Shown: one piece after another, positions 1 through 64,000 of the stretch
Position numbering within the stretch: position 1 is the stretch's first letter
Layout: each line of letters opens with the position of its first letter
Assembly (NCBI RefSeq): GCF_029639405.1
Contig: NZ_CP121274.1
Span: forward strand, 3,286,001 to 3,350,000
Direction of reading: 5' to 3'
Length of the DNA: 64,000 nt
Origin: Microbacterium proteolyticum
GTDB taxonomy: Bacteria; Actinomycetota; Actinomycetes; Actinomycetales; Microbacteriaceae
The notes under the pieces: model-generated
The model's database searches: none
What the model was told of the DNA's origin: nothing
Seen by the model: the letters and a program-made list of their open reading frames with translations, nothing else
Program-made: the position numbers and the translations under genes

Positions 1-1858
1 TGTCGAGCGAGTACGTCGGCGACGGGGTGTTCGAGTCGGCGATCGCCCGCGACAGCGAGACGCCCGAGGAGTACGGGTAGTTCGCGCTCGTGGTGTAGCC
101 GTCGATGACCCACTTGACCCGCCCGTCGACCACCGTCGGGTACGGGTCGCTGTCGAGCGTCAGGTACGGTGCGACCTTCTGGACGCGCTCCTTCGGGTTG
201 CGGTCGTAGAGGATCTGGGAGTCCTCGTTGACGTAGTCCGAGAACAGGATCTGCTCCGACTGGAACTTCAGCGCGTAGATGAGGCGGTTGAAGACGTTGC
301 CGACACTCGGTCCCCCGTCGCCGCGGAAGGTCGTGCGCGTCTCCGTGCCGCCGTCGGCACCGAGGGGGTAGTCGAGCTCGATGTCCTCGCCGCCCTCGGG
401 CCCGCCGACGATCGAGTACGGCGGCGACTGCTCGCCGAAGTACACGCGCGGCTCGTACTTGAGGTCGGTGAGGAAGCCGGTGCCGGGGATGGCCTGCTCC
501 AGGAACACCGGGTCGCCGTCATCCGTGCGCTCGTTGCCCGCGGCCGCGACCATGCCGTAGCCGTGCGTGTAGACGAGCGTGGTGTTCTGCCAGGACGCGG
601 CGTCGCCGAGCTGACCGATGTTGAGCTCGCGCAGCGACACCACGGCATCCTGCGTCTGACCGTTGATCGTGTAGCGGTCGACGTCGAGCGGGTTGTTGAA
701 CTGGTAGTACGCGCGGTACTGCTGCAGCTGACGGACGGTCGGACCGATGATCGCCGGGTCCATGATGCGCAGCTGGGCCGTGGACGAGGCGTCGTTGCGC
801 AGCTGACCGGCCTCGGCGGTCGTGGCGGCGGCGAAGTTCTCCTTCTCGATGCCGTCGATGCCGTACGCGGCCTTCGTGCTGTCGATGTTGCGCTGGTAGT
901 ACTGGCTCTCGAGGGCGAGCTGGTTCGGGCGCACCTGGAAGGTCGTGACCGCCCACGGGATCGCCGCGCCGACGACGATGGCCGAGACCACGAGCAGCGC
1001 CGTCGCGATGAGGGGGTAGCGCCAGCGCCCGATGACCGCGGTCACGAAGAACGCGAGCGCGACGATGACGGCCGCGATCGCGAGGATCGTCTGACCGGGG
1101 ATGACGGCGTTCACGCCCACGTATCCCGGGCCGGTGATGCGGTCCTCCTGGTTGACCAGCGTCGTGTAACGGTCCAGCCACAGGCTCCCGCCCTGCAGGA
1201 GCAGGTACAGGCCGGCGAGGATCGCGAGCTGGATGCGTGCGGCCTTGGAGATGCGCAGCTCGCGCTGCCCCACCCGCACCGAGCCGTACAGGTACGACAC
1301 CACGGCGGTGAGCAGGAGGCACACGAGCACGACCGCCGAGGCGAAGCCGAGGACCGTCGTGTAGAACGGCAGCGCGAACAGGTAGAAGCCGGTGTCGAGA
1401 CCGAACTGCGGGTCGGTGGTCGAGGTCGCGACGCCGTTGAACCACAGCCACGTGGTCTCCCACTGCGCGGAGGCGGCGAAGCCGGCGAAGAAGCCGAAGA
1501 AAATCGGGATCCCCCACATCGCGAGTCGACGCAGCGGCTCCACGACCTCCTGGTAACGGTCGAGCTGCGAGCTCAGCCGGGCGTAGACGGGGCGCAGTCG
1601 GTACGCGAGCTGGATGACGCCCCACACCGGGATCGCCATCGCGAGGAAACCGATGACGAACATCACCGTCCGCGCGATCCACTGCGTCGTGAGCACCTCG
1701 GTGAAACCGAGCTGCGCGAACCACAGCCAGTCGGAGTAGAGGTTCGCGAAGACGAAGAAAGCCACGACCAGGGCGGCGATGACCGCCAGCGAGATCGAGA
1801 TGATCCGTCGTGAACGGTTCGGGGGCGTGGCCTGGTTCGGCGCTGAGGTCGTGGTCAC
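1..1858 (-). CDS. UPF0182 family membrane protein (3' part outside window)
   Basis: About 619 codons are visible, from a GTG start at 1858 to the window edge; the family usually runs to about 950-1000 residues, so the C-terminal third is missing. The first 300 residues hold several long hydrophobic segments, beginning just after the Arg-rich N-terminus, which fits the multi-span N-terminal membrane region of UPF0182. The remainder is a hydrophilic domain that would lie outside the membrane. The function of the family is unknown. Its place next to the PDZ-Lon protease matches the Rv3193c-Rv3194c pair of M. tuberculosis. A TAGGAT box six bases upstream of the GTG argues for a leaderless transcript and supports this start. 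Confidence 0.85.
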   Translation of the reverse strand, partial: MTTTSAPNQATPPNRSRRIISISLAVIAALVVAFFVFANLYSDWLWFAQLGFTEVLTTQWIARTVMFVIGFLAMAIPVWGVIQLAYRLRPVYARLSSQLDRYQEVVEPLRRLAMWGIPIFFGFFAGFAASAQWETTWLWFNGVATSTTDPQFGLDTGFYLFALPFYTTVLGFASAVVLVCLLLTAVVSYLYGSVRVGQRELRISKAARIQLAILAGLYLLLQGGSLWLDRYTTLVNQEDRITGPGYVGVNAVIPGQTILAIAAVIVALAFFVTAVIGRWRYPLIATALLVVSAIVVGAAIPWAVTTFQVRPNQLALESQYYQRNIDSTKAAYGIDGIEKENFAAATTAEAGQLRNDASSTAQLRIMDPAIIGPTVRQLQQYRAYYQFNNPLDVDRYTINGQTQDAVVSLRELNIGQLGDAASWQNTTLVYTHGYGMVAAAGNERTDDGDPVFLEQAIPGTGFLTDLKYEPRVYFGEQSPPYSIVGGPEGGEDIELDYPLGADGGTETRTTFRGDGGPSVGNVFNRLIYALKFQSEQILFSDYVNEDSQILYDRNPKERVQKVAPYLTLDSDPYPTVVDGRVKWVIDGYTTSANYPYSSGVSLSRAIADSNTPSPTYSLD

Positions 1859-1864
1859 CCGTCC

Positions 1865-1870
1865 ATCCTA
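1865..1870 (-). promoter_or_regulatory. -10 box of UPF0182 gene (leaderless)
   Basis: TAGGAT on the minus strand ends six bases before the GTG at 1858, the spacing expected when transcription starts at the start codon. Confidence 0.5.
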
Positions 1871-1901
1871 GGCGGCCACTTCTGGGGGTATGCCGTGGAT
1901 A

Positions 1902-3041
1902 CTACGATCCCGAGGCGGGTGTCCCGTCGCAGGTCGGAAGGGCGTCCAGATCGCCTCCGTCGCGGATCGCCTCGAGCGCGGTGAGGGAATCCTGCAGGGT
2001 GGAGACGGAGAACACGCGGATGCCGTCGGGCACGTGTCCCACCACCTCGTCGCAGTTGGACTGCGGCGCGAGGAACCACGTGGCACCGGCGTCGCGGGCC
2101 CCGTAGAGCTTCTGGCGGATGCCGCCGATGCCGCCCACGTTGCCGTCCGCATCGATGGTGCCCGTGCCGGCGATGTGCTGACCGCCGGTCAGGTCGCCCG
2201 TGGACATCTTGTCGATGATGCCCAGGGCGAACATCATGCCGGCACTCGGTCCGCCGACGTTGTTGATCTGGATCTTGACGTCGACCGGGAGGTCGAAGGT
2301 GAGTGTCAGTCCGACCCCGAGGAGCCACTGCTGCTGGCCGTCGACATCGGTCAGGCGCGGCGTGACGGACACCGAGCTCTGCGCGCCGCCGCGGTCGATG
2401 CCGAGCGTCACCGGTGCACCACCGCCGGCCTGCACGGCCGACCGGATGTCGGTCACGCTCGCGACGGGCTGGCCGTTCAGCGAGGTGATGACGTCGCCGA
2501 GCTCGAGCACCCCCGCCGACGCGCCCGAATCGTCGATGGTCCCCACGACCACGTCCTGCGGAACGGTGTAGCCGAGCTGGCGGAGAGCGGCGGCGGAGGC
2601 CTCGAGCTGCGAGTCGCTCATCAGAGCGGCGTTCTCGGTGTTGCGCTGCTCGGTCGACTGTCCGGACGGGAAGATGCGATCGAGCGGAACCACCGCGCGG
2701 GACGGGTCGAACCACGCCTGCGCGAGTTCGATCCAGCTGGGGGTGCGCTCGCGATTGCCGTTGATCTGGACGGTCAGCAGGTCGAGTCGGCCCTCCGACG
2801 GCGTGTCCTTCTCGTCGGGCACGGTGATGAGCGGCACCTCGTTGCCGTCGGCGTCGGTCGACGTGCCGAGGGTGTTCAGGACGGGCCCCGGCTGCTGGAT
2901 GACGTACGGCGACGGCAGGAACGACAGCACGAGCAGCACGAGCACCGACACGGTGAGGGACCACACGCCGACGACGGTCGATCGGCTCCGCTGCCGCCGA
3001 GGGACGGGCACGACGGAGACGTTCTCGTCGAACAGGGTCAC
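1902..3041 (-). CDS. PDZ domain-containing Lon-like serine protease (YlbL type)
   Basis: This 379-residue protein has a short cytoplasmic N-terminus, one membrane helix at about residues 23-43, a PDZ domain at about 150-225 and a Lon-type protease domain at about 230-345. The catalytic dyad is visible: Ser266 in GGPSAGMM and Lys311 in GGIRQKLYGA. It is therefore predicted to be an active membrane-anchored peptidase facing outward, like B. subtilis YlbL or Rv3194c. The GTG start lies a few bases after an AAAGG-AGGA purine stretch. It sits 44 bases upstream of the UPF0182 gene on the same strand, although that gene has its own -10 box. Substrates cannot be inferred from sequence. Confidence 0.88.
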   Translation of the reverse strand: MTLFDENVSVVPVPRRQRSRSTVVGVWSLTVSVLVLLVLSFLPSPYVIQQPGPVLNTLGTSTDADGNEVPLITVPDEKDTPSEGRLDLLTVQINGNRERTPSWIELAQAWFDPSRAVVPLDRIFPSGQSTEQRNTENAALMSDSQLEASAAALRQLGYTVPQDVVVGTIDDSGASAGVLELGDVITSLNGQPVASVTDIRSAVQAGGGAPVTLGIDRGGAQSSVSVTPRLTDVDGQQQWLLGVGLTLTFDLPVDVKIQINNVGGPSAGMMFALGIIDKMSTGDLTGGQHIAGTGTIDADGNVGGIGGIRQKLYGARDAGATWFLAPQSNCDEVVGHVPDGIRVFSVSTLQDSLTALEAIRDGGDLDALPTCDGTPASGS

Positions 3042-3166
3042 GGGTCCTACCTTTGCCGGGTCGTTCGCGCGCGGCGTAAGCGGCGAGGGGCCGAGCCGAG
3101 AGAAGCGAGGAATCGTGCGACTAGCGTAGATGCCGTTCCCCTTGACCCGGCTGAAAGGCGGCTGAA

Positions 3167-4579
3167 GTGGCAGACGACGACCGGAACCCCGAGGAGGAGT
3201 TCCAGGAGCTCATGCGGCGCCTGATGTCGGGCGACACCTCCGGCCTGGATGCGGCGGAGCTCTCGCGTCTGTCCGGGATGCAGATCGACCCGGCGATGAT
3301 GCAGGCGGTCATGAACCAGCTGCAGGGCGCCTTCGCGAACCCGCAGGACGGCATCGACTGGAGTCTGGCCGAGCGCCAGGCGCTGCACATCGCGAACCAG
3401 GACGGACTGGGTGTTTCTGCCGGAGAGCGCACCGACCTCGACCAGGCGTTCTCGCTCGCCGCCCTGTGGCTCGGCGAGGCGACCACCATCAGCGACCTTC
3501 CGCGCCCGCCGAAGGCCGTCACCCGCGGCGCGTGGGTCAGCGCCACTCTCCCGGTGTGGCAGGAGTTGGCCGAACCGGTGGCCACGAGCATCGCGGACGC
3601 GCTCACCGACGCGCTCGGGCAGCAGGCCCCCGACGACATGCAGGATCTGATCGCGGGAGCCGGGCGGCTCATGCGGACCGTCGGCGGCTCGCTCTTCGCA
3701 ACCCAGCTCGGCCACGTCGTCGGTCGCCTGTCGACGGAGGTCGTGGGCGGCGGCGACGTCGGCATCCCCGTGATGCCCGACGGCGATGCGGCGATCCTTC
3801 CGCAGAACTTCGCGGACTTCGGGCGCGACCTCGAGATCCCCGACGACCAGCTGGCGCTGTACCTCGCGACGCGCGAACTCGCGCACGCCCGCCTGTTCCG
3901 TCACGCCCGCTGGCTCCGCCTGCACGTCATCTCGCAGGTGCGGGAATTCGCCCACGGCATCCGCGTCGACACCGATGGACTGGAAGAGCTCGCGTCGCGC
4001 TTCGACCCGTCGCAGCCCGACGAGCTGCGCAGCGCACTCGAGAGCGGCGCCCTCCTGCCGCAGCGGTCGGAGGAGCAGACCGCTGCGCTCACGCGTCTCG
4101 AGAACCTCCTGGCCACGATCGAAGGATGGGTCGACGTCGTCACCGACGACGCCACGTCGCGTCTCCCCTCCGCCGCCCGCATCGCCGAGGCCGTGCGCCG
4201 TCGCCGCGCCGTCGGCGGTCCCGCCGAGCAGGCGCTGGGTTCGCTCGTCGGGCTCGAGCTGCGCCCCCGTCGCATGCGCGAAGCCGCGGCGATGTGGCGA
4301 GCGGTGACCGACGCCGTCGGCGTCGCCGGGCGCGACGCGCTGTGGGACTACCCCGACCTCATGCCGACGGCGGAGGACATCGACGACCCCGCAGGTCTCG
4401 TGGCACGGCTCACGGCCGCGTCGCGCGGCGAGACGGCCCCCTCGGATGCCATGGACGACGCGCTCGCGCAGCTCATCGCCGAAGAGACGGCGGCCTCGTC
4501 CGGCACCGGCGACGAGGGCGACCCGGCCGCCGACGACGACGGCGAGGAGCCGACGCCCGGCGACCAGCGCCCGGTCTGA
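3167..4579 (+). CDS. DUF2342 zinc-metalloprotease-like protein
   Basis: This 470-residue protein belongs to the actinobacterial DUF2342 family (TIGR03624 type, often named zinc-dependent metalloprotease or putative hydrolase) and corresponds in context to Rv3195. The segment that would hold HExxH reads R236-E-L-A-H240, so the first histidine is Arg. Only one His and the Glu remain, which makes classical zincin activity doubtful. The N-terminal half is rich in helices, and the last 50 residues are acidic and low complexity (Asp/Glu/Gly/Pro). The GTG start follows a GAAAGGCGG ribosome site. The gene diverges from the PDZ-Lon gene and is followed by a strong hairpin. Confidence 0.82.
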   Translation: MADDDRNPEEEFQELMRRLMSGDTSGLDAAELSRLSGMQIDPAMMQAVMNQLQGAFANPQDGIDWSLAERQALHIANQDGLGVSAGERTDLDQAFSLAALWLGEATTISDLPRPPKAVTRGAWVSATLPVWQELAEPVATSIADALTDALGQQAPDDMQDLIAGAGRLMRTVGGSLFATQLGHVVGRLSTEVVGGGDVGIPVMPDGDAAILPQNFADFGRDLEIPDDQLALYLATRELAHARLFRHARWLRLHVISQVREFAHGIRVDTDGLEELASRFDPSQPDELRSALESGALLPQRSEEQTAALTRLENLLATIEGWVDVVTDDATSRLPSAARIAEAVRRRRAVGGPAEQALGSLVGLELRPRRMREAAAMWRAVTDAVGVAGRDALWDYPDLMPTAEDIDDPAGLVARLTAASRGETAPSDAMDDALAQLIAEETAASSGTGDEGDPAADDDGEEPTPGDQRPV

Positions 4580-4587
4580 GGCCTCCT

Positions 4588-4620
4588 CCCCAGGGCCCCT
4601 GCGACGCCGGGGCCCTGGGG
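4588..4620 (+). terminator. Hairpin after DUF2342 gene
   Basis: A perfect 12-bp stem, CCCCAGGGCCCC with GGGGCCCTGGGG, encloses a 9-base loop and begins nine bases after the DUF2342 stop codon. No T-run follows, as is common for actinobacterial terminators. Confidence 0.6.
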
Positions 4621-4661
4621 ACAACGCCGCCGGCGTGCCGCACCCGCGCCATCATCGGGGC

Positions 4662-5510
4662 ATGATCCGACTCGACCCCTCCGCTCCCCCGCTCTGGCGC
4701 CACGACGGCGCCGTGCAGTTCGGTTCTCCCGCGCGGGCCCACCTGGCGCACCGCCACCGATGGACCGATCCCGCCCTCACCGCGCTCGAGTCCGGCACGT
4801 CGCGGGCGGCGCTTCGGGCGCTGATCCGTGTGCACGGCGGTCGCGACCGCGACGCCGACGACCTGGTGTCGCAGCTCTCGCCGGCGCTCGTGCGACGACG
4901 GCGGACGCCGGCGATCGCGCTCCAGGTGGCCGACGACCTCCCCGCCGGGGCGGTGCGCGCCGTGCTGGCCGCCCTGCCCGCGCGAACACCCCGTGTGGAC
5001 TGGGCAGGGCCCGCGACCCACCCCGCGCCCCCGGGCTCCCGGGTGCTGCTCCTCGCGGCGCACCGTGTCGACCCACGGCGGGCGGTCGACCTGATGCGCC
5101 ACGACGTCGTGCACCTGCCGCTCGTGCTCGACGGCTCCGCCGCGACGGTCGGCCCCGTGATCGCCCCCGGCGCGACGGCATGCCTGAGTTGTCTGGATGC
5201 CACCCGTCGACAGGACGACCCCTCCTGGCCCCTCGTCGCCGCGCAGCTGCTCGCGCGCCCGAGACCCGCGATCGACGTGGCCCTCGCGGCCGAGGCGGCC
5301 CGCGCCGCACGCCATCTGCTCAGCGGTCGGATCGACCCCGTGACGCGCTCGCTGCACCTGCGCGTCGACTCGCTCCAGCGGGCCTGGCGAACGCATCGGC
5401 CGAGCGCAGACTGCCGCTGCCGATCTCTCGAAGGAACCGCGACGGCGTCCGCTCCGATCGTCCTCGCCCGCGCGACCAGCTCACCGACAGCGTTCGCGCG
5501 GCCCGCGTGA
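4662..5510 (+). CDS. ThiF-like/cyclodehydratase-like protein (Rv3196 position)
   Basis: This 282-residue protein has no clear biochemical assignment. Its central part (about residues 110-190) looks like the Rossmann-type portion of ThiF/E1 or TOMM cyclodehydratase proteins. It carries a CLSC pair at about residues 174-177 and an ADCRCRSL motif near the C-terminus, a CxxC plus CxC arrangement typical of the structural zinc site of those families. No TOMM precursor peptide or YcaO partner is visible nearby, so a role in peptide modification is not supported. The last 190 bases overlap the end of the convergent uvrD2-like gene, and the CxC motif is coded inside that overlap. The ATG start is preceded only weakly by purines. 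Confidence 0.7.
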   Translation: MIRLDPSAPPLWRHDGAVQFGSPARAHLAHRHRWTDPALTALESGTSRAALRALIRVHGGRDRDADDLVSQLSPALVRRRRTPAIALQVADDLPAGAVRAVLAALPARTPRVDWAGPATHPAPPGSRVLLLAAHRVDPRRAVDLMRHDVVHLPLVLDGSAATVGPVIAPGATACLSCLDATRRQDDPSWPLVAAQLLARPRPAIDVALAAEAARAARHLLSGRIDPVTRSLHLRVDSLQRAWRTHRPSADCRCRSLEGTATASAPIVLARATSSPTAFARPA

Positions 5511-7074
5511 CGCCGACGTAGGCCAGACGCCGTTCCTCGTCGACGGCCTCGAAGGTCTGCGCGTAGGAGATCGGCAGCAGACCCTCGCTGACCCCGACGA
5601 GGTGGACGTGATCCCATTCGAGGCCCTTGGCCGCGTGGAGCGTCGCGAGCGTCACCGTTCGCGTCGCCGGCTCGTGCTGATCCTTCGCGCGAGCCTGCAG
5701 GTCGTCGGTGAACGAGCGCAGGTCCGTCCCCTCGGGCGCCTCCTCGGCCAACCGCAGCAGCGCCGCGCGCGCCTCCCACGCGTCGCGGAGCGCTCCGCCC
5801 GCCGCGGGGGGCTCGTCGGTGAGCCCGACGCTGCGCAGCACGTCGCGGACGGTGGCGAGGAACCCGGTATCCAGAGGCGCGACCGACGCCGCTCGCAGAG
5901 CCATGAGCGCCTGGCGCACCTCGGGGAGGTCGAAGAACCTCCGGCCGCCGAGCACGGTCGCCGCCAGCGACTGCTTCGCCAGGGCGCTCAGCAGGACCGC
6001 CGACTGCGCGTGCGAACGGTAGAGCACAGCGATGTCGCGCGGATCGGTGCCGCCGCGGACGGCCGCGGCGATCGCCGCGGCGACCCCCTCCGCCTCGGCC
6101 TCCTCGTCGTCGAACGCGCGCACCGTGGGCACCGGCGCGTCCTGCGGTTCCGCGGCGACGAGTTCCAGGGCGCCCGGGCGGCCGCGCATGAGGTCATTCG
6201 CAACGGCGAGTACGGCGGCCGTCGATCGGTAGTTGCGCTCGAGCCGCACGACGCGCGCATCCTCGTGGGTGCGGTCGAACTCCAGCAGATACCGCGCGTC
6301 GGCACCGGTGAACGAATAGATCGTCTGGCTGGCGTCGCCGACCACGCAGAGGTCGCGCCGGTCGCCGAGCCAGAGTTCGAGCAGGCGGTTCTGCAGCGGC
6401 GACACGTCCTGGTACTCGTCCACCGTGAAGTGCCGGTACTGCTCCCGCACGGCCGCCGCCACCCGGGGCTCCGCCTCGATCATGCCCGCGCAGGTCAGCA
6501 GCACGTCTTCGAAGTCCATCTGCCGACGCTCGTCCTTGAGCTTCTCGTAGGCCCGCTGCAGCGCCACGACCTGATCGACGCCGAGGCGACCGACGCCACC
6601 GGGGCGCTCCGCCGCGTACTGCTCGATCGACCGCATCGTGACCTTCCGCCACTCGATCTCGCCGGCGACGTCGCGCAGGGTCGCGGTGTCGGGCGAGAGC
6701 CCGACGCCGTCGGCGGCGTGGGCGAGCATCCGGACCTTGTTGTCGATGATGCTCGGAGCCTGATCCCCCGCGAGCGTCGGCCAGAAGAAGTTCACCTGCG
6801 CCAGGGCGGCCGCGTGGAACGTGCGCGCCGAGACGCCCGTCACCCCGAGCGCCCGGAGTCGACCGCGCATCTCGCCCGCCGCCTTCGCCGTGAACGTCAC
6901 CGCCATCACCCGCTGCGGCGAATACGCACCGGTGTCGACGCCGTGCGCGATGCGTCGCGTGATCACCCGGGTCTTGCCGGTGCCGGCGCCGGCCAGGACG
7001 CAGACCGGCCCCCGCAACGCGCGGGCCGCCTCGAGTTGATGGTCGTCGAGCCCGCTCAGCGGATCGACGCTCAT
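5320..7074 (-). CDS. uvrD2: UvrD/Rep-family ATP-dependent DNA helicase, UvrD2-like
   Basis: This 584-residue superfamily 1A helicase shows the motor motifs in order: Walker A AGAGTGKT at residues 28-35, motif II VDEYQD, motif III GDASQTIYSFTGA, motif V HAAKGLEWD and motif VI RRLAYVGVTRAA. It unwinds DNA in a 3'-5' direction by family precedent. The protein ends soon after motif VI; the HRDC domain and tetracysteine module of mycobacterial UvrD2 are absent. Its ATG overlaps the nudC stop (ATGA), so translation is probably coupled to nudC. The final 63 codons lie over the oppositely oriented ThiF-like gene and have an unusual Ala/Arg/Ser-rich composition. Confidence 0.88.
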   Translation of the reverse strand: MSVDPLSGLDDHQLEAARALRGPVCVLAGAGTGKTRVITRRIAHGVDTGAYSPQRVMAVTFTAKAAGEMRGRLRALGVTGVSARTFHAAALAQVNFFWPTLAGDQAPSIIDNKVRMLAHAADGVGLSPDTATLRDVAGEIEWRKVTMRSIEQYAAERPGGVGRLGVDQVVALQRAYEKLKDERRQMDFEDVLLTCAGMIEAEPRVAAAVREQYRHFTVDEYQDVSPLQNRLLELWLGDRRDLCVVGDASQTIYSFTGADARYLLEFDRTHEDARVVRLERNYRSTAAVLAVANDLMRGRPGALELVAAEPQDAPVPTVRAFDDEEAEAEGVAAAIAAAVRGGTDPRDIAVLYRSHAQSAVLLSALAKQSLAATVLGGRRFFDLPEVRQALMALRAASVAPLDTGFLATVRDVLRSVGLTDEPPAAGGALRDAWEARAALLRLAEEAPEGTDLRSFTDDLQARAKDQHEPATRTVTLATLHAAKGLEWDHVHLVGVSEGLLPISYAQTFEAVDEERRLAYVGVTRAARTLSVSWSRGRGRSERTPSRFLREIGSGSLRSADAFARPAGASRRAGAASASRGRSDR

Positions 7075-7982
7075 TCGATCCCCCGGTACCACTCGTCGAT
7101 GAGCCGGTGGGCGATGGATGCCGTTCCGGGCAGCTGCACCGCCGTCTCGCCGCGCAGTGCCGCACCGATCTCCGCCCGATCGAACCACCGCACCTCGACG
7201 ATCTCCTCGCCGTCGGCGCGCGCTTCGTCGTCACGGATCGCGCGTGCGCGGAAGCCGAGCATGAGGGAGCGCGGATACGGCCACACCTGCGACCCGCGGT
7301 ACCGGATCGCCTCGAGACGGACGCCCGACTCCTCCTCGACCTCCCGGCTCACCGTGGCCTCCAGCGACTCCCCCGCCTCGGCGAATCCGGCGAAGCACGA
7401 GTACCTGCTGCCGCCCCACGCCGCGTTCGCCCCCAACAGCACACGATCGGGGTCGTCGGCGGAGGCCACGAGCACGATGACGGCGGGGTCGGTGCGCGGG
7501 AAGTGCTCGCGACCGCAATTCGGGCAGTGCCGCGACCACCCCGCCTGTCGTAGCACCGTTCGCGTACCGCACGCGGGGCAGAAGGCCGCGTCGCGCAGCC
7601 AGCCGGCCAGTGCGACAGCCGTGCCGAGGATCTCCGCCTCATCGGCCGGCAGGTCACCGCCGACCGCGCGGAGCGGCGACCACCGGGCCGCGGCAGGTGC
7701 CTCGGCATCCGACTCGTCCTCCACGACCGCCAACAGCAGCGCCGCACCATCGGACGCCCGTCCGAGGAACGCCCACTCCCGGGCGGCGAGGACGGCCGGA
7801 ACCCCGACGAGGACGAGCCGCTCGTCGGCGACGGGCGCCGCATCACCCCGCACGGCGAGGACCCGCGTGTCGGGCGCCGCACGGAGGGCGCCGAGCAGGT
7901 CGTCGACGTCGCGCTCCGCTCCGGCACGGCCGAGGGCCCCTCCGGGCCAAGAACCAGGAACCGCGGGAACGGACGGCGGCAT
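7071..7982 (-). CDS. nudC: NAD(+) diphosphatase / RNA deNADding enzyme NudC
   Basis: This 303-residue Nudix hydrolase has all NudC landmarks: a zinc ribbon with Cys135, Cys138, Cys153 and Cys156, a full Nudix box from about residue 199 (GFAEAGES then REVEEESG), and the NudC signature SQVWPYPRS at 231-239. It hydrolyses NADH/NAD+ to NMN(H) and AMP and, in characterised homologs, removes NAD caps from RNA 5' ends. A purine-rich AGAGAGG site precedes the ATG. It forms a two-gene unit with the uvrD2-like helicase, the arrangement also found at Rv3198c-Rv3199c. Confidence 0.93.
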   Translation of the reverse strand: MPPSVPAVPGSWPGGALGRAGAERDVDDLLGALRAAPDTRVLAVRGDAAPVADERLVLVGVPAVLAAREWAFLGRASDGAALLLAVVEDESDAEAPAAARWSPLRAVGGDLPADEAEILGTAVALAGWLRDAAFCPACGTRTVLRQAGWSRHCPNCGREHFPRTDPAVIVLVASADDPDRVLLGANAAWGGSRYSCFAGFAEAGESLEATVSREVEEESGVRLEAIRYRGSQVWPYPRSLMLGFRARAIRDDEARADGEEIVEVRWFDRAEIGAALRGETAVQLPGTASIAHRLIDEWYRGIE

Positions 7983-8034
7983 CGAACACCTCTCTCAAGG
8001 GCGTGGCGAGGGGGGATCGGGCGAGCGACCGACC

Positions 8035-8040
8035 TACCCT
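8035..8040 (+). promoter_or_regulatory. -10 box of phosphotransferase-fold gene (leaderless)
   Basis: TACCCT ends six bases before the ATG at 8047, the leaderless spacing seen repeatedly in this window. Confidence 0.5.
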
Positions 8041-8046
8041 GGGGGC

Positions 8047-9441
8047 ATGGCACGCTCGCCCCTCACTCTAGCCGCGTCCGCGACGGCGGCCCTGCCCGGT
8101 ATCGGTGTGACGAGCGCAGCTCCGCTCACCGAGAACGCGGCCGGTCGCTTCGACTCCGCGCTCCTCTCGCTCGCCGACGGGCGCACGGTCGTCGTGCGGA
8201 TGCCGTCGGGCGAGGAGACGGCGGCCGACCTCGCCGCCGAGTCCCGCGCCCTGCACGCGCTGACCTCCGGTGTCCGTGCGCTGCTGCCCTTCGCCGCCCC
8301 CGAGGTGGTCGGCGAGAACGGCTCCGGTGAGAACCGCGTGCTGGTCGTGGACGTCGTCGACGGCTACCGCATCGATCCGGGCGAGCTTCCGAAGGGCCCG
8401 GGGTACGCGCCCGCCATCGGCGGCGCGCTCGCGGCCGTCCACGCTCTGCCCGTCTCGATCGTCCGTACCGACGGGCTGCCGGTCCGGGCGCCCGAGCAGG
8501 TGCGCGATGACGTCGCGCGACTTCTCGACCGTGCCGACGCGACGGGCAGGGTTCCCGACGGGTTGATGATGAGGTGGCGGCGCGCGCTCCACGAGCCCGA
8601 CCTGTGGCGGTTCGAATCCGCCGTGGTTCTCGGCGGTGCCACCAGTGCGTCGATCCTCCTGGTCGACGACGCCGACGGGGTGCCGCGGGTGAGCGGCATC
8701 CTGGATTGGTCGGGACTCAGCGTCGGCGACCCCGCCGTCGACCTCCGCTGGCTCGCTTCCGCCCCCACCGCCGTCGACGACGTGTACGACGGCTACGCGG
8801 CCTCCGGCGAACGTTCACCCGACCCGCTCCTGCGTGAGCGCGCCCGCCTCTACGCCGAACTGGAGTTCGCGAAATGGCTCGTGCACGGGCACGACGCCGG
8901 CGAGCCCGAGGTGGTGGCTGACGCGGTCGCCCTGCTGGAGGCCCTCGCCGAGGGGGTGCGGGGCGATCACATCGTCGCCTCGAACCGGTCGGACATCGAC
9001 GACGCGCTCGCTCTCGTCGAGCGGGTCCCCCCGACCGCCGCCTCGGTCGTGGACACCTCGATGCAGACGGACGCCTACGACCCCGAGGCTCTGTCGCTGT
9101 ATCTCTCCGCCGAACGCGACCGGGCGGCGGCCGCCGCCGCGCTCGCGGACGCGCAAGCGCGCGAATCCGAGGGCACCGTGACGGAGTTCGGGGTGAGCGA
9201 CCTCCCGGACGAGCCCGGTCCGACCGCTCCGATCGACCTCGAGGGTTGGACGCCCGCCGGCGTCTCCCCGCGCGCCGCCGAGGCGTCCGCCGCCGACTCC
9301 GCGGCAGACGCCGGGTCCGCGTCGACCGGCGAGAGCCTCGACGCGGCTAACCTGCACCAGGACATCGACGATGAAGAGGATGCCGCGCGCGCCAGCCGTG
9401 CCGCGCTGCGTCGCTGGGGCGTCGCCCGCGACGGAGCCTGA
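8047..9441 (+). CDS. Aminoglycoside/macrolide phosphotransferase-fold protein, probable pseudokinase
   Basis: This 464-residue protein has the APH/ChoK kinase fold in its first 290 residues. The metal-binding DW pair is present (Asp220 in ILDWSGLSVGDP), but the catalytic loop, normally HGDLHPGN, reads GGATSASI at residues 196-203. The catalytic Asp is Ala198 and the metal-binding Asn is Ile203. Phosphoryl transfer is therefore unlikely. The C-terminal 170 residues are Ala/Asp/Glu-rich, probably disordered, and end in a short charged helix. Automated annotation would call it a phosphotransferase, which the missing residues argue against. It is transcribed alone between nudC and the AdnB-like gene. 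Confidence 0.8.
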   Translation: MARSPLTLAASATAALPGIGVTSAAPLTENAAGRFDSALLSLADGRTVVVRMPSGEETAADLAAESRALHALTSGVRALLPFAAPEVVGENGSGENRVLVVDVVDGYRIDPGELPKGPGYAPAIGGALAAVHALPVSIVRTDGLPVRAPEQVRDDVARLLDRADATGRVPDGLMMRWRRALHEPDLWRFESAVVLGGATSASILLVDDADGVPRVSGILDWSGLSVGDPAVDLRWLASAPTAVDDVYDGYAASGERSPDPLLRERARLYAELEFAKWLVHGHDAGEPEVVADAVALLEALAEGVRGDHIVASNRSDIDDALALVERVPPTAASVVDTSMQTDAYDPEALSLYLSAERDRAAAAAALADAQARESEGTVTEFGVSDLPDEPGPTAPIDLEGWTPAGVSPRAAEASAADSAADAGSASTGESLDAANLHQDIDDEEDAARASRAALRRWGVARDGA

Positions 9442-9505
9442 CCGGACCCTCGGTCGCTCGGCACGCCCCGCCCCGGCCACGCGCGTCGTCCGCGCGGGGA
9501 GCTGA

Positions 9506-12500
9506 TCAGCCGCGGAGCACGATCTCGTCCCCGACGTAGAAGAGCGTGACGTCGATCAGGTCGAACGGCACCCCGTGCTTGGCGTGGTAGGCCTCGCGGT
9601 ACAGCTCGAGCTGGAGCATGCGCGACCGACGTTCGGCCTCGTTCGTCGGCGGCCGACCGGTCTTCCAGTCGACGATCTCGAACCGCTCGCCGCGCCGGTA
9701 GACGGCATCGAGCTTGCAGATGACGACGTGGGGACGTCCGTCGAGCCGCGTCGTCACGAAGTCGATCTCGGTCTCGACCTCGAGGGGCTGCAATCCCGCC
9801 CACTCCGACCTCTCGAAGATCTCGCGCAGCCGGCGGAGCTCTTCGGCGTCGGCCGCCGAGGCACCGTCGTCCTCGTCGTCCCAGAGGCCGGGATCGTCGA
9901 GCCCCGAGCCGGAACCGACGATGCCGGACCGCTTCTCGACCCACGCGTGGAACAGGGTTCCGAGGCGCGTCTGCCGGTACGGCCGCTCCGGCAGCGGGCG
10001 ACGGAGCTCCTCGACGGCCCCGCCGTAGTCCGCGACGAAGTCCTTGAACTTCGACGCCGGGATGCGCGTGGGGGCGGGAGCGTGCGAAGGACGCAGGCGG
10101 TCGGCGCGTTCGGCCAGCAGAAGCTCCAAGTCAGCATCCGGATCCGACGGAGCACGCGTGCGCGCGGCAGTCACGTCGGCGACCGCGGCGGTCACCGCAG
10201 TCCGGCGCGCACCGAGCGGGTCGAGGGGCCAGTGCAGCAGCCGGCGTTCGCCGTCGTACGGATCCTCACCCGGGTCGCCGACGCCGAGGTCGAGGCCGAG
10301 AGCGGCGGTGGCCTCGTCCAGGAACACGCTCGGTGTGCGCGGGCGTTTCGTGCCCGACCAACTCGACCCCGACAGCAGCAGGTGGTCGCGGGCGCGGGTG
10401 AAGGCGACATACGCGAGGCGGCGATCCTCGTCGAGCTGCCGCGCACGGTTCGCCTCGACGAAGGCCTCGATGGCCGCCTTCAGCTCCTGCTGGGTCTCGG
10501 CACCCCGCCACCCCAGGACCGGCAACCAGGCCGAGTCCCCGCGGAACTCCGACGGTAGGATGCCGAATCCCAGCCACCCCTTCGTGTCGCGGGCGAGCGA
10601 CGGCAGCTCGTCCGTGACGAGGCGCACGACGGCGACGGCATCCCACTCCAAGCCCTTGGACCCGTGGATCGTGAGGAGCTGGACCACATCGTCCTCGGGC
10701 GGCTCGGTACGCGGCGCGAACTCGTCCGCCTGCTCGGCGTGGTCGAGCCAGGCGAGGAGGCTCGTCACCGAACCGGACTCGTCGGCGGCGAGGAAGCCGC
10801 GGATCTCGTCGACGAATGCGCGCAGCTGCGCGGAGGCGATGCGCGCCGGCCCGCGCGACTCGTTCGCCGCCAGTTCGACGTCGAGGCGCAGCTCGGTCTC
10901 GATGAGGCGGATGAGTTCGGGGATCGGCGCACCGATGTTGCGGCGCAGGCCCGCGAAGACGGCTCCCGCCTCGCGGAGACGCGCGCGCCCCTCGTCGGTG
11001 AGGTCGGCGAGCCACCCGTGACCGTCGGTCTGACGGGCGACGAAATCGAGTGCGTCCACGAGGGACGCCCGGTCGGCCCCGGGGGTCGACCGCAGACGCT
11101 CGACCACCTCGGGCGCGAGCGGCTGCAGGGCGACGTCGTGCGTGGCGAGGCGCCGCGCGAGCTGCGCGAGGGCGCGGAGGTCCGCGAGGCCGATCGACCA
11201 GCGCGGACCCGACAGCAGACGGATCAGCGCCGACCCCGCCTCGGGATCGCTGATGACGCGCAGCGCCGAGACGACGTCGACGACCTCCGGGGTCGTGAGG
11301 AGTCCCCCGAGTCCGAGGATCCGGTGCGGGATGCCACGCCTCCCGAGCGCGTCGCCGAACCGCACCATGTGCTTCTTGCTCCGGAACAGCACGGCACCGG
11401 TCGTGGGGCGCTCCTGCGCCGCACGAGTCGCCCGCACGCCGGCGAACCACGCGGCGACGCGGTCGGCCTCGGTGTCGAGGTCGCGCTCGAAGAACGCTTC
11501 CACCAGACCCGCCGGCGCGCCCGGACGCGGGAGGAGCTCCTCGACGGCGACCGGAGAGCGACTGGCGAGCGGCGCCAGGACGGCGTTTGCCGCCGTCAAC
11601 ACGCTCGCGCTGTTGCGCCAGCTCGTCAGCAGAGAGAAGGTCTGGCATCCCCCCTCCGGGGCGAACGCGGCGGGGAAGCCGCCCAGATTGCCCGCGCTCG
11701 CTCCGCGCCACGCGTAGATGGCCTGGTGGGGGTCGCCGACCGCCATGACCCCCGTCCCGGCGAACAGGGTCGAGAGCAGGTCGGTCTGGACGACCGAGGT
11801 GTCCTGATACTCGTCGAGCAGGACGACGCGGTAACGGGACCGAAGCTCGTCGACCACGGCCGGATGCTCGCGGACGATCCGCAGGGCACCGGCGACCTGG
11901 TCGGCGAAGTCCATGACTCCCAGCCGCGCCTTCTCCCGGTCGTACGCCTCCGCGAGCTCGGCGAGCAGCCCCAGAGCGGAGACCCGGGATGCCGCGTCCG
12001 CGACGTCCTTGTAGACGGTGACGCGCGAGGAGGTGGACGGGCGCTCGACGATGCGGCCGAAGTCGGAGGGGAACGCCGCCAGCCGCTCGAGGTCGACCAG
12101 GTTGTCCACGCTGTCGCGAGCGATGCGGAGCGCCGCGTCGATGAGGGTGCGCGGGGACTCCTGGCGCTCCTCCAGCCGCGGGTCGTCCGACGTGAACACG
12201 ACGCGTCGCATGAGGAGCCACGCCGCGGATTCCGACAGCACGGCCGCCTCGGAATCCCGGCCGATCCGCAGACCGTGCTCCCGCACGATCGAGTCGGCGA
12301 AGCTGTTGTAAGTGGACACCGTGGGGCGGTGCAGCAGCTGGTCGTCGTCGCCTCCGGCGTCGCCGTCGATTCCGCCCTCCTGGGCGAGCGCGTCCAAGAC
12401 CCGCCGTCGTTCGGCGTCGCCGCGCGCTCCCTCGACCCGCGCGAGATCGGCGAACACGTCGAGACGCCCCTCGGCGTGCAGGGCGGTCAGCCGCGGAAGC

Positions 12501-12793
12501 AGCCCTCGCGCCTCGAACTCCGACAGGCGGTGCAAGCGTCGGTGGATCCGTTCGGCGAGTTCGCCCGCCGCCTTGCGCGTGAACGTCAAGCCCAGCACCT
12601 CGTCGCGGCGGACGAGACCGTTGGCCACGAGCCACACGACTCGTCCGGCCATGGTCTCGGTCTTGCCGCTTCCCGCACCCGCGACGACGAGGGCGGGCGA
12701 GAGCGGGGCCTCGATCACCGCGGTCTGCTCCGGGGTCGGCGGGAACTGGCCGAGCGCGGCCGCGATCGTCGCGGCGGACAGCAGCGCGGTCAC
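9506..12793 (-). CDS. adnB: ATP-dependent helicase-nuclease, AdnB-like
   Basis: This 1095-residue protein joins a UvrD-type motor to a C-terminal RecB-type nuclease. The motor is intact: GAGSGKT, LLDEYQDTS, GDPHQAIYAWRGAS, TIHGSKGLEWD and RRLAYVAFTRA. The nuclease shows GTLFHAW, CKLDAVY, EIVDWKTG and QLELYREAY, the His-Asp-DxK-Q/Y set of PD-(D/E)XK enzymes. In mycobacteria AdnA and AdnB form a heterodimer that resects double-strand breaks, with AdnB as the lead motor; the intact motifs here fit that role. The GTG start overlaps the AdnA-like stop codon (GTGA). A longer reading upstream in this frame lies inside the AdnA-like gene and is not credible. Confidence 0.88.
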   Translation of the reverse strand: MTALLSAATIAAALGQFPPTPEQTAVIEAPLSPALVVAGAGSGKTETMAGRVVWLVANGLVRRDEVLGLTFTRKAAGELAERIHRRLHRLSEFEARGLLPRLTALHAEGRLDVFADLARVEGARGDAERRRVLDALAQEGGIDGDAGGDDDQLLHRPTVSTYNSFADSIVREHGLRIGRDSEAAVLSESAAWLLMRRVVFTSDDPRLEERQESPRTLIDAALRIARDSVDNLVDLERLAAFPSDFGRIVERPSTSSRVTVYKDVADAASRVSALGLLAELAEAYDREKARLGVMDFADQVAGALRIVREHPAVVDELRSRYRVVLLDEYQDTSVVQTDLLSTLFAGTGVMAVGDPHQAIYAWRGASAGNLGGFPAAFAPEGGCQTFSLLTSWRNSASVLTAANAVLAPLASRSPVAVEELLPRPGAPAGLVEAFFERDLDTEADRVAAWFAGVRATRAAQERPTTGAVLFRSKKHMVRFGDALGRRGIPHRILGLGGLLTTPEVVDVVSALRVISDPEAGSALIRLLSGPRWSIGLADLRALAQLARRLATHDVALQPLAPEVVERLRSTPGADRASLVDALDFVARQTDGHGWLADLTDEGRARLREAGAVFAGLRRNIGAPIPELIRLIETELRLDVELAANESRGPARIASAQLRAFVDEIRGFLAADESGSVTSLLAWLDHAEQADEFAPRTEPPEDDVVQLLTIHGSKGLEWDAVAVVRLVTDELPSLARDTKGWLGFGILPSEFRGDSAWLPVLGWRGAETQQELKAAIEAFVEANRARQLDEDRRLAYVAFTRARDHLLLSGSSWSGTKRPRTPSVFLDEATAALGLDLGVGDPGEDPYDGERRLLHWPLDPLGARRTAVTAAVADVTAARTRAPSDPDADLELLLAERADRLRPSHAPAPTRIPASKFKDFVADYGGAVEELRRPLPERPYRQTRLGTLFHAWVEKRSGIVGSGSGLDDPGLWDDEDDGASAADAEELRRLREIFERSEWAGLQPLEVETEIDFVTTRLDGRPHVVICKLDAVYRRGERFEIVDWKTGRPPTNEAERRSRMLQLELYREAYHAKHGVPFDLIDVTLFYVGDEIVLRG

Positions 12794-15700
12794 GACGCGC
12801 TCACCGCCGAGACCGTGTGGATGCGACACAGACCGAACGAGAACTCGTCGCGGCAGTGCACCTCGTACGGAGCGGCGAAACGGTGCCCGCGCATCACCCC
12901 GACCGCGTGCTGCACCCGCTCGACGAACTGCGTGCGGGCGTCGTCGTCGAACGGGGGCTGGTGCGGCTCGGCGTAGTCCTTCGTCGCGGCGGTCGGACGC
13001 AGCACGAGCAGCTTCGCTCCCCCGGCCGGCATCCCGGCCACCTGCTCGATGGCGCCCGACGAGAACGCGAGCTGGTACGCCGCGAGCTGCGGGTTGTCGG
13101 CGACCTTCGCATCGGTCTGGGGCTCGCTCTTGCCCGTCTTGAGGTCGACGATGACGACCTCGCCCTGCGGCGTGATCTCGACGCGGTCGATGTCGCCGCT
13201 GAGGATCGCCCCGTGCTCCCCCGCGTCGGCCACGGGGATGGTGACCTCGAAGTGGCGCTCGGCGCCGACGAGGCGACCGCCCGCGTCGTCGAAGCGGCGC
13301 AGATACAGCGCCAGCCGTCGGATGAGTTCGCGGGCTCGCACGCGTTCTGCGCGTTCGCGCCAGGCGGCGTCGAAGACGAGTTCGCCCCAGCGCTGCTCCA
13401 CGACATCCCACAGCGCCTGTTCGGAACCGTCGGCCGCGGTCTCGAGCGCGGCGTGGATGATCGTCCCGACGCCGGCGGTCGTACCGCTGCGATCACCACC
13501 GAGGTCGCCGATGACCCAGTCCAGCTCGCACTGCTCGAGCGCGTGCAGTCGGGACGGCGACACCCGCACGTCCTCGCGGTCCAGGTCGCGCAACGGCGCC
13601 GTGGAACTCGGTGCGGCCACGCCGTACCACTGCTCGGGTGCGGCGCCGGGCACATCGGCGGCCGCGAGCAGCGCGAGCTGTCCGGCCGCGTGGCGTCGAT
13701 CCCGCGCCGGCGAACGGGGCGACGTCAGCGTCCGACGGTGGCGCGCCACCAGACCCCGCAGCGAGAGCGGGTGCTCGGGCACGGATGCCGCGGGCTCGGG
13801 TGCCGGCAGCATCTCGAAGAGGACGCTCGGCCCGGTGTCGTCGTCGTCGACCGCCGTGGCGATCAGGCGCGAATGCGCCCGCGAGAGGGCCCGGACGAAC
13901 AGCCGCAGCTCGTCGTGCATCGCGGCCCGGCGCCGATCGAGCATGCCCGCGGCGGGAAGGTCGGGGTAGTGGACGGCGTCGGCGAGGCGCCAGGTCTCGA
14001 GCAGCCCGCCCCGCAGCCGCGTGTTCGGCCACACGCCCTCTTGGACACCGGCGATGACGACGGTGTCGAAGGCGGTTCCCGCCGCGGCGGCCGGTGTGAG
14101 GACGCGGACGGTGTCGACGACGGCGGCCTGCTCGATCCGGTCTTCGGCGACGTCGCTGTCGAGGACCGACCGGAGGAAGACGGCGGCCTCGCCGTCGGGC
14201 TCTCGCTCGGTGAACCGCTTGGCGGCCTGGAACAGCGCGACGATCGCGTCGAGATCGCGGTCGGCCTGCTCCGCGAGCGGCCCATGTCCGCGCGACGCCT
14301 CGCGCCACGGACGGGAGAGACCGCTGCGCTCCCACGCGGTCCAGAGGAGCTCGTGGGCGGTCGCCCGCTGCTCGGACTGCGTCCGCAGCGCCGCGAGCGT
14401 TTCCCCGACGCGCGTCGCACGGCGGGCCTCGCGAGTATCGATCGTGGCGAACTCCAGCGGATGCCGGAGACCCGAGGTGAGCAGCTCGGCGGCGGAGCGC
14501 GACCCTCCGGCGGCGAGCTCCTCCTGGCGGAGCGCGGCACGCAGGCGTCGGAGCTCGATGGGATCGAGCCCGCCGTACGTGCCGAGGAGCGCGTCGAGCA
14601 CGGCATCCGGCGCCCAGGTCTCGGGGTCGCGCATGCCGAGTTCCACCAGGGCGACGAGGTCACGCACCGGACGCTGGGCACCGAGCGCCGACCCGGGTCC
14701 GCTGGCGCGCGCCGGGACCTCGCGAGCGGCGAGTTCGGCCTCGAGGGCCGCGACCTGCCGTGAATCGTGGGCGACGACCGCGCACGAGCTCCAGGGCACG
14801 CCGTCGAGGACGTGCCGTTCGCGCAGGAGACGGGCGATCGCGTCCGCTTCCTCGGCGGGCGAACGCAGGAGGAAGGTGCGCACCGACCCCTCGGGCGCCG
14901 CACCCGCCGGCGGCCGGCGGTGGGCGACCACGCCCGCGGCGCCGATGCGCGCCGCGACGCTTCGCACGAGGTCGATCTGCTCGGCGGTCCCGCGGTGCGG
15001 CTCGCCCAGCGCCGCGAGCGTCCCGAGCTCAGCCGCGAGGCGCGCGAAGTTCTCGGGTGTCGCCCCGCGGAACGCGCCGGAGCCCACATCCGGGTCGCCG
15101 AACGCCACCACGCCCATCCCCCGCGCCCGGCACGCCCTCAGCAGATCGATGGCGCCAGAGGTGAGCTCCTGCGCGTCGTCGACGAGGATGCAGCGGATCG
15201 CGGCGAAGCGTCCGAGGAGCTCGCGGTCGGTCGCCGCCTCGTCGATGACGGCGACGGCTTCGCGGGCCAGATCGGCGGCATCGCGGTGGGCGCCGCGCAT
15301 CTGGGCGCGTACCGCGCGGTATTCGGCCGCGAACGACCCGACCGCCGCCCAGACGGGAACCGCGTGCCGGTCGGCCAGCTCGGACAGGTCGTCCGGTGCG
15401 AGCCCGAGGTCGGTGCACTCGGCCAGGAAGGCCCGGAGATCCCCGCGGAAACCACGGGTGGCTCGGATCGACGGCCCGAGCCACTCGGGCCACCGCGAAC
15501 GACCCTCGGCTTCGTCGAGCGCATCGCCCTCGAGGAGTTCTCGGATGATCTGGTCCTCGTCGCCCCCGGTCAGCAGTTGGGGCGGCTCGGCCCCGCGCCG
15601 GACCTCGGCACCCCGGACGATCTGGAACGCGGAGGATGCCACCGAACGGGCGAGTGCGCCGGCCGTGGCGCGGTCGACGGCGAGGGCGAGACGGTCGCGG

Positions 15701-16005
15701 AGCGCCGTCGCCGCGGGGCGCGTCGGAGTCAGCACGAGGATGTGGTCGGGGTCGACGCCCCGGGCCACGAGGGCGCGGACGCGCGCGAGCAGCGTCGAGG
15801 TCTTCCCCGAACCCGGGGCGCCGACGATCGCGCCGCTCGCCTCGGGCGCCCAGTCGACGACGGCACGCTGCTCGACGTCGAGTTCGGCCTCGGCGAGCGG
15901 GCGCGCGGCCCCCGGTTCGCCGAGCGCTCGCGGGGCGGAATCCGCACCGGTCGCGGGCACCCGACCGCCCTCTCGGGCGAGGGTCACGGCATCCGGATCC
16001 AGCAT
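12790..16005 (-). CDS. adnA: ATP-dependent helicase-nuclease, AdnA-like
   Basis: This 1071-residue partner of the downstream AdnB-like protein has Walker A GAPGSGKTS, motif II LVDDAQE and a degenerate motif VI (RLFVRALSRAHSRL), so its motor is probably weaker, as for mycobacterial AdnA. The C-terminal nuclease looks intact: GTIIHAALE, GDIDRVE, VIVDLKTGK and QLAAYQLA. Three cysteines, in EQCELDW and near the C-terminus (HCRDEFSFGLCR), could be remnants of an AddB-type iron-sulfur clasp, which needs four. The ATG at 16005 was chosen because a TAGCGT box ends seven bases upstream. The pair corresponds to Rv3202c-Rv3201c. Confidence 0.85.
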   Translation of the reverse strand: MLDPDAVTLAREGGRVPATGADSAPRALGEPGAARPLAEAELDVEQRAVVDWAPEASGAIVGAPGSGKTSTLLARVRALVARGVDPDHILVLTPTRPAATALRDRLALAVDRATAGALARSVASSAFQIVRGAEVRRGAEPPQLLTGGDEDQIIRELLEGDALDEAEGRSRWPEWLGPSIRATRGFRGDLRAFLAECTDLGLAPDDLSELADRHAVPVWAAVGSFAAEYRAVRAQMRGAHRDAADLAREAVAVIDEAATDRELLGRFAAIRCILVDDAQELTSGAIDLLRACRARGMGVVAFGDPDVGSGAFRGATPENFARLAAELGTLAALGEPHRGTAEQIDLVRSVAARIGAAGVVAHRRPPAGAAPEGSVRTFLLRSPAEEADAIARLLRERHVLDGVPWSSCAVVAHDSRQVAALEAELAAREVPARASGPGSALGAQRPVRDLVALVELGMRDPETWAPDAVLDALLGTYGGLDPIELRRLRAALRQEELAAGGSRSAAELLTSGLRHPLEFATIDTREARRATRVGETLAALRTQSEQRATAHELLWTAWERSGLSRPWREASRGHGPLAEQADRDLDAIVALFQAAKRFTEREPDGEAAVFLRSVLDSDVAEDRIEQAAVVDTVRVLTPAAAAGTAFDTVVIAGVQEGVWPNTRLRGGLLETWRLADAVHYPDLPAAGMLDRRRAAMHDELRLFVRALSRAHSRLIATAVDDDDTGPSVLFEMLPAPEPAASVPEHPLSLRGLVARHRRTLTSPRSPARDRRHAAGQLALLAAADVPGAAPEQWYGVAAPSSTAPLRDLDREDVRVSPSRLHALEQCELDWVIGDLGGDRSGTTAGVGTIIHAALETAADGSEQALWDVVEQRWGELVFDAAWRERAERVRARELIRRLALYLRRFDDAGGRLVGAERHFEVTIPVADAGEHGAILSGDIDRVEITPQGEVVIVDLKTGKSEPQTDAKVADNPQLAAYQLAFSSGAIEQVAGMPAGGAKLLVLRPTAATKDYAEPHQPPFDDDARTQFVERVQHAVGVMRGHRFAAPYEVHCRDEFSFGLCRIHTVSAVSAS

Positions 16006-16012
16006 GTGTTCC

Positions 16013-16018
16013 ACGCTA
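16013..16018 (-). promoter_or_regulatory. -10 box of adnA-like gene (leaderless)
   Basis: TAGCGT on the minus strand ends seven bases before the ATG at 16005. Confidence 0.5.
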
Positions 16019-16109
16019 GCCGCGGCCCCCGACACCGGCCCCGCGACCCGCCCCGTTCGCCGTCCGCGAAGCCGGGTCCCCCGCGGGGAACCCCCCTCCG
16101 CTGGTGTCG

Positions 16110-16115
16110 TAGAGT
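16110..16115 (+). promoter_or_regulatory. -10 box of DUF3107 gene
   Basis: TAGAGT lies 50 bases upstream of the GTG at 16166. The resulting short leader contains a good GGAAAGGGAG ribosome site, so this gene is not leaderless. Confidence 0.45.
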
Positions 16116-16165
16116 CGGATCATCGCGCCGGGCGGACCGAGTTGCCCGGGCGGAAAGGGAGCACC

Positions 16166-16390
16166 GTGGAGATCCGCATCGGCATCACCAACACCGGCCG
16201 CGAGCTGAACTTCGAGACCGGTGAGTCCTCGGATGCCGTGAAGTCGTCGATCGCCGCGGCGCTCGACCAGTCCGCCACCCACGTCACCTTCACCGACGTC
16301 AAGGGCAACTCCTACATCGTCCCGACCGCGAACCTCGCGTTCGTCGAGCTCGGCACCGAGGAAGCCCGCCGGGTCGGGTTCGTCGCCTGA
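16166..16390 (+). CDS. DUF3107 domain protein
   Basis: This 74-residue protein matches the small, highly conserved actinobacterial DUF3107 family (Rv3208A, TB9.4) over its full length. It begins with the beta-strand EIRIGITNTGREL and has an acidic middle. No enzymatic motif is visible and the function is unknown. The GTG start has a strong GGAAAGGGAG site four bases upstream. It is followed ten bases later by a small membrane protein and shares the neighbourhood of Rv3208A-Rv3211. Confidence 0.88.
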   Translation: MEIRIGITNTGRELNFETGESSDAVKSSIAAALDQSATHVTFTDVKGNSYIVPTANLAFVELGTEEARRVGFVA

Positions 16391-16400
16391 GCCACCGGCC

Positions 16401-16688
16401 GTGCAGATTCTCCTCGCGCTGATCTTCGGCGCGGTCGTCGGTCTCGCCGCGCACTTCCTGCTGCCTCACCGGGAGTTGCGCGGAGTCGTCCTGTCCCCGT
16501 TCGCGGGTGCCGCCGCCGCGGGCGTTTCGTGGACGGTCCTCACGTGGGCGGGCATCGGGTCCGACTCCCCGGTCCCGTGGGTCGTCTCGATCCTCGCGCC
16601 CGCGGTCACGACGCTCGTCCTCATCCCGGCCGTCTCGCGAGTACGCCGACAGGCGGACGCCGAACTCCGGGCGCGCAGCGGCATCTGA
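16401..16688 (+). CDS. Small three-span membrane protein
   Basis: This 95-residue protein is almost entirely membrane-embedded, with hydrophobic segments at about residues 1-20, 29-50 and 60-78 and a short Arg-rich C-terminal tail (VRRQADAELRAR) that should face the cytoplasm. I do not recognise a named family. The GTG start lies ten bases after the DUF3107 stop, so the two are probably cotranscribed. Its gene is convergent with the ferritin-like gene; the 56 bases between them show no clear hairpin. Confidence 0.65.
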   Translation: MQILLALIFGAVVGLAAHFLLPHRELRGVVLSPFAGAAAAGVSWTVLTWAGIGSDSPVPWVVSILAPAVTTLVLIPAVSRVRRQADAELRARSGI

Positions 16689-16744
16689 CCCCCGGCATCC
16701 CGCGAGCTCCGACCGCTGCGGCGCCGCCGCACGAGGCGACGTCC

Positions 16745-17458
16745 TCAGGCCGCGAGGCCCATGGCATCCATTCGCCGGGCGTGAGCGCCCATGAGTTCGG
16801 TGAACACCGGCTCGACCTTCGCCTCCTCGGCGCTGTCCAACCGGGGGTGGGCCAGCGCCGCGCGGGCGACGAGCAGGGTGTCGCCGACGAGGCGCCTCCC
16901 CCACAGCGCGAGCAACCAGCGCCATTCCTCGTCGCTCGCGATCGTCGCGCCGAGGATCTCGACGATGGCCTGGCGATCGTCGTCGGCCTGGAGGATGCGC
17001 GCCACGCGACGGCCGGTGTCGCCGTAGCTCGAGGACAGTGCGAGGTAGAAGTCGTCCAGCATGCCCGCGGTGATGTGGACCGACAGCATCGTCTCCTGCG
17101 GACGCACGCCGTGCGTGTTGCGCCGGAACGCGTCCAGCGACTCGCGGAAGGGCAGCATGAGCTGCGTGGGGTCGGCGCCCCGTTCGCGGATGAGCGCGAC
17201 GATCTCCTGGTGCTTGATGAGCGCCGCGCCGGCCGCCCGCGAGAGCGACTCCTTCTCGGCGAGTTCGGGAGTGGAGGCGATCAGCTCGCTCAACGTCTCG
17301 AAGAAGCCGAGCTGCAGGTAGGCGGCCTGACCGAGGAAGGTGTCGATCTCGGGAGCGAGCTCGGCGAAGTCGACACGCATCGCGTCGCCGAGGTCTCCGC
17401 GCGACCGCAGCTGGAGCGTGCGACCGACCGGTCGACGACGACGGAACCACTCGAACAC
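16745..17458 (-). CDS. Ferritin-like fold protein (Rv3210c type)
   Basis: This 237-residue, mainly helical protein corresponds to the actinobacterial ferritin-like family at Rv3210c. Its helices carry Glu and His residues at ferritin-like positions (for example LIKHQEI and ASDEEWRW), but I cannot establish a complete diiron site by eye. A basic N-terminus (FEWFRRRRP) precedes the helical core. The GTG start is supported by a TAGGCT box seven bases upstream. It diverges from the DEAD-box helicase gene as in M. tuberculosis. Confidence 0.75.
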   Translation of the reverse strand: MFEWFRRRRPVGRTLQLRSRGDLGDAMRVDFAELAPEIDTFLGQAAYLQLGFFETLSELIASTPELAEKESLSRAAGAALIKHQEIVALIRERGADPTQLMLPFRESLDAFRRNTHGVRPQETMLSVHITAGMLDDFYLALSSSYGDTGRRVARILQADDDRQAIVEILGATIASDEEWRWLLALWGRRLVGDTLLVARAALAHPRLDSAEEAKVEPVFTELMGAHARRMDAMGLAA

Positions 17459-17465
17459 GCTCTAC

Positions 17466-17471
17466 AGCCTA
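17466..17471 (-). promoter_or_regulatory. -10 box of ferritin-like gene (leaderless)
   Basis: TAGGCT on the minus strand ends seven bases before the GTG at 17458. Confidence 0.5.
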
Positions 17472-17500
17472 GGCGTCGGACCCCCGAAACACGCGCCGGG

Positions 17501-17506
17501 TAGAGT
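17501..17506 (+). promoter_or_regulatory. -10 box of DEAD-box helicase gene
   Basis: TAGAGT lies about 100 bases before the ATG at 17609, giving an unusually long leader (about 95 bases) for this window. RNA helicase genes are often controlled through such leaders, but no specific fold was identified. Confidence 0.45.
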
Positions 17507-17608
17507 GGACTCGCCCCGGCGATGGATCGGGGCCCCGCGCCTGTGGACGAGTGGAGGGCGTGGATCCGACTCCCCAGGCGGTCTCTCACCGCCGGAACAG
17601 GCACGCTC

Positions 17609-19069
17609 ATGACGACTTTCGCCGAGCTCGGCGTCGATCAGGACATCGTCGATGCCCTGGCATCCAAGGGCATCGTGGATGCCTTCCCGATCCAGGAACA
17701 GACCATCCCCCTCGGCCTCCCGGGCCAGGACATCATCGGCCAGGCCAAGACCGGAACTGGAAAGACGTTCGGCTTCGGCATCCCCGTGGTCCAGCGTCTC
17801 GGGCTGAACCCCGAGCCCGGCGTGAAGGCGCTCATCGTGGTGCCCACCCGCGAGCTCGCCGTCCAGGTCTACGAGGACATGGACATGCTGACGCAGAACC
17901 GCGCGACCAGCGTGGTCGCGATCTACGGCGGCAAGGCGTACGAGGGGCAGATCGACCAGCTCAAGGCCGGCGCGCAGATCGTCGTCGGTACGCCCGGTCG
18001 CCTGATCGACCTGAACAACCAGCGCCTGCTCGACCTGTCGGGCGCGATCGAGGTCGTGCTCGACGAGGCCGACAAGATGCTCGATCTGGGCTTCCTCGCC
18101 GACATCGAGAAGATCTTCCAGAAGGTCCCCGCCGTCCGCCACACGCAGTTGTTCTCGGCCACCATGCCGGGGCCGATCGTGGCGCTCGCCCGCCGCTTCA
18201 TGTCGAACCCGATCCACATGCGCGCCAACGACCCCGACGAGGGCCTCACCCAGGCCAACATCAAGCACCTCGTCTACCGCGCGCACTCGCTCGACAAGGA
18301 TGAGGTCATCGCCCGCATCCTCCAGTCCGAGGGACGCGAGAAGGCCGTGATCTTCACCCGCACCAAGCGGGCAGCCCAGAAGCTCGTCGACGAGCTCAAC
18401 GACCGCGGCTTCAACGCCGCCGCCGTGCACGGCGACATGAGCCAGGAGGCGCGTGAGCGCTCCATGGCCGCCTTCAAGGCCGGCAAGCGGGATGTGCTCA
18501 TCGCCACCGACGTCGCCGCGCGCGGGATCGACGTGAACGACGTCACCCACGTGATCAACCACACGATCCCCGACGACGAGAAGACCTACCTGCACCGCGC
18601 CGGTCGCACGGGTCGCGCCGGCAAGACCGGCATCGCCGTGACCTTCGTCGACTGGGACGACCTGCACAAGTGGGCCCTCATCAACCGCGCCCTCGAGTTC
18701 GGCCAGCCCGAACCGACCGAGACCTACTCGTCGAGCCCGCACCTGTACACCGATCTGAACATCCCCGAGGGCACCAAGGGCCGGCTCGTCACCGCACCCA
18801 AGGCAGCGCAGGCGCCGAAGGTCGAGAAGACCGACACCGCCGAGGGATCGGATGCCACCGGCGAAGGCGCCTCGCGCCGCCGCCGTCGTCGTCGCGGCGG
18901 TTCCGGCACCGGTGAGCAGGGCACCGAGTCCGCGACGCCCCGCGCCGCGGGTGCGGGGACGCACGATGGAGGCGGCAGCGAGCACCACGACGGCAACGCG
19001 GCTCCGCGCCGTCGGCGCCGCCGTCGCAGCAGCGGATCCGGGGGCGGCACGACCGCTCCGGTCGCCTGA
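17609..19069 (+). CDS. rhlE: DEAD-box RNA helicase, RhlE-like
   Basis: This 486-residue protein carries the complete DEAD-box set: Q motif FPIQEQ, Walker A AKTGTGKT, PTRELA, VLDEADKML, the SAT motif in FSATMPG, and HRAGRTGRAG. It should be an ATP-dependent RNA-remodelling helicase acting in ribosome assembly or RNA decay. The C-terminal 90 residues are low complexity with two separate Arg runs in Gly/Ser-rich sequence, a typical RNA-binding tail. Position and orientation match Rv3211. The ATG at 17609 was preferred because the core begins there and a GGAACAGG stretch precedes it. Confidence 0.92.
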   Translation: MTTFAELGVDQDIVDALASKGIVDAFPIQEQTIPLGLPGQDIIGQAKTGTGKTFGFGIPVVQRLGLNPEPGVKALIVVPTRELAVQVYEDMDMLTQNRATSVVAIYGGKAYEGQIDQLKAGAQIVVGTPGRLIDLNNQRLLDLSGAIEVVLDEADKMLDLGFLADIEKIFQKVPAVRHTQLFSATMPGPIVALARRFMSNPIHMRANDPDEGLTQANIKHLVYRAHSLDKDEVIARILQSEGREKAVIFTRTKRAAQKLVDELNDRGFNAAAVHGDMSQEARERSMAAFKAGKRDVLIATDVAARGIDVNDVTHVINHTIPDDEKTYLHRAGRTGRAGKTGIAVTFVDWDDLHKWALINRALEFGQPEPTETYSSSPHLYTDLNIPEGTKGRLVTAPKAAQAPKVEKTDTAEGSDATGEGASRRRRRRRGGSGTGEQGTESATPRAAGAGTHDGGGSEHHDGNAAPRRRRRRRSSGSGGGTTAPVA

Positions 19070-19085
19070 CCCGACCACGCACGCA

Positions 19086-19117
19086 CGGCGCCGTTCCTCC
19101 TCGGAGGGGCGGCGCCG
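19086..19117. terminator. Bidirectional hairpin between rhlE-like and PHP genes
   Basis: CGGCGCCG arms enclose an inner CCTCC/GGAGG stem. The hairpin lies between two convergent genes and can end transcription from both sides. Confidence 0.55.
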
Positions 19118-19123
19118 CCGCGT

Positions 19124-19984
19124 TCAGGGGAAGACGGGTGCCGAGCCGGTCCCGGCCGCGATCAGGCGCGCCACCATGTCGTCGTCGGTCGTGTTCTCGC
19201 CCGGCAGATTGGGCTTTCCGAGTCCGTGGTAGTCGCTGGAACCGGTGACGATCAGGTCGCGTTCGTCGGCGAGCCGCGCGAGGGCGGCCGTGGCATCCGG
19301 GAGATTCTCGCGATGACGCAGCTCGAAACCGGCGAGGCCCGCGGCGAGCATCGCCTCGAGGACCCGACGCGGAAGGAGCGCGCGCCCGGCGGGGTGGGCG
19401 ACGATCGGCACGCCTCCGGCGCCCACCACCAGCTCGACCGCGGTGACGGGATCGGGGGCGTAGAGCGAGACGTAGTACTCATTGCGCGGGTGAAGGATGC
19501 TCGCGAACGCCTCGGTGCGATCGGCGACGATCCCCCGCGCGATCAGCGCATCGGCGATGTGCGGGCGCCCGACCGTGGCGCCGTCTTCGGTCTGAGCGAC
19601 GATGTCGCCCCAGTCGATGTCGAAGTCGCGCGAGATGCGCTCGGCCATGATCTGCGCGCGATCCAGCCGCGACGACCGGATCCGGTCGGTCATGGCGCGC
19701 AGGTCCTCGTCGTCGGGATCCACCAGATACGCCAGCAGATGGACGCTGCGCCACTCGTGCTGGGCCGACAGTTCCATGCCGGGGAGGAACGTCATCCCGA
19801 GCGATGACGCGGCCTCGGCCGCCTCGGCCCACCCCGAGGTGGTGTCGTGGTCGGTGAGGGCCACGGTCCGCAGGCCGTGCCGGTGGGCCGCCGCCATGAC
19901 GAGCGAGGGCGACTCGGTGCCGTCGGAGTGCGTCGAGTGGAGATGAAGGTCACTGGGTCCTTCGAATCGTCGATCTCGCTCCAC
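19124..19984 (-). CDS. PHP domain phosphoesterase
   Basis: This 286-residue protein has the PHP metal-binding motifs DLHLHSTHSDG at the N-terminus, LTDHDT, GMELSA and late His motifs (AHPAG, SSDYHG). It resembles the YciV/RNase AM and nucleoside 3',5'-bisphosphate phosphatase group, which act on small nucleotides or RNA 5' ends; which substrate applies here cannot be decided. The GTG start at 19984 was chosen over longer readings because a TACGCT box ends six bases upstream. Its gene diverges from the membrane-anchored EEP-family gene. Confidence 0.85.
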   Translation of the reverse strand: MERDRRFEGPSDLHLHSTHSDGTESPSLVMAAAHRHGLRTVALTDHDTTSGWAEAAEAASSLGMTFLPGMELSAQHEWRSVHLLAYLVDPDDEDLRAMTDRIRSSRLDRAQIMAERISRDFDIDWGDIVAQTEDGATVGRPHIADALIARGIVADRTEAFASILHPRNEYYVSLYAPDPVTAVELVVGAGGVPIVAHPAGRALLPRRVLEAMLAAGLAGFELRHRENLPDATAALARLADERDLIVTGSSDYHGLGKPNLPGENTTDDDMVARLIAAGTGSAPVFP

Positions 19985-19990
19985 CCGTCG

Positions 19991-19996
19991 AGCGTA
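19991..19996 (-). promoter_or_regulatory. -10 box of PHP gene (leaderless)
   Basis: TACGCT on the minus strand ends six bases before the GTG at 19984. Confidence 0.5.
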
Positions 19997-20074
19997 CCGC
20001 CCGAGCCCGAGCGACCGCGGCCGGCGTGGAGCCGCCGGAGAGGCGGCATCCGTGGATCTCCCAGGCGCCTCGCC

Positions 20075-20080
20075 TACGGT
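20075..20080 (+). promoter_or_regulatory. -10 box of EEP-family gene (leaderless)
   Basis: TACGGT ends seven bases before the GTG at 20088. Confidence 0.5.
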
Positions 20081-20087
20081 CGAGTGC

Positions 20088-21119
20088 GTGCGTCGGCTGT
20101 TCGGAATCGTGTTCGCGCTCGTGTGCGCTGCGGCGGCCACGGCGCTGACGTGGCCGACCCTGTTCGGCATCGAGCGGACGTTCCCGCTCGCGCAGATCAT
20201 CTCGTTCCGCGTTCCGCTCGCCGCCGGGTTCGTCGCGGCGGCCGCCCTGGCGCTGCTGTTCGCCCTCATCCGGCCGCTGCGGGCACTGGCGCTCACGCTG
20301 ACGGTGATCTTCGTCGCCGCGGCCGGTGTGAACGGCGCGATGGTGCTGCAGCGCGGCACCGGCACCGACGGTCTGCCGGAGAAGACCGACACGAGTCTGC
20401 GCGTGATGACCTGGAACACCGCGGGTTCCGCCACCTCGGCCGAGTCGATCGCGCAGTTCGCCGTGGGCATGAAGGCCGACGTCGTGACCCTTCCCGAGAC
20501 GACGATCGAGACCGGCACCCGGGTGGCCGAGCTGATGCGCGACATGGGGCAGCCGATGTGGGCGCACCACGCCGAGTACGGCGAGTACGGCATCACCGGA
20601 TGGGATGCCACCTCCACCACCGTGCTGATCCGGCCCGAGCTCGGCGACTACAGCGTCATCGAGTCCTCGCTGGATGGATCGAGCAACACCTCGACGGTGC
20701 CGAGCGCCGTCGCGATGCCGGTGTCCGGCAACGGCCCGATCATCGTGGCCGCCCACGCGGTCGCACCGCGCCAGGAGTACATGACGCAGTGGCGTTCGGA
20801 CCTGCAGTGGCTCGCCGACCAGTGCGCGACCGACAACGTCATCCTCGCCGGGGACTTCAACGCCACGCTCGACCACATGACCGGCCTGGGCGTCGAGGGC
20901 GGCACCCTGGGACGGTGCCGCGACGCGGCGTCGGAGAGCGGCAACGGCGGGATCGGCACGTGGCCGACGGACTTCCCGGCCCTGCTGGGCGCCCCCATCG
21001 ATCACGTCATGGCCACCCCCGACTGGACAGTCACGGGCTCCGTCGTGATGCGGACGCTCGACGGTTCGGGCAGCGACCACCGGCCCATCGTCGTGCAGTT
21101 GGAGCGCACGGCGGGCTGA
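20088..21119 (+). CDS. Membrane-anchored endonuclease/exonuclease/phosphatase family protein
   Basis: This 343-residue protein begins with three membrane helices (residues 1 to about 85) followed by an extracytoplasmic EEP domain. Family motifs are visible: MTWNTAG, LPETT, AGDFNATLDH and GSDHRPI, which supply the metal and phosphate ligands. Such proteins cleave phosphodiesters in nucleic acids or lipids outside the membrane; the substrate is unknown. The GTG at 20088 is preferred over one twelve codons earlier because it sits seven bases after a TACGGT box and directly precedes the first membrane helix. Confidence 0.85.
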   Translation: MRRLFGIVFALVCAAAATALTWPTLFGIERTFPLAQIISFRVPLAAGFVAAAALALLFALIRPLRALALTLTVIFVAAAGVNGAMVLQRGTGTDGLPEKTDTSLRVMTWNTAGSATSAESIAQFAVGMKADVVTLPETTIETGTRVAELMRDMGQPMWAHHAEYGEYGITGWDATSTTVLIRPELGDYSVIESSLDGSSNTSTVPSAVAMPVSGNGPIIVAAHAVAPRQEYMTQWRSDLQWLADQCATDNVILAGDFNATLDHMTGLGVEGGTLGRCRDAASESGNGGIGTWPTDFPALLGAPIDHVMATPDWTVTGSVVMRTLDGSGSDHRPIVVQLERTAG

Positions 21120-21156
21120 CCGTGCGCTCGCGCGCCGGCGGTGCGAGACTGGGGTG

Positions 21157-22575
21157 ATGGACTCCCCCGCCGACCGCGACACGATCGCCTCCGCTCCGCA
21201 GAAGCCCGTCGAGACCACGACGAACCGCAAGGCACCCTTCCCGCGCGGATTCCTCGACACCATCTCCACCGGCTGGGCCGAGCGCCCCGAGACCCTCCCG
21301 GCACCGCGCGAGCAGGCCGCATGGGCGGCACGTCGCCGCGAGCGGGTGTCGGCGGCGTTCCCGGGCGAGCGTCTCGTGGTGCCCGCGGGATCGCTCAAGC
21401 AGCGCAGCAACGACACCGACTACCCGTTCCGCGCCCACTCGGCCTTCGCGCACCTCACCGGGTGGGCCTCGGATGCCGAGCCCGACTCGGTGCTCGTGTT
21501 CGAGCCGCGTGACGGCGGGCACGACGCCGTGCTGTACTTCCGCGAGCGCGCCGACCGGACGACGCCAGAGTTCTACGCCGACGCCACGATCGGGGAGTTC
21601 TGGATCGGTCCGCGCCCCGCGCTGGCCGGCGTCGCCGCCGATCTGGGACTGGCGACCGCCCACGTCGACGGCTTCGTCTCGACGGATGACGACCGCGTCG
21701 TCGGCGCCGACGACGAGCTCACGCGTTTCGTCTCCGAGCTGCGTCTGGTGAAAGACGAGTACGAGCTCGCCCAGATGGCGCTGGCCGTCGAGGTCACGGC
21801 ATCCGGATTCGACGACATCATCGCCGAGCTCCCCCACATCGTCGAGCACCCGCGGGGCGAGCGCGTCGTCGAGGGCGTCTTCCACCGCCGTGCGCGCGCC
21901 GACGGCAACGCCGTGGGGTACGACACGATCGCCGCGTCGGGGCCCCACGCCTGCTACCTGCACTGGACCCGCAACGACGGGGCCGTCGTGCCGGGCGACC
22001 TCATCCTCATCGACGCCGGTGTCGAGGTCGACAGCCTGTACACCGCCGACATCACGCGCACGCTCCCCGTCTCGGGACGCTTCACCGAGGTGCAGCGTCG
22101 CGTCTACGAGGCCGTCCGTGAGGCCGCGGATGCCGCCTTCGCCGCGGCGCGTCCGGGCGTGCCGTTCCGACGCGTGCACGAAGCGGCGATGGAGATCATC
22201 GCCGCCCGCGTCGCCGAGTGGGGCCTGCTCCCGGTGACGGCACAAGAAGCGCTGGATGCCGATCAGGGCGGCCAGCACCGGCGGTACATGGTCCACGGCA
22301 CGAGCCACCACCTCGGCATCGACGTGCACGACTGCGCACAGGCACGTCGCGAGATGTACTACGACGGCCTGCTCGAGCCGGGCATGGTCTTCACGATCGA
22401 GCCGGGCCTGTACTTCCAGATCGACGATCTCACCGTGCCCGAGGAGTACCGCGGGATCGGGGTGCGCATCGAGGACGACATCGTCATGACCGCCGACGGC
22501 CCGGTGAACCTGTCCGCGGGGATTCCGCGGACCGCGGACGAGGTCGAGGAGTGGATCGCGCGGCTCGCGCGATGA
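21157..22575 (+). CDS. pepP: Xaa-Pro aminopeptidase (aminopeptidase P)
   Basis: This roughly 472-residue M24 metallopeptidase has an N-terminal creatinase-like domain and a C-terminal pita-bread domain. All five metal ligands can be placed: Asp in LILIDAG, Asp in YTADITR, His in HGTSHHLG, Glu in TIEPGLY and Glu in RIEDDIV. It removes an N-terminal residue before proline in the cytoplasm. A GAGACT box ends six bases before the ATG at 21157; a GTG three bases earlier is an alternative start. Its stop overlaps the next start (ATGA), linking it to a gamma-glutamyltransferase in a peptide-recycling pair. Confidence 0.92.
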   Translation: MDSPADRDTIASAPQKPVETTTNRKAPFPRGFLDTISTGWAERPETLPAPREQAAWAARRRERVSAAFPGERLVVPAGSLKQRSNDTDYPFRAHSAFAHLTGWASDAEPDSVLVFEPRDGGHDAVLYFRERADRTTPEFYADATIGEFWIGPRPALAGVAADLGLATAHVDGFVSTDDDRVVGADDELTRFVSELRLVKDEYELAQMALAVEVTASGFDDIIAELPHIVEHPRGERVVEGVFHRRARADGNAVGYDTIAASGPHACYLHWTRNDGAVVPGDLILIDAGVEVDSLYTADITRTLPVSGRFTEVQRRVYEAVREAADAAFAAARPGVPFRRVHEAAMEIIAARVAEWGLLPVTAQEALDADQGGQHRRYMVHGTSHHLGIDVHDCAQARREMYYDGLLEPGMVFTIEPGLYFQIDDLTVPEEYRGIGVRIEDDIVMTADGPVNLSAGIPRTADEVEEWIARLAR

Positions 22576-24353
22576 CGTTCACCCCACCCGCGTCGTTCGC
22601 GACGCGGCCGACGCTGCGCGGATCCTTCGGCATGTCGGCATCCACGCACTGGACGGCCACGGCCACCGCGCAGTCCGTCCTGGAGCGGGGCGGCAATGCG
22701 TTCGACGCGGCCGTCGCGGCTGCCTTCGTGCTGCACGTCGTCGAGCCGCACCTCAACGGCCCCGGCGGCGACCTCGTCGCGATCGTGCGCCCCGCCGGCA
22801 GCGACGAACCGCTCGTGCTGATGGGACAGGGACCCGCACCGGCCGGCGCGTCCGTGGAGGCGTTCCGCGCGCGCGGCCTCGACCTCGTGCCCGGCGCGGG
22901 CGGGCTCGCGGCCGCGGTGCCCGGCGCCGTCGACGCGTGGCTGCTGCTTTTGCGCGATCACGGCACGTGGGACCTCGCCGACGTGCTCGACTACGCGATC
23001 GGCTACGCGCGCGACGGGCACCCACTCGTCGCCGGCGCCGCCGTGACGATCGGCCGGGTCGCCGACCTGTTCCGCGACCACTGGACGACCTCGGCCGACC
23101 TGTGGATGCCGACCGGCGCGGCGCCCGCGCCGAACACGATCGTCCGCAACCCGGCGTACGCCGGCGTGCTGGAAGGTCTCCTGGCGACGGGATCTCCTGC
23201 CGACGGTCGGGAGGCTCGGATCGACGCGGCCCGACGCGAGTGGATGACGACAGTGCTGCCGCGGGCCGCCGCGTTCGCGCGCATCCCCCATCGACACTCG
23301 GACGGCGGCGATCATCCCGGCGTGCTCGACGACGCCGATCTCGCGGGGTGGAGCGCGTCGTTCGAGCCGGCGGTCTCGGCGACGTTCCGCGGATGGCGGG
23401 TCTTCAAGGCCGGCGTGTGGACCCAGGGTCCCGCCCTCCTGCAGACGCTGCGGATGCTCGACCCGCTCGACGACGAGCTCCTCGACCCGTCGACGGCGGC
23501 CGGTGCCCACACCCTCCTCGAGGTGCAGAAGCTCGCGTACGCCGACCGCGACGCGTGGTTCGGCGATGCCGACGTCGCTGCCGACGTCGACGCCCTGCTC
23601 GCCGACGAGTACCTCGCCGAACGCGCCGCACTGATCGACGACGCCGCCAGCCCCGCCCTACGCCCCGGTTCTCCGGACGGTCGCCCGCCCGTCCTGCCGC
23701 CGCTCCGGACGGATGCCGGAGTCACGAGTGCCGGCACCGGCGAGCCGACGGTGGATCGGAGCGGGCAGACCCGCGGCGACACCTGCCACCTCGACGTCGT
23801 CGACCGTTGGGGCAACGTCGTGTCCGCGACGCCCTCCGGCGGATGGCTGCAGTCCTCCCCCGCGGTGCCCGACCTGGGATTCTGCCTCGGGACGCGCCTG
23901 CAGGCCACGTGGGTGATGACCGGGCACCCGGCATCCCTCATTCCGGGTCGGAGGCCCCGCACCACGCTCACCCCGACGATGCTGACCCGCGGCGAGGAGG
24001 TCATCGCGATGGGGTCGCCCGGCGGCGACCAGCAGGACGCGTGGCAACTGCCCGTCCTCCTCCGCATGCTCATCGGGGAATACGAGCCGCAGCAGGCGAT
24101 CGACGCCCCCTCGCTGCACACGACCGGGGTACTCGATTCGTTCTGGCCGCGAACCTGGACTCCGTCCGGCGTCGTCGTCGAGAACCGCATCGGCGACGAG
24201 GTCGTCGCGGAACTCGAACGCCGCGGGCATGCCGTCCGGCGGGCCGGCGAGTGGGCGCTCGGACGGGTGAGCGCCGTCGGCCGTGACTCCTCCGGGCTGC
24301 TGTGGGCCGCCGCGAACCCGCGCGGGATGCAGGGGTACGCCGCCGGCCGGTGA
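22572..24353 (+). CDS. ggt: Gamma-glutamyltransferase family protein
   Basis: This 593-residue Ntn-hydrolase has the large and small subunit regions of gamma-glutamyltransferases. The expected self-cleavage site and nucleophile is the Thr of GDTCHLDVVD at about residue 399, where most relatives have TTH. The early GGNAFDAAVAAAF and late RPRTTLTPTM and GSPGGD motifs fit the family. No signal peptide is seen, so it probably works in the cytoplasm, unlike classical secreted GGT. It would cleave gamma-glutamyl or related acylated peptides. Its ATG overlaps the pepP stop codon. Confidence 0.87.
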   Translation: MTFTPPASFATRPTLRGSFGMSASTHWTATATAQSVLERGGNAFDAAVAAAFVLHVVEPHLNGPGGDLVAIVRPAGSDEPLVLMGQGPAPAGASVEAFRARGLDLVPGAGGLAAAVPGAVDAWLLLLRDHGTWDLADVLDYAIGYARDGHPLVAGAAVTIGRVADLFRDHWTTSADLWMPTGAAPAPNTIVRNPAYAGVLEGLLATGSPADGREARIDAARREWMTTVLPRAAAFARIPHRHSDGGDHPGVLDDADLAGWSASFEPAVSATFRGWRVFKAGVWTQGPALLQTLRMLDPLDDELLDPSTAAGAHTLLEVQKLAYADRDAWFGDADVAADVDALLADEYLAERAALIDDAASPALRPGSPDGRPPVLPPLRTDAGVTSAGTGEPTVDRSGQTRGDTCHLDVVDRWGNVVSATPSGGWLQSSPAVPDLGFCLGTRLQATWVMTGHPASLIPGRRPRTTLTPTMLTRGEEVIAMGSPGGDQQDAWQLPVLLRMLIGEYEPQQAIDAPSLHTTGVLDSFWPRTWTPSGVVVENRIGDEVVAELERRGHAVRRAGEWALGRVSAVGRDSSGLLWAAANPRGMQGYAAGR

Positions 24354-24396
24354 CGAGGTTCTCCACAGGGTGAAAACACGGCGGTGCGCGTTTGCC

Positions 24397-24402
24397 TACG
24401 AT
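24397..24402 (+). promoter_or_regulatory. -10 box of the 24.4-27.0 kb cassette (leaderless)
   Basis: TACGAT ends seven bases before the ATG at 24410 and is the only promoter apparent for the three tightly overlapping genes that follow. Confidence 0.55.
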
Positions 24403-24409
24403 CCCGCGC

Positions 24410-24769
24410 ATGTCGTACTCGGTGGATCCCCCGCAACTGATCGGTCTCGGCGAGCGCATGCGTCGCTCGTTCGACGAGCTCGACGAGGCCGCCCGCGGGC
24501 TGCGGAGAGCCGCGGATGCCGCGGCCCTCGGACTCGTGCGCGCCCTGCCCGCCCACGGCGCCCTCGTCGAGCTGACCGCCGGGCGCATCGATCTGGCGCA
24601 CCGCATCGTCGCGCGCGGCCGAGCCGTGCTCTCGGCCCTCCAGACCGTCGTGCTCGCCTACCTCACCGCGGATGAGGAGATGGCCGGCGCGGCCGAGGTC
24701 GCAGCATCCGATGCCGCCGCCGTGACGAATCCGTTCGACCCGATCGTGTTCGGACGGAGACGTCTGTGA
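24410..24769 (+). CDS. Small helical protein with YxxxD motif (EspC/WXG100-like)
   Basis: This 119-residue protein is predicted to be two long Ala-rich amphipathic helices, the architecture of WXG100 and EspC-type type VII secretion partners. A YLTAD sequence at residues about 83-87 matches the YxxxD/E export motif that follows the helix pair in such proteins. No WXG turn is evident. It is followed by a hydrolase gene through a GTGA overlap, so the two proteins may form a secreted or chaperoned complex. This assignment rests on architecture and context, not on a recognised domain. Confidence 0.65.
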   Translation: MSYSVDPPQLIGLGERMRRSFDELDEAARGLRRAADAAALGLVRALPAHGALVELTAGRIDLAHRIVARGRAVLSALQTVVLAYLTADEEMAGAAEVAASDAAAVTNPFDPIVFGRRRL

Positions 24770-26493
24770 GCATGGCGATCGCGCTCCCCGATCCCCCGGC
24801 GGAGCCGGAACGTCTGCGCGAGAACGCGGCTCGTCTGCGCACGACGTCGGAGCGATACGAACTCCTGGTCACGCAGGCGCTCTTCGCCTGGAGCCTCCTC
24901 CCCGGGGCCTACCGCGCCCCGGAAGCCGACCTCCTGCACGCCTCACTCGCCACGACGCATCCTGCAGCCGCAGAGATCAGCGACGGTCTCATCTCCGCAT
25001 GTCGTGCGCTGGAGCGGTTCGCGGACGAGATCGACGACCTCGCGCGCCGTCGCACCCTGCTCGCCGACAGACGGGATGCCGGTCCTCCGGCGGATCTCTG
25101 GGACGAGAGCGCCGACGGACCGGCCGCGGTGCTGAACGATCGCCGCCGAGACGAGTGGGCCAGCGGGCTCGCTCGCGAAGCCGCCGATCTCGACGAGGCG
25201 TACGACGACGCGAGCCGACGCTGCGCGTCCGCCCTGCGCGCGATACCGGACGTCGCCTGGACATCGCTTGCTGCATGGAGTGGTCCCGAGGCGTCGGGGC
25301 CCGTGGGCTCCATCTCCGACGCGGCGGGCCTCGCTCTGCTCGAACGGCTGTCCGCGGAACGCGATCCCGCACGACTGCTCGTCGAGCACCCCGAATGGGC
25401 GGGCATCATTCGCGGCACCGGTCCCGCCGCGGTCGCCGAGTGGTGGTCCCGCCTCGATCGACGGACGGCCGACGCTCTCGCGACGACAGCGCCCTCGCTC
25501 GTCGGCAACCTCGACGGACTGCCGATCGCCGAACGCGTCGAGGTCAACCGTGGTCGCGCGAGCGAATATCTGCGCGAGTTGCGCACACGACGACAGGCTC
25601 TCGAGGCTCTGCGCGCCCCTCGCTCCCGAGCGAACGCACTCGAGGTCCTCGATCGCCGGACGGAACGCGCGCGCCTCGACCGCGAGATCGCGTACTTCGA
25701 CGCCGTCGCGAACGGGACGAAGCAGCTTTACGCGTGGGATCCGGAGCACGGCTCATTGATCGAGATGGCGGGCGATCCGTCCACGGCGAAGGCCGCCCTC
25801 TTCGTCGTTCCCGGGACGAACGCGAAAGCGGAAGCGTTCATGTCCGAGCAGCCGATCACCCGATTCGCCGACTGGCAGGTGAGATCGGGCGGCGCATCCG
25901 TCGTCGCGTTCACCGTGATGACTGGGCCGATGCCGCAGTTGGACAAGAACCTCCTGCATACCGGCCCAGAGTGGAATTCGATGGCGGTAGACCGCGGACC
26001 CGAGTACGCCCGCTTCATACAGGGAATCGGAAGCGTGCAGCCCGACCTCTGGACGATGAGCTACGAGCACTCCTACGGAGGAGCCGTCGGCAGCGAGGCG
26101 GAGAAGAACGGCGGCATCGTCGATGCGCGATTCCTCGCCGCGAGCGTCGGCGCCGTCGGCCCCTTCGAGCCGAACCCGGACACGACCTACTTCGCGGCGC
26201 AAGCGCCGGACGACATCAACAGGTATTACGCGGGGCTCGGTCTGGGGCCAGCAGGTTTCACCGTCGCGCCCGAATCGATCCCTGGGGTGCACATCGTCGA
26301 CTCGGGCATACGGGGGTTCGATATGGGGGCAGTGATCCCGTACGCGATGACCGGCAATCCCGGGTACCTTCCCGCGATCGTCGACCAAAGCGTCGACCAC
26401 CACAACGCACTGATGAGCGACGACGAGTCCGTGAATGGGAAGGTCCTAGACCGGGTCCGGTCAGTCCTCGACGATGGGGGAAGAGCATCGTGA
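24766..26493 (+). CDS. Alpha/beta hydrolase (DUF1023-like) with helical N-terminal domain
   Basis: This 575-residue protein has a helical N-terminal region (to about residue 320) that includes AWSLLPGAYRAPEAD, and a C-terminal alpha/beta hydrolase of the DUF1023 type. The nucleophile elbow reads EHSYGG with Ser436; the usual first Gly is Glu. Candidate acid and base are Asp near 511 (HIVDSG) and His near 545 (SVDHHN). It may cleave lipid or ester bonds outside the cell if exported by a type VII system together with its upstream neighbour. An ATG two codons after the GTG is an alternative start. The 3' half uses more A/T-ending codons than neighbouring genes. Confidence 0.72.
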   Translation: MSMAIALPDPPAEPERLRENAARLRTTSERYELLVTQALFAWSLLPGAYRAPEADLLHASLATTHPAAAEISDGLISACRALERFADEIDDLARRRTLLADRRDAGPPADLWDESADGPAAVLNDRRRDEWASGLAREAADLDEAYDDASRRCASALRAIPDVAWTSLAAWSGPEASGPVGSISDAAGLALLERLSAERDPARLLVEHPEWAGIIRGTGPAAVAEWWSRLDRRTADALATTAPSLVGNLDGLPIAERVEVNRGRASEYLRELRTRRQALEALRAPRSRANALEVLDRRTERARLDREIAYFDAVANGTKQLYAWDPEHGSLIEMAGDPSTAKAALFVVPGTNAKAEAFMSEQPITRFADWQVRSGGASVVAFTVMTGPMPQLDKNLLHTGPEWNSMAVDRGPEYARFIQGIGSVQPDLWTMSYEHSYGGAVGSEAEKNGGIVDARFLAASVGAVGPFEPNPDTTYFAAQAPDDINRYYAGLGLGPAGFTVAPESIPGVHIVDSGIRGFDMGAVIPYAMTGNPGYLPAIVDQSVDHHNALMSDDESVNGKVLDRVRSVLDDGGRAS

Positions 26494-26984
26494 GATGCGC
26501 CATCCTTCCCCCACTGATTGTCGCCTCGTTGCTTATGCTCGCGAGTTGCGCGAGCGCCAAGCTCCCGCCCTACTCGCAAGTTCGGGACGAAACACTGGCC
26601 GTCCTCGACGCCGTTGCGAAGTCGGTTCCCGAAGCCACGGAGATCGCCCGTACGCCTGAATTCGATCCGTACCCATGCAACGAGAGGCTGACATTTGGAA
26701 CGCAGTCGGGTGCGTTCTTCACAGGGCAGTGGACAATCTATGTAGACGCGGACTTCGACGTTCCGGACTTCGTCGAACGCGTCCCCCAGATATTGGGAGA
26801 AGGGTGGGAGGTAGACCCGCTTGGTATTCCGCTGAGCTTCGCGCAGGTTCGCATGATCCGCGAGTCACCGCACATGTCATTGACCGTCGAAGAGTCGGTC
26901 CAGGGCGATCGCAAGGCCGTCGAGCTGCTGGCGATGTCGCAATGTGGTGTCCCACCGCTCGGCGACGACACGCCGACGAACTAG
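26490..26984 (+). CDS. Putative lipoprotein, possible immunity partner of the upstream hydrolase
   Basis: This 164-residue protein starts with a signal peptide ending in a lipobox, LASC, with Cys20 as the lipidation site. The mature part is small, acidic and has two further cysteines (PYPCNER and MSQCGVP). I recognise no family. The GTG start overlaps the hydrolase stop (GTGA), indicating tight coupling. Codon choice is clearly more AT-rich than the core genes around it, which suggests recent acquisition. A membrane-anchored immunity protein for the hydrolase is one explanation; an accessory binding lipoprotein is another. Confidence 0.68.
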   Translation: MRCAILPPLIVASLLMLASCASAKLPPYSQVRDETLAVLDAVAKSVPEATEIARTPEFDPYPCNERLTFGTQSGAFFTGQWTIYVDADFDVPDFVERVPQILGEGWEVDPLGIPLSFAQVRMIRESPHMSLTVEESVQGDRKAVELLAMSQCGVPPLGDDTPTN

Positions 26985-27667
26985 CTCCCCGCCACCCCCG
27001 CCACCCCCGCCACGAACTCCCCCACGACCCCGGCCAGCCCGGCGCCGATCTCCTCGGCGGGCCGACGCGCGCCCTTGACCTCGAAGGAGTGGTTGGCTCC
27101 CTCGACCCACTGCACACGCGCGTCGAGGCAGGTTGCGACGACCGCGTCGAACTGCTCGCGGGGTGCGATGAACGGATCGTTCTCCCCCTCGACGAACAAC
27201 TGCGGCACGGTGATCGCGGGCAGGTGGTCGGCGCGAGGCTTGTCGGGACGACCCGGGGGGTGCAGCGGATACCCGAGGTAGACGAGCGCGCGGGGCGACA
27301 ACGCGCCCTCCGCGGCGGCGACCGAGGCCATCCGGCCGCCGTACGACTTCCCCGCGGCGACGAACGACCCGATCCCCTGCTCGCCGAGCCACGCCTGCAC
27401 ACCCGCCCACGTGGCGACGGCATGGGCGGCGGGGCCCGGCATCCGTCGACCGGCCTCCACGTACGGGAACACGAAGCGCAGAACGGAGAAGCCGTCGCCG
27501 GCAAGCGCCGACGCGAGGCCCTCGAGGAAGGGGTGGTCCATTCCCGCACCGGCTCCGTGCGCCAGCGCGACCGTCGCCCGAGCGTCGGCGACCTCCGCCC
27601 AGAGACCGGAGACCTCCGCCTCACCCGTCGGCAACGCGACGGGGATGCGAACGTCGCGCGCGCTCAC
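26981..27667 (-). CDS. Alpha/beta hydrolase (KANL3/Tex30-type, YheT-like)
   Basis: This 228-residue single-domain hydrolase carries the nucleophile elbow AGKSYGGRM, the oxyanion-region HGAGAGMDHP, the acid in ENDPFI and a late His in ANHSFEV. These are hallmarks of the small KANL3/Tex30 hydrolases of unknown substrate. The C-terminus repeats AGVAGVAG, encoded by a short tandem DNA repeat. Its GTG overlaps the stop of the upstream stress-type gene. Its TAG stop and the TAG stop of the convergent lipoprotein gene are formed by the same CTAG at 26981-26984. Confidence 0.8.
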   Translation of the reverse strand: MSARDVRIPVALPTGEAEVSGLWAEVADARATVALAHGAGAGMDHPFLEGLASALAGDGFSVLRFVFPYVEAGRRMPGPAAHAVATWAGVQAWLGEQGIGSFVAAGKSYGGRMASVAAAEGALSPRALVYLGYPLHPPGRPDKPRADHLPAITVPQLFVEGENDPFIAPREQFDAVVATCLDARVQWVEGANHSFEVKGARRPAEEIGAGLAGVVGEFVAGVAGVAGS

Positions 27668-28407
27668 CGCTCGTCGCGCGACGCGTCCGACTCGTCCGAC
27701 CGGGGCGGCGACGCCGGCGCGTCAGGGTGCGTCGGCTCCTGCGTCTCGACAGGCGGAGTGGGCCGCGGGGCGACCCGCTCACCGTACCGGGGCGGCTCGT
27801 CGTCGGCCGGACGCGACGGAACCGGGGGCCGCGGGGGTACCGCGGGCGACGACGCGCCCGGGTTCTGCACACGCTCGCCGTACAGCGGCGGAGCCGCGTC
27901 CGCCGTGTCCGGGCGGGCCACCACCGTTCGGGAGGCGCCCACGGGCCCGAGCACGCCCCGCGCCTTCGCGACGCTCCCCGCCGCCACGCAGACGTCGTAG
28001 TGGTCGGCGGTCACCTGCATGACGGACGCGAAGTCTCGACGCCGGCGCACGATCGCGTACGTGCCGAGGCTGAGGAGCATGCCGAGCGCCATGCCGACCA
28101 GCAGCACACCGAGGAATGCGGAGATCTGCACCGTGGGCGTGCCCAGCACGAAGATGAATGCGAACAGGAGACCGAGCATCAGACCGTTGAGCGCGCCCGA
28201 GCGTGCCGCCGTGGCGTAGCCGAGACGACCGGTGATCCGCTCGATCGAGCGGAGTCCGCTCCCCACGATCGCGATGTCGCGCGCGGGAACCTCGCCCGCG
28301 ATGAGCGAGGACACGGCCTTCTGCGCCTTCTCGTACGTCGGGAACGACGCGACCTTTTCGCCGACCTCGTCCCGACCCGCGCCCATCGGTCCCGCGAACA
28401 TGCTCAT
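27664..28407 (-). CDS. General stress protein 17M-like membrane protein
   Basis: This 247-residue protein has an N-terminal domain like that of general stress protein 17M (VASFPTYEKAQKAVSSL, about residues 17-60), two membrane helices at about 72-115 and a cytoplasmic stretch. A long Pro-rich tail follows, in which the element PP(L/R)YGERV occurs twice. Its role is unknown; relatives are often stress-induced. A CAAGAT box six bases before the ATG suggests a leaderless start. It precedes the KANL3-like hydrolase in one transcription unit. Confidence 0.75.
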   Translation of the reverse strand: MSMFAGPMGAGRDEVGEKVASFPTYEKAQKAVSSLIAGEVPARDIAIVGSGLRSIERITGRLGYATAARSGALNGLMLGLLFAFIFVLGTPTVQISAFLGVLLVGMALGMLLSLGTYAIVRRRRDFASVMQVTADHYDVCVAAGSVAKARGVLGPVGASRTVVARPDTADAAPPLYGERVQNPGASSPAVPPRPPVPSRPADDEPPRYGERVAPRPTPPVETQEPTHPDAPASPPRSDESDASRDER

Positions 28408-28466
28408 TTCCCCATCTTGTCACGCGGCCCTGTGGGCGCGATGGGTACCCCCGACGCTTCGCGGAC

Positions 28467-28472
28467 TACGCT
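28467..28472 (+). promoter_or_regulatory. -10 box of MgtE-N/CBS operon (leaderless)
   Basis: TACGCT ends six bases before the GTG at 28479 and would drive the three overlapping genes to 31479. Confidence 0.5.
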
Positions 28473-28478
28473 GGGACG

Positions 28479-29798
28479 GTGAGCACGCAAAGGGTTTTCG
28501 TCGCCCGCTTGGCGGGCTGCACGGTGTTCGATCCCGCGGGCGACCGCCTCGGGAAGGTGCGTGACGTCGTGGTGATCTACCGCGCGTCGGCCGCGCCGCG
28601 CGTCGTGGGCCTCGTCGTCGAGATCCCCGGCCGCCGACATGTCTTCGTGTCGATCGGGCGCGTGACCTCGATCCAATCCGGGCAGGTCATCACGACCGGC
28701 CTCATCAACGTGCGCCGTTTCCAGCAGCGCGGCGGTGAGGTGCGGGTGATGGCCGAGATGCTCGGACGCCGAGTGCACCTCGTCGACGGCTCCGGCGACG
28801 CCGTCATCGAAGACGTCGCGATCGAACGCAACCGCCTGGGCGAGTGGGACGTCGGGCAGCTGTTCCTGCGCCGTCCCCGCACGAGCGCCTCGCCGTTCGC
28901 CAAGGGTGCGACCACGTTCGCGGCCTGGAGCGAGGTCCGCGAGCAGCAGACCCCCGGGCAGGCACAGTCGGCCGAGCAGCTGGTGGCGACGTACTCCGAC
29001 CTCAAGCCCGCCGACCTGGCGAACACGCTCCTCGATCTCCCCGAGGAGCGTCTCATCGAGGTCGCCGAAGAACTCAGCGACGACCGCCTCGCCGACGCCC
29101 TCGAGGAGATGCCCGAAGACGAGCAGGTCCACATCCTCGAGCAGCTGGGCGACGAGCGCGCCGCCGACATCCTGGATGCCATGGAGCCCGACGACGCGGC
29201 TGACCTCCTCGGCCAGCTTCCCGAGTCGCGTTCGGAGCAGCTCCTCGAACTCATGGAGCCGGAGGAGGCCGACGACGTCCGCGCCCTCCTGCAGTACGGT
29301 CCGGACACCGCCGGTGGTCTGATGACCCCCGAGCCCATCGTGCTGTCCGCGGACGCGACCGTGGCCGAGGCCCTCGCACTCATCCGGCGGCACGAGCTGC
29401 ACCCTGCGCTCGCGGCATCCGTGTTCATCACCCTCCCCCCGTACGAGACACCGACGGGCCGTCTGCTCGGGACGGTGCACTTCCAGCGGATGCTGCGCTA
29501 CCCGCCGCACGAGCGGCTCGGCGCGATCATCGACGACACGCTCGAGCCCGTACCCGCGGATGCCTCGGCGGCCGAGGTCGCCCGTCTTCTCGCGAGCTAC
29601 AACCTCGTGTCGCTGCCCGTGGTCGACCAGGCCCACCGCCTCGTCGGCTGCGTCAGCATCGACGACGTGCTCGACTACCTGCTGCCCGACGACTGGCGCA
29701 CGCACGACAGCGACGATCCGAAACCCAAGACCACGATCAGACCGCTCGCGACAGCGAGCATCCCCCAGATCCCCACGCAGACTCCGAGGAGGCGCTGA
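28479..29798 (+). CDS. PRC-barrel, MgtE N-terminal and CBS domain protein (no transport domain)
   Basis: This 439-residue soluble protein combines an N-terminal PRC-barrel-like part (about residues 1-130), an MgtE-N helical domain with repeated acidic segments (LADALEEMPEDEQ, AADILDAMEPDDAADLL, about 165-280) and a CBS pair (about 290-415). MgtE magnesium channels carry the last two as their cytosolic Mg2+ sensor, but no membrane domain follows here. It corresponds to Rv1232c-type proteins. It probably senses divalent cations or nucleotides for a separate partner, plausibly the DUF1003 membrane protein whose ATG shares one base with its stop (TGATG). Confidence 0.85.
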   Translation: MSTQRVFVARLAGCTVFDPAGDRLGKVRDVVVIYRASAAPRVVGLVVEIPGRRHVFVSIGRVTSIQSGQVITTGLINVRRFQQRGGEVRVMAEMLGRRVHLVDGSGDAVIEDVAIERNRLGEWDVGQLFLRRPRTSASPFAKGATTFAAWSEVREQQTPGQAQSAEQLVATYSDLKPADLANTLLDLPEERLIEVAEELSDDRLADALEEMPEDEQVHILEQLGDERAADILDAMEPDDAADLLGQLPESRSEQLLELMEPEEADDVRALLQYGPDTAGGLMTPEPIVLSADATVAEALALIRRHELHPALAASVFITLPPYETPTGRLLGTVHFQRMLRYPPHERLGAIIDDTLEPVPADASAAEVARLLASYNLVSLPVVDQAHRLVGCVSIDDVLDYLLPDDWRTHDSDDPKPKTTIRPLATASIPQIPTQTPRRR

Positions 29799-30331
29799 TG
29801 GCACGTGCACAACGACAGACCGCCCTCGACGCCCCGCGCGGGCGCACCGGGATGCTGGCGCCGCGGACCCCGCAGCCCTCCCGCGATCGATTCGGGCGGT
29901 TCACGGAGTGGGTCGCCCGCGCCATGGGCACGCCGACCTTCCTCCTCTCGCTCACGCTCTTCTGCGTGGTGTGGATGGGGTGGAACTCGCTCATGCCGGA
30001 CAACCTCCGCTTCGATTCCGCCGAGATCGGGTTCACGGCTCTGACCCTCGTGCTCTCGCTGCAAGCGTCGTACGCCGCACCGCTGATCCTGCTCGCGCAG
30101 AACCGGCAGGACGACCGCGACCGCGTGCAGATCGAGCAGGACCGCCAGCGTGCCGAGCGCAACCTCGCCGACACCGAGTACCTCGCCCGCGAGATCGTCG
30201 CTCTGCGCATGGCGGTGCGGGACCTCACCGACGAGGTGATCACGAAGGAGAGTCTGCGCGCCGAGCTGAAGGCCGCGCTCGAGCGCCTCGAGGACAACGA
30301 CAGCGTCGAACCGAAGACGGCCACCCCGTGA
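29798..30331 (+). CDS. DUF1003 membrane protein
   Basis: This 177-residue protein has two membrane helices at about residues 45-65 and 78-100, joined by a short outward loop (NSLMPDNLRFDS), and a long charged C-terminal coiled coil (about 105-168). This is the standard DUF1003 layout. The function is not established. It lies between the MgtE-N/CBS gene and mrp with coding overlaps on both sides, which suggests a stoichiometric link to the cation-sensing upstream protein. Confidence 0.85.
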   Translation: MARAQRQTALDAPRGRTGMLAPRTPQPSRDRFGRFTEWVARAMGTPTFLLSLTLFCVVWMGWNSLMPDNLRFDSAEIGFTALTLVLSLQASYAAPLILLAQNRQDDRDRVQIEQDRQRAERNLADTEYLAREIVALRMAVRDLTDEVITKESLRAELKAALERLEDNDSVEPKTATP

Positions 30332-31479
30332 GTGCGGCGGTCGCCGACCGCGTGCGCACCGCCGTCGCCGCCGTCACCGACCCGGAGCTGCGCCGCCCGC
30401 TCGGCGAACTCGACATGGTGCGAGACATCACGGTCGTCGACGGCGTCGCGGAGGTCGGAATCGCCCTGACGATCGTCGGGTGCCCCGCCGCGGATCGGAT
30501 CGAGAGAGACGTCCGCGACGCCGCGGCATCCGTGGAAGGGGTGTCCCGGGTCGACGTAGCCGTCTGCGTCATGTCGCCCGACGAACGGCGTGCTCTCACC
30601 GAGCGTCTCCGAGGCGGTCGCGCGAAGCGCGAGATGCCGTTCGGACCCGACTCGCTCACGCGGGTCATCGCCGTGACCAGCGGCAAGGGCGGCGTGGGCA
30701 AGTCGACTCTCACCGCCAATCTCGCCGTCGCCCTCGCGGCGCGGGGACTCCGGGTCGGACTCGTGGATGCCGATGTCCACGGCTTCTCGATTCCGGGTCT
30801 CCTCGGCCTCGTCGACGCCGACGGGCTGCCCCCGGCGCCGACCCGGCTCGACGACCTGATCCTCCCTGCGGTGGCCTACGGCGTGAAGGTGATCTCGATC
30901 GGGATGTTCCTGCGCCGTCCGGGCGAGGAAGCCGCCGGCGCGGTCGCGTGGCGTGGTCCGATGCTCCACCGCACGGTCCAGCAGTTCCTGACGGACGTGT
31001 ACTTCGGCGATCTCGACGTTCTCCTGCTCGACATGCCCCCCGGCACCGGCGACGTCGCGATCTCGGTCGGGCAGCTCCTCCCGCACGCGGACGTGCTGGT
31101 CGTGACAACTCCCCAGGCCGCTGCCGCCGACGTCGCGGTGCGCTCCGGTGTCGTGGCGCGCCAGACGGGCCAGAAGCCCATCGGCGTCATCGAGAACATG
31201 GCCGCGATGGCCCTGCCCGACGGGACACTGCTCGACCTGTTCGGTTCGGGCGGCGGTGAAGCGGTCGCCCGCGCGCTCTCGAGCGAGGGAGACGACGTGC
31301 CGCTGCTGGCATCCGTGCCCCTCAGCCCCGCCCTGCGGACCGGGGGCGACGATGGACGCCCCGTCGTGGTCGGCCGGCCCGAAGACCCCGCATCGATCGC
31401 CATCGACGCCGCGGCCGCCGCTCTCGCGGTGCGCCCGCGGGGGCTGTCGGGGCGGCCGCTGCCGCTGAATCTCGGCTGA
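30328..31479 (+). CDS. mrp: Mrp/NBP35-family P-loop ATPase
   Basis: This 383-residue protein has an N-terminal MIP18-like domain (about 1-95) and a ParA/MinD-like ATPase with deviant Walker A SGKGGVGKST at about 118-127, DADVHG and LLLDMPPGTGD. Family members carry or transfer Fe-S clusters. The CxxC that bridges the cluster in many Mrp/ApbC proteins is absent: the matching segment reads IENMAAMALPDGT. Other actinobacterial Mrp proteins share this feature as far as I recall. The GTG overlaps the DUF1003 stop (GTGA). It is convergent with tatB, with three bases between the stops. Confidence 0.87.
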   Translation: MSAAVADRVRTAVAAVTDPELRRPLGELDMVRDITVVDGVAEVGIALTIVGCPAADRIERDVRDAAASVEGVSRVDVAVCVMSPDERRALTERLRGGRAKREMPFGPDSLTRVIAVTSGKGGVGKSTLTANLAVALAARGLRVGLVDADVHGFSIPGLLGLVDADGLPPAPTRLDDLILPAVAYGVKVISIGMFLRRPGEEAAGAVAWRGPMLHRTVQQFLTDVYFGDLDVLLLDMPPGTGDVAISVGQLLPHADVLVVTTPQAAAADVAVRSGVVARQTGQKPIGVIENMAAMALPDGTLLDLFGSGGGEAVARALSSEGDDVPLLASVPLSPALRTGGDDGRPVVVGRPEDPASIAIDAAAAALAVRPRGLSGRPLPLNLG

Positions 31480-31482
31480 GAC

Positions 31483-31866
31483 TCAGGTGGCTTCGTCGTC
31501 GAACGGCGGAGTCTTGCCGGGGACGAAGATCGGCGGGACGGCCGGCTTGTCGGATGCCGCCTGGGTCGCCAGCGCCGCGGCCCCGGCCGCGCGCATCGTC
31601 GCCGTCGGGGTGTCCTCGAGAAGCGCCTCACGGATGATGCGCCGGGGGTCGTACTGCCGCGGGTCGAGCTTGCGCCAGTCGACGTCGTCGAAGTCGGGGC
31701 CCATCTCGTCACGCATGCGTGTCTTCGCACCCTGCATCGCCTCGCGCGCCCGCTTGCTCAGTCGCGCGAGAGACTCGGCGTACTTGGGCAACCGCTCGGG
31801 TCCGATGATGAGCGCGGCGATCACACCGATCAGCAGAAGCTTCTCGATGGTGAGCCCGAAGAACAT
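31483..31866 (-). CDS. tatB: Sec-independent protein translocase subunit TatB
   Basis: This 127-residue protein has the TatB pattern: an N-terminal membrane helix (about 5-21), the IGPERLPKYAESLA hinge and amphipathic helix, then a charged cytoplasmic tail. TatB helps recognise twin-arginine signal peptides with TatC. TatA and TatC are not nearby, as is usual in actinobacteria. The ATG is supported by a TAATCT box six bases upstream. It diverges from the O-methyltransferase gene as in the Rv1220c-Rv1224 region, but the sigE, rseA and htrA genes found between them in mycobacteria are absent. Confidence 0.9.
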   Translation of the reverse strand: MFFGLTIEKLLLIGVIAALIIGPERLPKYAESLARLSKRAREAMQGAKTRMRDEMGPDFDDVDWRKLDPRQYDPRRIIREALLEDTPTATMRAAGAAALATQAASDKPAVPPIFVPGKTPPFDDEAT

Positions 31867-31872
31867 GAGTTC

Positions 31873-31878
31873 AGATTA
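31873..31878 (-). promoter_or_regulatory. -10 box of tatB (leaderless)
   Basis: TAATCT on the minus strand ends six bases before the ATG at 31866. Confidence 0.55.
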
Positions 31879-31915
31879 CCCGCCGCGCCTCGGACGTCCG
31901 CACCACTCACCCGTC

Positions 31916-31921
31916 TAGCCT
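31916..31921 (+). promoter_or_regulatory. -10 box of O-methyltransferase gene
   Basis: TAGCCT lies 16 bases before the GTG at 31938, leaving a leader of about nine bases. A GGGGAGG sequence at 31927-31933 could serve as ribosome site. Confidence 0.45.
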
Positions 31922-31937
31922 GGGCGGGGAGGTCCAC

Positions 31938-32576
31938 GTGAGCGGTTACGAGGCGAACGAGCGGTTCGTGCAGGAGTCGACGGTCGAACCGGAGCACATT
32001 GCACGCGCACGCGCGCACGCGCTCGAGCTCGGTGCGGCACCGATCAGCCCGGCCGTCGGCGCGCAGATCGCCGTGCTCGCCGCGGCATCCCGTGCCCTCA
32101 ACATCGTCGAGGTCGGTACCGGCGGCGGTGTGTCGGGCCTGTGGCTGCTCCACGGCTCGCCCCGGGCGACCCTCACCACCATCGACAGTGAGCCCGAACA
32201 CCTGGGTGCCGCGCGCGCCGCCTTCGCGGAAGCCCGTGTTCCCGCGGCTCGGGCCCGGTTCATCACCGGTCGCGCCGCCGACGTCCTGCCGCGGATGAAC
32301 GAGGCGTCGTACGACATCGTGCTCATCGACGCGGATGCCGAGGGCGTCATCGAGTACGTCGAGCACGGCCTGCGGCTGGTCCGTGCGGGAGGCACGGTGC
32401 TCGTTCCGCGCGTCCTCGCCGGGGGCGGGGTCGCCGATCCCGTGCGCCGCGACGCCGTCACGACCGCCTACCGCTCGCTGATCCAGGAGGTGCAGACCTC
32501 ACCCGCCGTGTTCGGTGCGCTCTCGACCACCGGCGAGGGTCTCCTCCAGCTGACGACGGTCTCTCCCCTCACCTGA
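31938..32576 (+). CDS. SAM-dependent O-methyltransferase (Rv1220c type)
   Basis: This 212-residue class I methyltransferase of the O-MT/COMT-like type shows the SAM-binding motif IVEVGTGGGVSGLWL, an acidic ribose-binding residue in TTIDSEPEHL, and VLIDADAEG at motif II. Relatives act on catechols or other hydroxylated compounds with a divalent metal; the substrate here is unknown. A GGGGAGG ribosome site precedes the GTG. Its 3' end faces DUF3117 across a perfect 16-bp hairpin. Confidence 0.87.
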   Translation: MSGYEANERFVQESTVEPEHIARARAHALELGAAPISPAVGAQIAVLAAASRALNIVEVGTGGGVSGLWLLHGSPRATLTTIDSEPEHLGAARAAFAEARVPAARARFITGRAADVLPRMNEASYDIVLIDADAEGVIEYVEHGLRLVRAGGTVLVPRVLAGGGVADPVRRDAVTTAYRSLIQEVQTSPAVFGALSTTGEGLLQLTTVSPLT

Positions 32577-32607
32577 CCACCGCCGCGGGCTCACCCCGGC
32601 GAGAACG

Positions 32608-32641
32608 ACGAAGGCCGGTCCCCGCGGGGACCGGCCTTCGT
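32608..32641. terminator. Bidirectional terminator between O-methyltransferase and DUF3117 genes
   Basis: A perfect 16-bp stem with a 2-base centre (arms start ACGAAGGCCGG and end CCGGCCTTCGT) lies between two convergent genes. Short T-containing sequence flanks it on both sides. Confidence 0.75.
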
Positions 32642-32651
32642 TCATGATGCG

Positions 32652-32825
32652 TCAGGCTGCGCCGACGACTCCTCCGAGCACGTCGTACAGTTCCTTGGCC
32701 TCAGCGTCGTTGACAGACACCACCAGGCGTCCGCCGCCTTCGAGCGGGACGCGCACGATGATGAGCCGGCCCTCCTTCACGGCCTCCATCGGTCCGTCAC
32801 CGGTACGCGGCTTCATGGCTGCCAT
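32652..32825 (-). CDS. DUF3117 domain protein
   Basis: This 57-residue protein begins MAAMKPRTGDGPMEAVKEG and continues with alternating strands and one helix, matching the small, strongly conserved actinobacterial DUF3117 family (Rv1211). The function is unknown. The ATG lies nine bases after an AAAAGGGGG ribosome site. It is monocistronic, with a TAAACT box at 32859-32864 and a shared hairpin terminator. Confidence 0.88.
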   Translation of the reverse strand: MAAMKPRTGDGPMEAVKEGRLIIVRVPLEGGGRLVVSVNDAEAKELYDVLGGVVGAA

Positions 32826-32858
32826 GGCGGCCCCCTTTTCGTCGTTGGTCTACGGACT

Positions 32859-32864
32859 AGTTTA
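32859..32864 (-). promoter_or_regulatory. -10 box of DUF3117 gene
   Basis: TAAACT on the minus strand gives a leader of roughly 27 bases carrying a strong ribosome site, unlike the leaderless genes nearby. Confidence 0.45.
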
Positions 32865-32920
32865 GTCGGTCCCCGGAGTACCCCGAGTTGCCGCGCCTCC
32901 CCGCGTCGCGTCACACGCGG

Positions 32921-34144
32921 TCACGGGATCTGCCAGTACGTGTTTCCGAGCCCGTACATGTTGTAGATCCACCACCACTGGCCCAGCAGGGCGGCCGCCA
33001 GCACGGCGATCCGCCAGGTGCGCGAGGGGGGAACCGCCAGCGCTCCCCACAGCGGCGAGATCGGGAGGAGCAGGCGGAAGATGCTCGACTGCGGGAAGAA
33101 CACGAGCAGCAGATAGATGAGGTAGCTCGCCGACCAGAGACGCAGCTCGACGCCGAGACGCTTCACCTGGGGGGCGAACAACAGCGCCGCAGCGGTTCCG
33201 AGCACCAGGAGAACGAGCGCCACGTAGCCGGTGACGGGGCCGAGCCCCCACTGCGTGAACCAGAACCCTGCCGCCTGGATCCACCCGTCGACGGGGATGA
33301 AGCTCCCGGTGCTGTCGCCGATCCAATTTCGCCGCCACGCGAGTTCGGTGGCGAGGTATGCACCGGAGTCGCCCGTCACCAATCCCGCGATGACCTGCCA
33401 TGCGAACCCGACCACCACCGCAACGGCAGCGACCCCGACGAGGTGGGCGACATCGCGTAGCGGCAGCGGCTCCACGCGCCGCCGCACGAACCGGTGCACG
33501 CCGTACAGCCCGAGGAAGAGCGCGAAGGCCAGGATGCCGGGGCGCGTGAACCCCATCACGGGCACGAGGACGTAGAGCCACCCCCACCGGCGTCGCTGCA
33601 CGCACCGGAGGGCGAGGAAGAGCAGAAGCAGGAACAGCGACTCGGCGTACCCGACCTGGAACATCGGCGCGAGCGGTCCGCAGGCGAAGAACGCCACCGC
33701 CCACATCGCGGCCGAGCCGCCGATGCGGTCGCGCAGCAGCCCGTGGAGCACGACGCTCGCCCCGAATCCCGACAGCAGCGAGATGACGACAGCGCCCGCG
33801 GCCCACGAGCCGAGGAGCGTCCCGAGCCCCGCGGCGAGGTACGGGAACACCGGGAGGAAGGCCCACGCGTTCTCGGCGACTCCCCCCTGCGGGGTCAGCG
33901 GGAGCTGCGACGGGTACCCGTTGACAGCCGCGTACCAGTACCACTGGGCGTCCCAGCCGAGCGCCAGTTCGCCCAGCGACGGCGACACACCGTAGCGGGA
34001 CCCCGGTCCCGACAGCGCGGCAGCGACGAGGAAGAAGCCGGTCGTGACGAGGCGCGCCGCGACGTAGACGACCGCGATACGCGCCACCGCGGGCCAATCC
34101 TGCCAGGACCGTGCCCGCGGGGATGCCGCGGTCGCCGTGCTCAC
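32921..34144 (-). CDS. GT-C type membrane glycosyltransferase (PIG-V-like mannosyltransferase)
   Basis: This 407-residue integral membrane protein has about ten hydrophobic helices. The first extracytoplasmic loop holds [15 protein letters not shown], where the Asp matches the catalytic acid of GT-C polyprenyl-phosphate-dependent glycosyltransferases; a PIG-V-like GFTRPGIL segment lies in the middle. It probably transfers mannose or a similar sugar from a lipid carrier outside the membrane. The acceptor is unknown. The GTG overlaps the dapE stop (GTGA), a link that seems to be genomic packing rather than pathway. Confidence 0.78.
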
Positions 34145-35217
34145 GACCCGGTCAGCCAGGACCGGAGCCCGCGTTCGACGGACTCGATCTGGGCGAGCGG
34201 GACGCGCTCCTGGTCGTGGTGCGCGAGGTGCGGGTCACCGGGACCGTAGTTGACGGCCGGGATGCCGAGTGCCGAGAACCGCGCGACGTCGGTCCAGCCG
34301 TACTTGGGCTGGGGGGTGGCGCCGACCGCGGCCACGAATTCGCGGGCCAGGGCGGCGTCGAGTCCCGGACGCGCCCCCACGGCGACATCGACGATCTCGA
34401 CGTCGAAGCCCGTGAACACGTCGCGCACGACCCGCTCGGCGGCGGCCGCATCACGACTGGGGGCGAAACGATAGTTCACTTCGACCTCGCACGCGTCGGG
34501 GATGACGTTGCCGGCCACACCGCCTGTGATCCGAACGGCGTTCAGACCCTCGCGGTAGACGAGCCCCTCGACCTCGATCTCGCGGGCCCGATACTCGGCC
34601 AGCCGGGCGAGGACCGGCGCCGCTTTGTGGATGGCGTTCTCACCGATCCAGGAGCGGGCGCTGTGGGCGCGGACACCGGTCGTTCGGACGAGGGCCCGGA
34701 GGGTGCCGTTGCAGCCGCCCTCGACCTCGCCGTTGCTCGGCTCGCCGAGGATGGCGAAGTCGCCGACGAAGAGGTCGGGGTGGTTGCGCGCGAGCCGCCC
34801 GAGCCCGTTCAGCGCGGAATCGACCTCCTCGTGGTCGTACCACATCCACGTGATGTCGACCGGGGGCTCGGTGAGCTCGACGGCGAGCTTGAGCTGCACG
34901 GCGACGCCGGCCTTCATGTCGACGGTGCCGCGTCCCCACAGGAACGCCTCGCCGTCGATCTCGACGTCGCGCGTGGGCAGGTTGTCGTTGATCGGCACGG
35001 TGTCGATGTGCCCCGCGATGACCACGCGCCGCGAGCGCCCGAGGGACGTGCGCGCGACGATCGTGTCGCCGTCGCGGATCACCTCGAGGTGGGAGTAGCC
35101 CGACACGGCCGCCTCGATGGCATCCGCGAGCGGGGTCTCGTCGTCCGAGACGCTGGGGATGTCGCAGATCGCTCGCGTGATCTCGACGGAGGACGCGGTC
35201 AGATCGAGCGTGGGCAT
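34141..35217 (-). CDS. dapE: Succinyl-diaminopimelate desuccinylase
   Basis: This 358-residue M20-family metalloenzyme frees LL-diaminopimelate from its N-succinyl form in lysine and peptidoglycan synthesis. Visible motifs are [17 protein letters not shown] (bridging Asp), YDHEEVDS (general-base Glu-Glu), [12 protein letters not shown] and the late HLAHHDQE. The ATG is fixed by a TAGGAT box seven bases upstream. It diverges from dapD over 40 bases, so two steps of one pathway share a compact divergent promoter. Confidence 0.92.
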
Positions 35218-35224
35218 GCGTCCG

Positions 35225-35251
35225 ATCCTACCCAGGGCGCCCCGCTAGCCT
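35225..35251. promoter_or_regulatory. Divergent leaderless promoters of dapE and dapD
   Basis: TAGGAT (minus strand, 35225-35230) ends seven bases before the dapE ATG, and TAGCCT (plus strand, 35246-35251) ends six bases before the dapD GTG. The -10 boxes are only 15 bases apart, so each promoter's -35 region overlaps the other gene's start and simultaneous initiation is probably impossible. Confidence 0.55.
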
Positions 35252-35257
35252 GTCGGA

Positions 35258-36172
35258 GTGACGAACGAACGACTGATCACCGGTACCGGCCTCTCGACCA
35301 TCTCCGCCGACGGGACGGTGCTGGACGCCTGGTTCCCCGCACCCGCGCTCGGCACCACCGATGCCGGCGCCGACCACGACCTCTCGGCGCTCGCCGGGCC
35401 CGATGACCGACGTGCCGTCCGCGTCGAGGTCGTGACGGTGACGATCGACGCGGATGCCGCGCCCGCCTCGACCGTCGACGCCTACCTCCGGCTCCAGGCG
35501 CTGTCGCACCGCCTCGTCCGTCCGAACGAGATCTCGCTCGACGGCATCTTTGCGCACCTTCCCAACGTCGCGTGGACCAACGCCGGGCCCATCCACCCCG
35601 ACGACGCGACGCGACTGCGTCCGACGCTGCTCCGCCACGGCATCCAGGTGCAGGGGCTCGACAAGTTCCCGCGTCTTCTCGACTACGTCACGCCGGTCGG
35701 CGTCCGTATCGCGGACGCCTCGCGGGTGCGCCTCGGCGCGTACCTCTCCCCCGGCACGACCGTGATGCACGAGGGCTTCGTCAACTTCAACGCCGGCACG
35801 CTCGGTGCCTCGATGATCGAGGGGCGCGTGTCGCAGGGTGTGGTCATCGGCGACGGGACCGACATCGGCGGTGGCGCCTCGATCATGGGCACGCTGTCCG
35901 GCGGCGGCACCCACCGCGTCTCGATCGGGGCCCGCACGCTCCTCGGGGCGAACGCGGGCATCGGCATCTCGCTCGGTGACGACTGCGTCGTGGAGGCGGG
36001 CCTGTACGTGACCGCCGGGACGAAGGTGCGCGTCGGCGACGAGACGGTGAAGGCCGGCGAGCTGTCGGGGCGCGACGGCATCCTGTTCCGTCGCAATTCC
36101 CTCACCGGCGCGGTGGAAGCATCCGCGCGCGCGGGCGTCGGCGTGACCCTCAACGCGGCGCTGCACGCCTGA
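35258..36172 (+). CDS. dapD: 2,3,4,5-tetrahydropyridine-2,6-dicarboxylate N-succinyltransferase
   Basis: This 304-residue enzyme succinylates tetrahydrodipicolinate with succinyl-CoA. It has the actinobacterial DapD layout: an N-terminal domain of about 160 residues, then a left-handed beta-helix with hexapeptide repeats (for example [24 protein letters not shown] at about 191-214) and a short C-terminal cap. The catalytic Glu is expected in MIEGRV. The GTG is supported by the TAGCCT box six bases upstream. With dapE and dapC in this window, three of the succinylase-branch genes lie within 5 kb. Confidence 0.92.
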
Positions 36173-36184
36173 ACCGGCGCGGCG

Positions 36185-36946
36185 TCAGTCGCGCACGCGC
36201 ACCGAGAGGCACGTGACGCACCCCTCGAGCTTCTCGAACTCGCTCACGTCGACCGTGACGACCTCGAGACCGCGCTGCCGGTAGGCGGCGGCGGTCTCGG
36301 GGGCGTCGGACGACATCAGCACCGTGGCCTCGTCGAGCACCACGACCGCGGTGCCGTGCTCTTCGGGGACGGGCGCGAAGACCGGGAAACACGCCGGGTC
36401 GTCGACGAGGGGCGCGTAACCAACCACCGTTCCGTCGGGGAGCGCCGTCACGCCCGACTTGAGGTGCAGCACCTTGGTGACGGGCACGTCGACGACGTCC
36501 CACCCGCGGGGAGAGAGCAGCGCGCGGAGCTGGGCGATCCCCTCGGCGTTCGTCCTCGAGGAGGCGCCGACGTACACCGTCCGGCCGATCTTGAGCACGT
36601 CGCCGCCGTCGAGGGTCCCCGGCGCCACGATCTCGGCGACCTCGAGTCCGGATGCCGCGACCGCCGCGGCCACCGTGGGCGCCTCGCCGCGGCGCGATTC
36701 CGCTCCGGCACGGCAGAGCACGGCGAGGTCACCGAACACCACGACGGCATCCTCGACGAAGACGCCGTCCGGCTGCGCATCGGCGGGCTCGATCTCGACG
36801 ACATCCCACCCGCGGCTCCGGAAGACGTCGACGTAGCCGCGCCACTGGGCGAGCGCCACGTCCGCGTCGACCGGAACCCGGTCGAGATGCGTGAGCTCAC
36901 CCTCCGCGAGCAGGGGCGAGGGGCGACGGACGAGCAGACGCGGCAT
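36185..36946 (-). CDS. ddaH: Dimethylarginine dimethylaminohydrolase-like amidinotransferase-fold enzyme
   Basis: This 253-residue protein has the pentein fold of DDAH and arginine deiminase. Key elements are FVEDAVVV, LDGGDVLKIG, GASSRTN, the catalytic His in VLHLKSGVT and the nucleophilic Cys near the C-terminus (LEGCVTCLS). It should hydrolyse methylated arginine or a related guanidine to citrulline. A TAGGTT box six bases before the ATG supports the start. It is convergent with dapD, with 12 bases between the stops. Confidence 0.87.
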   Translation of the reverse strand: MPRLLVRRPSPLLAEGELTHLDRVPVDADVALAQWRGYVDVFRSRGWDVVEIEPADAQPDGVFVEDAVVVFGDLAVLCRAGAESRRGEAPTVAAAVAASGLEVAEIVAPGTLDGGDVLKIGRTVYVGASSRTNAEGIAQLRALLSPRGWDVVDVPVTKVLHLKSGVTALPDGTVVGYAPLVDDPACFPVFAPVPEEHGTAVVVLDEATVLMSSDAPETAAAYRQRGLEVVTVDVSEFEKLEGCVTCLSVRVRD

Positions 36947-36952
36947 GCACCG

Positions 36953-36958
36953 AACCTA
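36953..36958 (-). promoter_or_regulatory. -10 box of ddaH (leaderless)
   Basis: TAGGTT on the minus strand ends six bases before the ATG at 36946. Confidence 0.5.
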
Positions 36959-37004
36959 GCGCGCCGACGCCGAGTCTCGGCATCCACCCCTCCGGCCGGG
37001 CGGC

Positions 37005-37076
37005 GCTAAGTCAGCGATCCGCGCAGGCTCAGCCGCATCGACCCGGATCGGGCTGACATTGCGCGCATCACTGAGC
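37005..37076. repeat. Imperfect inverted repeat
   Basis: Two arms of about 30 and 27 bases can pair (GCTAAGT with ACTGAGC, CGATCCGCGCA with TGCGCGCATC, CTCAGCC with GGGCTGA) around a 15-base centre, with a few mismatches and a 4-base bulge. It occupies most of the space between ddaH and the gltA terminator. It may be a degenerate REP-like element. Confidence 0.4.
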
Positions 37077-37101
37077 GAGCGCAGCCGGCGCGCACAGCGA
37101 A

Positions 37102-37133
37102 ACGCCCCGCCCCTCGCGAGAGGGACGGGGCGT
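37102..37133 (-). terminator. Terminator of gltA
   Basis: A GC-rich stem with one mismatch (ACGCCCCGCCCCT with AGGGACGGGGCGT) lies 11 bases beyond the gltA stop and is followed on the minus strand by TTTCG. Confidence 0.65.
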
Positions 37134-37143
37134 CGACGCCGGA

Positions 37144-38439
37144 TCAGATTCCGGGGTAATCGCGCTGTGCGGCGCCCGTGTACAACTGCTGCGGGCGGCC
37201 GATCTTGGTCTGCGGGTCGGTGATCGCTTCGCGCCACTGCGCGAGCCAGCCGGGAAGGCGGCCGATCGCGAAGAGCACCGTGAACATCCGGGTCGGGAAA
37301 CCCATCGCCTTGTAGATGACGCCGGTGTAGAAGTCGACGTTCGGGTAGAGACGACGCTCCTTGAAGTAGTCGTCCTCGAGAGCGATCTGCTCGAGCTCCT
37401 TCGCGAGATCCAGCAGCGGGTCGCTCACGCCGAGTGCCTCGAGGACCTCGTCGGCGGCCCCCTTCACGAGCTTCGCGCGAGGGTCGTAGTTCTTGTAGAC
37501 GCGGTGCCCGAAGCCCATGAGCTTCACGCCGTCTTCCTTGTTCTTGACGCGTTCGACGAAACGCTCGACGCTCTCACCCGAGTCGCGGATGCGTCCGAGC
37601 ATCTGCAGGACGGCCTCGTTGGCACCGCCGTGGAGCGGACCGGACAGGGCCTGGATGCCGGCCGAGATCGACGCGAACTGGTTCGCGCCGGTCGAACCCA
37701 CCAGGCGCACCGTCGAGGTCGACGCGTTCTGCTCGTGGTCGGCGTGGAGCATCAGCAGAAGGTCGAGCGCCTTCGTCATGACCGGGTTGACCTCGTAGAT
37801 CTCGCTCAGCACGCCGAAGTTCAGCTTGAGGAAGTTGTCGACGAAGCTCAGCGAGTTGTCGGGGTACAGGAACGCCTGGCCGATGCTCTTCTTGTGCGCG
37901 TAGGCCGCGATCACGGGGAGCTTCGCGAGCATGCGGACGGTGTTCAGCTCGACGTGCTCGGGGTTGTGCGGGTCGGACTCGGACTCGTAGTACGTCGAGA
38001 GTGCCGCCGTGGCCGCCGACAGCACCGACATGGGGTGCGCGGTCGGCGGCAGCGAGGAGAAGAAGCGCTTGAGGTCTTCGTGCAGCAGCGTGTGACGGCG
38101 GATGCGCTCGTCGAACGCGGCCAGCTCGGAGGCGGACGGGAGTTCGCCGTAGATCAGGAGCCAGGCAACCTCGAGGTAGGTGCTGTGCTGGGCGAGCTGC
38201 TCGATCGGGTATCCGCGGTAACGCAGGATGCCCTGGTCGCCGTCGATGAAGGTGATGTCCGACTTGGTCGACGCCGTATTGACGAAGCCGTAGTCGAGCG
38301 TGGTGTGACCGGTCTGCTTCGTCAGCGACGCGATGTCGATGCTCGGAACCCCGTCGGTGCCCCGCAGAACCGGGAATTCGGCGGTGGTGCCCCCCACCGT
38401 GAGGGTGGCCTTGTCGTGCTCGATACCCGCGTCGCTCAC
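37144..38439 (-). CDS. gltA: Citrate synthase
   Basis: This 431-residue type II citrate synthase condenses acetyl-CoA and oxaloacetate. The active-site residues are visible: His in LHADHEQN, His in GPLHGGANE and Asp in YPNVDFYTG, with GFGHRVYKNYDPRA between them. The N-terminal extension of about 45 residues, ahead of LDYGFVNTA, fits the hexameric Gram-negative/actinobacterial form. The GTG at 38439 was chosen because an AAGGAGG ribosome site lies just upstream; an in-frame ATG ten codons earlier would place that site inside the gene. The leader holds a 14-bp palindrome. Confidence 0.95.
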   Translation of the reverse strand: MSDAGIEHDKATLTVGGTTAEFPVLRGTDGVPSIDIASLTKQTGHTTLDYGFVNTASTKSDITFIDGDQGILRYRGYPIEQLAQHSTYLEVAWLLIYGELPSASELAAFDERIRRHTLLHEDLKRFFSSLPPTAHPMSVLSAATAALSTYYESESDPHNPEHVELNTVRMLAKLPVIAAYAHKKSIGQAFLYPDNSLSFVDNFLKLNFGVLSEIYEVNPVMTKALDLLLMLHADHEQNASTSTVRLVGSTGANQFASISAGIQALSGPLHGGANEAVLQMLGRIRDSGESVERFVERVKNKEDGVKLMGFGHRVYKNYDPRAKLVKGAADEVLEALGVSDPLLDLAKELEQIALEDDYFKERRLYPNVDFYTGVIYKAMGFPTRMFTVLFAIGRLPGWLAQWREAITDPQTKIGRPQQLYTGAAQRDYPGI

Positions 38440-38475
38440 CGCGCCTCCTTGCGATTTCTGGTCGCCCATGTGGTC

Positions 38476-38489
38476 AGGACCATGGTCCT
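38476..38489. promoter_or_regulatory. Palindrome in gltA leader (possible operator)
   Basis: AGGACCATGGTCCT is a perfect 14-bp palindrome. It lies 37 bases upstream of the gltA GTG and downstream of a TAGGCT -10 candidate at 38561-38566. It could bind a dimeric regulator of citrate synthase. Confidence 0.35.
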
Positions 38490-38560
38490 CGGCCGGGATC
38501 CATCTGCGCGGTTCCCGACACGGCGCTCGGCGGAGGGTGACCCGCTCGGAGTGCCCTTAC

Positions 38561-38566
38561 AGCCTA
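38561..38566 (-). promoter_or_regulatory. Candidate -10 box of gltA
   Basis: TAGGCT on the minus strand would give a leader of about 113 bases. The 202 bases between dapC and gltA contain no other gene. Confidence 0.35.
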
Positions 38567-38641
38567 TCGGGGCCGACGACGTACAGATGACACCGCCAAA
38601 GGATGCCCCCTTCCGATGGAGGGATCCCACTGTTCGGCGGC

Positions 38642-39745
38642 TCAGGGAGTGAGACGCTCCGCCGCTGCCGCGATCCGCTCGTCGGTCGCGGTGAGCGAGA
38701 AGCGGACGTGCTGGGGGAAATGGGTGCCGTAGAAGTGTCCCGGACCGACCAGGATGCCGAGATCGGCGAGCCGCCCGACGCTCTCCCACGCGTCGCGGCC
38801 CTCCGTCGCCCAGAGGTAGAGGCCGCCCTCGCTGCGGTCGACGCGGAACCCGGCGGCCTCGACCGCGGGCTTGAGGACGGCGCGCCGTCGGGCGTAGCGC
38901 TCGCGCTGCTCCGCGACGTGCGCGTCGTCGCCGAGGGCAACCGTCATGGCCCGCTGCACGGGGGCGGGGGGCATGAGACCGAGGTGCTTTCGACCGGTCA
39001 GGAGGCGCGCCACGAGCTCGGGATCGCCGGCGAGGAACGCGGCGCGATATCCCGCGAGGTTCGACTGCTTGCTCAGCGAGTAGACCGAGAGGACACCGGT
39101 GAGATCGTCGCCGACGACCGCCGGATCGAGAACACTCGGCACCCCCGCGGTGTCCCACGGCGCGTCCCAGCCCAGTTCGGCGTAGCACTCGTCCGAGGCG
39201 ATGACCGCGCCCCGTTCGCGCGCCCGGGTCACGGCATCCGTCAGCTCTTGCGTGGACAGCACGCAGCCGTCGGGATTTCCCGGCGAGTTGATCCAGACGA
39301 GGCGCGTGTTCGCGGGCCACTCGGCCGGATCGTCGGATGCCACGGCCTCCGCGCCGACGAGACGGGCACCGACCTCGTAGGTCGGGTATGCCGCCCGAGG
39401 GTGCACGACGGCGTCGCCGGGACCGAGGCCGAGCAGCAGCGGCAGGAGGGCGACCAGCTCTTTCGAGCCGACCGTGGGCAGCACGTGCGCGGGGGTCAGA
39501 CCGGGGACGCCGCGGCGGCGGGCATACCAGTCGACGATCGCCTCACGCAGCGCGGGCGTCCCCATCGTCTGGGGGTAGGCGTGCGCGTCGGTGGCCGCGG
39601 CCAGGGCCTCGGCCACGACCGCGGGAGTCGGGTCGACGGGCGAACCGATTGACAGGTCGACGATCCCGGCGGGGTGGCGTCGGGCGCGCTCGGCGTACGG
39701 CGCGACCGCGTCCCAGGGGTAGTCGGCGAGGTCCGCGACGCCCAC
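38642..39745 (-). CDS. dapC: Succinyldiaminopimelate transaminase
   Basis: This 367-residue class I PLP aminotransferase has its Schiff-base Lys in YSLSKQSNLAGYR, the NSPGNPDG motif and a late Arg in VRFSLTA that would bind the substrate carboxylate. The family also includes other aminotransferases, but position after fdxC (Rv1177-Rv1178 order) and the nearby dapD and dapE genes favour DapC. Its GTG lies three bases after the ferredoxin stop, so it depends on the leaderless fdxC transcript. Confidence 0.88.
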   Translation of the reverse strand: MGVADLADYPWDAVAPYAERARRHPAGIVDLSIGSPVDPTPAVVAEALAAATDAHAYPQTMGTPALREAIVDWYARRRGVPGLTPAHVLPTVGSKELVALLPLLLGLGPGDAVVHPRAAYPTYEVGARLVGAEAVASDDPAEWPANTRLVWINSPGNPDGCVLSTQELTDAVTRARERGAVIASDECYAELGWDAPWDTAGVPSVLDPAVVGDDLTGVLSVYSLSKQSNLAGYRAAFLAGDPELVARLLTGRKHLGLMPPAPVQRAMTVALGDDAHVAEQRERYARRRAVLKPAVEAAGFRVDRSEGGLYLWATEGRDAWESVGRLADLGILVGPGHFYGTHFPQHVRFSLTATDERIAAAAERLTP

Positions 39746-39748
39746 GGG

Positions 39749-40069
39749 TCAGTGGCTCTGCGGAGGGAGCGCCGAGATCACCGGGTGATCCTTGGCGATG
39801 ACACCGACCTTGGCGGCGCCGCCGGGCGAGCCGATGTCGTCGAAGAACTCGACGTTGGCCTTGTAGTAGTCGGACCACTCCTCGGGGAGGTCGTCCTCGT
39901 AGTAGATAGCCTCGACGGGGCAGACGGGCTCGCACGCACCGCAGTCGACGCATTCGTCGGGGTGGATGTAGAGCGACCGCTCACCCTCGTAGATGCAGTC
40001 GACGGGGCATTCGTCGATGCACGCGCGATCCTTGACATCGACACACGGGAGGGCGATCACGTAAGTCAC
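39749..40069 (-). CDS. fdxC: 7Fe ferredoxin, FdxC type
   Basis: This 106-residue ferredoxin has two cysteine groups. The first is Cys9, Cys17 and Cys21 in the segment ending [12 protein letters not shown], which provides [3Fe-4S] ligands. The second is [14 protein letters not shown], a classical [4Fe-4S] motif. It is a soluble low-potential electron carrier and is followed by a long acidic C-terminal tail. It is cotranscribed with dapC. The GTG start is fixed by a TAGACT box six bases upstream. Confidence 0.93.
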
Positions 40070-40075
40070 CCGCTC

Positions 40076-40081
40076 AGTCTA
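40076..40081 (-). promoter_or_regulatory. -10 box of fdxC-dapC (leaderless)
   Basis: TAGACT on the minus strand ends six bases before the fdxC GTG. The adjacent DUF6113-like gene uses the same TAGACT-GA context. Confidence 0.55.
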
Positions 40082-40120
40082 CGCGTGACGGCGACGGGGG
40101 CCCGGCCCCGCGCCGGTGTC

Positions 40121-40516
40121 CTATGATCCGTCGGCGGGCTGCACGCGCAGCGTCGACACGTTCGGCCAGAAGGCCACGAGGGCGAGGAGGATCGGCCCCA
40201 CGAACGTCCAGGCGATCGCGATCCACTCGGTGTCGGGGGTCGCGGCGGCCACGATCGCCGAGCCGCCGGGGCCGACCTGCGAGAACAGGTAGGTGGCGCC
40301 GATGATCCCGAGTCCACCGGCGATCGCGTTGACGCGGTCCTGCGTCAGGGTGCGGAGAGCAATGAGGAGTCCGGCGCACCCGATGGTTCCGAGGATGAGT
40401 CCCAGCGGGACGACCCCGACACGGAAGGCGTGACCGACCGTGGCCGCGGTGCCGTAGAAGGCGCCGACGAGGAAGGCGACGACCCACCCGATGACGCGAA
40501 CGATCCCTGAACCCAC
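40121..40516 (-). CDS. Four-span membrane protein (DUF6113-like)
   Basis: This 131-residue protein consists of four hydrophobic helices (about 5-25, 33-54, 62-82 and 97-117) with very short loops and a small polar C-terminus. I place it with the actinobacterial DUF6113-type proteins because of its length, topology and position upstream of fdxC; the function is unknown. The GTG is supported by a TAGACT box six bases upstream. Confidence 0.68.
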   Translation of the reverse strand: MGSGIVRVIGWVVAFLVGAFYGTAATVGHAFRVGVVPLGLILGTIGCAGLLIALRTLTQDRVNAIAGGLGIIGATYLFSQVGPGGSAIVAAATPDTEWIAIAWTFVGPILLALVAFWPNVSTLRVQPADGS

Positions 40517-40522
40517 AGGGTC

Positions 40523-40528
40523 AGTCTA
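40523..40528 (-). promoter_or_regulatory. -10 box of DUF6113-like gene (leaderless)
   Basis: TAGACT on the minus strand ends six bases before the GTG at 40516. Confidence 0.5.
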
Positions 40529-40537
40529 GGCGCGGGT

Positions 40538-40852
40538 TCATATGGCCCAGCCGAGCGCCCTCAGGAGCGCGGCTGTCACGGCCGCGGCGGCCACGACCAC
40601 GAGGAACGGTGCCCGGCGCCACAGCAGGCCGGCCGCCACCACGACAGCGGGCAATCGCGCGTCGATCACGATCGCGGAGCCGGCACCCAGGGCCTGCACG
40701 ACGACGAGCGCCGAAAGCAGGGCCACCGTCAACAGATCGGCGATGCGGGCGGGGCGCGGCGCGTCGAGCCACGCCTGCGGGAGCAGATACCCGATCGCCT
40801 TCAGCCCGAGGCAGAGGACGGATGCCGCGAGGACGGCGGTCCAGAGGGTCAT
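40538..40852 (-). CDS. azlD: AzlD-family branched-chain amino acid exporter, small subunit
   Basis: This 104-residue protein has four membrane helices and matches AzlD/BrnE, the small partner of AzlC/BrnF in export of branched-chain amino acids and methionine. The conserved AIGYLLPQAWL stretch lies near the first helix end. The ATG overlaps the azlC stop (ATGA), indicating coupled synthesis of both subunits. Confidence 0.85.
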   Translation of the reverse strand: MTLWTAVLAASVLCLGLKAIGYLLPQAWLDAPRPARIADLLTVALLSALVVVQALGAGSAIVIDARLPAVVVAAGLLWRRAPFLVVVAAAAVTAALLRALGWAI

Positions 40853-41568
40853 GGCATCCCCTTCTCTTCGTCCGTGGCCGACGACGCGGGGCGCGGGTCG
40901 AACCATCCCAGCGCGACGGCGACGCCCGCCGCGGCGATGACGGGGATGCCGGGCATCACCCACGGCGTGAGCAGTGCGGCGACGACCGCCGCCCCGACCG
41001 CGACCGCGAGCGGCTGGCGTCCGCGCAGACGCGGCCACAGCAGGGCCAGGAAAGCGGCGGCGGCCGCGGCATCCAGTCCCCACGCCCGCGGGTCGCCCAG
41101 GACGTCTCCGAGGAGCGCGCCGGCCAGCGTGGTCGCATTCCACCCGATCCAGATCGCGACGCCCGTGACCCAGAACCCGGTGCGGCGCGCCGTGGGCGTC
41201 GGCTGCGCGAGCGACACGGCCACCGACTCGTCGATCGTGAACGGCGTGGCGAGGGCGCGGCGCCAGCGCCCCGGACCGATGACGGGCGACATCCGCATCG
41301 CGTAGGCGGCGTTGCGCACGCCCAGCAGCCCCGCGGACGCGATCGCCGCGGGAGCCGCCGCGAGCCCTCCGGCGGCGACGACCCCGACGAACGCGAACTG
41401 CGAGCCTCCGGTGAACATCAGCAGGCTCAGCACGCACGTCTGCCAGACATCGAGACCGGATGCCACGGACAGCGCTCCGAACGAGATGCCGTACGCACTG
41501 GTGGCCAGCGCGACCGCGAGCCCCTGCCGCGTGGCGGCGGGGAGCGGTGTTCGGTCTGGTGAACGCAT
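40849..41568 (-). CDS. azlC: AzlC-family branched-chain amino acid exporter, large subunit
   Basis: This 239-residue membrane protein carries the AzlC signatures SFGALSVASGLDVWQT, MFTGGSQFAFVG and GVRNAAYAMRMSP and about seven helices. The ATG at 41568 lies six bases after a GAGAAT box, which has a TTGACG -35 box 17 bases upstream. Repeated CGAACGA half-sites overlap this promoter, so the divergent XRE-cupin protein is the likely regulator instead of the Lrp protein used in Corynebacterium. Confidence 0.88.
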   Translation of the reverse strand: MRSPDRTPLPAATRQGLAVALATSAYGISFGALSVASGLDVWQTCVLSLLMFTGGSQFAFVGVVAAGGLAAAPAAIASAGLLGVRNAAYAMRMSPVIGPGRWRRALATPFTIDESVAVSLAQPTPTARRTGFWVTGVAIWIGWNATTLAGALLGDVLGDPRAWGLDAAAAAAFLALLWPRLRGRQPLAVAVGAAVVAALLTPWVMPGIPVIAAAGVAVALGWFDPRPASSATDEEKGMP

Positions 41569-41579
41569 GATCGGATTCT

Positions 41580-41614
41580 CGAACGACACGGGTCGTTCGT
41601 CAAGTCGAACGAAC
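41580..41614. promoter_or_regulatory. Triple CGAACGA operator between azlC and its regulator
   Basis: CGAACGAC (41580-41587) and GTCGTTCG (41592-41599) form a perfect inverted repeat with a 4-base centre. The second arm pairs again with CGAACGA at 41606-41612 with a 6-base centre. The sites cover the azlC -10/-35 spacer and the -35 TTGACG, and lie just upstream of the regulator's CATAAT -10. Confidence 0.6.
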
Positions 41615-41620
41615 GGAGAG

Positions 41621-41626
41621 CATAAT
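41621..41626 (+). promoter_or_regulatory. -10 box of XRE-cupin regulator (leaderless)
   Basis: CATAAT ends six bases before the ATG at 41633. Confidence 0.5.
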
Positions 41627-41632
41627 GAACGC

Positions 41633-42187
41633 ATGAGCGACCTCGGTGACCGTATCGCGGCGACCCTGCGACGCGAGCGGGAGCGGCGCGACCTGAGCGT
41701 CTCCGAGCTGGCGCGCCGTGCCGGCGTGGCCAAGGCGACTGTGTCGCAGCTCGAGAACGGCGGAGGCAATCCCAGCGTCGAGACGTTGTGGGCTCTGGCG
41801 ACGGCTCTCGACGTGCCCTTCGCGGTGCTGGTCGACGAGGGCGTGCGCTCCCCCACCCTGATCCGCGCGGGGGACGCCCCGTCCGCCGCGGTCCCGGCGT
41901 CGGCCGCCGACTACCTCGCCGTGCTGCTCTCGGCCAGTCCCCCGCACGCACGACGCGACATCTACCTGCTGCGCGCCGAACCCGGGAAGCCCCGCCTGTC
42001 CGACCCGCACCAGCGCGGCACGGTCGAGCATGTCGTGCTGGTCAGCGGGCACGGACGCGTCGGCCCCCTGGATGCGCCGTACGAGCTGCACCCGGGCGAC
42101 TACCTGTCGTACGCCGGAGATGCACCGCACGTCTTCGAAGCGCTGACTCCCGGGACGAGCGCGGTCCTGGTGTCCGAGTCGCGCTGA
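41633..42187 (+). CDS. XRE-family regulator with cupin sensor domain
   Basis: This 184-residue protein has an N-terminal helix-turn-helix (LSVSELARRAGVAKATVSQL, about residues 21-40) and a C-terminal cupin domain (about 105-180, including HPGDYLSYAGDAPH). Members of this group sense small ligands and control divergent transport or metabolic genes. Here the partner is azlCD, and the shared intergenic region carries three CGAACGA half-sites. Autoregulation is likely because the same sites adjoin its own promoter. Confidence 0.87.
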   Translation: MSDLGDRIAATLRRERERRDLSVSELARRAGVAKATVSQLENGGGNPSVETLWALATALDVPFAVLVDEGVRSPTLIRAGDAPSAAVPASAADYLAVLLSASPPHARRDIYLLRAEPGKPRLSDPHQRGTVEHVVLVSGHGRVGPLDAPYELHPGDYLSYAGDAPHVFEALTPGTSAVLVSESR

Positions 42188-42232
42188 CCCGCCCGGCGCC
42201 TCGGGGGCGCTGCGGCGCGAGCACGGCATCCA

Positions 42233-42283
42233 GTGTCCAAGACACGCGGACCGCGCCCGCGAGCATCCGCGTGTCTTGGACAC
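42233..42283. repeat. Perfect 18-bp inverted repeat with nested dyads
   Basis: GTGTCCAAGACACGCGGA and its exact complement are separated by 15 bases. Each arm itself contains the dyad GTGTC-N3-GACAC. It lies between the XRE-cupin stop and the DUF2200 promoter, so it could be a terminator, a tandem operator or a REP-like element. Confidence 0.6.
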
Positions 42284-42354
42284 CGAAGCGCCGGAAGGCA
42301 GCGGCACCGGCGTGACGGATCGCCGCACCTGTCGCTCCCGGAGACGGACACGGG

Positions 42355-42360
42355 TAGCGT
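42355..42360 (+). promoter_or_regulatory. -10 box of DUF2200 gene (leaderless)
   Basis: TAGCGT ends seven bases before the ATG at 42368. Confidence 0.5.
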
Positions 42361-42367
42361 TCCGCGC

Positions 42368-42721
42368 ATGCACCGCATCTTCGACACACCCGTCGCGGGC
42401 GTCTACCCGCTGTATCTCGCGAAGGTCGAGCGCAAGGGCCGCACGCGCGATGAACTGGATGCCGTCATCCGGTGGCTCACGGGATTCGACGATGCAGAGC
42501 TGTCGCGCCACATCGCGGCATCCACGTCGTTCCGGGAGTTCTTCGAGGCCGCACGACTGAACCCGCTCGCGGCGAACGTGACGGGCGTCGTGTGCGGCGT
42601 CCGCGTCGAAGAGGTCGAAGACCCGCTGATGTACCGCATCCGCCTTCTCGACAAGCTCGTCGACGAGCTGGCGAAAGGTCGACCCCTCGCGAAAGTGCTT
42701 CGCGAGGGGTCGACCGTCTGA
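42368..42721 (+). CDS. DUF2200 family protein
   Basis: This 117-residue soluble protein begins MHRIFDTPVAGVYPLYLAK and matches DUF2200 over its whole length. The family has no known function; the DELDAVIRWLTGFD segment suggests a small helical DNA- or nucleotide-related fold, but this is weak. Its last 15 codons also form a perfect 17-bp hairpin. It is convergent with typA, with nine bases between the stops. Confidence 0.8.
   Translation: MHRIFDTPVAGVYPLYLAKVERKGRTRDELDAVIRWLTGFDDAELSRHIAASTSFREFFEAARLNPLAANVTGVVCGVRVEEVEDPLMYRIRLLDKLVDELAKGRPLAKVLREGSTV
42677..42715. terminator. Perfect 17-bp hairpin inside the DUF2200 3' end (typA terminator)
   Basis: GGTCGACCCCTCGCGAA pairs exactly with its complement around a 5-base loop, AGTGC. 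On the minus strand it begins 15 bases after the typA stop and is followed by TTTCGCC, so it should terminate typA transcripts. On the plus strand it lies before the DUF2200 stop codon. Confidence 0.7.
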
Positions 42722-42730
42722 GAAGGAGAC

Positions 42731-44644
42731 TCAGGCGTTGGCGTCCTGGCGCTTGGCGCGCGAGGCGCTGCGGCCGCGCGCGGTCGCGTCGAGCTCGACC
42801 TTGCGGATGCGGACCTTCTCGGGCGTGACCTCGACGCATTCGTCGTCGCGGGCGAACTCGAGCGACTCCTCCAGCGTGAGCAGGCGCGGGGGCGTCATCG
42901 ACTCGAAGGAGTCGGAGGTCGACGAACGCATGTTCGTGAGCTTCTTCTCCTTGGTGATGTTGACGTCCATGTCGTCGGCGCGCGAGTTCTCGCCGATGAC
43001 CATGCCCTCGTAGACCTCTTCGGTCGGCTGCACGAAGAAGCTCATGCGCTCCTGCAGGGCGATCATCGCGAAGGGGGTGACGACACCCATGCGGTCGGCG
43101 ACGATCGAACCGTTCTGGCGGGTCGTGATCGAGCCCGCCCAGTCGTCGTAGCCGTGCGAGATCGCGTTGGCGATACCGGTGCCGCGCGTGATCGTGAGGA
43201 ACTCGCTGCGGAACCCGATGAGGCCGCGGGAGGGCACGACGAACTCCATGCGCACCCAGCCGGTGCCGTGGTTGGTCATGTTGTCCATGCGGCCCTTGCG
43301 GGCGGCCATGAGCTGGGTGATCGCGCCGAGGTGCTCTTCCGGGGCGTCGATCGTGAGGTGCTCGTACGGCTCCTTGAGCTTGCCGTCCTCGCCGCGCTTG
43401 GTGACGACCTGCGGCTTGCCGACGGTGAGCTCGAAGCCCTCGCGACGCATGTTCTCGACGAGGATCGCCAGCGCGAGCTCGCCGCGGCCCTGGACCTCCC
43501 AGGCATCCGGGCGTCCGATGTCGACGACCTTGAGCGAGACGTTGCCGATGAGCTCGCGGTCGAGGCGGTCCTTCACCATGCGGGCGGTGAGCTTGTGGCC
43601 CTTGACCTTGCCCATGAGGGGGGACGTGTTCGTGCCGATGGTCATCGAGATCGCCGGGTCGTCGACCGTGATGGCCGGCAGAGGCCGGACGTCCTCGGGG
43701 TCGGCGATCGTCTCGCCGATCGTGATGTCGGGGAAACCCGCGATCGCGACGATGTCGCCGGGGCCGGCGTCGTCGGCGGGGTAGCGCTCGAGCGCACGGG
43801 TCTTGAGCAGCTCGGTGATTCGGGCGTTGCTGGTGGTGCCGTCGGAGCGCACCCAGGCGACCGTCTGGCCCTTCTTCAGCGTGCCGTTGAACACGCGCAG
43901 CAGCGCGAGGCGACCGAGGAACGGCGAGGAGTCGAGGTTGGTGACCCACGCCTGCAGGGGCGCCTCGTCGTCGTACGCCGGCGCGGGGACGTGCTCGAGG
44001 ATCGCGCCGAAGAGCGGCTCGAGGTCCTCGTTGTCGGGCAGCGAGCCGTTGTCGGGACGGTTGAGCGACGCGGCGCCGGCACGGCCCGAGGCGTAGACCA
44101 CCGGCACGTCGAGCAGCGCGTCGACGTCGAGGTCGGGCACGTCGTCGACGAGGTCGGAGGCGAGGCCCAGCAGCAGGTCGTGCGCCTCTTCCTCGACCTC
44201 GGCGATGCGGGCGTCGGGGCGGTCGGTCTTGTTGACCAGCAGGATGACGGGGAGCTTCGCCTCGAGCGCCTTGCGCAGCACGAAGCGCGTCTGCGGCAGC
44301 GGCCCCTCGGACGCGTCGACCAGCAGCACGACACCGTCGACCATCGACAGACCGCGCTCCACCTCGCCGCCGAAGTCGGCGTGACCGGGGGTGTCGATGA
44401 CGTTGATCGTCACCGGAACCTCGGTGTGGATGCCGTTGTACGTGATCGCCGTGTTCTTGGCGAGGATCGTGATGCCCTTCTCACGCTCGAGGTCGTTGGA
44501 GTCCATCGCGCGCTCTTCGACGTGCGCGTGGTCGCCGAACGAGCCGGTCTGGCGGAGCATGGCGTCGACGAGCGTCGTCTTGCCGTGGTCGACGTGCGCG
44601 ACGATCGCGACGTTACGGAGGTCAGGACGAAGGGCGTGCGCCAT
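42731..44644 (-). CDS. typA: Ribosome-associated translational GTPase TypA/BipA
   Basis: This 637-residue GTPase has G1 AHVDHGKTT, switch EREKGITI, G3 [11 protein letters not shown] and G4 NKTDRPDA, then EF-G-like domains II, III and V and the BipA C-terminal domain. It binds ribosomes and supports assembly or stress adaptation. The ATG has a GGAGA site seven bases upstream. A basic Arg/Ala-rich tail ([16 protein letters not shown]) closes the protein. Confidence 0.95.
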
Positions 44645-44693
44645 GGAGGGTCTCCAGGAAAATTCGGGGTGGCGCCCGGAATCGGGCCCTACC

Positions 44694-44699
44694 AGTCTA
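44694..44699 (-). promoter_or_regulatory. -10 box of typA
   Basis: TAGACT on the minus strand predicts a leader of about 42 bases with a ribosome site. Confidence 0.45.
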
Positions 44700-44754
44700 C
44701 CGGGCGCCCGCGAGGGAACCGGCAGCGGACGCTCAGGAACCGTCGGGGGACGCG

Positions 44755-44790
44755 AAAGGGGCGGCATCCTCTCGGGATCGCCGCCCCTCT
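44755..44790 (-). terminator. Terminator after peptide ABC ATPase gene
   Basis: AGGGGCGGC-ATCC pairs with GGAT-GCCGCCCCT (one bulged base), followed on the minus strand by TTTCG. It separates the ABC ATPase gene from the typA promoter. Confidence 0.65.
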
Positions 44791-44802
44791 CTCGACACGC
44801 GG

Positions 44803-46557
44803 TCAGGATGCCGGAGTGTTCTTCAGCAGCTCGTGGCGCAGTTCGCGACGGGCGGCCTGCACCTCGACGTCGGGCACGGGGATGGCCGCGATGAGACGCT
44901 GCGTGTACGGCTCCTTCGGAGCGCGCAGGATCTGGTCGCGGGTGCCCTGCTCCGCGATCTTGCCGCGGTTGAGCACCACGATGCGGTCGGCCATGGCATC
45001 CACCACCGCCAGGTCGTGGCTGATGAACAGGCACGCGAACCGGTGCTCCTGCTGGAGCTCGCTGAGAAGCTCGAGCACGCGGGCCTGCACCGAGACGTCC
45101 AGGGCGCTCGTCGGCTCGTCCGCAACGAGAAGACGCGGCTGCAGGGACAGGGCGCGGGCGATGCCGACACGCTGCTTCTGCCCACCCGAGAGCTCGTGCG
45201 GGTAGCGGTTGCGGTAGCTGCGCGGCAGTCGCACCTCGTCGAGGAGCTTCTCGACGCGCGCGTCGAGGGCCGCGCCCTTCGCCTCGCCGGCGAGAAACAG
45301 CGGCTCGCCGATGGACTCGCCGATGGGCAGACGCGGGTTCAGCGACGACGACGGGTCCTGGAACACGATGCCCACGCGACGGCGCAGCGACTTGATGAGC
45401 TTGCGCGAGCCGCTGGAGATGTCGACTCCGTCGACGACGAGACGCCCGTCGGCGATCGGCTGGAGCCCGATGGCCGCGCGACCGATGGTCGACTTGCCCG
45501 AACCGGACTCGCCCACCAGGCCCACGATCTCGCCCTCGGCGATGCCGAGCGTGACATCGTCGACCGCGCGGAAGGCGGCGACCCGGCCCTTCTTGCCGTA
45601 CTCGATCGACACGTTCTCGAGCGTGAGGACGGGGTGCGCGATCTCCGGCGCCTCGGCGGCCAGACGGATCGTCTCCGTGCGCGCGGGACCGCTCGCGACG
45701 GCCGCGGCCAGCGACTCCACGACGTCGACGGTCGCCTCGCCCTCGAGCGTCTCCCCCAGCCGGGGCACGGACGCGAGCAGCTCCTTGGTGTAGTCGTCCT
45801 GCGGGTCGCCGAGCACGCGCACGGCGGGGCCCTGCTCCACGACCTCGCCCGACTTCATCACGACGATCCAGTCGGCGAGGTCGGCCACGACACCCATGTC
45901 GTGCGTGATCAGCAGCACCGCCGAGTCGAGGCGGTCGCGGAGGTCGCGGATGAGGTCGAGGATCTCGGCCTGCACCGTCACGTCCAGAGCCGTCGTCGGC
46001 TCGTCGGCGATGAGGAGCGCGGGCTCGAGGCTGATGGACTGCGCGATCATGGCGCGCTGACGCTGACCGCCCGACAGCTGGTGCGGGTAGGACGCGAACG
46101 CCTTCGCGGGATCGGGCAGCCCCACCATGTCGAGGAGCTCCATCGCGCGGACCTTCGCCTCGGAGGGCGCCATGGTCGTGTGCGCGCGCAGCGCCTCGAT
46201 GATCTGCGACCCGACCGTCAGCACCGGGTTCAGCGCCGTCATCGGCTCCTGGAAGATCGCGGCGACCTCGGGACCGCGCAGCTGCCGCATCTGGTTCGTG
46301 CTGAGCGTCGTGACCTCACGGCCGTTGACCTTGATGCTTCCGCGCACACGACTGTTGCGCGGCAGGAGGTCGAGCACCGCCATGGAGCTCACGCTCTTGC
46401 CCGAGCCCGACTCGCCGACGACGGCGACGACCTGGCCACGGGCGATGGAGTAGGTGAGGTTCTTCGCCGCGGGGACCCAGACGTCGTCCACCGCGAAGTC
46501 GACGCTGACGTCGGTCATCTCGAGCGCGGGAACGCCCGTTTTCTCGGTCGTGCTCAT
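44803..46557 (-). CDS. Peptide ABC transporter ATP-binding protein (fused DppD-DppF type)
   Basis: This 584-residue protein contains two complete ABC ATPase domains in one chain. Each has Walker A GESGSGKS, a signature (LSGGQRQR and LSGGQKQR) and Walker B (LLIADEPT and LLVADEPT). Each is followed by the oligopeptide-transporter C-terminal segment. It would energise the two permeases encoded upstream. The ATG at 46557 follows GGAGAGGAC; a start 23 codons earlier would overlap the divergent PH-like gene. The promoter must lie in the 62 bases shared with that gene. Confidence 0.92.
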   Translation of the reverse strand: MSTTEKTGVPALEMTDVSVDFAVDDVWVPAAKNLTYSIARGQVVAVVGESGSGKSVSSMAVLDLLPRNSRVRGSIKVNGREVTTLSTNQMRQLRGPEVAAIFQEPMTALNPVLTVGSQIIEALRAHTTMAPSEAKVRAMELLDMVGLPDPAKAFASYPHQLSGGQRQRAMIAQSISLEPALLIADEPTTALDVTVQAEILDLIRDLRDRLDSAVLLITHDMGVVADLADWIVVMKSGEVVEQGPAVRVLGDPQDDYTKELLASVPRLGETLEGEATVDVVESLAAAVASGPARTETIRLAAEAPEIAHPVLTLENVSIEYGKKGRVAAFRAVDDVTLGIAEGEIVGLVGESGSGKSTIGRAAIGLQPIADGRLVVDGVDISSGSRKLIKSLRRRVGIVFQDPSSSLNPRLPIGESIGEPLFLAGEAKGAALDARVEKLLDEVRLPRSYRNRYPHELSGGQKQRVGIARALSLQPRLLVADEPTSALDVSVQARVLELLSELQQEHRFACLFISHDLAVVDAMADRIVVLNRGKIAEQGTRDQILRAPKEPYTQRLIAAIPVPDVEVQAARRELRHELLKNTPAS

Positions 46558-46619
46558 GAGGCTGTCCTCTCCGTCCCGCGCAGCGGGAGTGAGTGATCGG
46601 GGAATGAAAGAATCAGGGG

Positions 46620-47222
46620 ATGCCACGCCAGACGTTCCGTTCGACGTTCACCCGCATCCTGTGCGGCATCCTGTGGGCGCTCATCGCCGTGGTCGCGATC
46701 GGCCTGCTGGCCGTTCCCGCGGCGGCGGTCTCGCCCGCGCTCGTGATCGTCGGCGCCCTCGGCGCCGCGGCGCTGGTCTACGGCATCCTGTGGTCGCCCT
46801 CGATCACCGTCGACGACGACGGTGTCCGGGTCGACAACATCGCGCTCGCGTACGACGTGCCCTGGGCCGCGCTGATCAACGTCGACACGCGCTACGCTCT
46901 CCAGCTGCACACTCCGGGCCGCCGCATCGGTGTGACCGCAGCCCCGGCGCCGGGAGCCACCGGCTCCCTGCGCGCCGCGCGGGCGCACCGCCGGAGCGAG
47001 GGCACGACGGCTCCCGGAACGCGTCCGGGCGAACTGCCCACGACCGACTCCGGCCGCGCCGCCGCGCTCGTCCGCGACCGCTGGTACGCCCTGCGCGACG
47101 CCGGCCGTGTCGAGGCCGGCGTCGCCGAGACGGTGCCCGTCCGTGTCCGCCCCCGGGTCGACAACCTGCTTCTGCTGACCGCGGGTGCGGTCGGCGTCGT
47201 GCTGGCGATTGTCCTGGGCTGA
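46620..47222 (+). CDS. PH-domain-like membrane protein
   Basis: This 200-residue protein has two N-terminal membrane helices (about 12-34 and 38-56), a bacterial PH-like beta domain (about 58-165, with SPSITVDDDGVRVDN and VPWAALINVDTR) and a third helix at the C-terminus. Its function is unknown. It is transcribed against the surrounding ABC genes and separates the ATPase gene from its permeases. AAGAAT six bases before the ATG may be a weak leaderless promoter. Confidence 0.72.
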   Translation: MPRQTFRSTFTRILCGILWALIAVVAIGLLAVPAAAVSPALVIVGALGAAALVYGILWSPSITVDDDGVRVDNIALAYDVPWAALINVDTRYALQLHTPGRRIGVTAAPAPGATGSLRAARAHRRSEGTTAPGTRPGELPTTDSGRAAALVRDRWYALRDAGRVEAGVAETVPVRVRPRVDNLLLLTAGAVGVVLAIVLG

Positions 47223-47242
47223 CATCGCGAGGATGCCACGCG

Positions 47243-48292
47243 TCATGACGACGGCGTCTCCGGGTGCACGCGCGCCTCGGTGCTGGCCGGCGCCGTCGTC
47301 GACGACGCGGGCTGCTCCTTGGTGCGCCGCAGCGAGAAGCGCTTCTGCCGCGGGTCGAATGCGTCGCGCAGGCCGTCGCCGACGAAGTTCACCAGTACGG
47401 CGAGCACCACGATGAACACGGCCGGCCACCAGAACAGCCACGGGCGCGTCTGGAACGCGGACTGGTTGTCGGAGATGATCAGACCGAGCGACACGTCCGG
47501 CGGCCGCACACCGAGCTGCAGGTAGCTCAGCGCGGTCTCGAGGAGGATCGCGGAGGCGGCCAGCAGCGTCGCCGCCACGATCACCACGCCGATGGCGTTG
47601 GGCAGGATGTGCTTGAAGATGATGCGGGCGTCGCTCGCGCCGGCCACGCGGGCGGCTTCCACGAACTCGCGCTCGCGCAGCGACAGGAACTCGGCACGCA
47701 CGAGGCGGGCGATCGTCGTCCACGAGACCATCGCGAGGAAGAACGCCAGCGGGATCACACCGAGGCCACCGGTCGCACGACCGACGACGGCGCCGATCAC
47801 GATGATCGGGATGACGATGAAGACATCGGTGATGCGCATCAGAACCGAATCGATCCACCCGCGGTAGTAGCCCGCGAGGGCGCCGATGACGGTGCCGACG
47901 GCCGTGCCCACGACGCTGATGATGATCATCACCAGGATCGAGTTCTGGATGCCGCGCATCGTCATCGCGAAGTAGTCGATGCCGATGCGATCCTGACCGA
48001 ACGGGTGCTCGCCGAACGAGAACGGCCACAGCGTGAGGGTCGGCGCTCCCCCGTCGTTCTGCGGGTTGAGCGAGGTGTAGTCGTGCTTCCACCACCCGGG
48101 GATGGGCCCCAGGCCGATCGCCGAGATCGAGAAGATCGCGAGGAGCACGAACAGGATGCCGGAGACGACGGCGACCTTGTTCGACAGGAATCGACGCAGG
48201 ATGAGTCGTCCCTGGCTGACGCCGACGGTGTGGCGCTCATCGGAGGGCGGCGGAGCGTCGACGTTGGCCGGCTCGGGGAGCATCTGGGTCAT
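47243..48292 (-). CDS. Peptide ABC transporter permease, DppC/OppC type
   Basis: This 349-residue protein has an OppC-type N-terminal helix (about 40-60), an extracytoplasmic loop and a five-helix permease core. The EAA-type coupling loop EAARVAGASDARIIFKHILP would contact the ATPase. A Ser/Thr/Pro-rich tail follows the core. A GGAGG site precedes the ATG. It lies 31 bases after the DppB-type gene and is the second permease subunit. Confidence 0.9.
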   Translation of the reverse strand: MTQMLPEPANVDAPPPSDERHTVGVSQGRLILRRFLSNKVAVVSGILFVLLAIFSISAIGLGPIPGWWKHDYTSLNPQNDGGAPTLTLWPFSFGEHPFGQDRIGIDYFAMTMRGIQNSILVMIIISVVGTAVGTVIGALAGYYRGWIDSVLMRITDVFIVIPIIVIGAVVGRATGGLGVIPLAFFLAMVSWTTIARLVRAEFLSLREREFVEAARVAGASDARIIFKHILPNAIGVVIVAATLLAASAILLETALSYLQLGVRPPDVSLGLIISDNQSAFQTRPWLFWWPAVFIVVLAVLVNFVGDGLRDAFDPRQKRFSLRRTKEQPASSTTAPASTEARVHPETPSS

Positions 48293-48323
48293 CGGAGGAC
48301 CTCCGGGATTCGGACGGCGGCGA

Positions 48324-49868
48324 TCATGCGACCACTCGCACGCGGGGGTCGAGCGTGGCGTAGGCGAGATCTGCCAGGAAGTTGAACACGATCGCCGTGA
48401 TGGCGATGACGAGGAAGTACCCCATCACGGGGTTCACATCGACGCGCTGGATCGAGGTGACGAACAGTGCGCCCATTCCCGAGATCGCGAAGACCCTCTC
48501 GGTGATGACGGCGCCACCCAGGAGCGCGCCGACGTCGGTGGCGACGAGCGTCACGATCGGGATGAGCATGTTCCGCAGGCCGTGGCGCAGGATGACCGTG
48601 CGCTCGGGCAGGCCCTTCGCGCGTGCCGTGCGGATGTAGTCCTGGTTCATCACCTCAAGCATTCCGGCGCGGGCGTACCGCGTGTAGCCGGCGAAGGAGA
48701 TGAGCAGCAGCGAGATCGTCGGCAGCAGGAGATGGGTGAACGTGTCGATTCCGGTGATCCACATGTCGCCGGTGAACCCGGGGGTGCCGGCACCGACCGT
48801 GGCGATCGGTCGGCCGTTGATGCGCGGGTTGCTCACGTACTGCGGCCACGACTGCATGTAGCGATCGAGCACCACGAGGGCACCCGACAGGAAGGCGACC
48901 AGCCCGCCGATGCGCGCGACCATCCCGCGGTCGGGGGCGCCGAGGACGTATCCCGAGACGAGACCGACCGCCACGGCGACGACACCGAGGATGATGATCG
49001 TCGCGAAGGTCGAGATGTCGAACAGACCCTGCAGGGCGAAGTAGCAGATGTAGGCGATCGCACCGTTGAGCGCCGCGACGAGGAGCGCCCGACGGTTTCG
49101 CAGACCGGCGATGAGGGCGGTCGTGATGACGACGATGCCCGCGATCAGCAGAAGGAGCCCGACCGGGCCGAGGCCCGGGTTCCGGAACCAGTCGGTGAGG
49201 TTGAAGTACACCAGCAGGGCGACGGTCGCGAGGCCCGCAGAGCCCGCGACGATGAGACGCCGGCGGGTGTCTCCACCGATCATGGCCTGCCACACGACGG
49301 CCGCGATCACGCCCAGCAGGACGATGAGCCAGATCGGGATGGCCGTGGCCGATTCCAGGAAGTTGTTGAAGCCCAGGGCCATGAACTCCTTCAGGAGCAC
49401 GGCGACCAGGAAAGAGGGCAGCGAGAAGAGGAAGAAGCTCAGCAGCGTGATGCCGAAGTCGAACCCGCTGTACTGGCGGAGGGCGGAGACGACGCCCACC
49501 ACGATGCCGAGGACGATGGCCAGCACGAACGACGCTGTGACGAGCTGGAGGGTCGACCCGATGGCGGTCGGGAGGATGTCGAGGACGGCGGCGTTGGAGA
49601 TCGTGAGACCGAGGTTGCACGTGCCGGCGAATGGGATGAGGCAGCCGGCGGCACCGCCGAGCCAGAGGAAGTAACGGAGGGGAACGGGGACGTTCAGGTC
49701 GAGCGCCGCGACACGCGCGGCGATGAGCTGATCGCGGTTGGCGGCGGAGCTGTCGCGCAGGTCCTGCAACGGGTCGCCGGAGTTGGCGGCCAGCACGTAC
49801 ATGATGAACGACGCTGCCAGGAGGACCAGGATCGAGACGGCGATGCGCCTGAGGATGAATCCGACCAT
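48324..49868 (-). CDS. Peptide ABC transporter permease, DppB/OppB type, enlarged
   Basis: This 514-residue protein has the DppB N-terminal region and the C-terminal core with the coupling loop YIRTARAKGLPERTVILRHG. Typical DppB proteins have about 310-340 residues; here about 170 extra residues with four or more added hydrophobic segments (about 175-345) sit between the third and fourth core helices. The insertion keeps the frame and the family motifs, so it looks like a lineage variant and not a broken gene. The ATG follows an AAAGAAG site. Confidence 0.88.
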   Translation of the reverse strand: MVGFILRRIAVSILVLLAASFIMYVLAANSGDPLQDLRDSSAANRDQLIAARVAALDLNVPVPLRYFLWLGGAAGCLIPFAGTCNLGLTISNAAVLDILPTAIGSTLQLVTASFVLAIVLGIVVGVVSALRQYSGFDFGITLLSFFLFSLPSFLVAVLLKEFMALGFNNFLESATAIPIWLIVLLGVIAAVVWQAMIGGDTRRRLIVAGSAGLATVALLVYFNLTDWFRNPGLGPVGLLLLIAGIVVITTALIAGLRNRRALLVAALNGAIAYICYFALQGLFDISTFATIIILGVVAVAVGLVSGYVLGAPDRGMVARIGGLVAFLSGALVVLDRYMQSWPQYVSNPRINGRPIATVGAGTPGFTGDMWITGIDTFTHLLLPTISLLLISFAGYTRYARAGMLEVMNQDYIRTARAKGLPERTVILRHGLRNMLIPIVTLVATDVGALLGGAVITERVFAISGMGALFVTSIQRVDVNPVMGYFLVIAITAIVFNFLADLAYATLDPRVRVVA

Positions 49869-49968
49869 CGCGGGAGGACTTCTTTCGATCGGGTGACGGA
49901 CGCCTGTGGGCGCCCAGGAAAGGATAGTCGCGCATGCACCGGGGTGGGGTGCACCGCGCGCAGACGAA

Positions 49969-50004
49969 GTGAGGCGCCGGAGCCGAGCGACTCCGGCGCC
50001 TCAC
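49969..50004 (-). terminator. Intercistronic hairpin between binding-protein and permease genes
   Basis: A perfect 14-bp stem (GTGAGGCGCCGGAG with its complement) encloses an 8-base loop and starts 19 bases after the binding-protein stop. It could partially terminate or stabilise mRNA, which would give more binding protein than permease. A TATCCT box at 49921-49926 may restart transcription. Confidence 0.6.
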
Positions 50005-50022
50005 GAGGGATTCAGCGGGTCA

Positions 50023-51816
50023 TCAACCCGCGAGCGTCCACTCCTGCGCGTTCCACACGATGCCCGTCTGGCCACCGAAGTAGTCGATGCCCTGGACGGT
50101 GCCGTTGTCGGCGAAGAGACCGGGGAGCTGGAACAGCGGCAGACCGTAGAAGTCCTTGGCCGTCTCTGCGTCGATCTTCACCTTGATGTCAGCGAGCTGC
50201 GCCGGGTCGGTCGTGACCTGGCTCTCGTCGACGAGCGTGTCGACGGTGGCGTTGCTGTAGTTGTTGTAGTTTCCGCCGCCGCCGCTCTTGAAGATCTGCG
50301 GGAGGGCCGCGTTACCGGCGCCGGGCGAGATCCATCCGAAGATGGACACGTCGTAGCTGCCGCTGCCCAGGAGCGAGCTCCAGTCGGGCGAACCGGCGTC
50401 GACGATGTTGAAGCCCGCCTGCTGCGCCGACTGCTGGATGGCGCGGAAGCTGTCGACACGGTTGGGGTTGTTGGTGTTGTAGAGGATGCGGACCGTCGGG
50501 GTCGCACCGGCGAGCAGCGCCTTGGCACCCTCGATGTCGGGCTCGGTGAACGCGTCGTAGCCACTGGCCGCGACGGCCGTGGTGTACTGATCGCCGTCCG
50601 TCGGCAGGAAGATCTGCGAGTTGAGCACCTCGGCGTCGGGGTTGACCGGCTTGATGATCGAGTCGAGGATCTGCTGACGCGGGATGGTCTTCAGGAAGGC
50701 CTCGCGGACGTTCGCGTCGGCGAACACGCCACCGAAGCTCAGGTCGACGTGGTCGTACGACAGCTGGCTGCCCGAGTGGACCGTGGCGTTGGCGTTCTCG
50801 AGCGCCGTCAGGGTGTCGGCGGAGGCCTGCGGCTGGATGGCCTGCACCTCGCCGTTCTGGAGGGCCGTGACCTGCGCGTTGGCGTCACCGATGAAGCGGA
50901 TGATCAGCTGGTCGTACTTGGGCGACATGCTGCCCTTGTAGTTGGGGTTCTTGCCCAGCGTGATGCTCTGCTCGGGGGTGAAGTCGGTCACGATGAACGG
51001 ACCGCTCGCGACGAGGAGGCTCTGGTCGGTCGGCATGGCCGTGACGTCGTAGCCGGTGTTCCAGAAGTCAGCCGCGGCCTTCAGCGTCGCGTTGGGGGCG
51101 ACGGGCGCTTCGGGGTTGCCCTTGGGGGTGTCCTTCAGGAGCGTGATGAAGTCGGCCTCGGAGACGCCGGCCTTCTCGGCCAGCACGTGGGCGGGCTTGC
51201 CGATCGGGTTCACGAGCTCGAAGTCCACGAACGGCTTCGAGTAGACGAGGGTCATCGACATGTTGTCGTCGCTGATCTCGGGGAACGCGGTGGTGTCCAG
51301 ACCCGCGGTGCTGCCGGCGAGCGTGAAGTACTGGGTGCCGCCGTTGGTGACCTCGCCAGAGGCGGGGTCGAGCTTGGCGTCGTCGTAGTAGCCCGAGTTG
51401 ATGGCCCAGTTGACGAGCATGTCGTCGGCGTTGATGGGCTCGCCGTCGGACCAGGTGAGGCCCTCGTTGATCGTGTACTTGACCGTCAGCGGGTCGTCCG
51501 AGATCTTCTCGTACGTTCCGAAGTCGGTGTTGTCGAGGACGCTGAAGTCCTTGTCGAGGCGCTGGAAGCCACCGAGGCCGAGGCCGCCGCTGACACCGGT
51601 GAGGTAGCCCACCATGCCGTTGGTGTCCAGGTTCGCCTCGGGGGTGTCGCCGTTGAACGAGGTGAACGCGTTGGTCGTGGCGATGGTGATGGTACCGCCG
51701 CTGCTCGCGCCCGCGTCGGGCGTGGCGGTGGTGGTGCAGCCGGCGAGCGCGAGCGCCGCAACGGCGACACCTGCTCCCGCCGCCAGGGCGCGCGTGCGCC
51801 GAGTCTTTTCAGACAC
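50023..51816 (-). CDS. Peptide ABC transporter substrate-binding lipoprotein
   Basis: This 597-residue SBP_bac_5-family protein has a signal peptide ending in the lipobox LAGC and a two-lobed binding fold with family motifs such as LTWSDGEPINADD and the late NYNNYSNATVD. It would capture oligopeptides at the cell surface for the downstream permeases. The GTG at 51816 was chosen because an AGGAGG site lies four bases upstream and the signal peptide begins there. A complete promoter with a dyad in its spacer lies about 70 bases upstream. Confidence 0.92.
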   Translation of the reverse strand: MSEKTRRTRALAAGAGVAVAALALAGCTTTATPDAGASSGGTITIATTNAFTSFNGDTPEANLDTNGMVGYLTGVSGGLGLGGFQRLDKDFSVLDNTDFGTYEKISDDPLTVKYTINEGLTWSDGEPINADDMLVNWAINSGYYDDAKLDPASGEVTNGGTQYFTLAGSTAGLDTTAFPEISDDNMSMTLVYSKPFVDFELVNPIGKPAHVLAEKAGVSEADFITLLKDTPKGNPEAPVAPNATLKAAADFWNTGYDVTAMPTDQSLLVASGPFIVTDFTPEQSITLGKNPNYKGSMSPKYDQLIIRFIGDANAQVTALQNGEVQAIQPQASADTLTALENANATVHSGSQLSYDHVDLSFGGVFADANVREAFLKTIPRQQILDSIIKPVNPDAEVLNSQIFLPTDGDQYTTAVAASGYDAFTEPDIEGAKALLAGATPTVRILYNTNNPNRVDSFRAIQQSAQQAGFNIVDAGSPDWSSLLGSGSYDVSIFGWISPGAGNAALPQIFKSGGGGNYNNYSNATVDTLVDESQVTTDPAQLADIKVKIDAETAKDFYGLPLFQLPGLFADNGTVQGIDYFGGQTGIVWNAQEWTLAG

Positions 51817-51885
51817 TTTGCCTCCTGTGCAAGGTTTGACGGCACCCCGGAACTGCCGGGACAGCGGGGGGCCGTAGATACGGAA

Positions 51886-51914
51886 ACGATAGGTAAACGC
51901 TCTGCGTTGGTCAA
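51886..51914 (-). promoter_or_regulatory. Promoter of peptide ABC operon with a dyad in the spacer
   Basis: TTGACC (51909-51914) and TATCGT (51886-51891) are separated by 17 bases. The spacer begins with the dyad AACGC-AGA-GCGTT (51896-51908), well placed for a repressor. A hairpin-prone leader of about 62 bases follows. Confidence 0.65.
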
Positions 51915-51978
51915 AACTCCTGGGGAAACCGTTACATACCTTTAATTCGAAGCCCGTCCCATGTGGCAATCTGACAAC

Positions 51979-52809
51979 ATGCCGCGCACCCTGGGCGTGT
52001 TCGATCCCGGAATCGAACAAGATGCCTTCCGCCGTCGAAGACTCCCGTGGGAGATCGCGCTCGTCCTTCTGGTGAGTGTCGGTCAGTCGGCGATCTACTC
52101 CGTCGTGGCCTTCGTCCGTGCCGCGACGCGGGCACCGATCTCACAGCAGCAGACGCAACTGAACCCCTCCCGCAGCGACGAGCCGTTCTGGGACGCGGTT
52201 TATCAGTTTCTCGGCATCTTCTTCTCGCTCGCGCTCGTCGCCCTAGCCATCTACCTCCTGTGGGAGCCCGCGGACAACGCGCTCCGACGCATCGGTCTCG
52301 ACTTCCGACGGTTCGGGTCGGACGTCCTCCGGGGCCTCGCCCTCGTGGCCCTCATCGGGGTCCCCGGGATCGGGGTCTATGCTGTGGGCCGGCTCCTCGG
52401 CCAGAGCATCACCGTCGTGCCGGCGCCGCTGGACTCGTCGTGGTGGGTGATCGCCCTGCTCGTCCTCGCGGCGCTGCGCGCGGGCCTCACGGAAGAGGTG
52501 ATCTTCCTCGGCTACCTCTTCGATCGCCTGCGGCGGATCGGATGGTCCTGGACGACGATCATCGTCGCGACGGCGCTCCTGCGCGGAAGCTACCACCTCT
52601 ATCAGGGCTGGCCGTCGGCACTCGGCAACGTCGTCATGGGCCTGGTCTTCGGCTGGTGCTACCGGCGCTGGGGGCGTGTCATGCCGCTCGTGGTGGCCCA
52701 CACGCTCATCGACGTGATCGCTTTCGTCGGGTACCCGCTCGCCGCCGCCTGGTGGCCCGGCGTCTTCGCTCCCCCGTCGCCCTCGCCGTCGCCCAGTGCG
52801 ACGTCGTGA
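51979..52809 (+). CDS. CPBP family intramembrane metalloprotease
   Basis: This 276-residue protein has about seven membrane helices and the CPBP/Abi motifs: EE in AGLTEEVIFLGYLF (motif 1), SYHLYQG (motif 2 with His) and HTLIDVIAF (motif 3). The usual Arg of EExxxR is not at its normal position. It may process membrane peptides or act in self-protection. The ATG at 51979 follows a CAATCT box by six bases; an in-frame ATG at 51961 is possible. The end has a (Ser-Pro)n tail. Confidence 0.82.
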   Translation: MPRTLGVFDPGIEQDAFRRRRLPWEIALVLLVSVGQSAIYSVVAFVRAATRAPISQQQTQLNPSRSDEPFWDAVYQFLGIFFSLALVALAIYLLWEPADNALRRIGLDFRRFGSDVLRGLALVALIGVPGIGVYAVGRLLGQSITVVPAPLDSSWWVIALLVLAALRAGLTEEVIFLGYLFDRLRRIGWSWTTIIVATALLRGSYHLYQGWPSALGNVVMGLVFGWCYRRWGRVMPLVVAHTLIDVIAFVGYPLAAAWWPGVFAPPSPSPSPSATS

Positions 52810-52825
52810 GCATGTCCCTGTCGGG

Positions 52826-54562
52826 TCAGGGTGCCGGCGGCGTCCACGTCCAGAAGGACGGCGGGACGCCGTTCGGCTCCGAGGTGTACGTCACTCCCCC
52901 GACACCCTTGCCGACCGCCACCGCACCCGTGCGCTCGAGCAGGGGCACACCCGCGTAGGCCTCGAAGAGGGCCTGATCGATCTCCTTCGCGGCGGCCAGG
53001 ACGTCGACGGGGTCTGTGTCCCGCGTCATCTGGTCGAACGTCTTCTCGGCGTCGACGGTTGTGACGCCCTCGGCCAGACGGTCGCGCGCCGAGCGGTAGA
53101 GGCTCTCGTCCTCTCCGACCCAGGCGAGGGTGGCATCCGCGATGTCGGTGTCCGTCGCCGCACGCACCGCGATGCCCGCCTCGGCCCCCATGCTCACCAT
53201 CTGCGAGAACACGATCGCGGACACCGGATCGGTCGCGTCGTACGCCACACGGAGCACGGCCGGTCGGTCGTCCAGCGCCGATCGTGCGGCACCGACGTCG
53301 CTCCCCGTCCCGGGGGCGCCGTTACCGGACGTCAGCTGCCGATAGGTGGGCCCGGTCGCGGGCGACGACAGGAACGACTGCAGGGGGCGCGCGTCGGGAC
53401 GGACCTCCCCGAGCGCCTCCTCGACGATGGCATCCCGATCCAGTGACAGGCTGATCGCCTGACGGAGCGCGTTCGGTGTCGTGTCGGTGAACCGCAGTTG
53501 GAGGGTTTGAGCCGTCGGTCCCGTCGTCACGGTCACGCCGGCGTCGGCGAGCGTCGTGAGATCGGTCGCGTCCGGCTCGCCGATGTTGGCGACGTCGACC
53601 TCGCCGGCCGCGACCGCCGCCACCTGCGACGCCTGATCGGGGAAGAACCGGATCGTCACGCCCTCGAGCGCCGGGTAGTGGCCGCCCTGATAATCGTCGC
53701 GCCGCACCAGCGATATCGACGTGCTGGTGGCTTCGCCGATCGTCCACGGCCCGGATGCCACGGCCGATGCGGGGTCCAGCGCACCACCGGTGGCGTCGAA
53801 ACCGGTGTTCCACGCGGCTGCCGCGGCGGCGAGCACGGGGTTCGGGGCGACGGGGGCGGACGGGTCCCCCTCGGCTGTGGTCAGGATCGCCGTCATCAGC
53901 TCCTTGACGGTCACGCCCGCCTTCGCTGCGACGACGTGCACCGGACGGTCGAGCAGCCACTGCCGGTTCCAGTCGGCGAACGGCTCGTCGTAGGTGAGGG
54001 TCAGGGTGTCGGCGGCGCGGTCCAGCGTGGGGCGCGACGTGCGGGCGTTGGGGTCGGGCAGGTCCGCCGTCTCGAAGTACCGCGTGCCGGACACGACAGC
54101 ACCGGTCTCGTCGTACGTCGCATCGTCGAAGTAGTGCGAGGAGACGGCCCAGCCGAACATGAGGTCGTCGAGCGTGATCGGGGTGCCGTCCGACCAGACC
54201 CGGTCGGGGAAGAGCTCGTAGCTGACGGTCAGCGGGTCGCCCTCGATACGGGTGATGCGGCCGAGGCCGTCATTGGGCACGACCTGGAGTTCGCCGTCGA
54301 GGGTGCCGAGGTGTTCGTCCAGAAGCGCGGCGATCGCGCGGTTGGCGACGGTGTCGCCGTGGATGGACTCGGAGTTGAAGCTCGTCGGAGTGCCGACCAC
54401 GCCGAGCGTGAGGGTCGTCCGTGCGGGGGGCTCCTCCTGCGGGGCGGGATCGGAGGCCGAGCAGCCCGCCAGTGCGACCGCCGCGGCCGTGCCGAGGACG
54501 GCCAGCCTGACGAGGCGGCGTCGCGAGGTCATCGTGTTCTGCTGGTACTGCCCGAGGTGCAC
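52826..54562 (-). CDS. Orphan ABC transporter substrate-binding lipoprotein
   Basis: This 578-residue SBP_bac_5-family protein has a signal peptide ending in LAGCSAS and shares the overall layout of the binding protein at 50023-51816, including VWSDGTPITLDDLMFGW. No permease or ATPase gene follows it, so it may use the neighbouring transporter and widen its substrate range. The GTG at 54562 is supported by a TAGGGT box six bases upstream; an ATG ten codons later is an alternative. Confidence 0.88.
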   Translation of the reverse strand: MHLGQYQQNTMTSRRRLVRLAVLGTAAAVALAGCSASDPAPQEEPPARTTLTLGVVGTPTSFNSESIHGDTVANRAIAALLDEHLGTLDGELQVVPNDGLGRITRIEGDPLTVSYELFPDRVWSDGTPITLDDLMFGWAVSSHYFDDATYDETGAVVSGTRYFETADLPDPNARTSRPTLDRAADTLTLTYDEPFADWNRQWLLDRPVHVVAAKAGVTVKELMTAILTTAEGDPSAPVAPNPVLAAAAAAWNTGFDATGGALDPASAVASGPWTIGEATSTSISLVRRDDYQGGHYPALEGVTIRFFPDQASQVAAVAAGEVDVANIGEPDATDLTTLADAGVTVTTGPTAQTLQLRFTDTTPNALRQAISLSLDRDAIVEEALGEVRPDARPLQSFLSSPATGPTYRQLTSGNGAPGTGSDVGAARSALDDRPAVLRVAYDATDPVSAIVFSQMVSMGAEAGIAVRAATDTDIADATLAWVGEDESLYRSARDRLAEGVTTVDAEKTFDQMTRDTDPVDVLAAAKEIDQALFEAYAGVPLLERTGAVAVGKGVGGVTYTSEPNGVPPSFWTWTPPAP

Positions 54563-54568
54563 AGGGGC

Positions 54569-54574
54569 ACCCTA
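54569..54574 (-). promoter_or_regulatory. -10 box of orphan binding-protein gene (leaderless)
   Basis: TAGGGT on the minus strand ends six bases before the GTG at 54562. Confidence 0.5.
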
Positions 54575-54671
54575 CCCAATGCACCCTGTGGGTTCCCCGG
54601 AGCGGCCGGGGCGGGGGCCGGCCCCGACCCCGCCGGCCCGGGCCCCGCCGGCCCGGTGGCCGCACCGGAGG

Positions 54672-54744
54672 CCGCGAGACTGCACGTGCGTGACATGCCC
54701 ATTGCAGCCTGCAGTGGAGATGTCAGGCAGATGCAGTCTCGGCG
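54672..54744. repeat. 73-bp palindromic repeat, copy 1
   Basis: Outer arms CGAGACTGCA and TGCAGTCTCG are exact complements, with inner TGACAT/ATGTCA and CCATTGCA/TGCAGTGG pairs. It differs from copy 2 at about six positions and lies between the orphan binding-protein gene and the nuclease-like gene. Confidence 0.85.
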
Positions 54745-54826
54745 ACTGGCGCCGGCACGAGGCCCCTCCTCCACACGGAGGTGAGCGCGCCCGGCGGCTG
54801 TGGACAACAACGGAGACCAGACGGGG

Positions 54827-55801
54827 ATGCCACAGCCTGAGATCGTGACATCGATACTGAGCGCGGCACCGATACCGCTGCTGCGCGCGACGGATCTGAC
54901 GCACTCGACGCGGAGCATCCGCCGGGGCGAGGTCGTGCCCGTCCTGCGCGGGGTGTACGCGGCGGCGAACGACTGGCATGGGCTCCCCTGGTGGGAACGC
55001 GACCTCGCCCGCGTGCACGCGCACCTCCTTCGGCATCCCGATGCCGTTCTGTGCCTCGAGTCGGCGGCGATGATGTGGGGGCTGCCGGTTGTGGGGCCGG
55101 TCGAGGCTGTTCATGTGCTCGCGGATGACGCGGCGACATCACGCCGCGTCACCGGCGTCCACGTCCATACCAGTGCTCACGATGACCGAGTGGTCAAGGA
55201 CGTGAGCGGCGTCCTGCTCACCTCTCCGGCCGACACGTGTATCGATATCGCTCGCGTTCGCCATCCGGCCGCGGGTCTCGTGGCAGCGGATGCCACGATG
55301 CGCCGAGAGGCGATCGCCCCCGCCGTGCTGGCGGCACTCAACGAAGAACGCGCTTCCGCTCGAGGGCGCCGTCGAGCGCGCTGGGCGCTGCAACGAGCCG
55401 ACGGCGCGGCGGAGTCCGCGCTGGAGTCGGTCAGCCGCGCAGCGTCCGAGTGGTGGGGGTTCCCCGCCCCCGAACTTCAGCACTGGATCGGATCTTCGGA
55501 CGACGATGGCGATCGTACGGACATGTGGTGGCCGGGGGCCCGAGTGGCCGGCGAGGCCGACGGTCACCTCAAGTACCACGGCAGGTTCGGCGATCCGGGA
55601 GCGATGCTGCGTGCGCGGGAGGAGCGGGACCGCCGGCTGCGCCGGCACGGCGCGCGAACGGTGGCGCACTGGTCGTGGGCGGACCTTGTCGACCCGTCGG
55701 CCTTCCGCGACATCCTGCTGTCCGCCGGCCTCACGCCGACTTCCCCTCCTGATCTCTCTCAGCTGGCGGGCCTCCGGCGCCTCCTCCGCTCCGACCGCTG
55801 A
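54827..55801 (+). CDS. AbiEi-like winged-helix and DUF559-type nuclease-fold protein
   Basis: This roughly 324-residue protein has an N-terminal AbiEi-antitoxin-like region (RRGEVVPVLRGVYAAA, about 30-50) and a C-terminal PD-(D/E)XK-like module. In that module TDMWWPGARVAGEADGHLKY provides Asp, Glu and Lys in nuclease order. Such Vsr/DUF559 proteins are frequent and variable in actinobacteria and their targets are unknown. A GTG nine codons upstream (54800) is an alternative start. The gene is bracketed by two near-identical palindromes, which suggests a mobile or regulated unit. Confidence 0.72.
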   Translation: MPQPEIVTSILSAAPIPLLRATDLTHSTRSIRRGEVVPVLRGVYAAANDWHGLPWWERDLARVHAHLLRHPDAVLCLESAAMMWGLPVVGPVEAVHVLADDAATSRRVTGVHVHTSAHDDRVVKDVSGVLLTSPADTCIDIARVRHPAAGLVAADATMRREAIAPAVLAALNEERASARGRRRARWALQRADGAAESALESVSRAASEWWGFPAPELQHWIGSSDDDGDRTDMWWPGARVAGEADGHLKYHGRFGDPGAMLRAREERDRRLRRHGARTVAHWSWADLVDPSAFRDILLSAGLTPTSPPDLSQLAGLRRLLRSDR

Positions 55802-55840
55802 CCATGTGCCGTGACGCAACGACCGAGGCATCCCCGAGGT

Positions 55841-55913
55841 CCGCGAGACTGCACGAGCCTGACATCTCCATTGCAGCCTGCAGTGGGGATGTCAGGCAGA
55901 TGCAGTCTCGCGG
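55841..55913. repeat. 73-bp palindromic repeat, copy 2
   Basis: Outer arms CCGCGAGACTGCA and TGCAGTCTCGCGG pair over 13 bp, and inner GCCTGACATC/GATGTCAGGC over 10 bp. It is the more perfect copy, lies in the same orientation as copy 1, and sits between the convergent nuclease-like and gcvP genes, where it may also terminate transcription. Confidence 0.85.
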
Positions 55914-55944
55914 CCGCTCGGCGGCCGCCCCGGGCCCCGCGCCG

Positions 55945-58824
55945 CTACGCGAACGCCTCCGGGGGCGGGCACGAGCAGACCAGGTTGCGGTCGCCGTACG
56001 CCTGGTCGATCCGGCGCACCGGCGGCCAGTACTTGCCGCGGACGAGCGAGCGCTGCGGGTACACCGCCGTCTCGCGCGGGTACGCGTGCGGCCACTCGTT
56101 CGCGACGGCCGCCTCCGCGGTGTGCGGGGCGTTCACGAGCGGGTTGTCGTCGGCGGGCCACTCCCCCGCGGCGACCGCGAGGGCTTCGTTCTTGATCGCG
56201 ATCATGGCATCCACGAACCGGTCGAGCTCGGCGAGGTCTTCGCTCTCGGTCGGCTCGACCATCAGGGTGCCGGCCACCGGGAACGACATCGTCGGGGCGT
56301 GGAAGCCGTAGTCGATCAGTCGCTTGGCGACGTCGTCGACGGTGATCCCGGTCTGCTCCTTGAGGGGGCGCAGGTCGAGGATGCACTCGTGCGCCACGAG
56401 CCCTCCCTCGCCGGCGTACAGCACCGGGTAGTGCGCGCGCAGGCGGGCGGCGATGTAGTTCGCCGACAGCACGGCGGCCGCAGTCGCTTGTCGGAGACCC
56501 TCGGCGCCCATCATCCGCACGTAGGCCCAGGAGATCGGCAGGATGCCGGCCGAGCCGTACGGGGCGGCCGACACGGGTCCGCCGTCGAACACGCCGCCGG
56601 CGTGATCCGCGCGCTGGGCGAACGGGTGGGACGGCAGGAACGGTGCGAGGTGGGCCTTCGCGGCCACCGGGCCGACGCCCGGCCCTCCCCCGCCGTGCGG
56701 GATGGCGAACGTCTTGTGCAGGTTGAGGTGCGACACGTCGCCGCCGAGGTCGCCGAATCGGGCGAACCCGAGGAGCGCGTTGAGGTTCGCCCCGTCCACG
56801 TAGACCTGGCCACCGGCGTCGTGCACGGCCTGCGTGATCTCGAGCACGTCGTGCTCGTACACGCCGTGGGTCGAGGGGTACGTGATCATCAGGGCGGACA
56901 GCTCGTCGGCGTGCTGCGCGATCTTGGCCCGCAGGTCGTCGAGGTCGACGTTGCCGGCTTCGTCGCACGCGACGACGACGACGCGCATGCCGGCGAGGAT
57001 CGCGGAGGCCGCGTTCGTGCCGTGCGCCGACGACGGGATGAGGCACACGGTGCGGGCGGTGTCGCCGTTCGCGTGGTGGTAGCCGCGGATGGCGAGGAGC
57101 CCCGCGAGCTCCCCCTGCGAGCCGGCGTTCGGCTGCAGCGAGACCGCGTCGTACCCGGTGACCTCGGCCAGCCAGCATTCGAGCTGCTCGATCATCGCGA
57201 GATAGCCGTGCACGTCGGCCTCGGGCGCGAACGGGTGCACGCGCGAGAACTCGGGCCAGGACACCGCCGCCATCTCGGTCGCGGCGTTCAGCTTCATCGT
57301 GCACGAGCCGAGCGGGATCATGCCCCGGTCGAGGGCGTAGTCGCGGTCGGCGAGCGTCTTGAGGTAGCGCATCATCGCCGTCTCGCTCCGGTGCGCGTGG
57401 AAGACGGGGTGGGTGAGGAACTCGTCGTCGCGGTGCAGCCGCTCCGGAACGCCGCGCAACGCCTCGCCCGCGGGCAGGTCCTCCACGGGCAGCCCGAAGG
57501 ATGCCACGATCGCGGCGACGTCGGCATCCGTCGTCGTCTCGTCGACGGAGACGCCCACCGTGGCGTCGTCGACCCACAGCAGCTGGTAGCCGCGTTCGCG
57601 CGCGCGGTCGACGACGTCCTGCGCCCGACCGGGAACATGGACGCGGACCGTGTCGAAGAACGCGTCAGCGGCGAGGTGCAGGTCGTAGGCCGCAAGAGCG
57701 GATGCCAGGGCGTCGGCGGTCCGCGCCACCCGCGTCGCGATCGCGCGGAGTCCGTCGGGGCCGTGGTACACGGCGTACATCGCCGCCATCACGGCCAGGA
57801 GCACCTGGGCGGTGCAGATGTTGGACGTCGCCTTCTCGCGACGGATGTGCTGTTCGCGCGTCTGCAGCGACAGTCGGTAGGCGGGGTTGCCCGCGGCATC
57901 CACCGACACCCCCACGAGCCGACCCGGCAGCTGCCGCTCGAGGCCGGTGCGCACGGCCATGTATCCGGCGTGCGGGCCTCCGAAGCCGAGCGGCACGCCG
58001 AAGCGCTGGGTCGTCCCCACGGCGACGTCGGCGCCCAGGGTCCCGGGGGAACGGAGCAGCGTCAGGGCCAGCAGGTCGGCCGCCGCCACGACGAGACCGC
58101 CGTGACGGTGCACGGCCGACGCGACGTCGGAGAAGTCCCACACCCGGCCGGTGGCCCCGGGGTACTGCACGAACGCGCCGAAGCTCTCGGGGACCTCGCC
58201 GTCGTACGTCGTCTCGACGAGGCGGATGCCGACGGCGGCGGCGCGGTGCGCGAGGAGCGCCTTGGTCTGCGGCAGCGCATCGGCGTCGACGAGGAAGACG
58301 TCGGTCTTCGCCTTCGACGCGCGGCGGGCGACGAGCATGCCCTCGACGACCGCGGTGGACTCGTCGAGCATCGACGCGTTCGCCGTCGCGAGGCCGGTCA
58401 GGTCGGTCACCATGGTCTGGAAGTTGATGAGCGCTTCCAGTCGGCCCTGCGAGATCTCGGGCTGGTACGGCGTGTAGGCGGTGTACCACGACGGGTTCTC
58501 CAGCACGTTCCGCTGGATCACCGAGGGCGTGAAGGTGTCGTAGTAGCCGAGACCGATCAGGGGCCGGGCCGAGCGGTTCGCCGAGGCGAGTTCGCGCAGT
58601 TCCGCCAGCGCCTCGGCCTCGGTGGCGGCCGGGGGCAGGTCGCTGGTCTCGCGGGGACGGACGTGGATGGATGCCGGCACGGCGGTCTCGACAAGGTCTT
58701 CGACGCTGTCGTACCCGACGACCTCGAGCATGCGGGCGCGGTCGTGAGCGCCGATGCCGATGTGGCGATCGGTGAAGGCGGCGGGGGCCGCGGCATCCGT
58801 TCGGGCAGCGGTGGTCAGACTCAT
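55945..58824 (-). CDS. gcvP: Glycine dehydrogenase (decarboxylating), P-protein
   Basis: This 959-residue PLP enzyme decarboxylates glycine and passes the aminomethyl group to lipoylated GcvH. It is the single-chain form, with both PLP-fold halves. The Schiff-base Lys is in [18 protein letters not shown] in the second half. The N-terminal FTDRHIG motif is typical of the family. The ATG overlaps the gcvH stop (ATGA). It is the last gene of the riboswitch-controlled operon. Confidence 0.95.
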
Positions 58825-59195
58825 GCCGTGAGGTCCTCGTACGCGGCGCGGTCGAGCAGATCGCCGGGGAGATCGCCGTCGAGACGGATCTTGACGAGCC
58901 AGCCGTCGCCGAACGGGTCGGCGTTGACGAGCGAGGGGTCGTCGACGACCGCGTCGTTGACCTCCACGACGGTGCCGGTCAGCGGTGCGTAGAGCTCGCC
59001 GACCGACTTGGTCGACTCGATCTCGCCGCACACGTCGCCCGCGGCGACGGCCGCATCGGCGGCGGGAAGGTCGACGAACACGACGTCACCGAGCTTCTCG
59101 GCCGCGAAATCGGTGATCCCTACGGTGGCGACGTCGCCGTCGACGGCGATCCATTCGTGCTCGGAGGTGTAGCGGAGTGCGGTCAGGTCGGTCAT
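58821..59195 (-). CDS. gcvH: Glycine cleavage system H-protein
   Basis: This 124-residue lipoyl carrier has its lipoylation Lys in IESTKSVGE and the conserved YTSEHEW N-terminus. It shuttles the aminomethyl intermediate between GcvP, GcvT and dihydrolipoamide dehydrogenase. The ATG overlaps the gcvT stop and has a GGAGGAA site. The dihydrolipoamide dehydrogenase gene is not in this window. Confidence 0.96.
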
Positions 59196-60379
59196 GCGTT
59201 CCTCCGGTAGAAGGGAAGGGCGGTGACGGTCGCGGGGATGCGTGTCCCTCGGACGTCGATGGTCAGGGTGGTGCCGGGTTCGGCCGCGGCCGGGGAGACG
59301 TAGGCCATGGCCACGGGGTGGCCGAGGGTGGGGCTGAGCGCTCCGCTGGTGATCTCGCCGACGGTGTCGTCGCCGTGCAGCACCGCGTAGCCGGCGCGAC
59401 CGGCGCGCTTGCCCTCGGACACGAGGCCCACCAGCACGGGGGCGTCGGCGGGTCCTGCGGCGAGGCCGTCCTTGCCGACGAACGCGGGCTTGTCCACGGC
59501 GACGACGCGGCCGAGGCCGGCCTGCGCCGGAGCGACGTCGCGCGAGAGCTCGTGGCCGTAGAGGGGCATGCCGGCCTCGAGCCGCAGCGTGTCGCGGGCC
59601 GCGAGGCCGCAGGCGATCAGACCCGCCGGGGTACCGGCATCCAGGACGGCGTCCCACAGGTCCGCGGCGCGCCGCACGGGCACGAGCAGTTCGTACCCGT
59701 CCTCGCCGGTGTACCCGGTGCGCGCGATGAAGAGCGAGTCGCCGTCGAAGGTGCCCTCGGTGAAGGCGTAGTAGCCGAGCTCGTCGAGCGGCGTGCCCAG
59801 GATCGTCACCGCGGCGACGGATTCGAGGATGCCGCGGGCCCGCGGCCCCTGCAGCGCGACCAGTGCGACGTGGTCGGTGACGTCCTCGACCAGGGGGGCG
59901 CCACCTCCGGACACCACCGCGTACTCGCCACCCGGGGGCGGCCCGTCGAGGAACGCCTGGGCCGCCGACCACGTCTCCCGCGCCCGCGCGAACGCGGCGG
60001 CGACCGCGTCGCGGTTGCCCGCGTTCGCGATGACGAGGTAGTACTTCTCGCCGGTGCGGTAGACGATCACGTCGTCGACGATTCCGCCGGACTCCGCGAG
60101 CACGAGCGAATACTTCGCCTTGCCGATCTTCATCGTCGAGACCCGGCCCGCCAGCGCGTAGTCCAGGAACTCGGCGGCGCGACCGTCGTGGACCCAGAAC
60201 TCGGCCATGTGCGAGATGTCGAAGAGCCCGGCGGCCTCGCGCACGGCACGGTGCTCGGCGAGGTCGGAGGTGTACCGCACGGGCATGTTCCACCCGCCGA
60301 AGTCGGTGAACGAGGCGCCGAGGGCCTCGTGCCGGTCGTGCAGCGGAGACGAGCGCGGTGGAGCGGGGGTGTCGGTCAT
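59192..60379 (-). CDS. gcvT: Glycine cleavage system aminomethyltransferase, T-protein
   Basis: This 395-residue enzyme transfers the methylene group from GcvH to tetrahydrofolate. Family motifs include [20 protein letters not shown], the folate-site [11 protein letters not shown] and the C-terminal barrel ending near PFYRR. It is the first gene of gcvT-gcvH-gcvP. The ATG at 60379 is preferred over a TTG six codons upstream, because a leader stem predicted to control translation ends directly at this ATG. Confidence 0.95.
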
Positions 60380-60431
60380 GAGTTCTGCCGTTCGCAAGGA
60401 CGGTCAGACGCCGGTCGACGTCTGAGAACTC
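60380..60431 (-). promoter_or_regulatory. Expression platform of the glycine riboswitch
   Basis: The base before the gcvT ATG ends the sequence AGAACTC (60380-60386), which pairs with GAGTTCT just after the second aptamer (60425-60431). A 7-bp hairpin, TCAGACG/CGTCTGA, lies between them. Sequestration of the start region suggests translational control. Confidence 0.55.
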
Positions 60432-60434
60432 CCC

Positions 60435-60628
60435 CTCTGTCATGAGCCTGAGAGTTTCGCCCGGGCGTCACGGGGGACGCGGGCTTTCACCGTCGGCGGA
60501 CCCGGCCGGTTGCACCCGGGTCTCTTTCCAGAGTGGCCCGATCGACGCGGTACGCGTACCTGAGAGATTGGCGGGGAGGCTTGCTCCTTCGGTGCCCGGC
60601 TGCGTTCGCCGGAGCTCTCCCGCATCGA
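60435..60628 (-). ncRNA. Tandem glycine riboswitch
   Basis: Two glycine aptamers lie in series upstream of gcvT. The first contains GCGGGAGAGCTC, GCACCGAAGGAGCAAGCC and AATCTCTCAGGTA. The second contains CTCTGGAAAGAGACC, CGACGGTGAAAGCC and AAACTCTCAGGCTCATGACAG. Its P1 stem pairs CTCTG (60529-60533) with CAGAG (60435-60439). The core ACCG...GGAGCAAGCC and GACGGTGAAAGCC elements and the TCTCAGG boxes are diagnostic. Glycine binding should switch on glycine breakdown. Confidence 0.93.
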
Positions 60629-60658
60629 TCATGGGGCCGGTGTGGACTTGTGGGCGCC

Positions 60659-60664
60659 AGCATA
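60659..60664 (-). promoter_or_regulatory. -10 box of gcv operon
   Basis: TATGCT on the minus strand lies about 30 bases upstream of the first glycine aptamer; no strong -35 is apparent. Confidence 0.4.
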
Positions 60665-60699
60665 TCCGAGGCGGCGCACCTCCACAGCCCGTCAGCGTG

Positions 60700-61875
60700 T
60701 CAGCGGGTCGTGCAGCTCCCGGATGCCACGGGCCCGGTCAGCGACCCGAGCTGCGCCAGCACGGGGTCGAGCTCGGCGGGGGTCATGGCGTAGCCGACGT
60801 CGTCGTCGGTCTCGGACCGCGCGAAGACCACGCCGGCGACCTCGCCCGCGGGCGTCAGGAGCGGTCCGCCGGAGTTGCCCGGACGCACCACGGCACCGAG
60901 CGCGTAGATCTCGCGCGGCGCGGACTGGTCGCCGTAGATGTCGGGGACCGGCACGGTGCCCTCGGAGAGGATCGTGGCGTTCCCGGAGGTGAACGGTCCG
61001 CCGTACGGATAGCCCTGCACGACCGCCGCCGACCCGACGGCGAGCGCGGGAACGATCGGGAGGGGCGTGGCATCCAAGCCGTCGACCGCGATCACGGCGA
61101 GGTCGTCGATCGGGTCGAAGTAGACGACGCGCCCCTCCTGCGCCTCTCGACCCGGAAGTTCCACGAGCGGGGCGTCGACGCCGGCGACGACGTGCGCGTT
61201 GGTGACGACGCGGTCGTCCGCGACCACGAAGCCGGATCCGCTCGCCGTGATGCCGCACGCGTACGCCGTGCCCGTGATGCGCGCGACCGACTGCGCCGCC
61301 TGCGTGAGGGCCGGGTCGTCCAGCGCGATGGCGGGCGCGCTCGGCACGGGACCGATCTGGATGAGCTGACCGAGACGCGGGATGCCGTCGGCGAACACCG
61401 TGCCGCGGAGTTCGGCGAGCGCGGCGCGCACGGGGTCGGGGGTGATCGAGTCGATCGTCCGAACCACCGTGGACGAGGCCAGGGCTGCGGAGACGACCGG
61501 GATGCCGGCGGTGGTGAGCGTGCCCGCGAAGAAGGACAGCGCGAGGGCGGCGGCGGCCAGGTTCACGATGCCGCCGAGGATCCGCTCGGGGACGCGCAGC
61601 TTGATGCGATCGACCCCGCGGCGGAGCGCGTTCCCGACCGCGGTGCCGAGGGCCGCGCCGAGCAGGAGGAGGAGCACGCCCGCGGCGACGATCGCCGCAC
61701 CGCGCCAGGTCGAGTCCACGACCCACTGCCCGACGTACGGGATGAGCCAGTACGCGGCGATCCCGCCCAGGGCGAGGCCGGCGAAGAAGCCGATCGTGGC
61801 GAGGAAGCCTCGCGCGATGCCCACGATGAGCGCGAGCGCGAGGAGCACGATCAACACGATGTCGACGAGCGGCAT
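60700..61875 (-). CDS. MarP-like membrane serine protease (CvpA plus trypsin-like)
   Basis: This 391-residue protein has four N-terminal membrane helices of the CvpA type (about 1-125) and an extracytoplasmic chymotrypsin-like domain. The catalytic triad is His in VTNAHVVAG, Asp in PIDDLAVI and Ser in RPGNSGGPLL. Two cysteines (YACGIT and the terminal GSCTTR) could form the disulfide known from M. tuberculosis MarP, which supports acid resistance. The ATG at 61875 follows GGAGG by five bases. Confidence 0.9.
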   Translation of the reverse strand: MPLVDIVLIVLLALALIVGIARGFLATIGFFAGLALGGIAAYWLIPYVGQWVVDSTWRGAAIVAAGVLLLLLGAALGTAVGNALRRGVDRIKLRVPERILGGIVNLAAAALALSFFAGTLTTAGIPVVSAALASSTVVRTIDSITPDPVRAALAELRGTVFADGIPRLGQLIQIGPVPSAPAIALDDPALTQAAQSVARITGTAYACGITASGSGFVVADDRVVTNAHVVAGVDAPLVELPGREAQEGRVVYFDPIDDLAVIAVDGLDATPLPIVPALAVGSAAVVQGYPYGGPFTSGNATILSEGTVPVPDIYGDQSAPREIYALGAVVRPGNSGGPLLTPAGEVAGVVFARSETDDDVGYAMTPAELDPVLAQLGSLTGPVASGSCTTR

Positions 61876-61930
61876 CCGCACCTCCAGAGTCGAGCGCCAG
61901 GGTACGCGGGACCGCTGGGAGACAGCCGTT

Positions 61931-61960
61931 TTGCCCTTCGGGTCAGGATGACACTAAGAT
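61931..61960 (+). promoter_or_regulatory. Promoter of the nrtR-like/nadA unit
   Basis: TTGCCC (61931-61936) and TAAGAT (61955-61960) are 18 bases apart. TGACAC occurs inside the spacer (61949-61954) and again at 61984-61989, possible half-sites for the encoded Nudix regulator. Confidence 0.45.
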
Positions 61961-61973
61961 CGACCTCGGAGAT

Positions 61974-62708
61974 ATGGTCACCATGACACGAACCCCCGAG
62001 CCCGAGTCCCGCGACGCCGACGTGCGCGTCGCGGTGTCGACCGTCATCTTCAGCGTCCGTCGCGACGCCGACGACGAGCCGGTGCTCTCGCTCCCCCTGG
62101 TCCGGCGTACGCGCGACCCCTACGGCGGCCGGTGGGCGCTCCCGGGCGGCTGGCTCGACCCGACCGAGAGCCTGGATGCCGCGGCATCCCGGACCCTGGA
62201 GGAGACCACGGGGCTCACGCCGAGCTATCTGGAGCAGCTCTACGCCTTCGGGGCGGTGGACCGCTCACCGACCCGCGTCGTGTCCATCGTGTACTGGGCG
62301 CTACTGCGCTCCGACGAGGTCGACGCCCAGGTCGCCGCCCACGCCCGCGAGGGCGACGCGCCAGAGAACGTCGAGTGGTTCGACGCGGCCGCGCTGCCCG
62401 CCCTCGCCTTCGACCACAACCACATCGTGGAGTACACGCTCTGGCGCCTGCGCAACAAGGTCGGCTACAGCCGCATCGCGCACGGACTCCTGCCGGACGA
62501 GTTCACCCTCGCCGACCTGCGCGAGGTCACCGAGACGATCCTCGGGCGCCGCCTCGACCCGGCGAACTTCCGCCGGCAGATCGACACCTCCGACACCCTC
62601 ATCCCGACCGAACGCTTCCGCACCGGGAGCCACCGCCCCGCACGCCTGTACCGCTACAACCGTGACGTGGAGCTCGCCGACCGCGGCCCGCTCACGTCCC
62701 GTCACTGA
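61974..62708 (+). CDS. nrtR: NrtR-like Nudix transcriptional regulator of NAD synthesis
   Basis: This 244-residue protein has an N-terminal Nudix domain and a C-terminal winged helix (about 155-210, NKVGYSRIAHGLLPDEFTL). The Nudix box starts GGWLDPTESL, but its REUxEE core reads RTLEET, so two catalytic Glu are lost; NrtR proteins use the domain to sense ADP-ribose compounds. It is followed after 11 bases by nadA, the usual NrtR context. An ATG at 61983 is an alternative start. Confidence 0.85.
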   Translation: MVTMTRTPEPESRDADVRVAVSTVIFSVRRDADDEPVLSLPLVRRTRDPYGGRWALPGGWLDPTESLDAAASRTLEETTGLTPSYLEQLYAFGAVDRSPTRVVSIVYWALLRSDEVDAQVAAHAREGDAPENVEWFDAAALPALAFDHNHIVEYTLWRLRNKVGYSRIAHGLLPDEFTLADLREVTETILGRRLDPANFRRQIDTSDTLIPTERFRTGSHRPARLYRYNRDVELADRGPLTSRH

Positions 62709-62719
62709 TCGGACCGCCC

Positions 62720-64000
62720 ATGAGCACGACATCCCTCACCCTGCAGCCCCGCCCCGAGATCGACCCCTCCGTCGATCACGTCATCCAGGCGATCGTCTCC
62801 GGCGCGTCCACCGACGCCACCTGCACGACCGACCTCGCCGTAGGGCCCTGGGACTTCGACACGCGCCCCGGCTACGGCCCGGGTTCGTCGATGGGCGACG
62901 TCATCCCCACGGGCGCGCCGCGGCAGGGCGAGCTGCCCCGCGAGTACCGCGAGGCCCCCGACGACGAGCTGGACGCGCGCATCCGCGCGGCGAAGGCGAC
63001 GCTGGGCGACCGGGTCGTCGTGCTCGGACACTTCTATCAGCGCGAAGAGGTCGTGCGACACGCCGACTACGTCGGCGACTCGTTCCAGCTCGCCAACGCG
63101 GCGAAGGACCGCCCCGAAGCCGAGGCGATCGTGTTCTGCGGTGTGCACTTCATGGCCGAGACCGCCGACCTTCTGTCGCGTCCCGAGCAGGCCGTCATCC
63201 TGCCCAATCTCGCGGCCGGCTGCTCGATGGCCGACATGGCCGACATCGACCAGGTCGAGGAGTGCTGGGAGCAGCTCGAAGACGTGCTCGGCGACCTCGA
63301 GACCCCGGATGCCGACGGCCTCGTCCCCGTGATCCCGGTCACCTACATGAACTCCAGCGCGGCCATCAAGGGGTTCGTCGGGCGTCACGGCGGGATCGTG
63401 TGCACCTCGTCCAACGCGCGCACGGTGCTGGAGTGGGCCTTCGCCCGCGGCCGCCGCGTGCTGTTCTTCCCCGACCAGCACCTCGGCCGCAACACCGCGA
63501 AGGCGATGGGCGTGCCGCTCGAGCAGATGCCGATGTGGAACCCGCGCCGGCCGCTCGGCGGCTCGACCGCGGAGCAGCTCGAGGACAGCCGCGTGATCCT
63601 GTGGCACGGCTTCTGCTCGGTGCACCGTCGTTTCACCGTCGATCAGATCGACAGGGCCCGCGCGGAGCACCCCGGCGTCCGGGTGATCGTGCACCCCGAG
63701 TGCCCGATGGACGTCGTCGACGCGGCCGACGAAGCCGGGTCCACCGACATCATCCGCAAGGCCATCGCCGCGGCCGAGCACCCCACGACCTTCGCCATCG
63801 GCACCGAGATCAACCTCGTCCAGCGCCTCGCGGCCCAGTACCCGCAGCACGAGATCTTCTGCCTCGACCCGGTCGTCTGCCCGTGCTCGACGATGTACCG
63901 CATCCACCCCGGCTACCTCGCGTGGGTGCTGGAGTCGCTCGTCGCGGGCGAGGTCGTCAACCGCATCACGGTGCCGGCCGACGTCGCCGAGCCCGCCACG
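62720..64000 (+). CDS. nadA: Quinolinate synthase NadA (3' end outside window)
   Basis: 427 codons are visible and the window ends before the stop. The enzyme condenses iminoaspartate and dihydroxyacetone phosphate to quinolinate using an oxygen-sensitive [4Fe-4S] cluster. Candidate cluster cysteines lie in AAGCSMAD, HPECPMDV and VVCPCSTMY, and VLGHFYQR is the conserved substrate-site start. The 80-residue N-terminal extension before that motif is typical of actinobacteria. nadB would be expected next. Confidence 0.94.
   Translation, partial: MSTTSLTLQPRPEIDPSVDHVIQAIVSGASTDATCTTDLAVGPWDFDTRPGYGPGSSMGDVIPTGAPRQGELPREYREAPDDELDARIRAAKATLGDRVVVLGHFYQREEVVRHADYVGDSFQLANAAKDRPEAEAIVFCGVHFMAETADLLSRPEQAVILPNLAAGCSMADMADIDQVEECWEQLEDVLGDLETPDADGLVPVIPVTYMNSSAAIKGFVGRHGGIVCTSSNARTVLEWAFARGRRVLFFPDQHLGRNTAKAMGVPLEQMPMWNPRRPLGGSTAEQLEDSRVILWHGFCSVHRRFTVDQIDRARAEHPGVRVIVHPECPMDVVDAADEAGSTDIIRKAIAAAEHPTTFAIGTEINLVQRLAAQYPQHEIFCLDPVVCPCSTMYRIHPGYLAWVLESLVAGEVVNRITVPADVAEPAT

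What the first reader, a model, noticed from the sequence alone, without database searches (positions are those of the whole stretch)
24410..26984. Candidate type VII-type secreted hydrolase with helical partner and immunity-like lipoprotein
The sequence shows three genes joined by GTGA overlaps under one leaderless promoter: a two-helix protein with a YLTAD (YxxxD) motif, a hydrolase with a helical N-terminal half and a DUF1023-type domain (Ser436 in EHSYGG), and a lipoprotein with an LASC lipobox. Known T7SS lipase systems (for example TslA-TilA of Staphylococcus) pair a helical targeting region, small partners and a lipoprotein immunity factor. That this cassette is such a system is inference. 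Its 3' part has AT-richer codons and lacks the GGATGCC motif for more than 2 kb, suggesting transfer. No secretion machinery is in the window.
Basis: partly seen in the sequence, partly recalled or inferred. Interest (0 to 1): 0.78.

Follow-up and report, generated by a model that had tools for sequence, protein, structure and literature searches.

The report
Swappable bacterial lipase toxin with immunity lipoprotein
Three adjacent genes of a Microbacterium-like bacterium look like a lipase-fold toxin, a small helper that would carry it to a type VII secretion machine, and an anchored lipoprotein that would protect the producer; a very close relative carries a sharply different version of just the toxin tip and the protector.

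The parts
24362..24402 (+). Conserved promoter region: TCCACAGG element (24362-24369) and TACGAT -10-like box (24397-24402) directly before the ATG (leaderless type)
   Evidence: both present in 14 of 14 orthologous cassettes looked at, the -10 box as TACGAT, TAGCAT or TAACAT; TCCACAGG not found in the stretches of the T7SS clusters searched, L041-L044 and L046
24410..24769 (+). Small helical partner (119 aa), divergent DUF6507 protein with C-terminal YxxxDxxM (YLTADEEM)
   Evidence: PF20117 E 2.6e-4, 21.9 bits against a cut-off of 25; 22 of 24 aligned family members match DUF6507 at E<=0.01; D88 and M91 invariant in 24 of 24; own-genome DUF6507 genes precede three other large proteins
24766..25830 (+). 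Hydrolase residues 1-355: helical targeting half (helices 14-43, 52-105, 119-159 and following)
   Evidence: AlphaFold2 model, whole-protein pLDDT 86.6; residues 4-101 match the N-terminus of the EccC-adjacent toxin, hhalign probability 91.9, E 7e-7; EsxA structures only at E 0.02 and below unrelated helical proteins
25720..26490 (+). Alpha/beta-hydrolase domain (residues about 319-575)
26071..26073 (+). Predicted nucleophile Ser436 (EHSYGG)
   Evidence: H435 and S436 invariant in 31 of 31; strand 429-435 then helix 438-447 in the model
26212..26214 (+). Candidate catalytic acid Asp483 (QAPDDIN); Asp482 is the alternative
   Evidence: D in 24 of 31 at each of the two positions; both follow predicted strand 474-478; inference
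26401..26403 (+). Predicted catalytic His546
   Evidence: invariant in 31 of 31
26490..26984 (+). Candidate immunity lipoprotein (164 aa), lipobox Cys20, conserved Cys63 and Cys152
25840..26985 (+). Allelic exchange block: catalytic domain plus lipoprotein, different from the closest genome found while both flanks are about 95% identical
   Evidence: sliding identity and third-codon-position identity

Best explanation
This is a polymorphic toxin-immunity cassette whose toxin is exported by a type VII secretion system. The 119-aa partner pairs with the helical N-terminal half of the 575-aa protein, and its YxxxD motif presents the pair to the EccC ATPase encoded in a distant cluster of the same chromosome. 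The C-terminal alpha/beta-hydrolase (Ser436-His546 with Asp483 or 482) would act outside the cytoplasm, most likely as an esterase or lipase on envelope lipids of competing relatives. The lipoprotein, anchored on the outer face of the membrane, would bind the hydrolase and protect the producer. Shown by computation: the three genes and their overlaps, an EccC/EccD/FHA T7SS in the genome, homology of the N-terminus to a T7SS-cluster toxin, the predicted alpha/beta-hydrolase fold, near-constant lipoprotein linkage, and exchange of catalytic domain plus lipoprotein as a unit. Inferred: secretion, pairing, substrate, toxicity, neutralisation.
Against: No experiment, no complex model. Catalytic domain and lipoprotein do not always travel together: L007 and L009 share 0.80 of the catalytic half but only 0.43 of the lipoprotein. 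The lipoprotein also shows a weak link with the partner (partial r 0.25, 57 of 2000 permutations). A partner ORF was called in only 22 of 35 loci. Four relatives carry hydrolase plus lipoprotein with a Sec-type signal and no partner, which also fits an ordinary secreted lipase with a lipoprotein helper. The EccC co-occurrence may be shared ancestry, and the genus search scored at most four candidates per genome. EccB was not found, but that search rang in no control genome. The window hydrolase matches no family in Pfam or NCBIfam at E<=1, and its best PDB sequence matches are unrelated helical proteins.
Confidence: 0.8

Rival explanations
1. A secreted lipase/esterase for nutrition or envelope remodelling, with the lipoprotein as a membrane-anchored foldase, activator or retention factor rather than an immunity protein.
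For: Four Sec-type versions keep the lipoprotein without any called T7SS partner; membrane-anchored lipase-specific helpers exist elsewhere (established knowledge, recalled).
Against: Sharp exchange of catalytic domain plus lipoprotein in near-identical genomes, orphan toxin tip with extra lipoproteins, empty sites and N-terminal homology to a T7SS-cluster toxin are typical of polymorphic toxins and unexpected for a housekeeping enzyme and its foldase.
Confidence: 0.13
2. A T7SS effector aimed at a eukaryote (plant, protist, nematode) rather than at bacteria; the lipoprotein then guards the producer's own membrane.
For: T7SS effectors of some actinomycetes act on hosts, and Microbacterium often lives with plants (both recalled, from no call).
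Against: Polymorphism between very close genomes with linked immunity-like genes fits competition among relatives better; no host-directed domain was seen in the three library scans.
Confidence: 0.05
3. The three genes are an operon by proximity only; the hydrolase is cytosolic and unrelated to T7SS.
For: The window hydrolase has no Pfam or NCBIfam match and no T7SS machinery gene lies near it.
Against: 4-nt overlaps in 12 of 12 orthologous cassettes tabulated for the partner and 11 of 12 for the lipoprotein; DUF6507 matches and YxxxD; T7SS_signal (3.3e-25) and WXG100 (2.9e-4) each in one of 31 relatives; N-terminal homology.
Confidence: 0.02

Closest known systems
TslA-TilA-TlaA1/TlaA2 of Staphylococcus aureus (T7SSb; PMC10730906, abstract and passages seen)
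   Same: T7SS helical targeting domain plus small helical partners, lipase-type (phospholipase A) toxin with Ser-Asp-His triad, lipoprotein immunity
   Different: [quoted passage not shown] here the order is forward. TilA is DUF576 and precedes tslA; here the lipoprotein matches no DUF576 and follows. One DUF6507-like partner instead of two Tla proteins. TslA-TilA was tested at the bench, this cassette was not.
LXG toxins with Lap1/Lap2 partners (T7SSb; PMC9600955, passages seen)
   Same: N-terminal helical domain, short partner with (F/Y)xxxD, C-terminal toxin, immunity genes, orphan toxin domains
   Different: no LXG, DUF3130 or DUF3958 match seen for the window proteins nor TIGR04197 for the partners; Actinomycetota; one partner gene
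Tox-ABhydrolase-3 polymorphic toxins (PMC3482391, passages seen)
   Same: alpha/beta-hydrolase toxin listed with G(S/T) and GHSxG motifs, in Actinobacteria and WXG/T7SS contexts
   Different: listed immunity is Imm66/Imm69, not a lipoprotein; here the residue before HS is Glu in 24 of 31, Gly in 6 and Ala in 1; no sequence test of homology was possible
Abhydrolase_8 (PF06259, DUF1023)
   Same: 4 of 31 relatives match, best 1.1e-6; the own-genome paralogue matches at 1.8e-13 and the family profile aligns with it over residues 12-473 (hhalign probability 96, E 3e-9)
   Different: the window protein itself reaches no reported score
LppA (PDB 2v7s) and DUF4853 (PDB 4mjg) lipoproteins
   Different: no sequence match; their function is not known from any call here

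Membership tests
T7SS substrate/effector | T7SS ATPase EccC/EssC in the genome | tested here: met
   1386-aa protein with three FtsK_SpoIIIE stretches, E 5.1e-69, next to EccD and FHA
T7SS substrate/effector | N-terminal helical targeting domain shared with cluster-encoded substrates | tested here: met
   hhalign probability 91.9, E 7e-7 to the EccC-adjacent toxin; helices 14-159; EsxA match only marginal (E 0.02, below unrelated helical proteins)
T7SS substrate/effector | YxxxD/E signal on substrate or partner | tested here: met
   D in 24 of 24, Y or F in 22 of 24 partners
T7SS substrate/effector | T7SS-dependent secretion | not testable with these tools
   needs an eccC mutant
Polymorphic toxin-immunity system | variable C-terminal toxin domain on a conserved N-terminus, exchanged with its immunity gene | tested here: met
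   identity profile and covariation; exception L007/L009
Polymorphic toxin-immunity system | orphan toxin fragments and extra immunity genes downstream | tested here: met
   fragment and two extra lipoproteins in G006, one extra lipoprotein in G058
Polymorphic toxin-immunity system | toxicity neutralised by the cognate immunity protein | not testable with these tools
   needs bench work
TslA-TilA family | N-terminal lipase, C-terminal LXG-like domain | tested here: not met
   helical half first, hydrolase last in the model
TslA-TilA family | DUF576 immunity lipoprotein | tested here: not met
   of 34 lipoproteins scanned, only DUF1455 (one member) and OpcA (one member) appear at E<=0.01
Abhydrolase_8 (DUF1023) | Pfam match over the curated cut-off | tested here: not met
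   none for the window protein at E<=1; 4 of 31 relatives match at E<=0.01
Serine alpha/beta hydrolase | fold and Ser-acid-His triad | tested here: met
   [not shown]
DUF6507 | Pfam match over the curated cut-off | tested here: not met
   window partner 21.9 bits against 25, 20.9 bits in the genome search, where 8 of 14 control genomes also ring below cut-off at E<=1; but 22 of 24 aligned relatives match at E<=0.01, best 7.7e-17
LppA/DUF4853 lipoproteins | same fold | tested here: inconclusive
   [not shown]
Tox-ABhydrolase-3 | GHSxG motif and Imm66/Imm69 | tested here: inconclusive
   EHSYGG in this protein; no Imm66/69 among the Pfam hits of the lipoproteins; family profile not available

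The most novel reading that the evidence does not exclude
The lipoprotein is a founder example of an actinobacterial class of envelope immunity proteins with the LppA/DUF4853 fold, paired with DUF1023-like T7SS hydrolases. If so, orphan actinobacterial lipoproteins of that fold, including the M. tuberculosis LppA/LppB pair, reported as recombination and positive-selection hotspots with possible antigenic variation as the suggested reason (PMC4770551, passages; PMC11056549, passages), may be immunity proteins or descend from them.
Probability: 0.2. Interest if true: 0.82.

Novelty: new variant of a known kind. Interest (0 to 1): 0.6.

Why it matters
The antibacterial T7SS toxins in the papers seen here are mostly from Bacillota. 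T7SS in Microbacteriaceae is almost absent from the held library: two papers hold 'Microbacteriaceae' and 'type VII secretion' and four hold 'Microbacterium', 'type VII secretion' and 'toxin'. A cassette spread through Microbacteriaceae with clear toxin-immunity evolution would extend lipase-type T7SS antagonism to these Actinomycetota with forward domain order. It would also suggest a role for DUF6507 as a Lap-like targeting partner and offer a testable function for a class of orphan lipoproteins. The very close genome pair with different tips is a ready natural experiment on immunity specificity.

Tried and rejected
Rejected: the GGATGCC gap as evidence of transfer by itself (only the second longest gap in the window); positive selection alone as cause of the divergent block (silent positions diverge too); plasmid carriage (one 24% match over 48% of the query among 72,556 records); defence-system membership (PADLOC only E 0.03); a promoter element shared with the T7SS clusters (TCCACAGG absent from the stretches searched). 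Led nowhere: sequence matches of the lipoproteins in PDB and Pfam; the EccB search (nothing rang in any control); the NCBIfam scan of partners (15 families, one member each, WXG100 at 0.011); the PDB sequence search with the partner profile (top rows chemotaxis receptors and other helical proteins, one ESAT-6-like at 0.005). Not run: complex prediction (no tool), so interfaces are untested.

Rows dropped or set apart. Covariation used 13 of the 15 orthologous cassettes: L013 was lost because my script did not find its flank gene, L014 because its partner frame runs into the hydrolase. L017 entered the hydrolase alignment with a start called too late. In one search, 38 ORF rows fall to 35 after removing duplicates L005=L007, L006=L009, L048=L033; the two without a lipoprotein are L025 and the disrupted L049; six of the 33 (L011, L013, L016, L017, L020, L021) failed my lipobox pattern and were counted from their aligned Cys. 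Where several downstream ORFs existed, preferred one with a lipobox, a bias towards finding it. The own-genome paralogue L044 gave no row. The lipoprotein ORF of L009 runs on into sequence antisense to the flank gene, so its tail (residues about 155-196) gives spurious matches in empty sites.

Full report
What is there. Three genes at 24410-24769, 24766-26493 and 26490-26984 on the + strand overlap by GTGA. They sit between a gamma-glutamyltranspeptidase-like gene (ending 24353) and a convergent dienelactone-hydrolase-like gene (26981-27667, minus); both names are recalled from the sequence, from no call. The window is G000:C2:3286001-3350000 of a 3.97-Mb genome. The closest named relative found is Microbacterium sp. 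CSI-V, 85% identical in the hydrolase (taxonomy).

Secretion machine. The genome has an EccC: a 1386-aa protein with three FtsK_SpoIIIE stretches at C2:768,691-772,851, 2.5 Mb away in contig coordinates. Beside it are EccD (PF19053, 7.3e-17) with a YukD-like N-terminus just below cut-off, an FHA protein and DUF6177. The same cluster holds WXG100-like genes (sub-threshold), a DUF6507 small protein (7.7e-17) and a 1233-aa toxin with a TNT C-terminus (1.1e-14). EccB was not found, but that search rang in no control, so the T7SS subtype is open. The survey of T7SS variants c-j (PMC11217815; abstract, two sections and passages seen) does not mention Microbacterium in its main text (0 occurrences).

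Targeting half. Hydrolase residues 7-92 find two own-genome proteins (E 4e-5 and 9e-5); one is the 1233-aa toxin about 12 kb from EccC. Profile comparison strengthens this: residues 4-101 against 7-104, probability 91.9, E 7e-7. The model has long helices 14-43, 52-105 and 119-159. One of 31 relatives carries the Pfam T7SS_signal domain (3.3e-25) and one WXG100 (2.9e-4). In a PDB sequence search EsxA structures appear at E 0.02-0.07, but behind unrelated helical proteins (best 0.0016), so that search is marginal.

Partner. The window partner scores 21.9 bits for DUF6507 (cut-off 25). Of 24 aligned partners, 22 match DUF6507 at E<=0.01, and D88 and M91 are invariant. The own genome holds four DUF6507 places at E<=1, three over cut-off (8 of 14 control genomes also ring at E<=1, none over cut-off). 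The other three directly precede large proteins. The motif resembles the FxxxD of Lap1 proteins (PMC9600955, passages); this is analogy, not a homology test.

Distribution in the genus. The hydrolase search finds 88 of 295 genomes at E<=0.001, most of them partial or low-identity matches. Fifteen have a full-length orthologue of at least 50% identity. The first look passed only four candidates per genome to scoring, so absences are soft.

Lipoprotein linkage. In the loci analysed, 33 of 35 distinct hydrolase loci have a lipoprotein-family ORF directly downstream; a small upstream partner was called in 22 of 35. C63 and C152 are invariant in 34 aligned lipoproteins, suggesting a disulfide outside the cell (inference). 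The member that seemed to lack a lipobox has LTGC when an upstream start is used. In the family scan 226 of 398 genomes and 59 of 85 genera match the hydrolase profile at E<=1e-10, many only in part. In the 19 best loci fetched besides the own one, a lipobox ORF follows in 19 of 19 (18 by the 4-nt overlap), and a small upstream ORF was called in 12 of 19. These 19 are the strongest hits, several from one genus, not a random sample; one (L106) is from the window's own genus.

A telling exception. In four genomes (L024, L026, L027, L028) the catalytic domain sits behind a hydrophobic Sec-type N-terminus instead of the helical half (hydropathy 1.9-2.1 against at most 1.5 in the others, except L025 at 2.6, which also lacks a lipoprotein). 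These four have no called partner, but the lipoprotein stays. Their genomes have only distant EccC matches (best E 6e-41 to 4e-39). The lipoprotein therefore goes with the catalytic domain, not with the secretion route. This also leaves room for the rival that the lipoprotein helps rather than inhibits.

The unit of exchange. Against the closest genome, nucleotide identity is 0.945-0.98 in 14 of 16 bins of 200 nt from 22,600 to 25,799 (the others 0.92 and 0.89). It falls to 0.54-0.77 in the six bins from 25,800 to 26,999 and returns to 0.96 right after the lipoprotein stop. Third-position identity at identical residues falls from 0.88-1.00 (residues 1-355) to 0.51-0.63 (residues 356-575), so silent sites changed too. 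This points to replacement by recombination rather than selection on protein sequence alone. Among 13 cassettes, lipoprotein distance correlates with residues 345-575 after controlling for both flanking genes (partial r 0.45, 0 of 2000 permutations; residues 440-575 alone 0.33, 18 of 2000). For residues 1-200 and 201-340 it is 0.17 (224 of 2000) and 0.12 (426 of 2000), and for the partner 0.25 (57 of 2000). The partner instead tracks residues 1-200 (raw r 0.92). Among the 16 pairs with flanking identity of at least 0.80, L012/L014 and L013/L020 repeat the pattern; L007/L009 breaks it, sharing 0.80 of the catalytic half but 0.43 of the lipoprotein. So the lipoprotein can also change alone.

Orphans and empty sites. 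In G006 the intact cassette is followed by a hydrolase fragment matching residues 464-564 and two more lipoproteins. The fragment's best match is the G072 hydrolase, and the next lipoprotein's best match is the G072 lipoprotein (62% and 78%). G058 has one extra lipoprotein. Of 30 flank loci, 15 hold the cassette, 13 have the two flanking genes next to each other without it (6 to about 500 nt apart), one is cut by a contig end and one is unresolved. The 13 hold no hydrolase or partner match and no lipoprotein match apart from the spurious L009 tail. Their EccC fragments are 53-58% identical to this one.

Co-occurrence. The 15 genomes with a full-length orthologue are all among the 17 whose EccC fragment is at least 93% identical over its whole 320 residues. 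The other two are G055, whose lipoprotein lies at a contig end, and G104, where no orthologue was listed. Shared ancestry could explain this, so it is supporting evidence only.

Comparison with known systems. TslA-TilA (PMC10730906) is the functional analogue; membership fails on domain order and immunity family. Zhang et al. 2012 (PMC3482391, passages) list Tox-ABhydrolase-3 in WXG contexts with Imm66/Imm69; this cassette differs by its lipoprotein. Recombination of T7SS immunity genes is known in firmicutes (PMC9484751, passages). I saw no paper describing this cassette in the listings; several of these listings were cut to the best rows, and subscription papers are mostly not held.

Noticed in passing
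window 24362-24369 and 13 orthologous loci: A TCCACAGG element (in several relatives TTATCCACAGG, close to a DnaA box as recalled) starting 48 nt before the partner ATG is conserved in 14 of 14 cassettes and absent from the T7SS-cluster stretches searched; its role is unknown.
   Followed up: partly
L043 4161-8163 (G000:C2 about 1,872,000-1,876,000): A second large protein with an N-terminus nearly identical to the EccC-linked toxin but a different C-terminus, followed by three near-identical small ORFs that look like an immunity array; no small partner gene was called before it.
   Followed up: no
L044 4041-7029 (G000:C2 about 2,934,000-2,937,000): A paralogous cassette in the same genome: DUF6507 partner, Abhydrolase_8 protein, lipoprotein-like gene.
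   Followed up: partly
L042 16672-19334 (G000:C2 about 788,700-791,300): Another DUF6507 plus 772-aa protein (sub-threshold WXG100 match) pair about 16 kb past EccC, beside a gene that resembles the DUF6177 gene of the T7SS cluster by eye.
   Followed up: no
L022 (G138) 867-3644: A relative whose hydrolase is preceded by a WXG100-like (by eye) 98-aa gene and a 93-aa gene without Pfam match instead of DUF6507, suggesting partner exchange between T7SS types.
   Followed up: no
window 48154-53132: Longest stretch without GGATGCC/GGCATCC in the window (4,978 nt); the called genes there look like an ordinary peptide-transporter operon by eye.
   Followed up: no
L014 (G234): The partner frame shifts and runs into the hydrolase frame; whether this is a sequencing error or a broken gene was not decided.
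   Followed up: no
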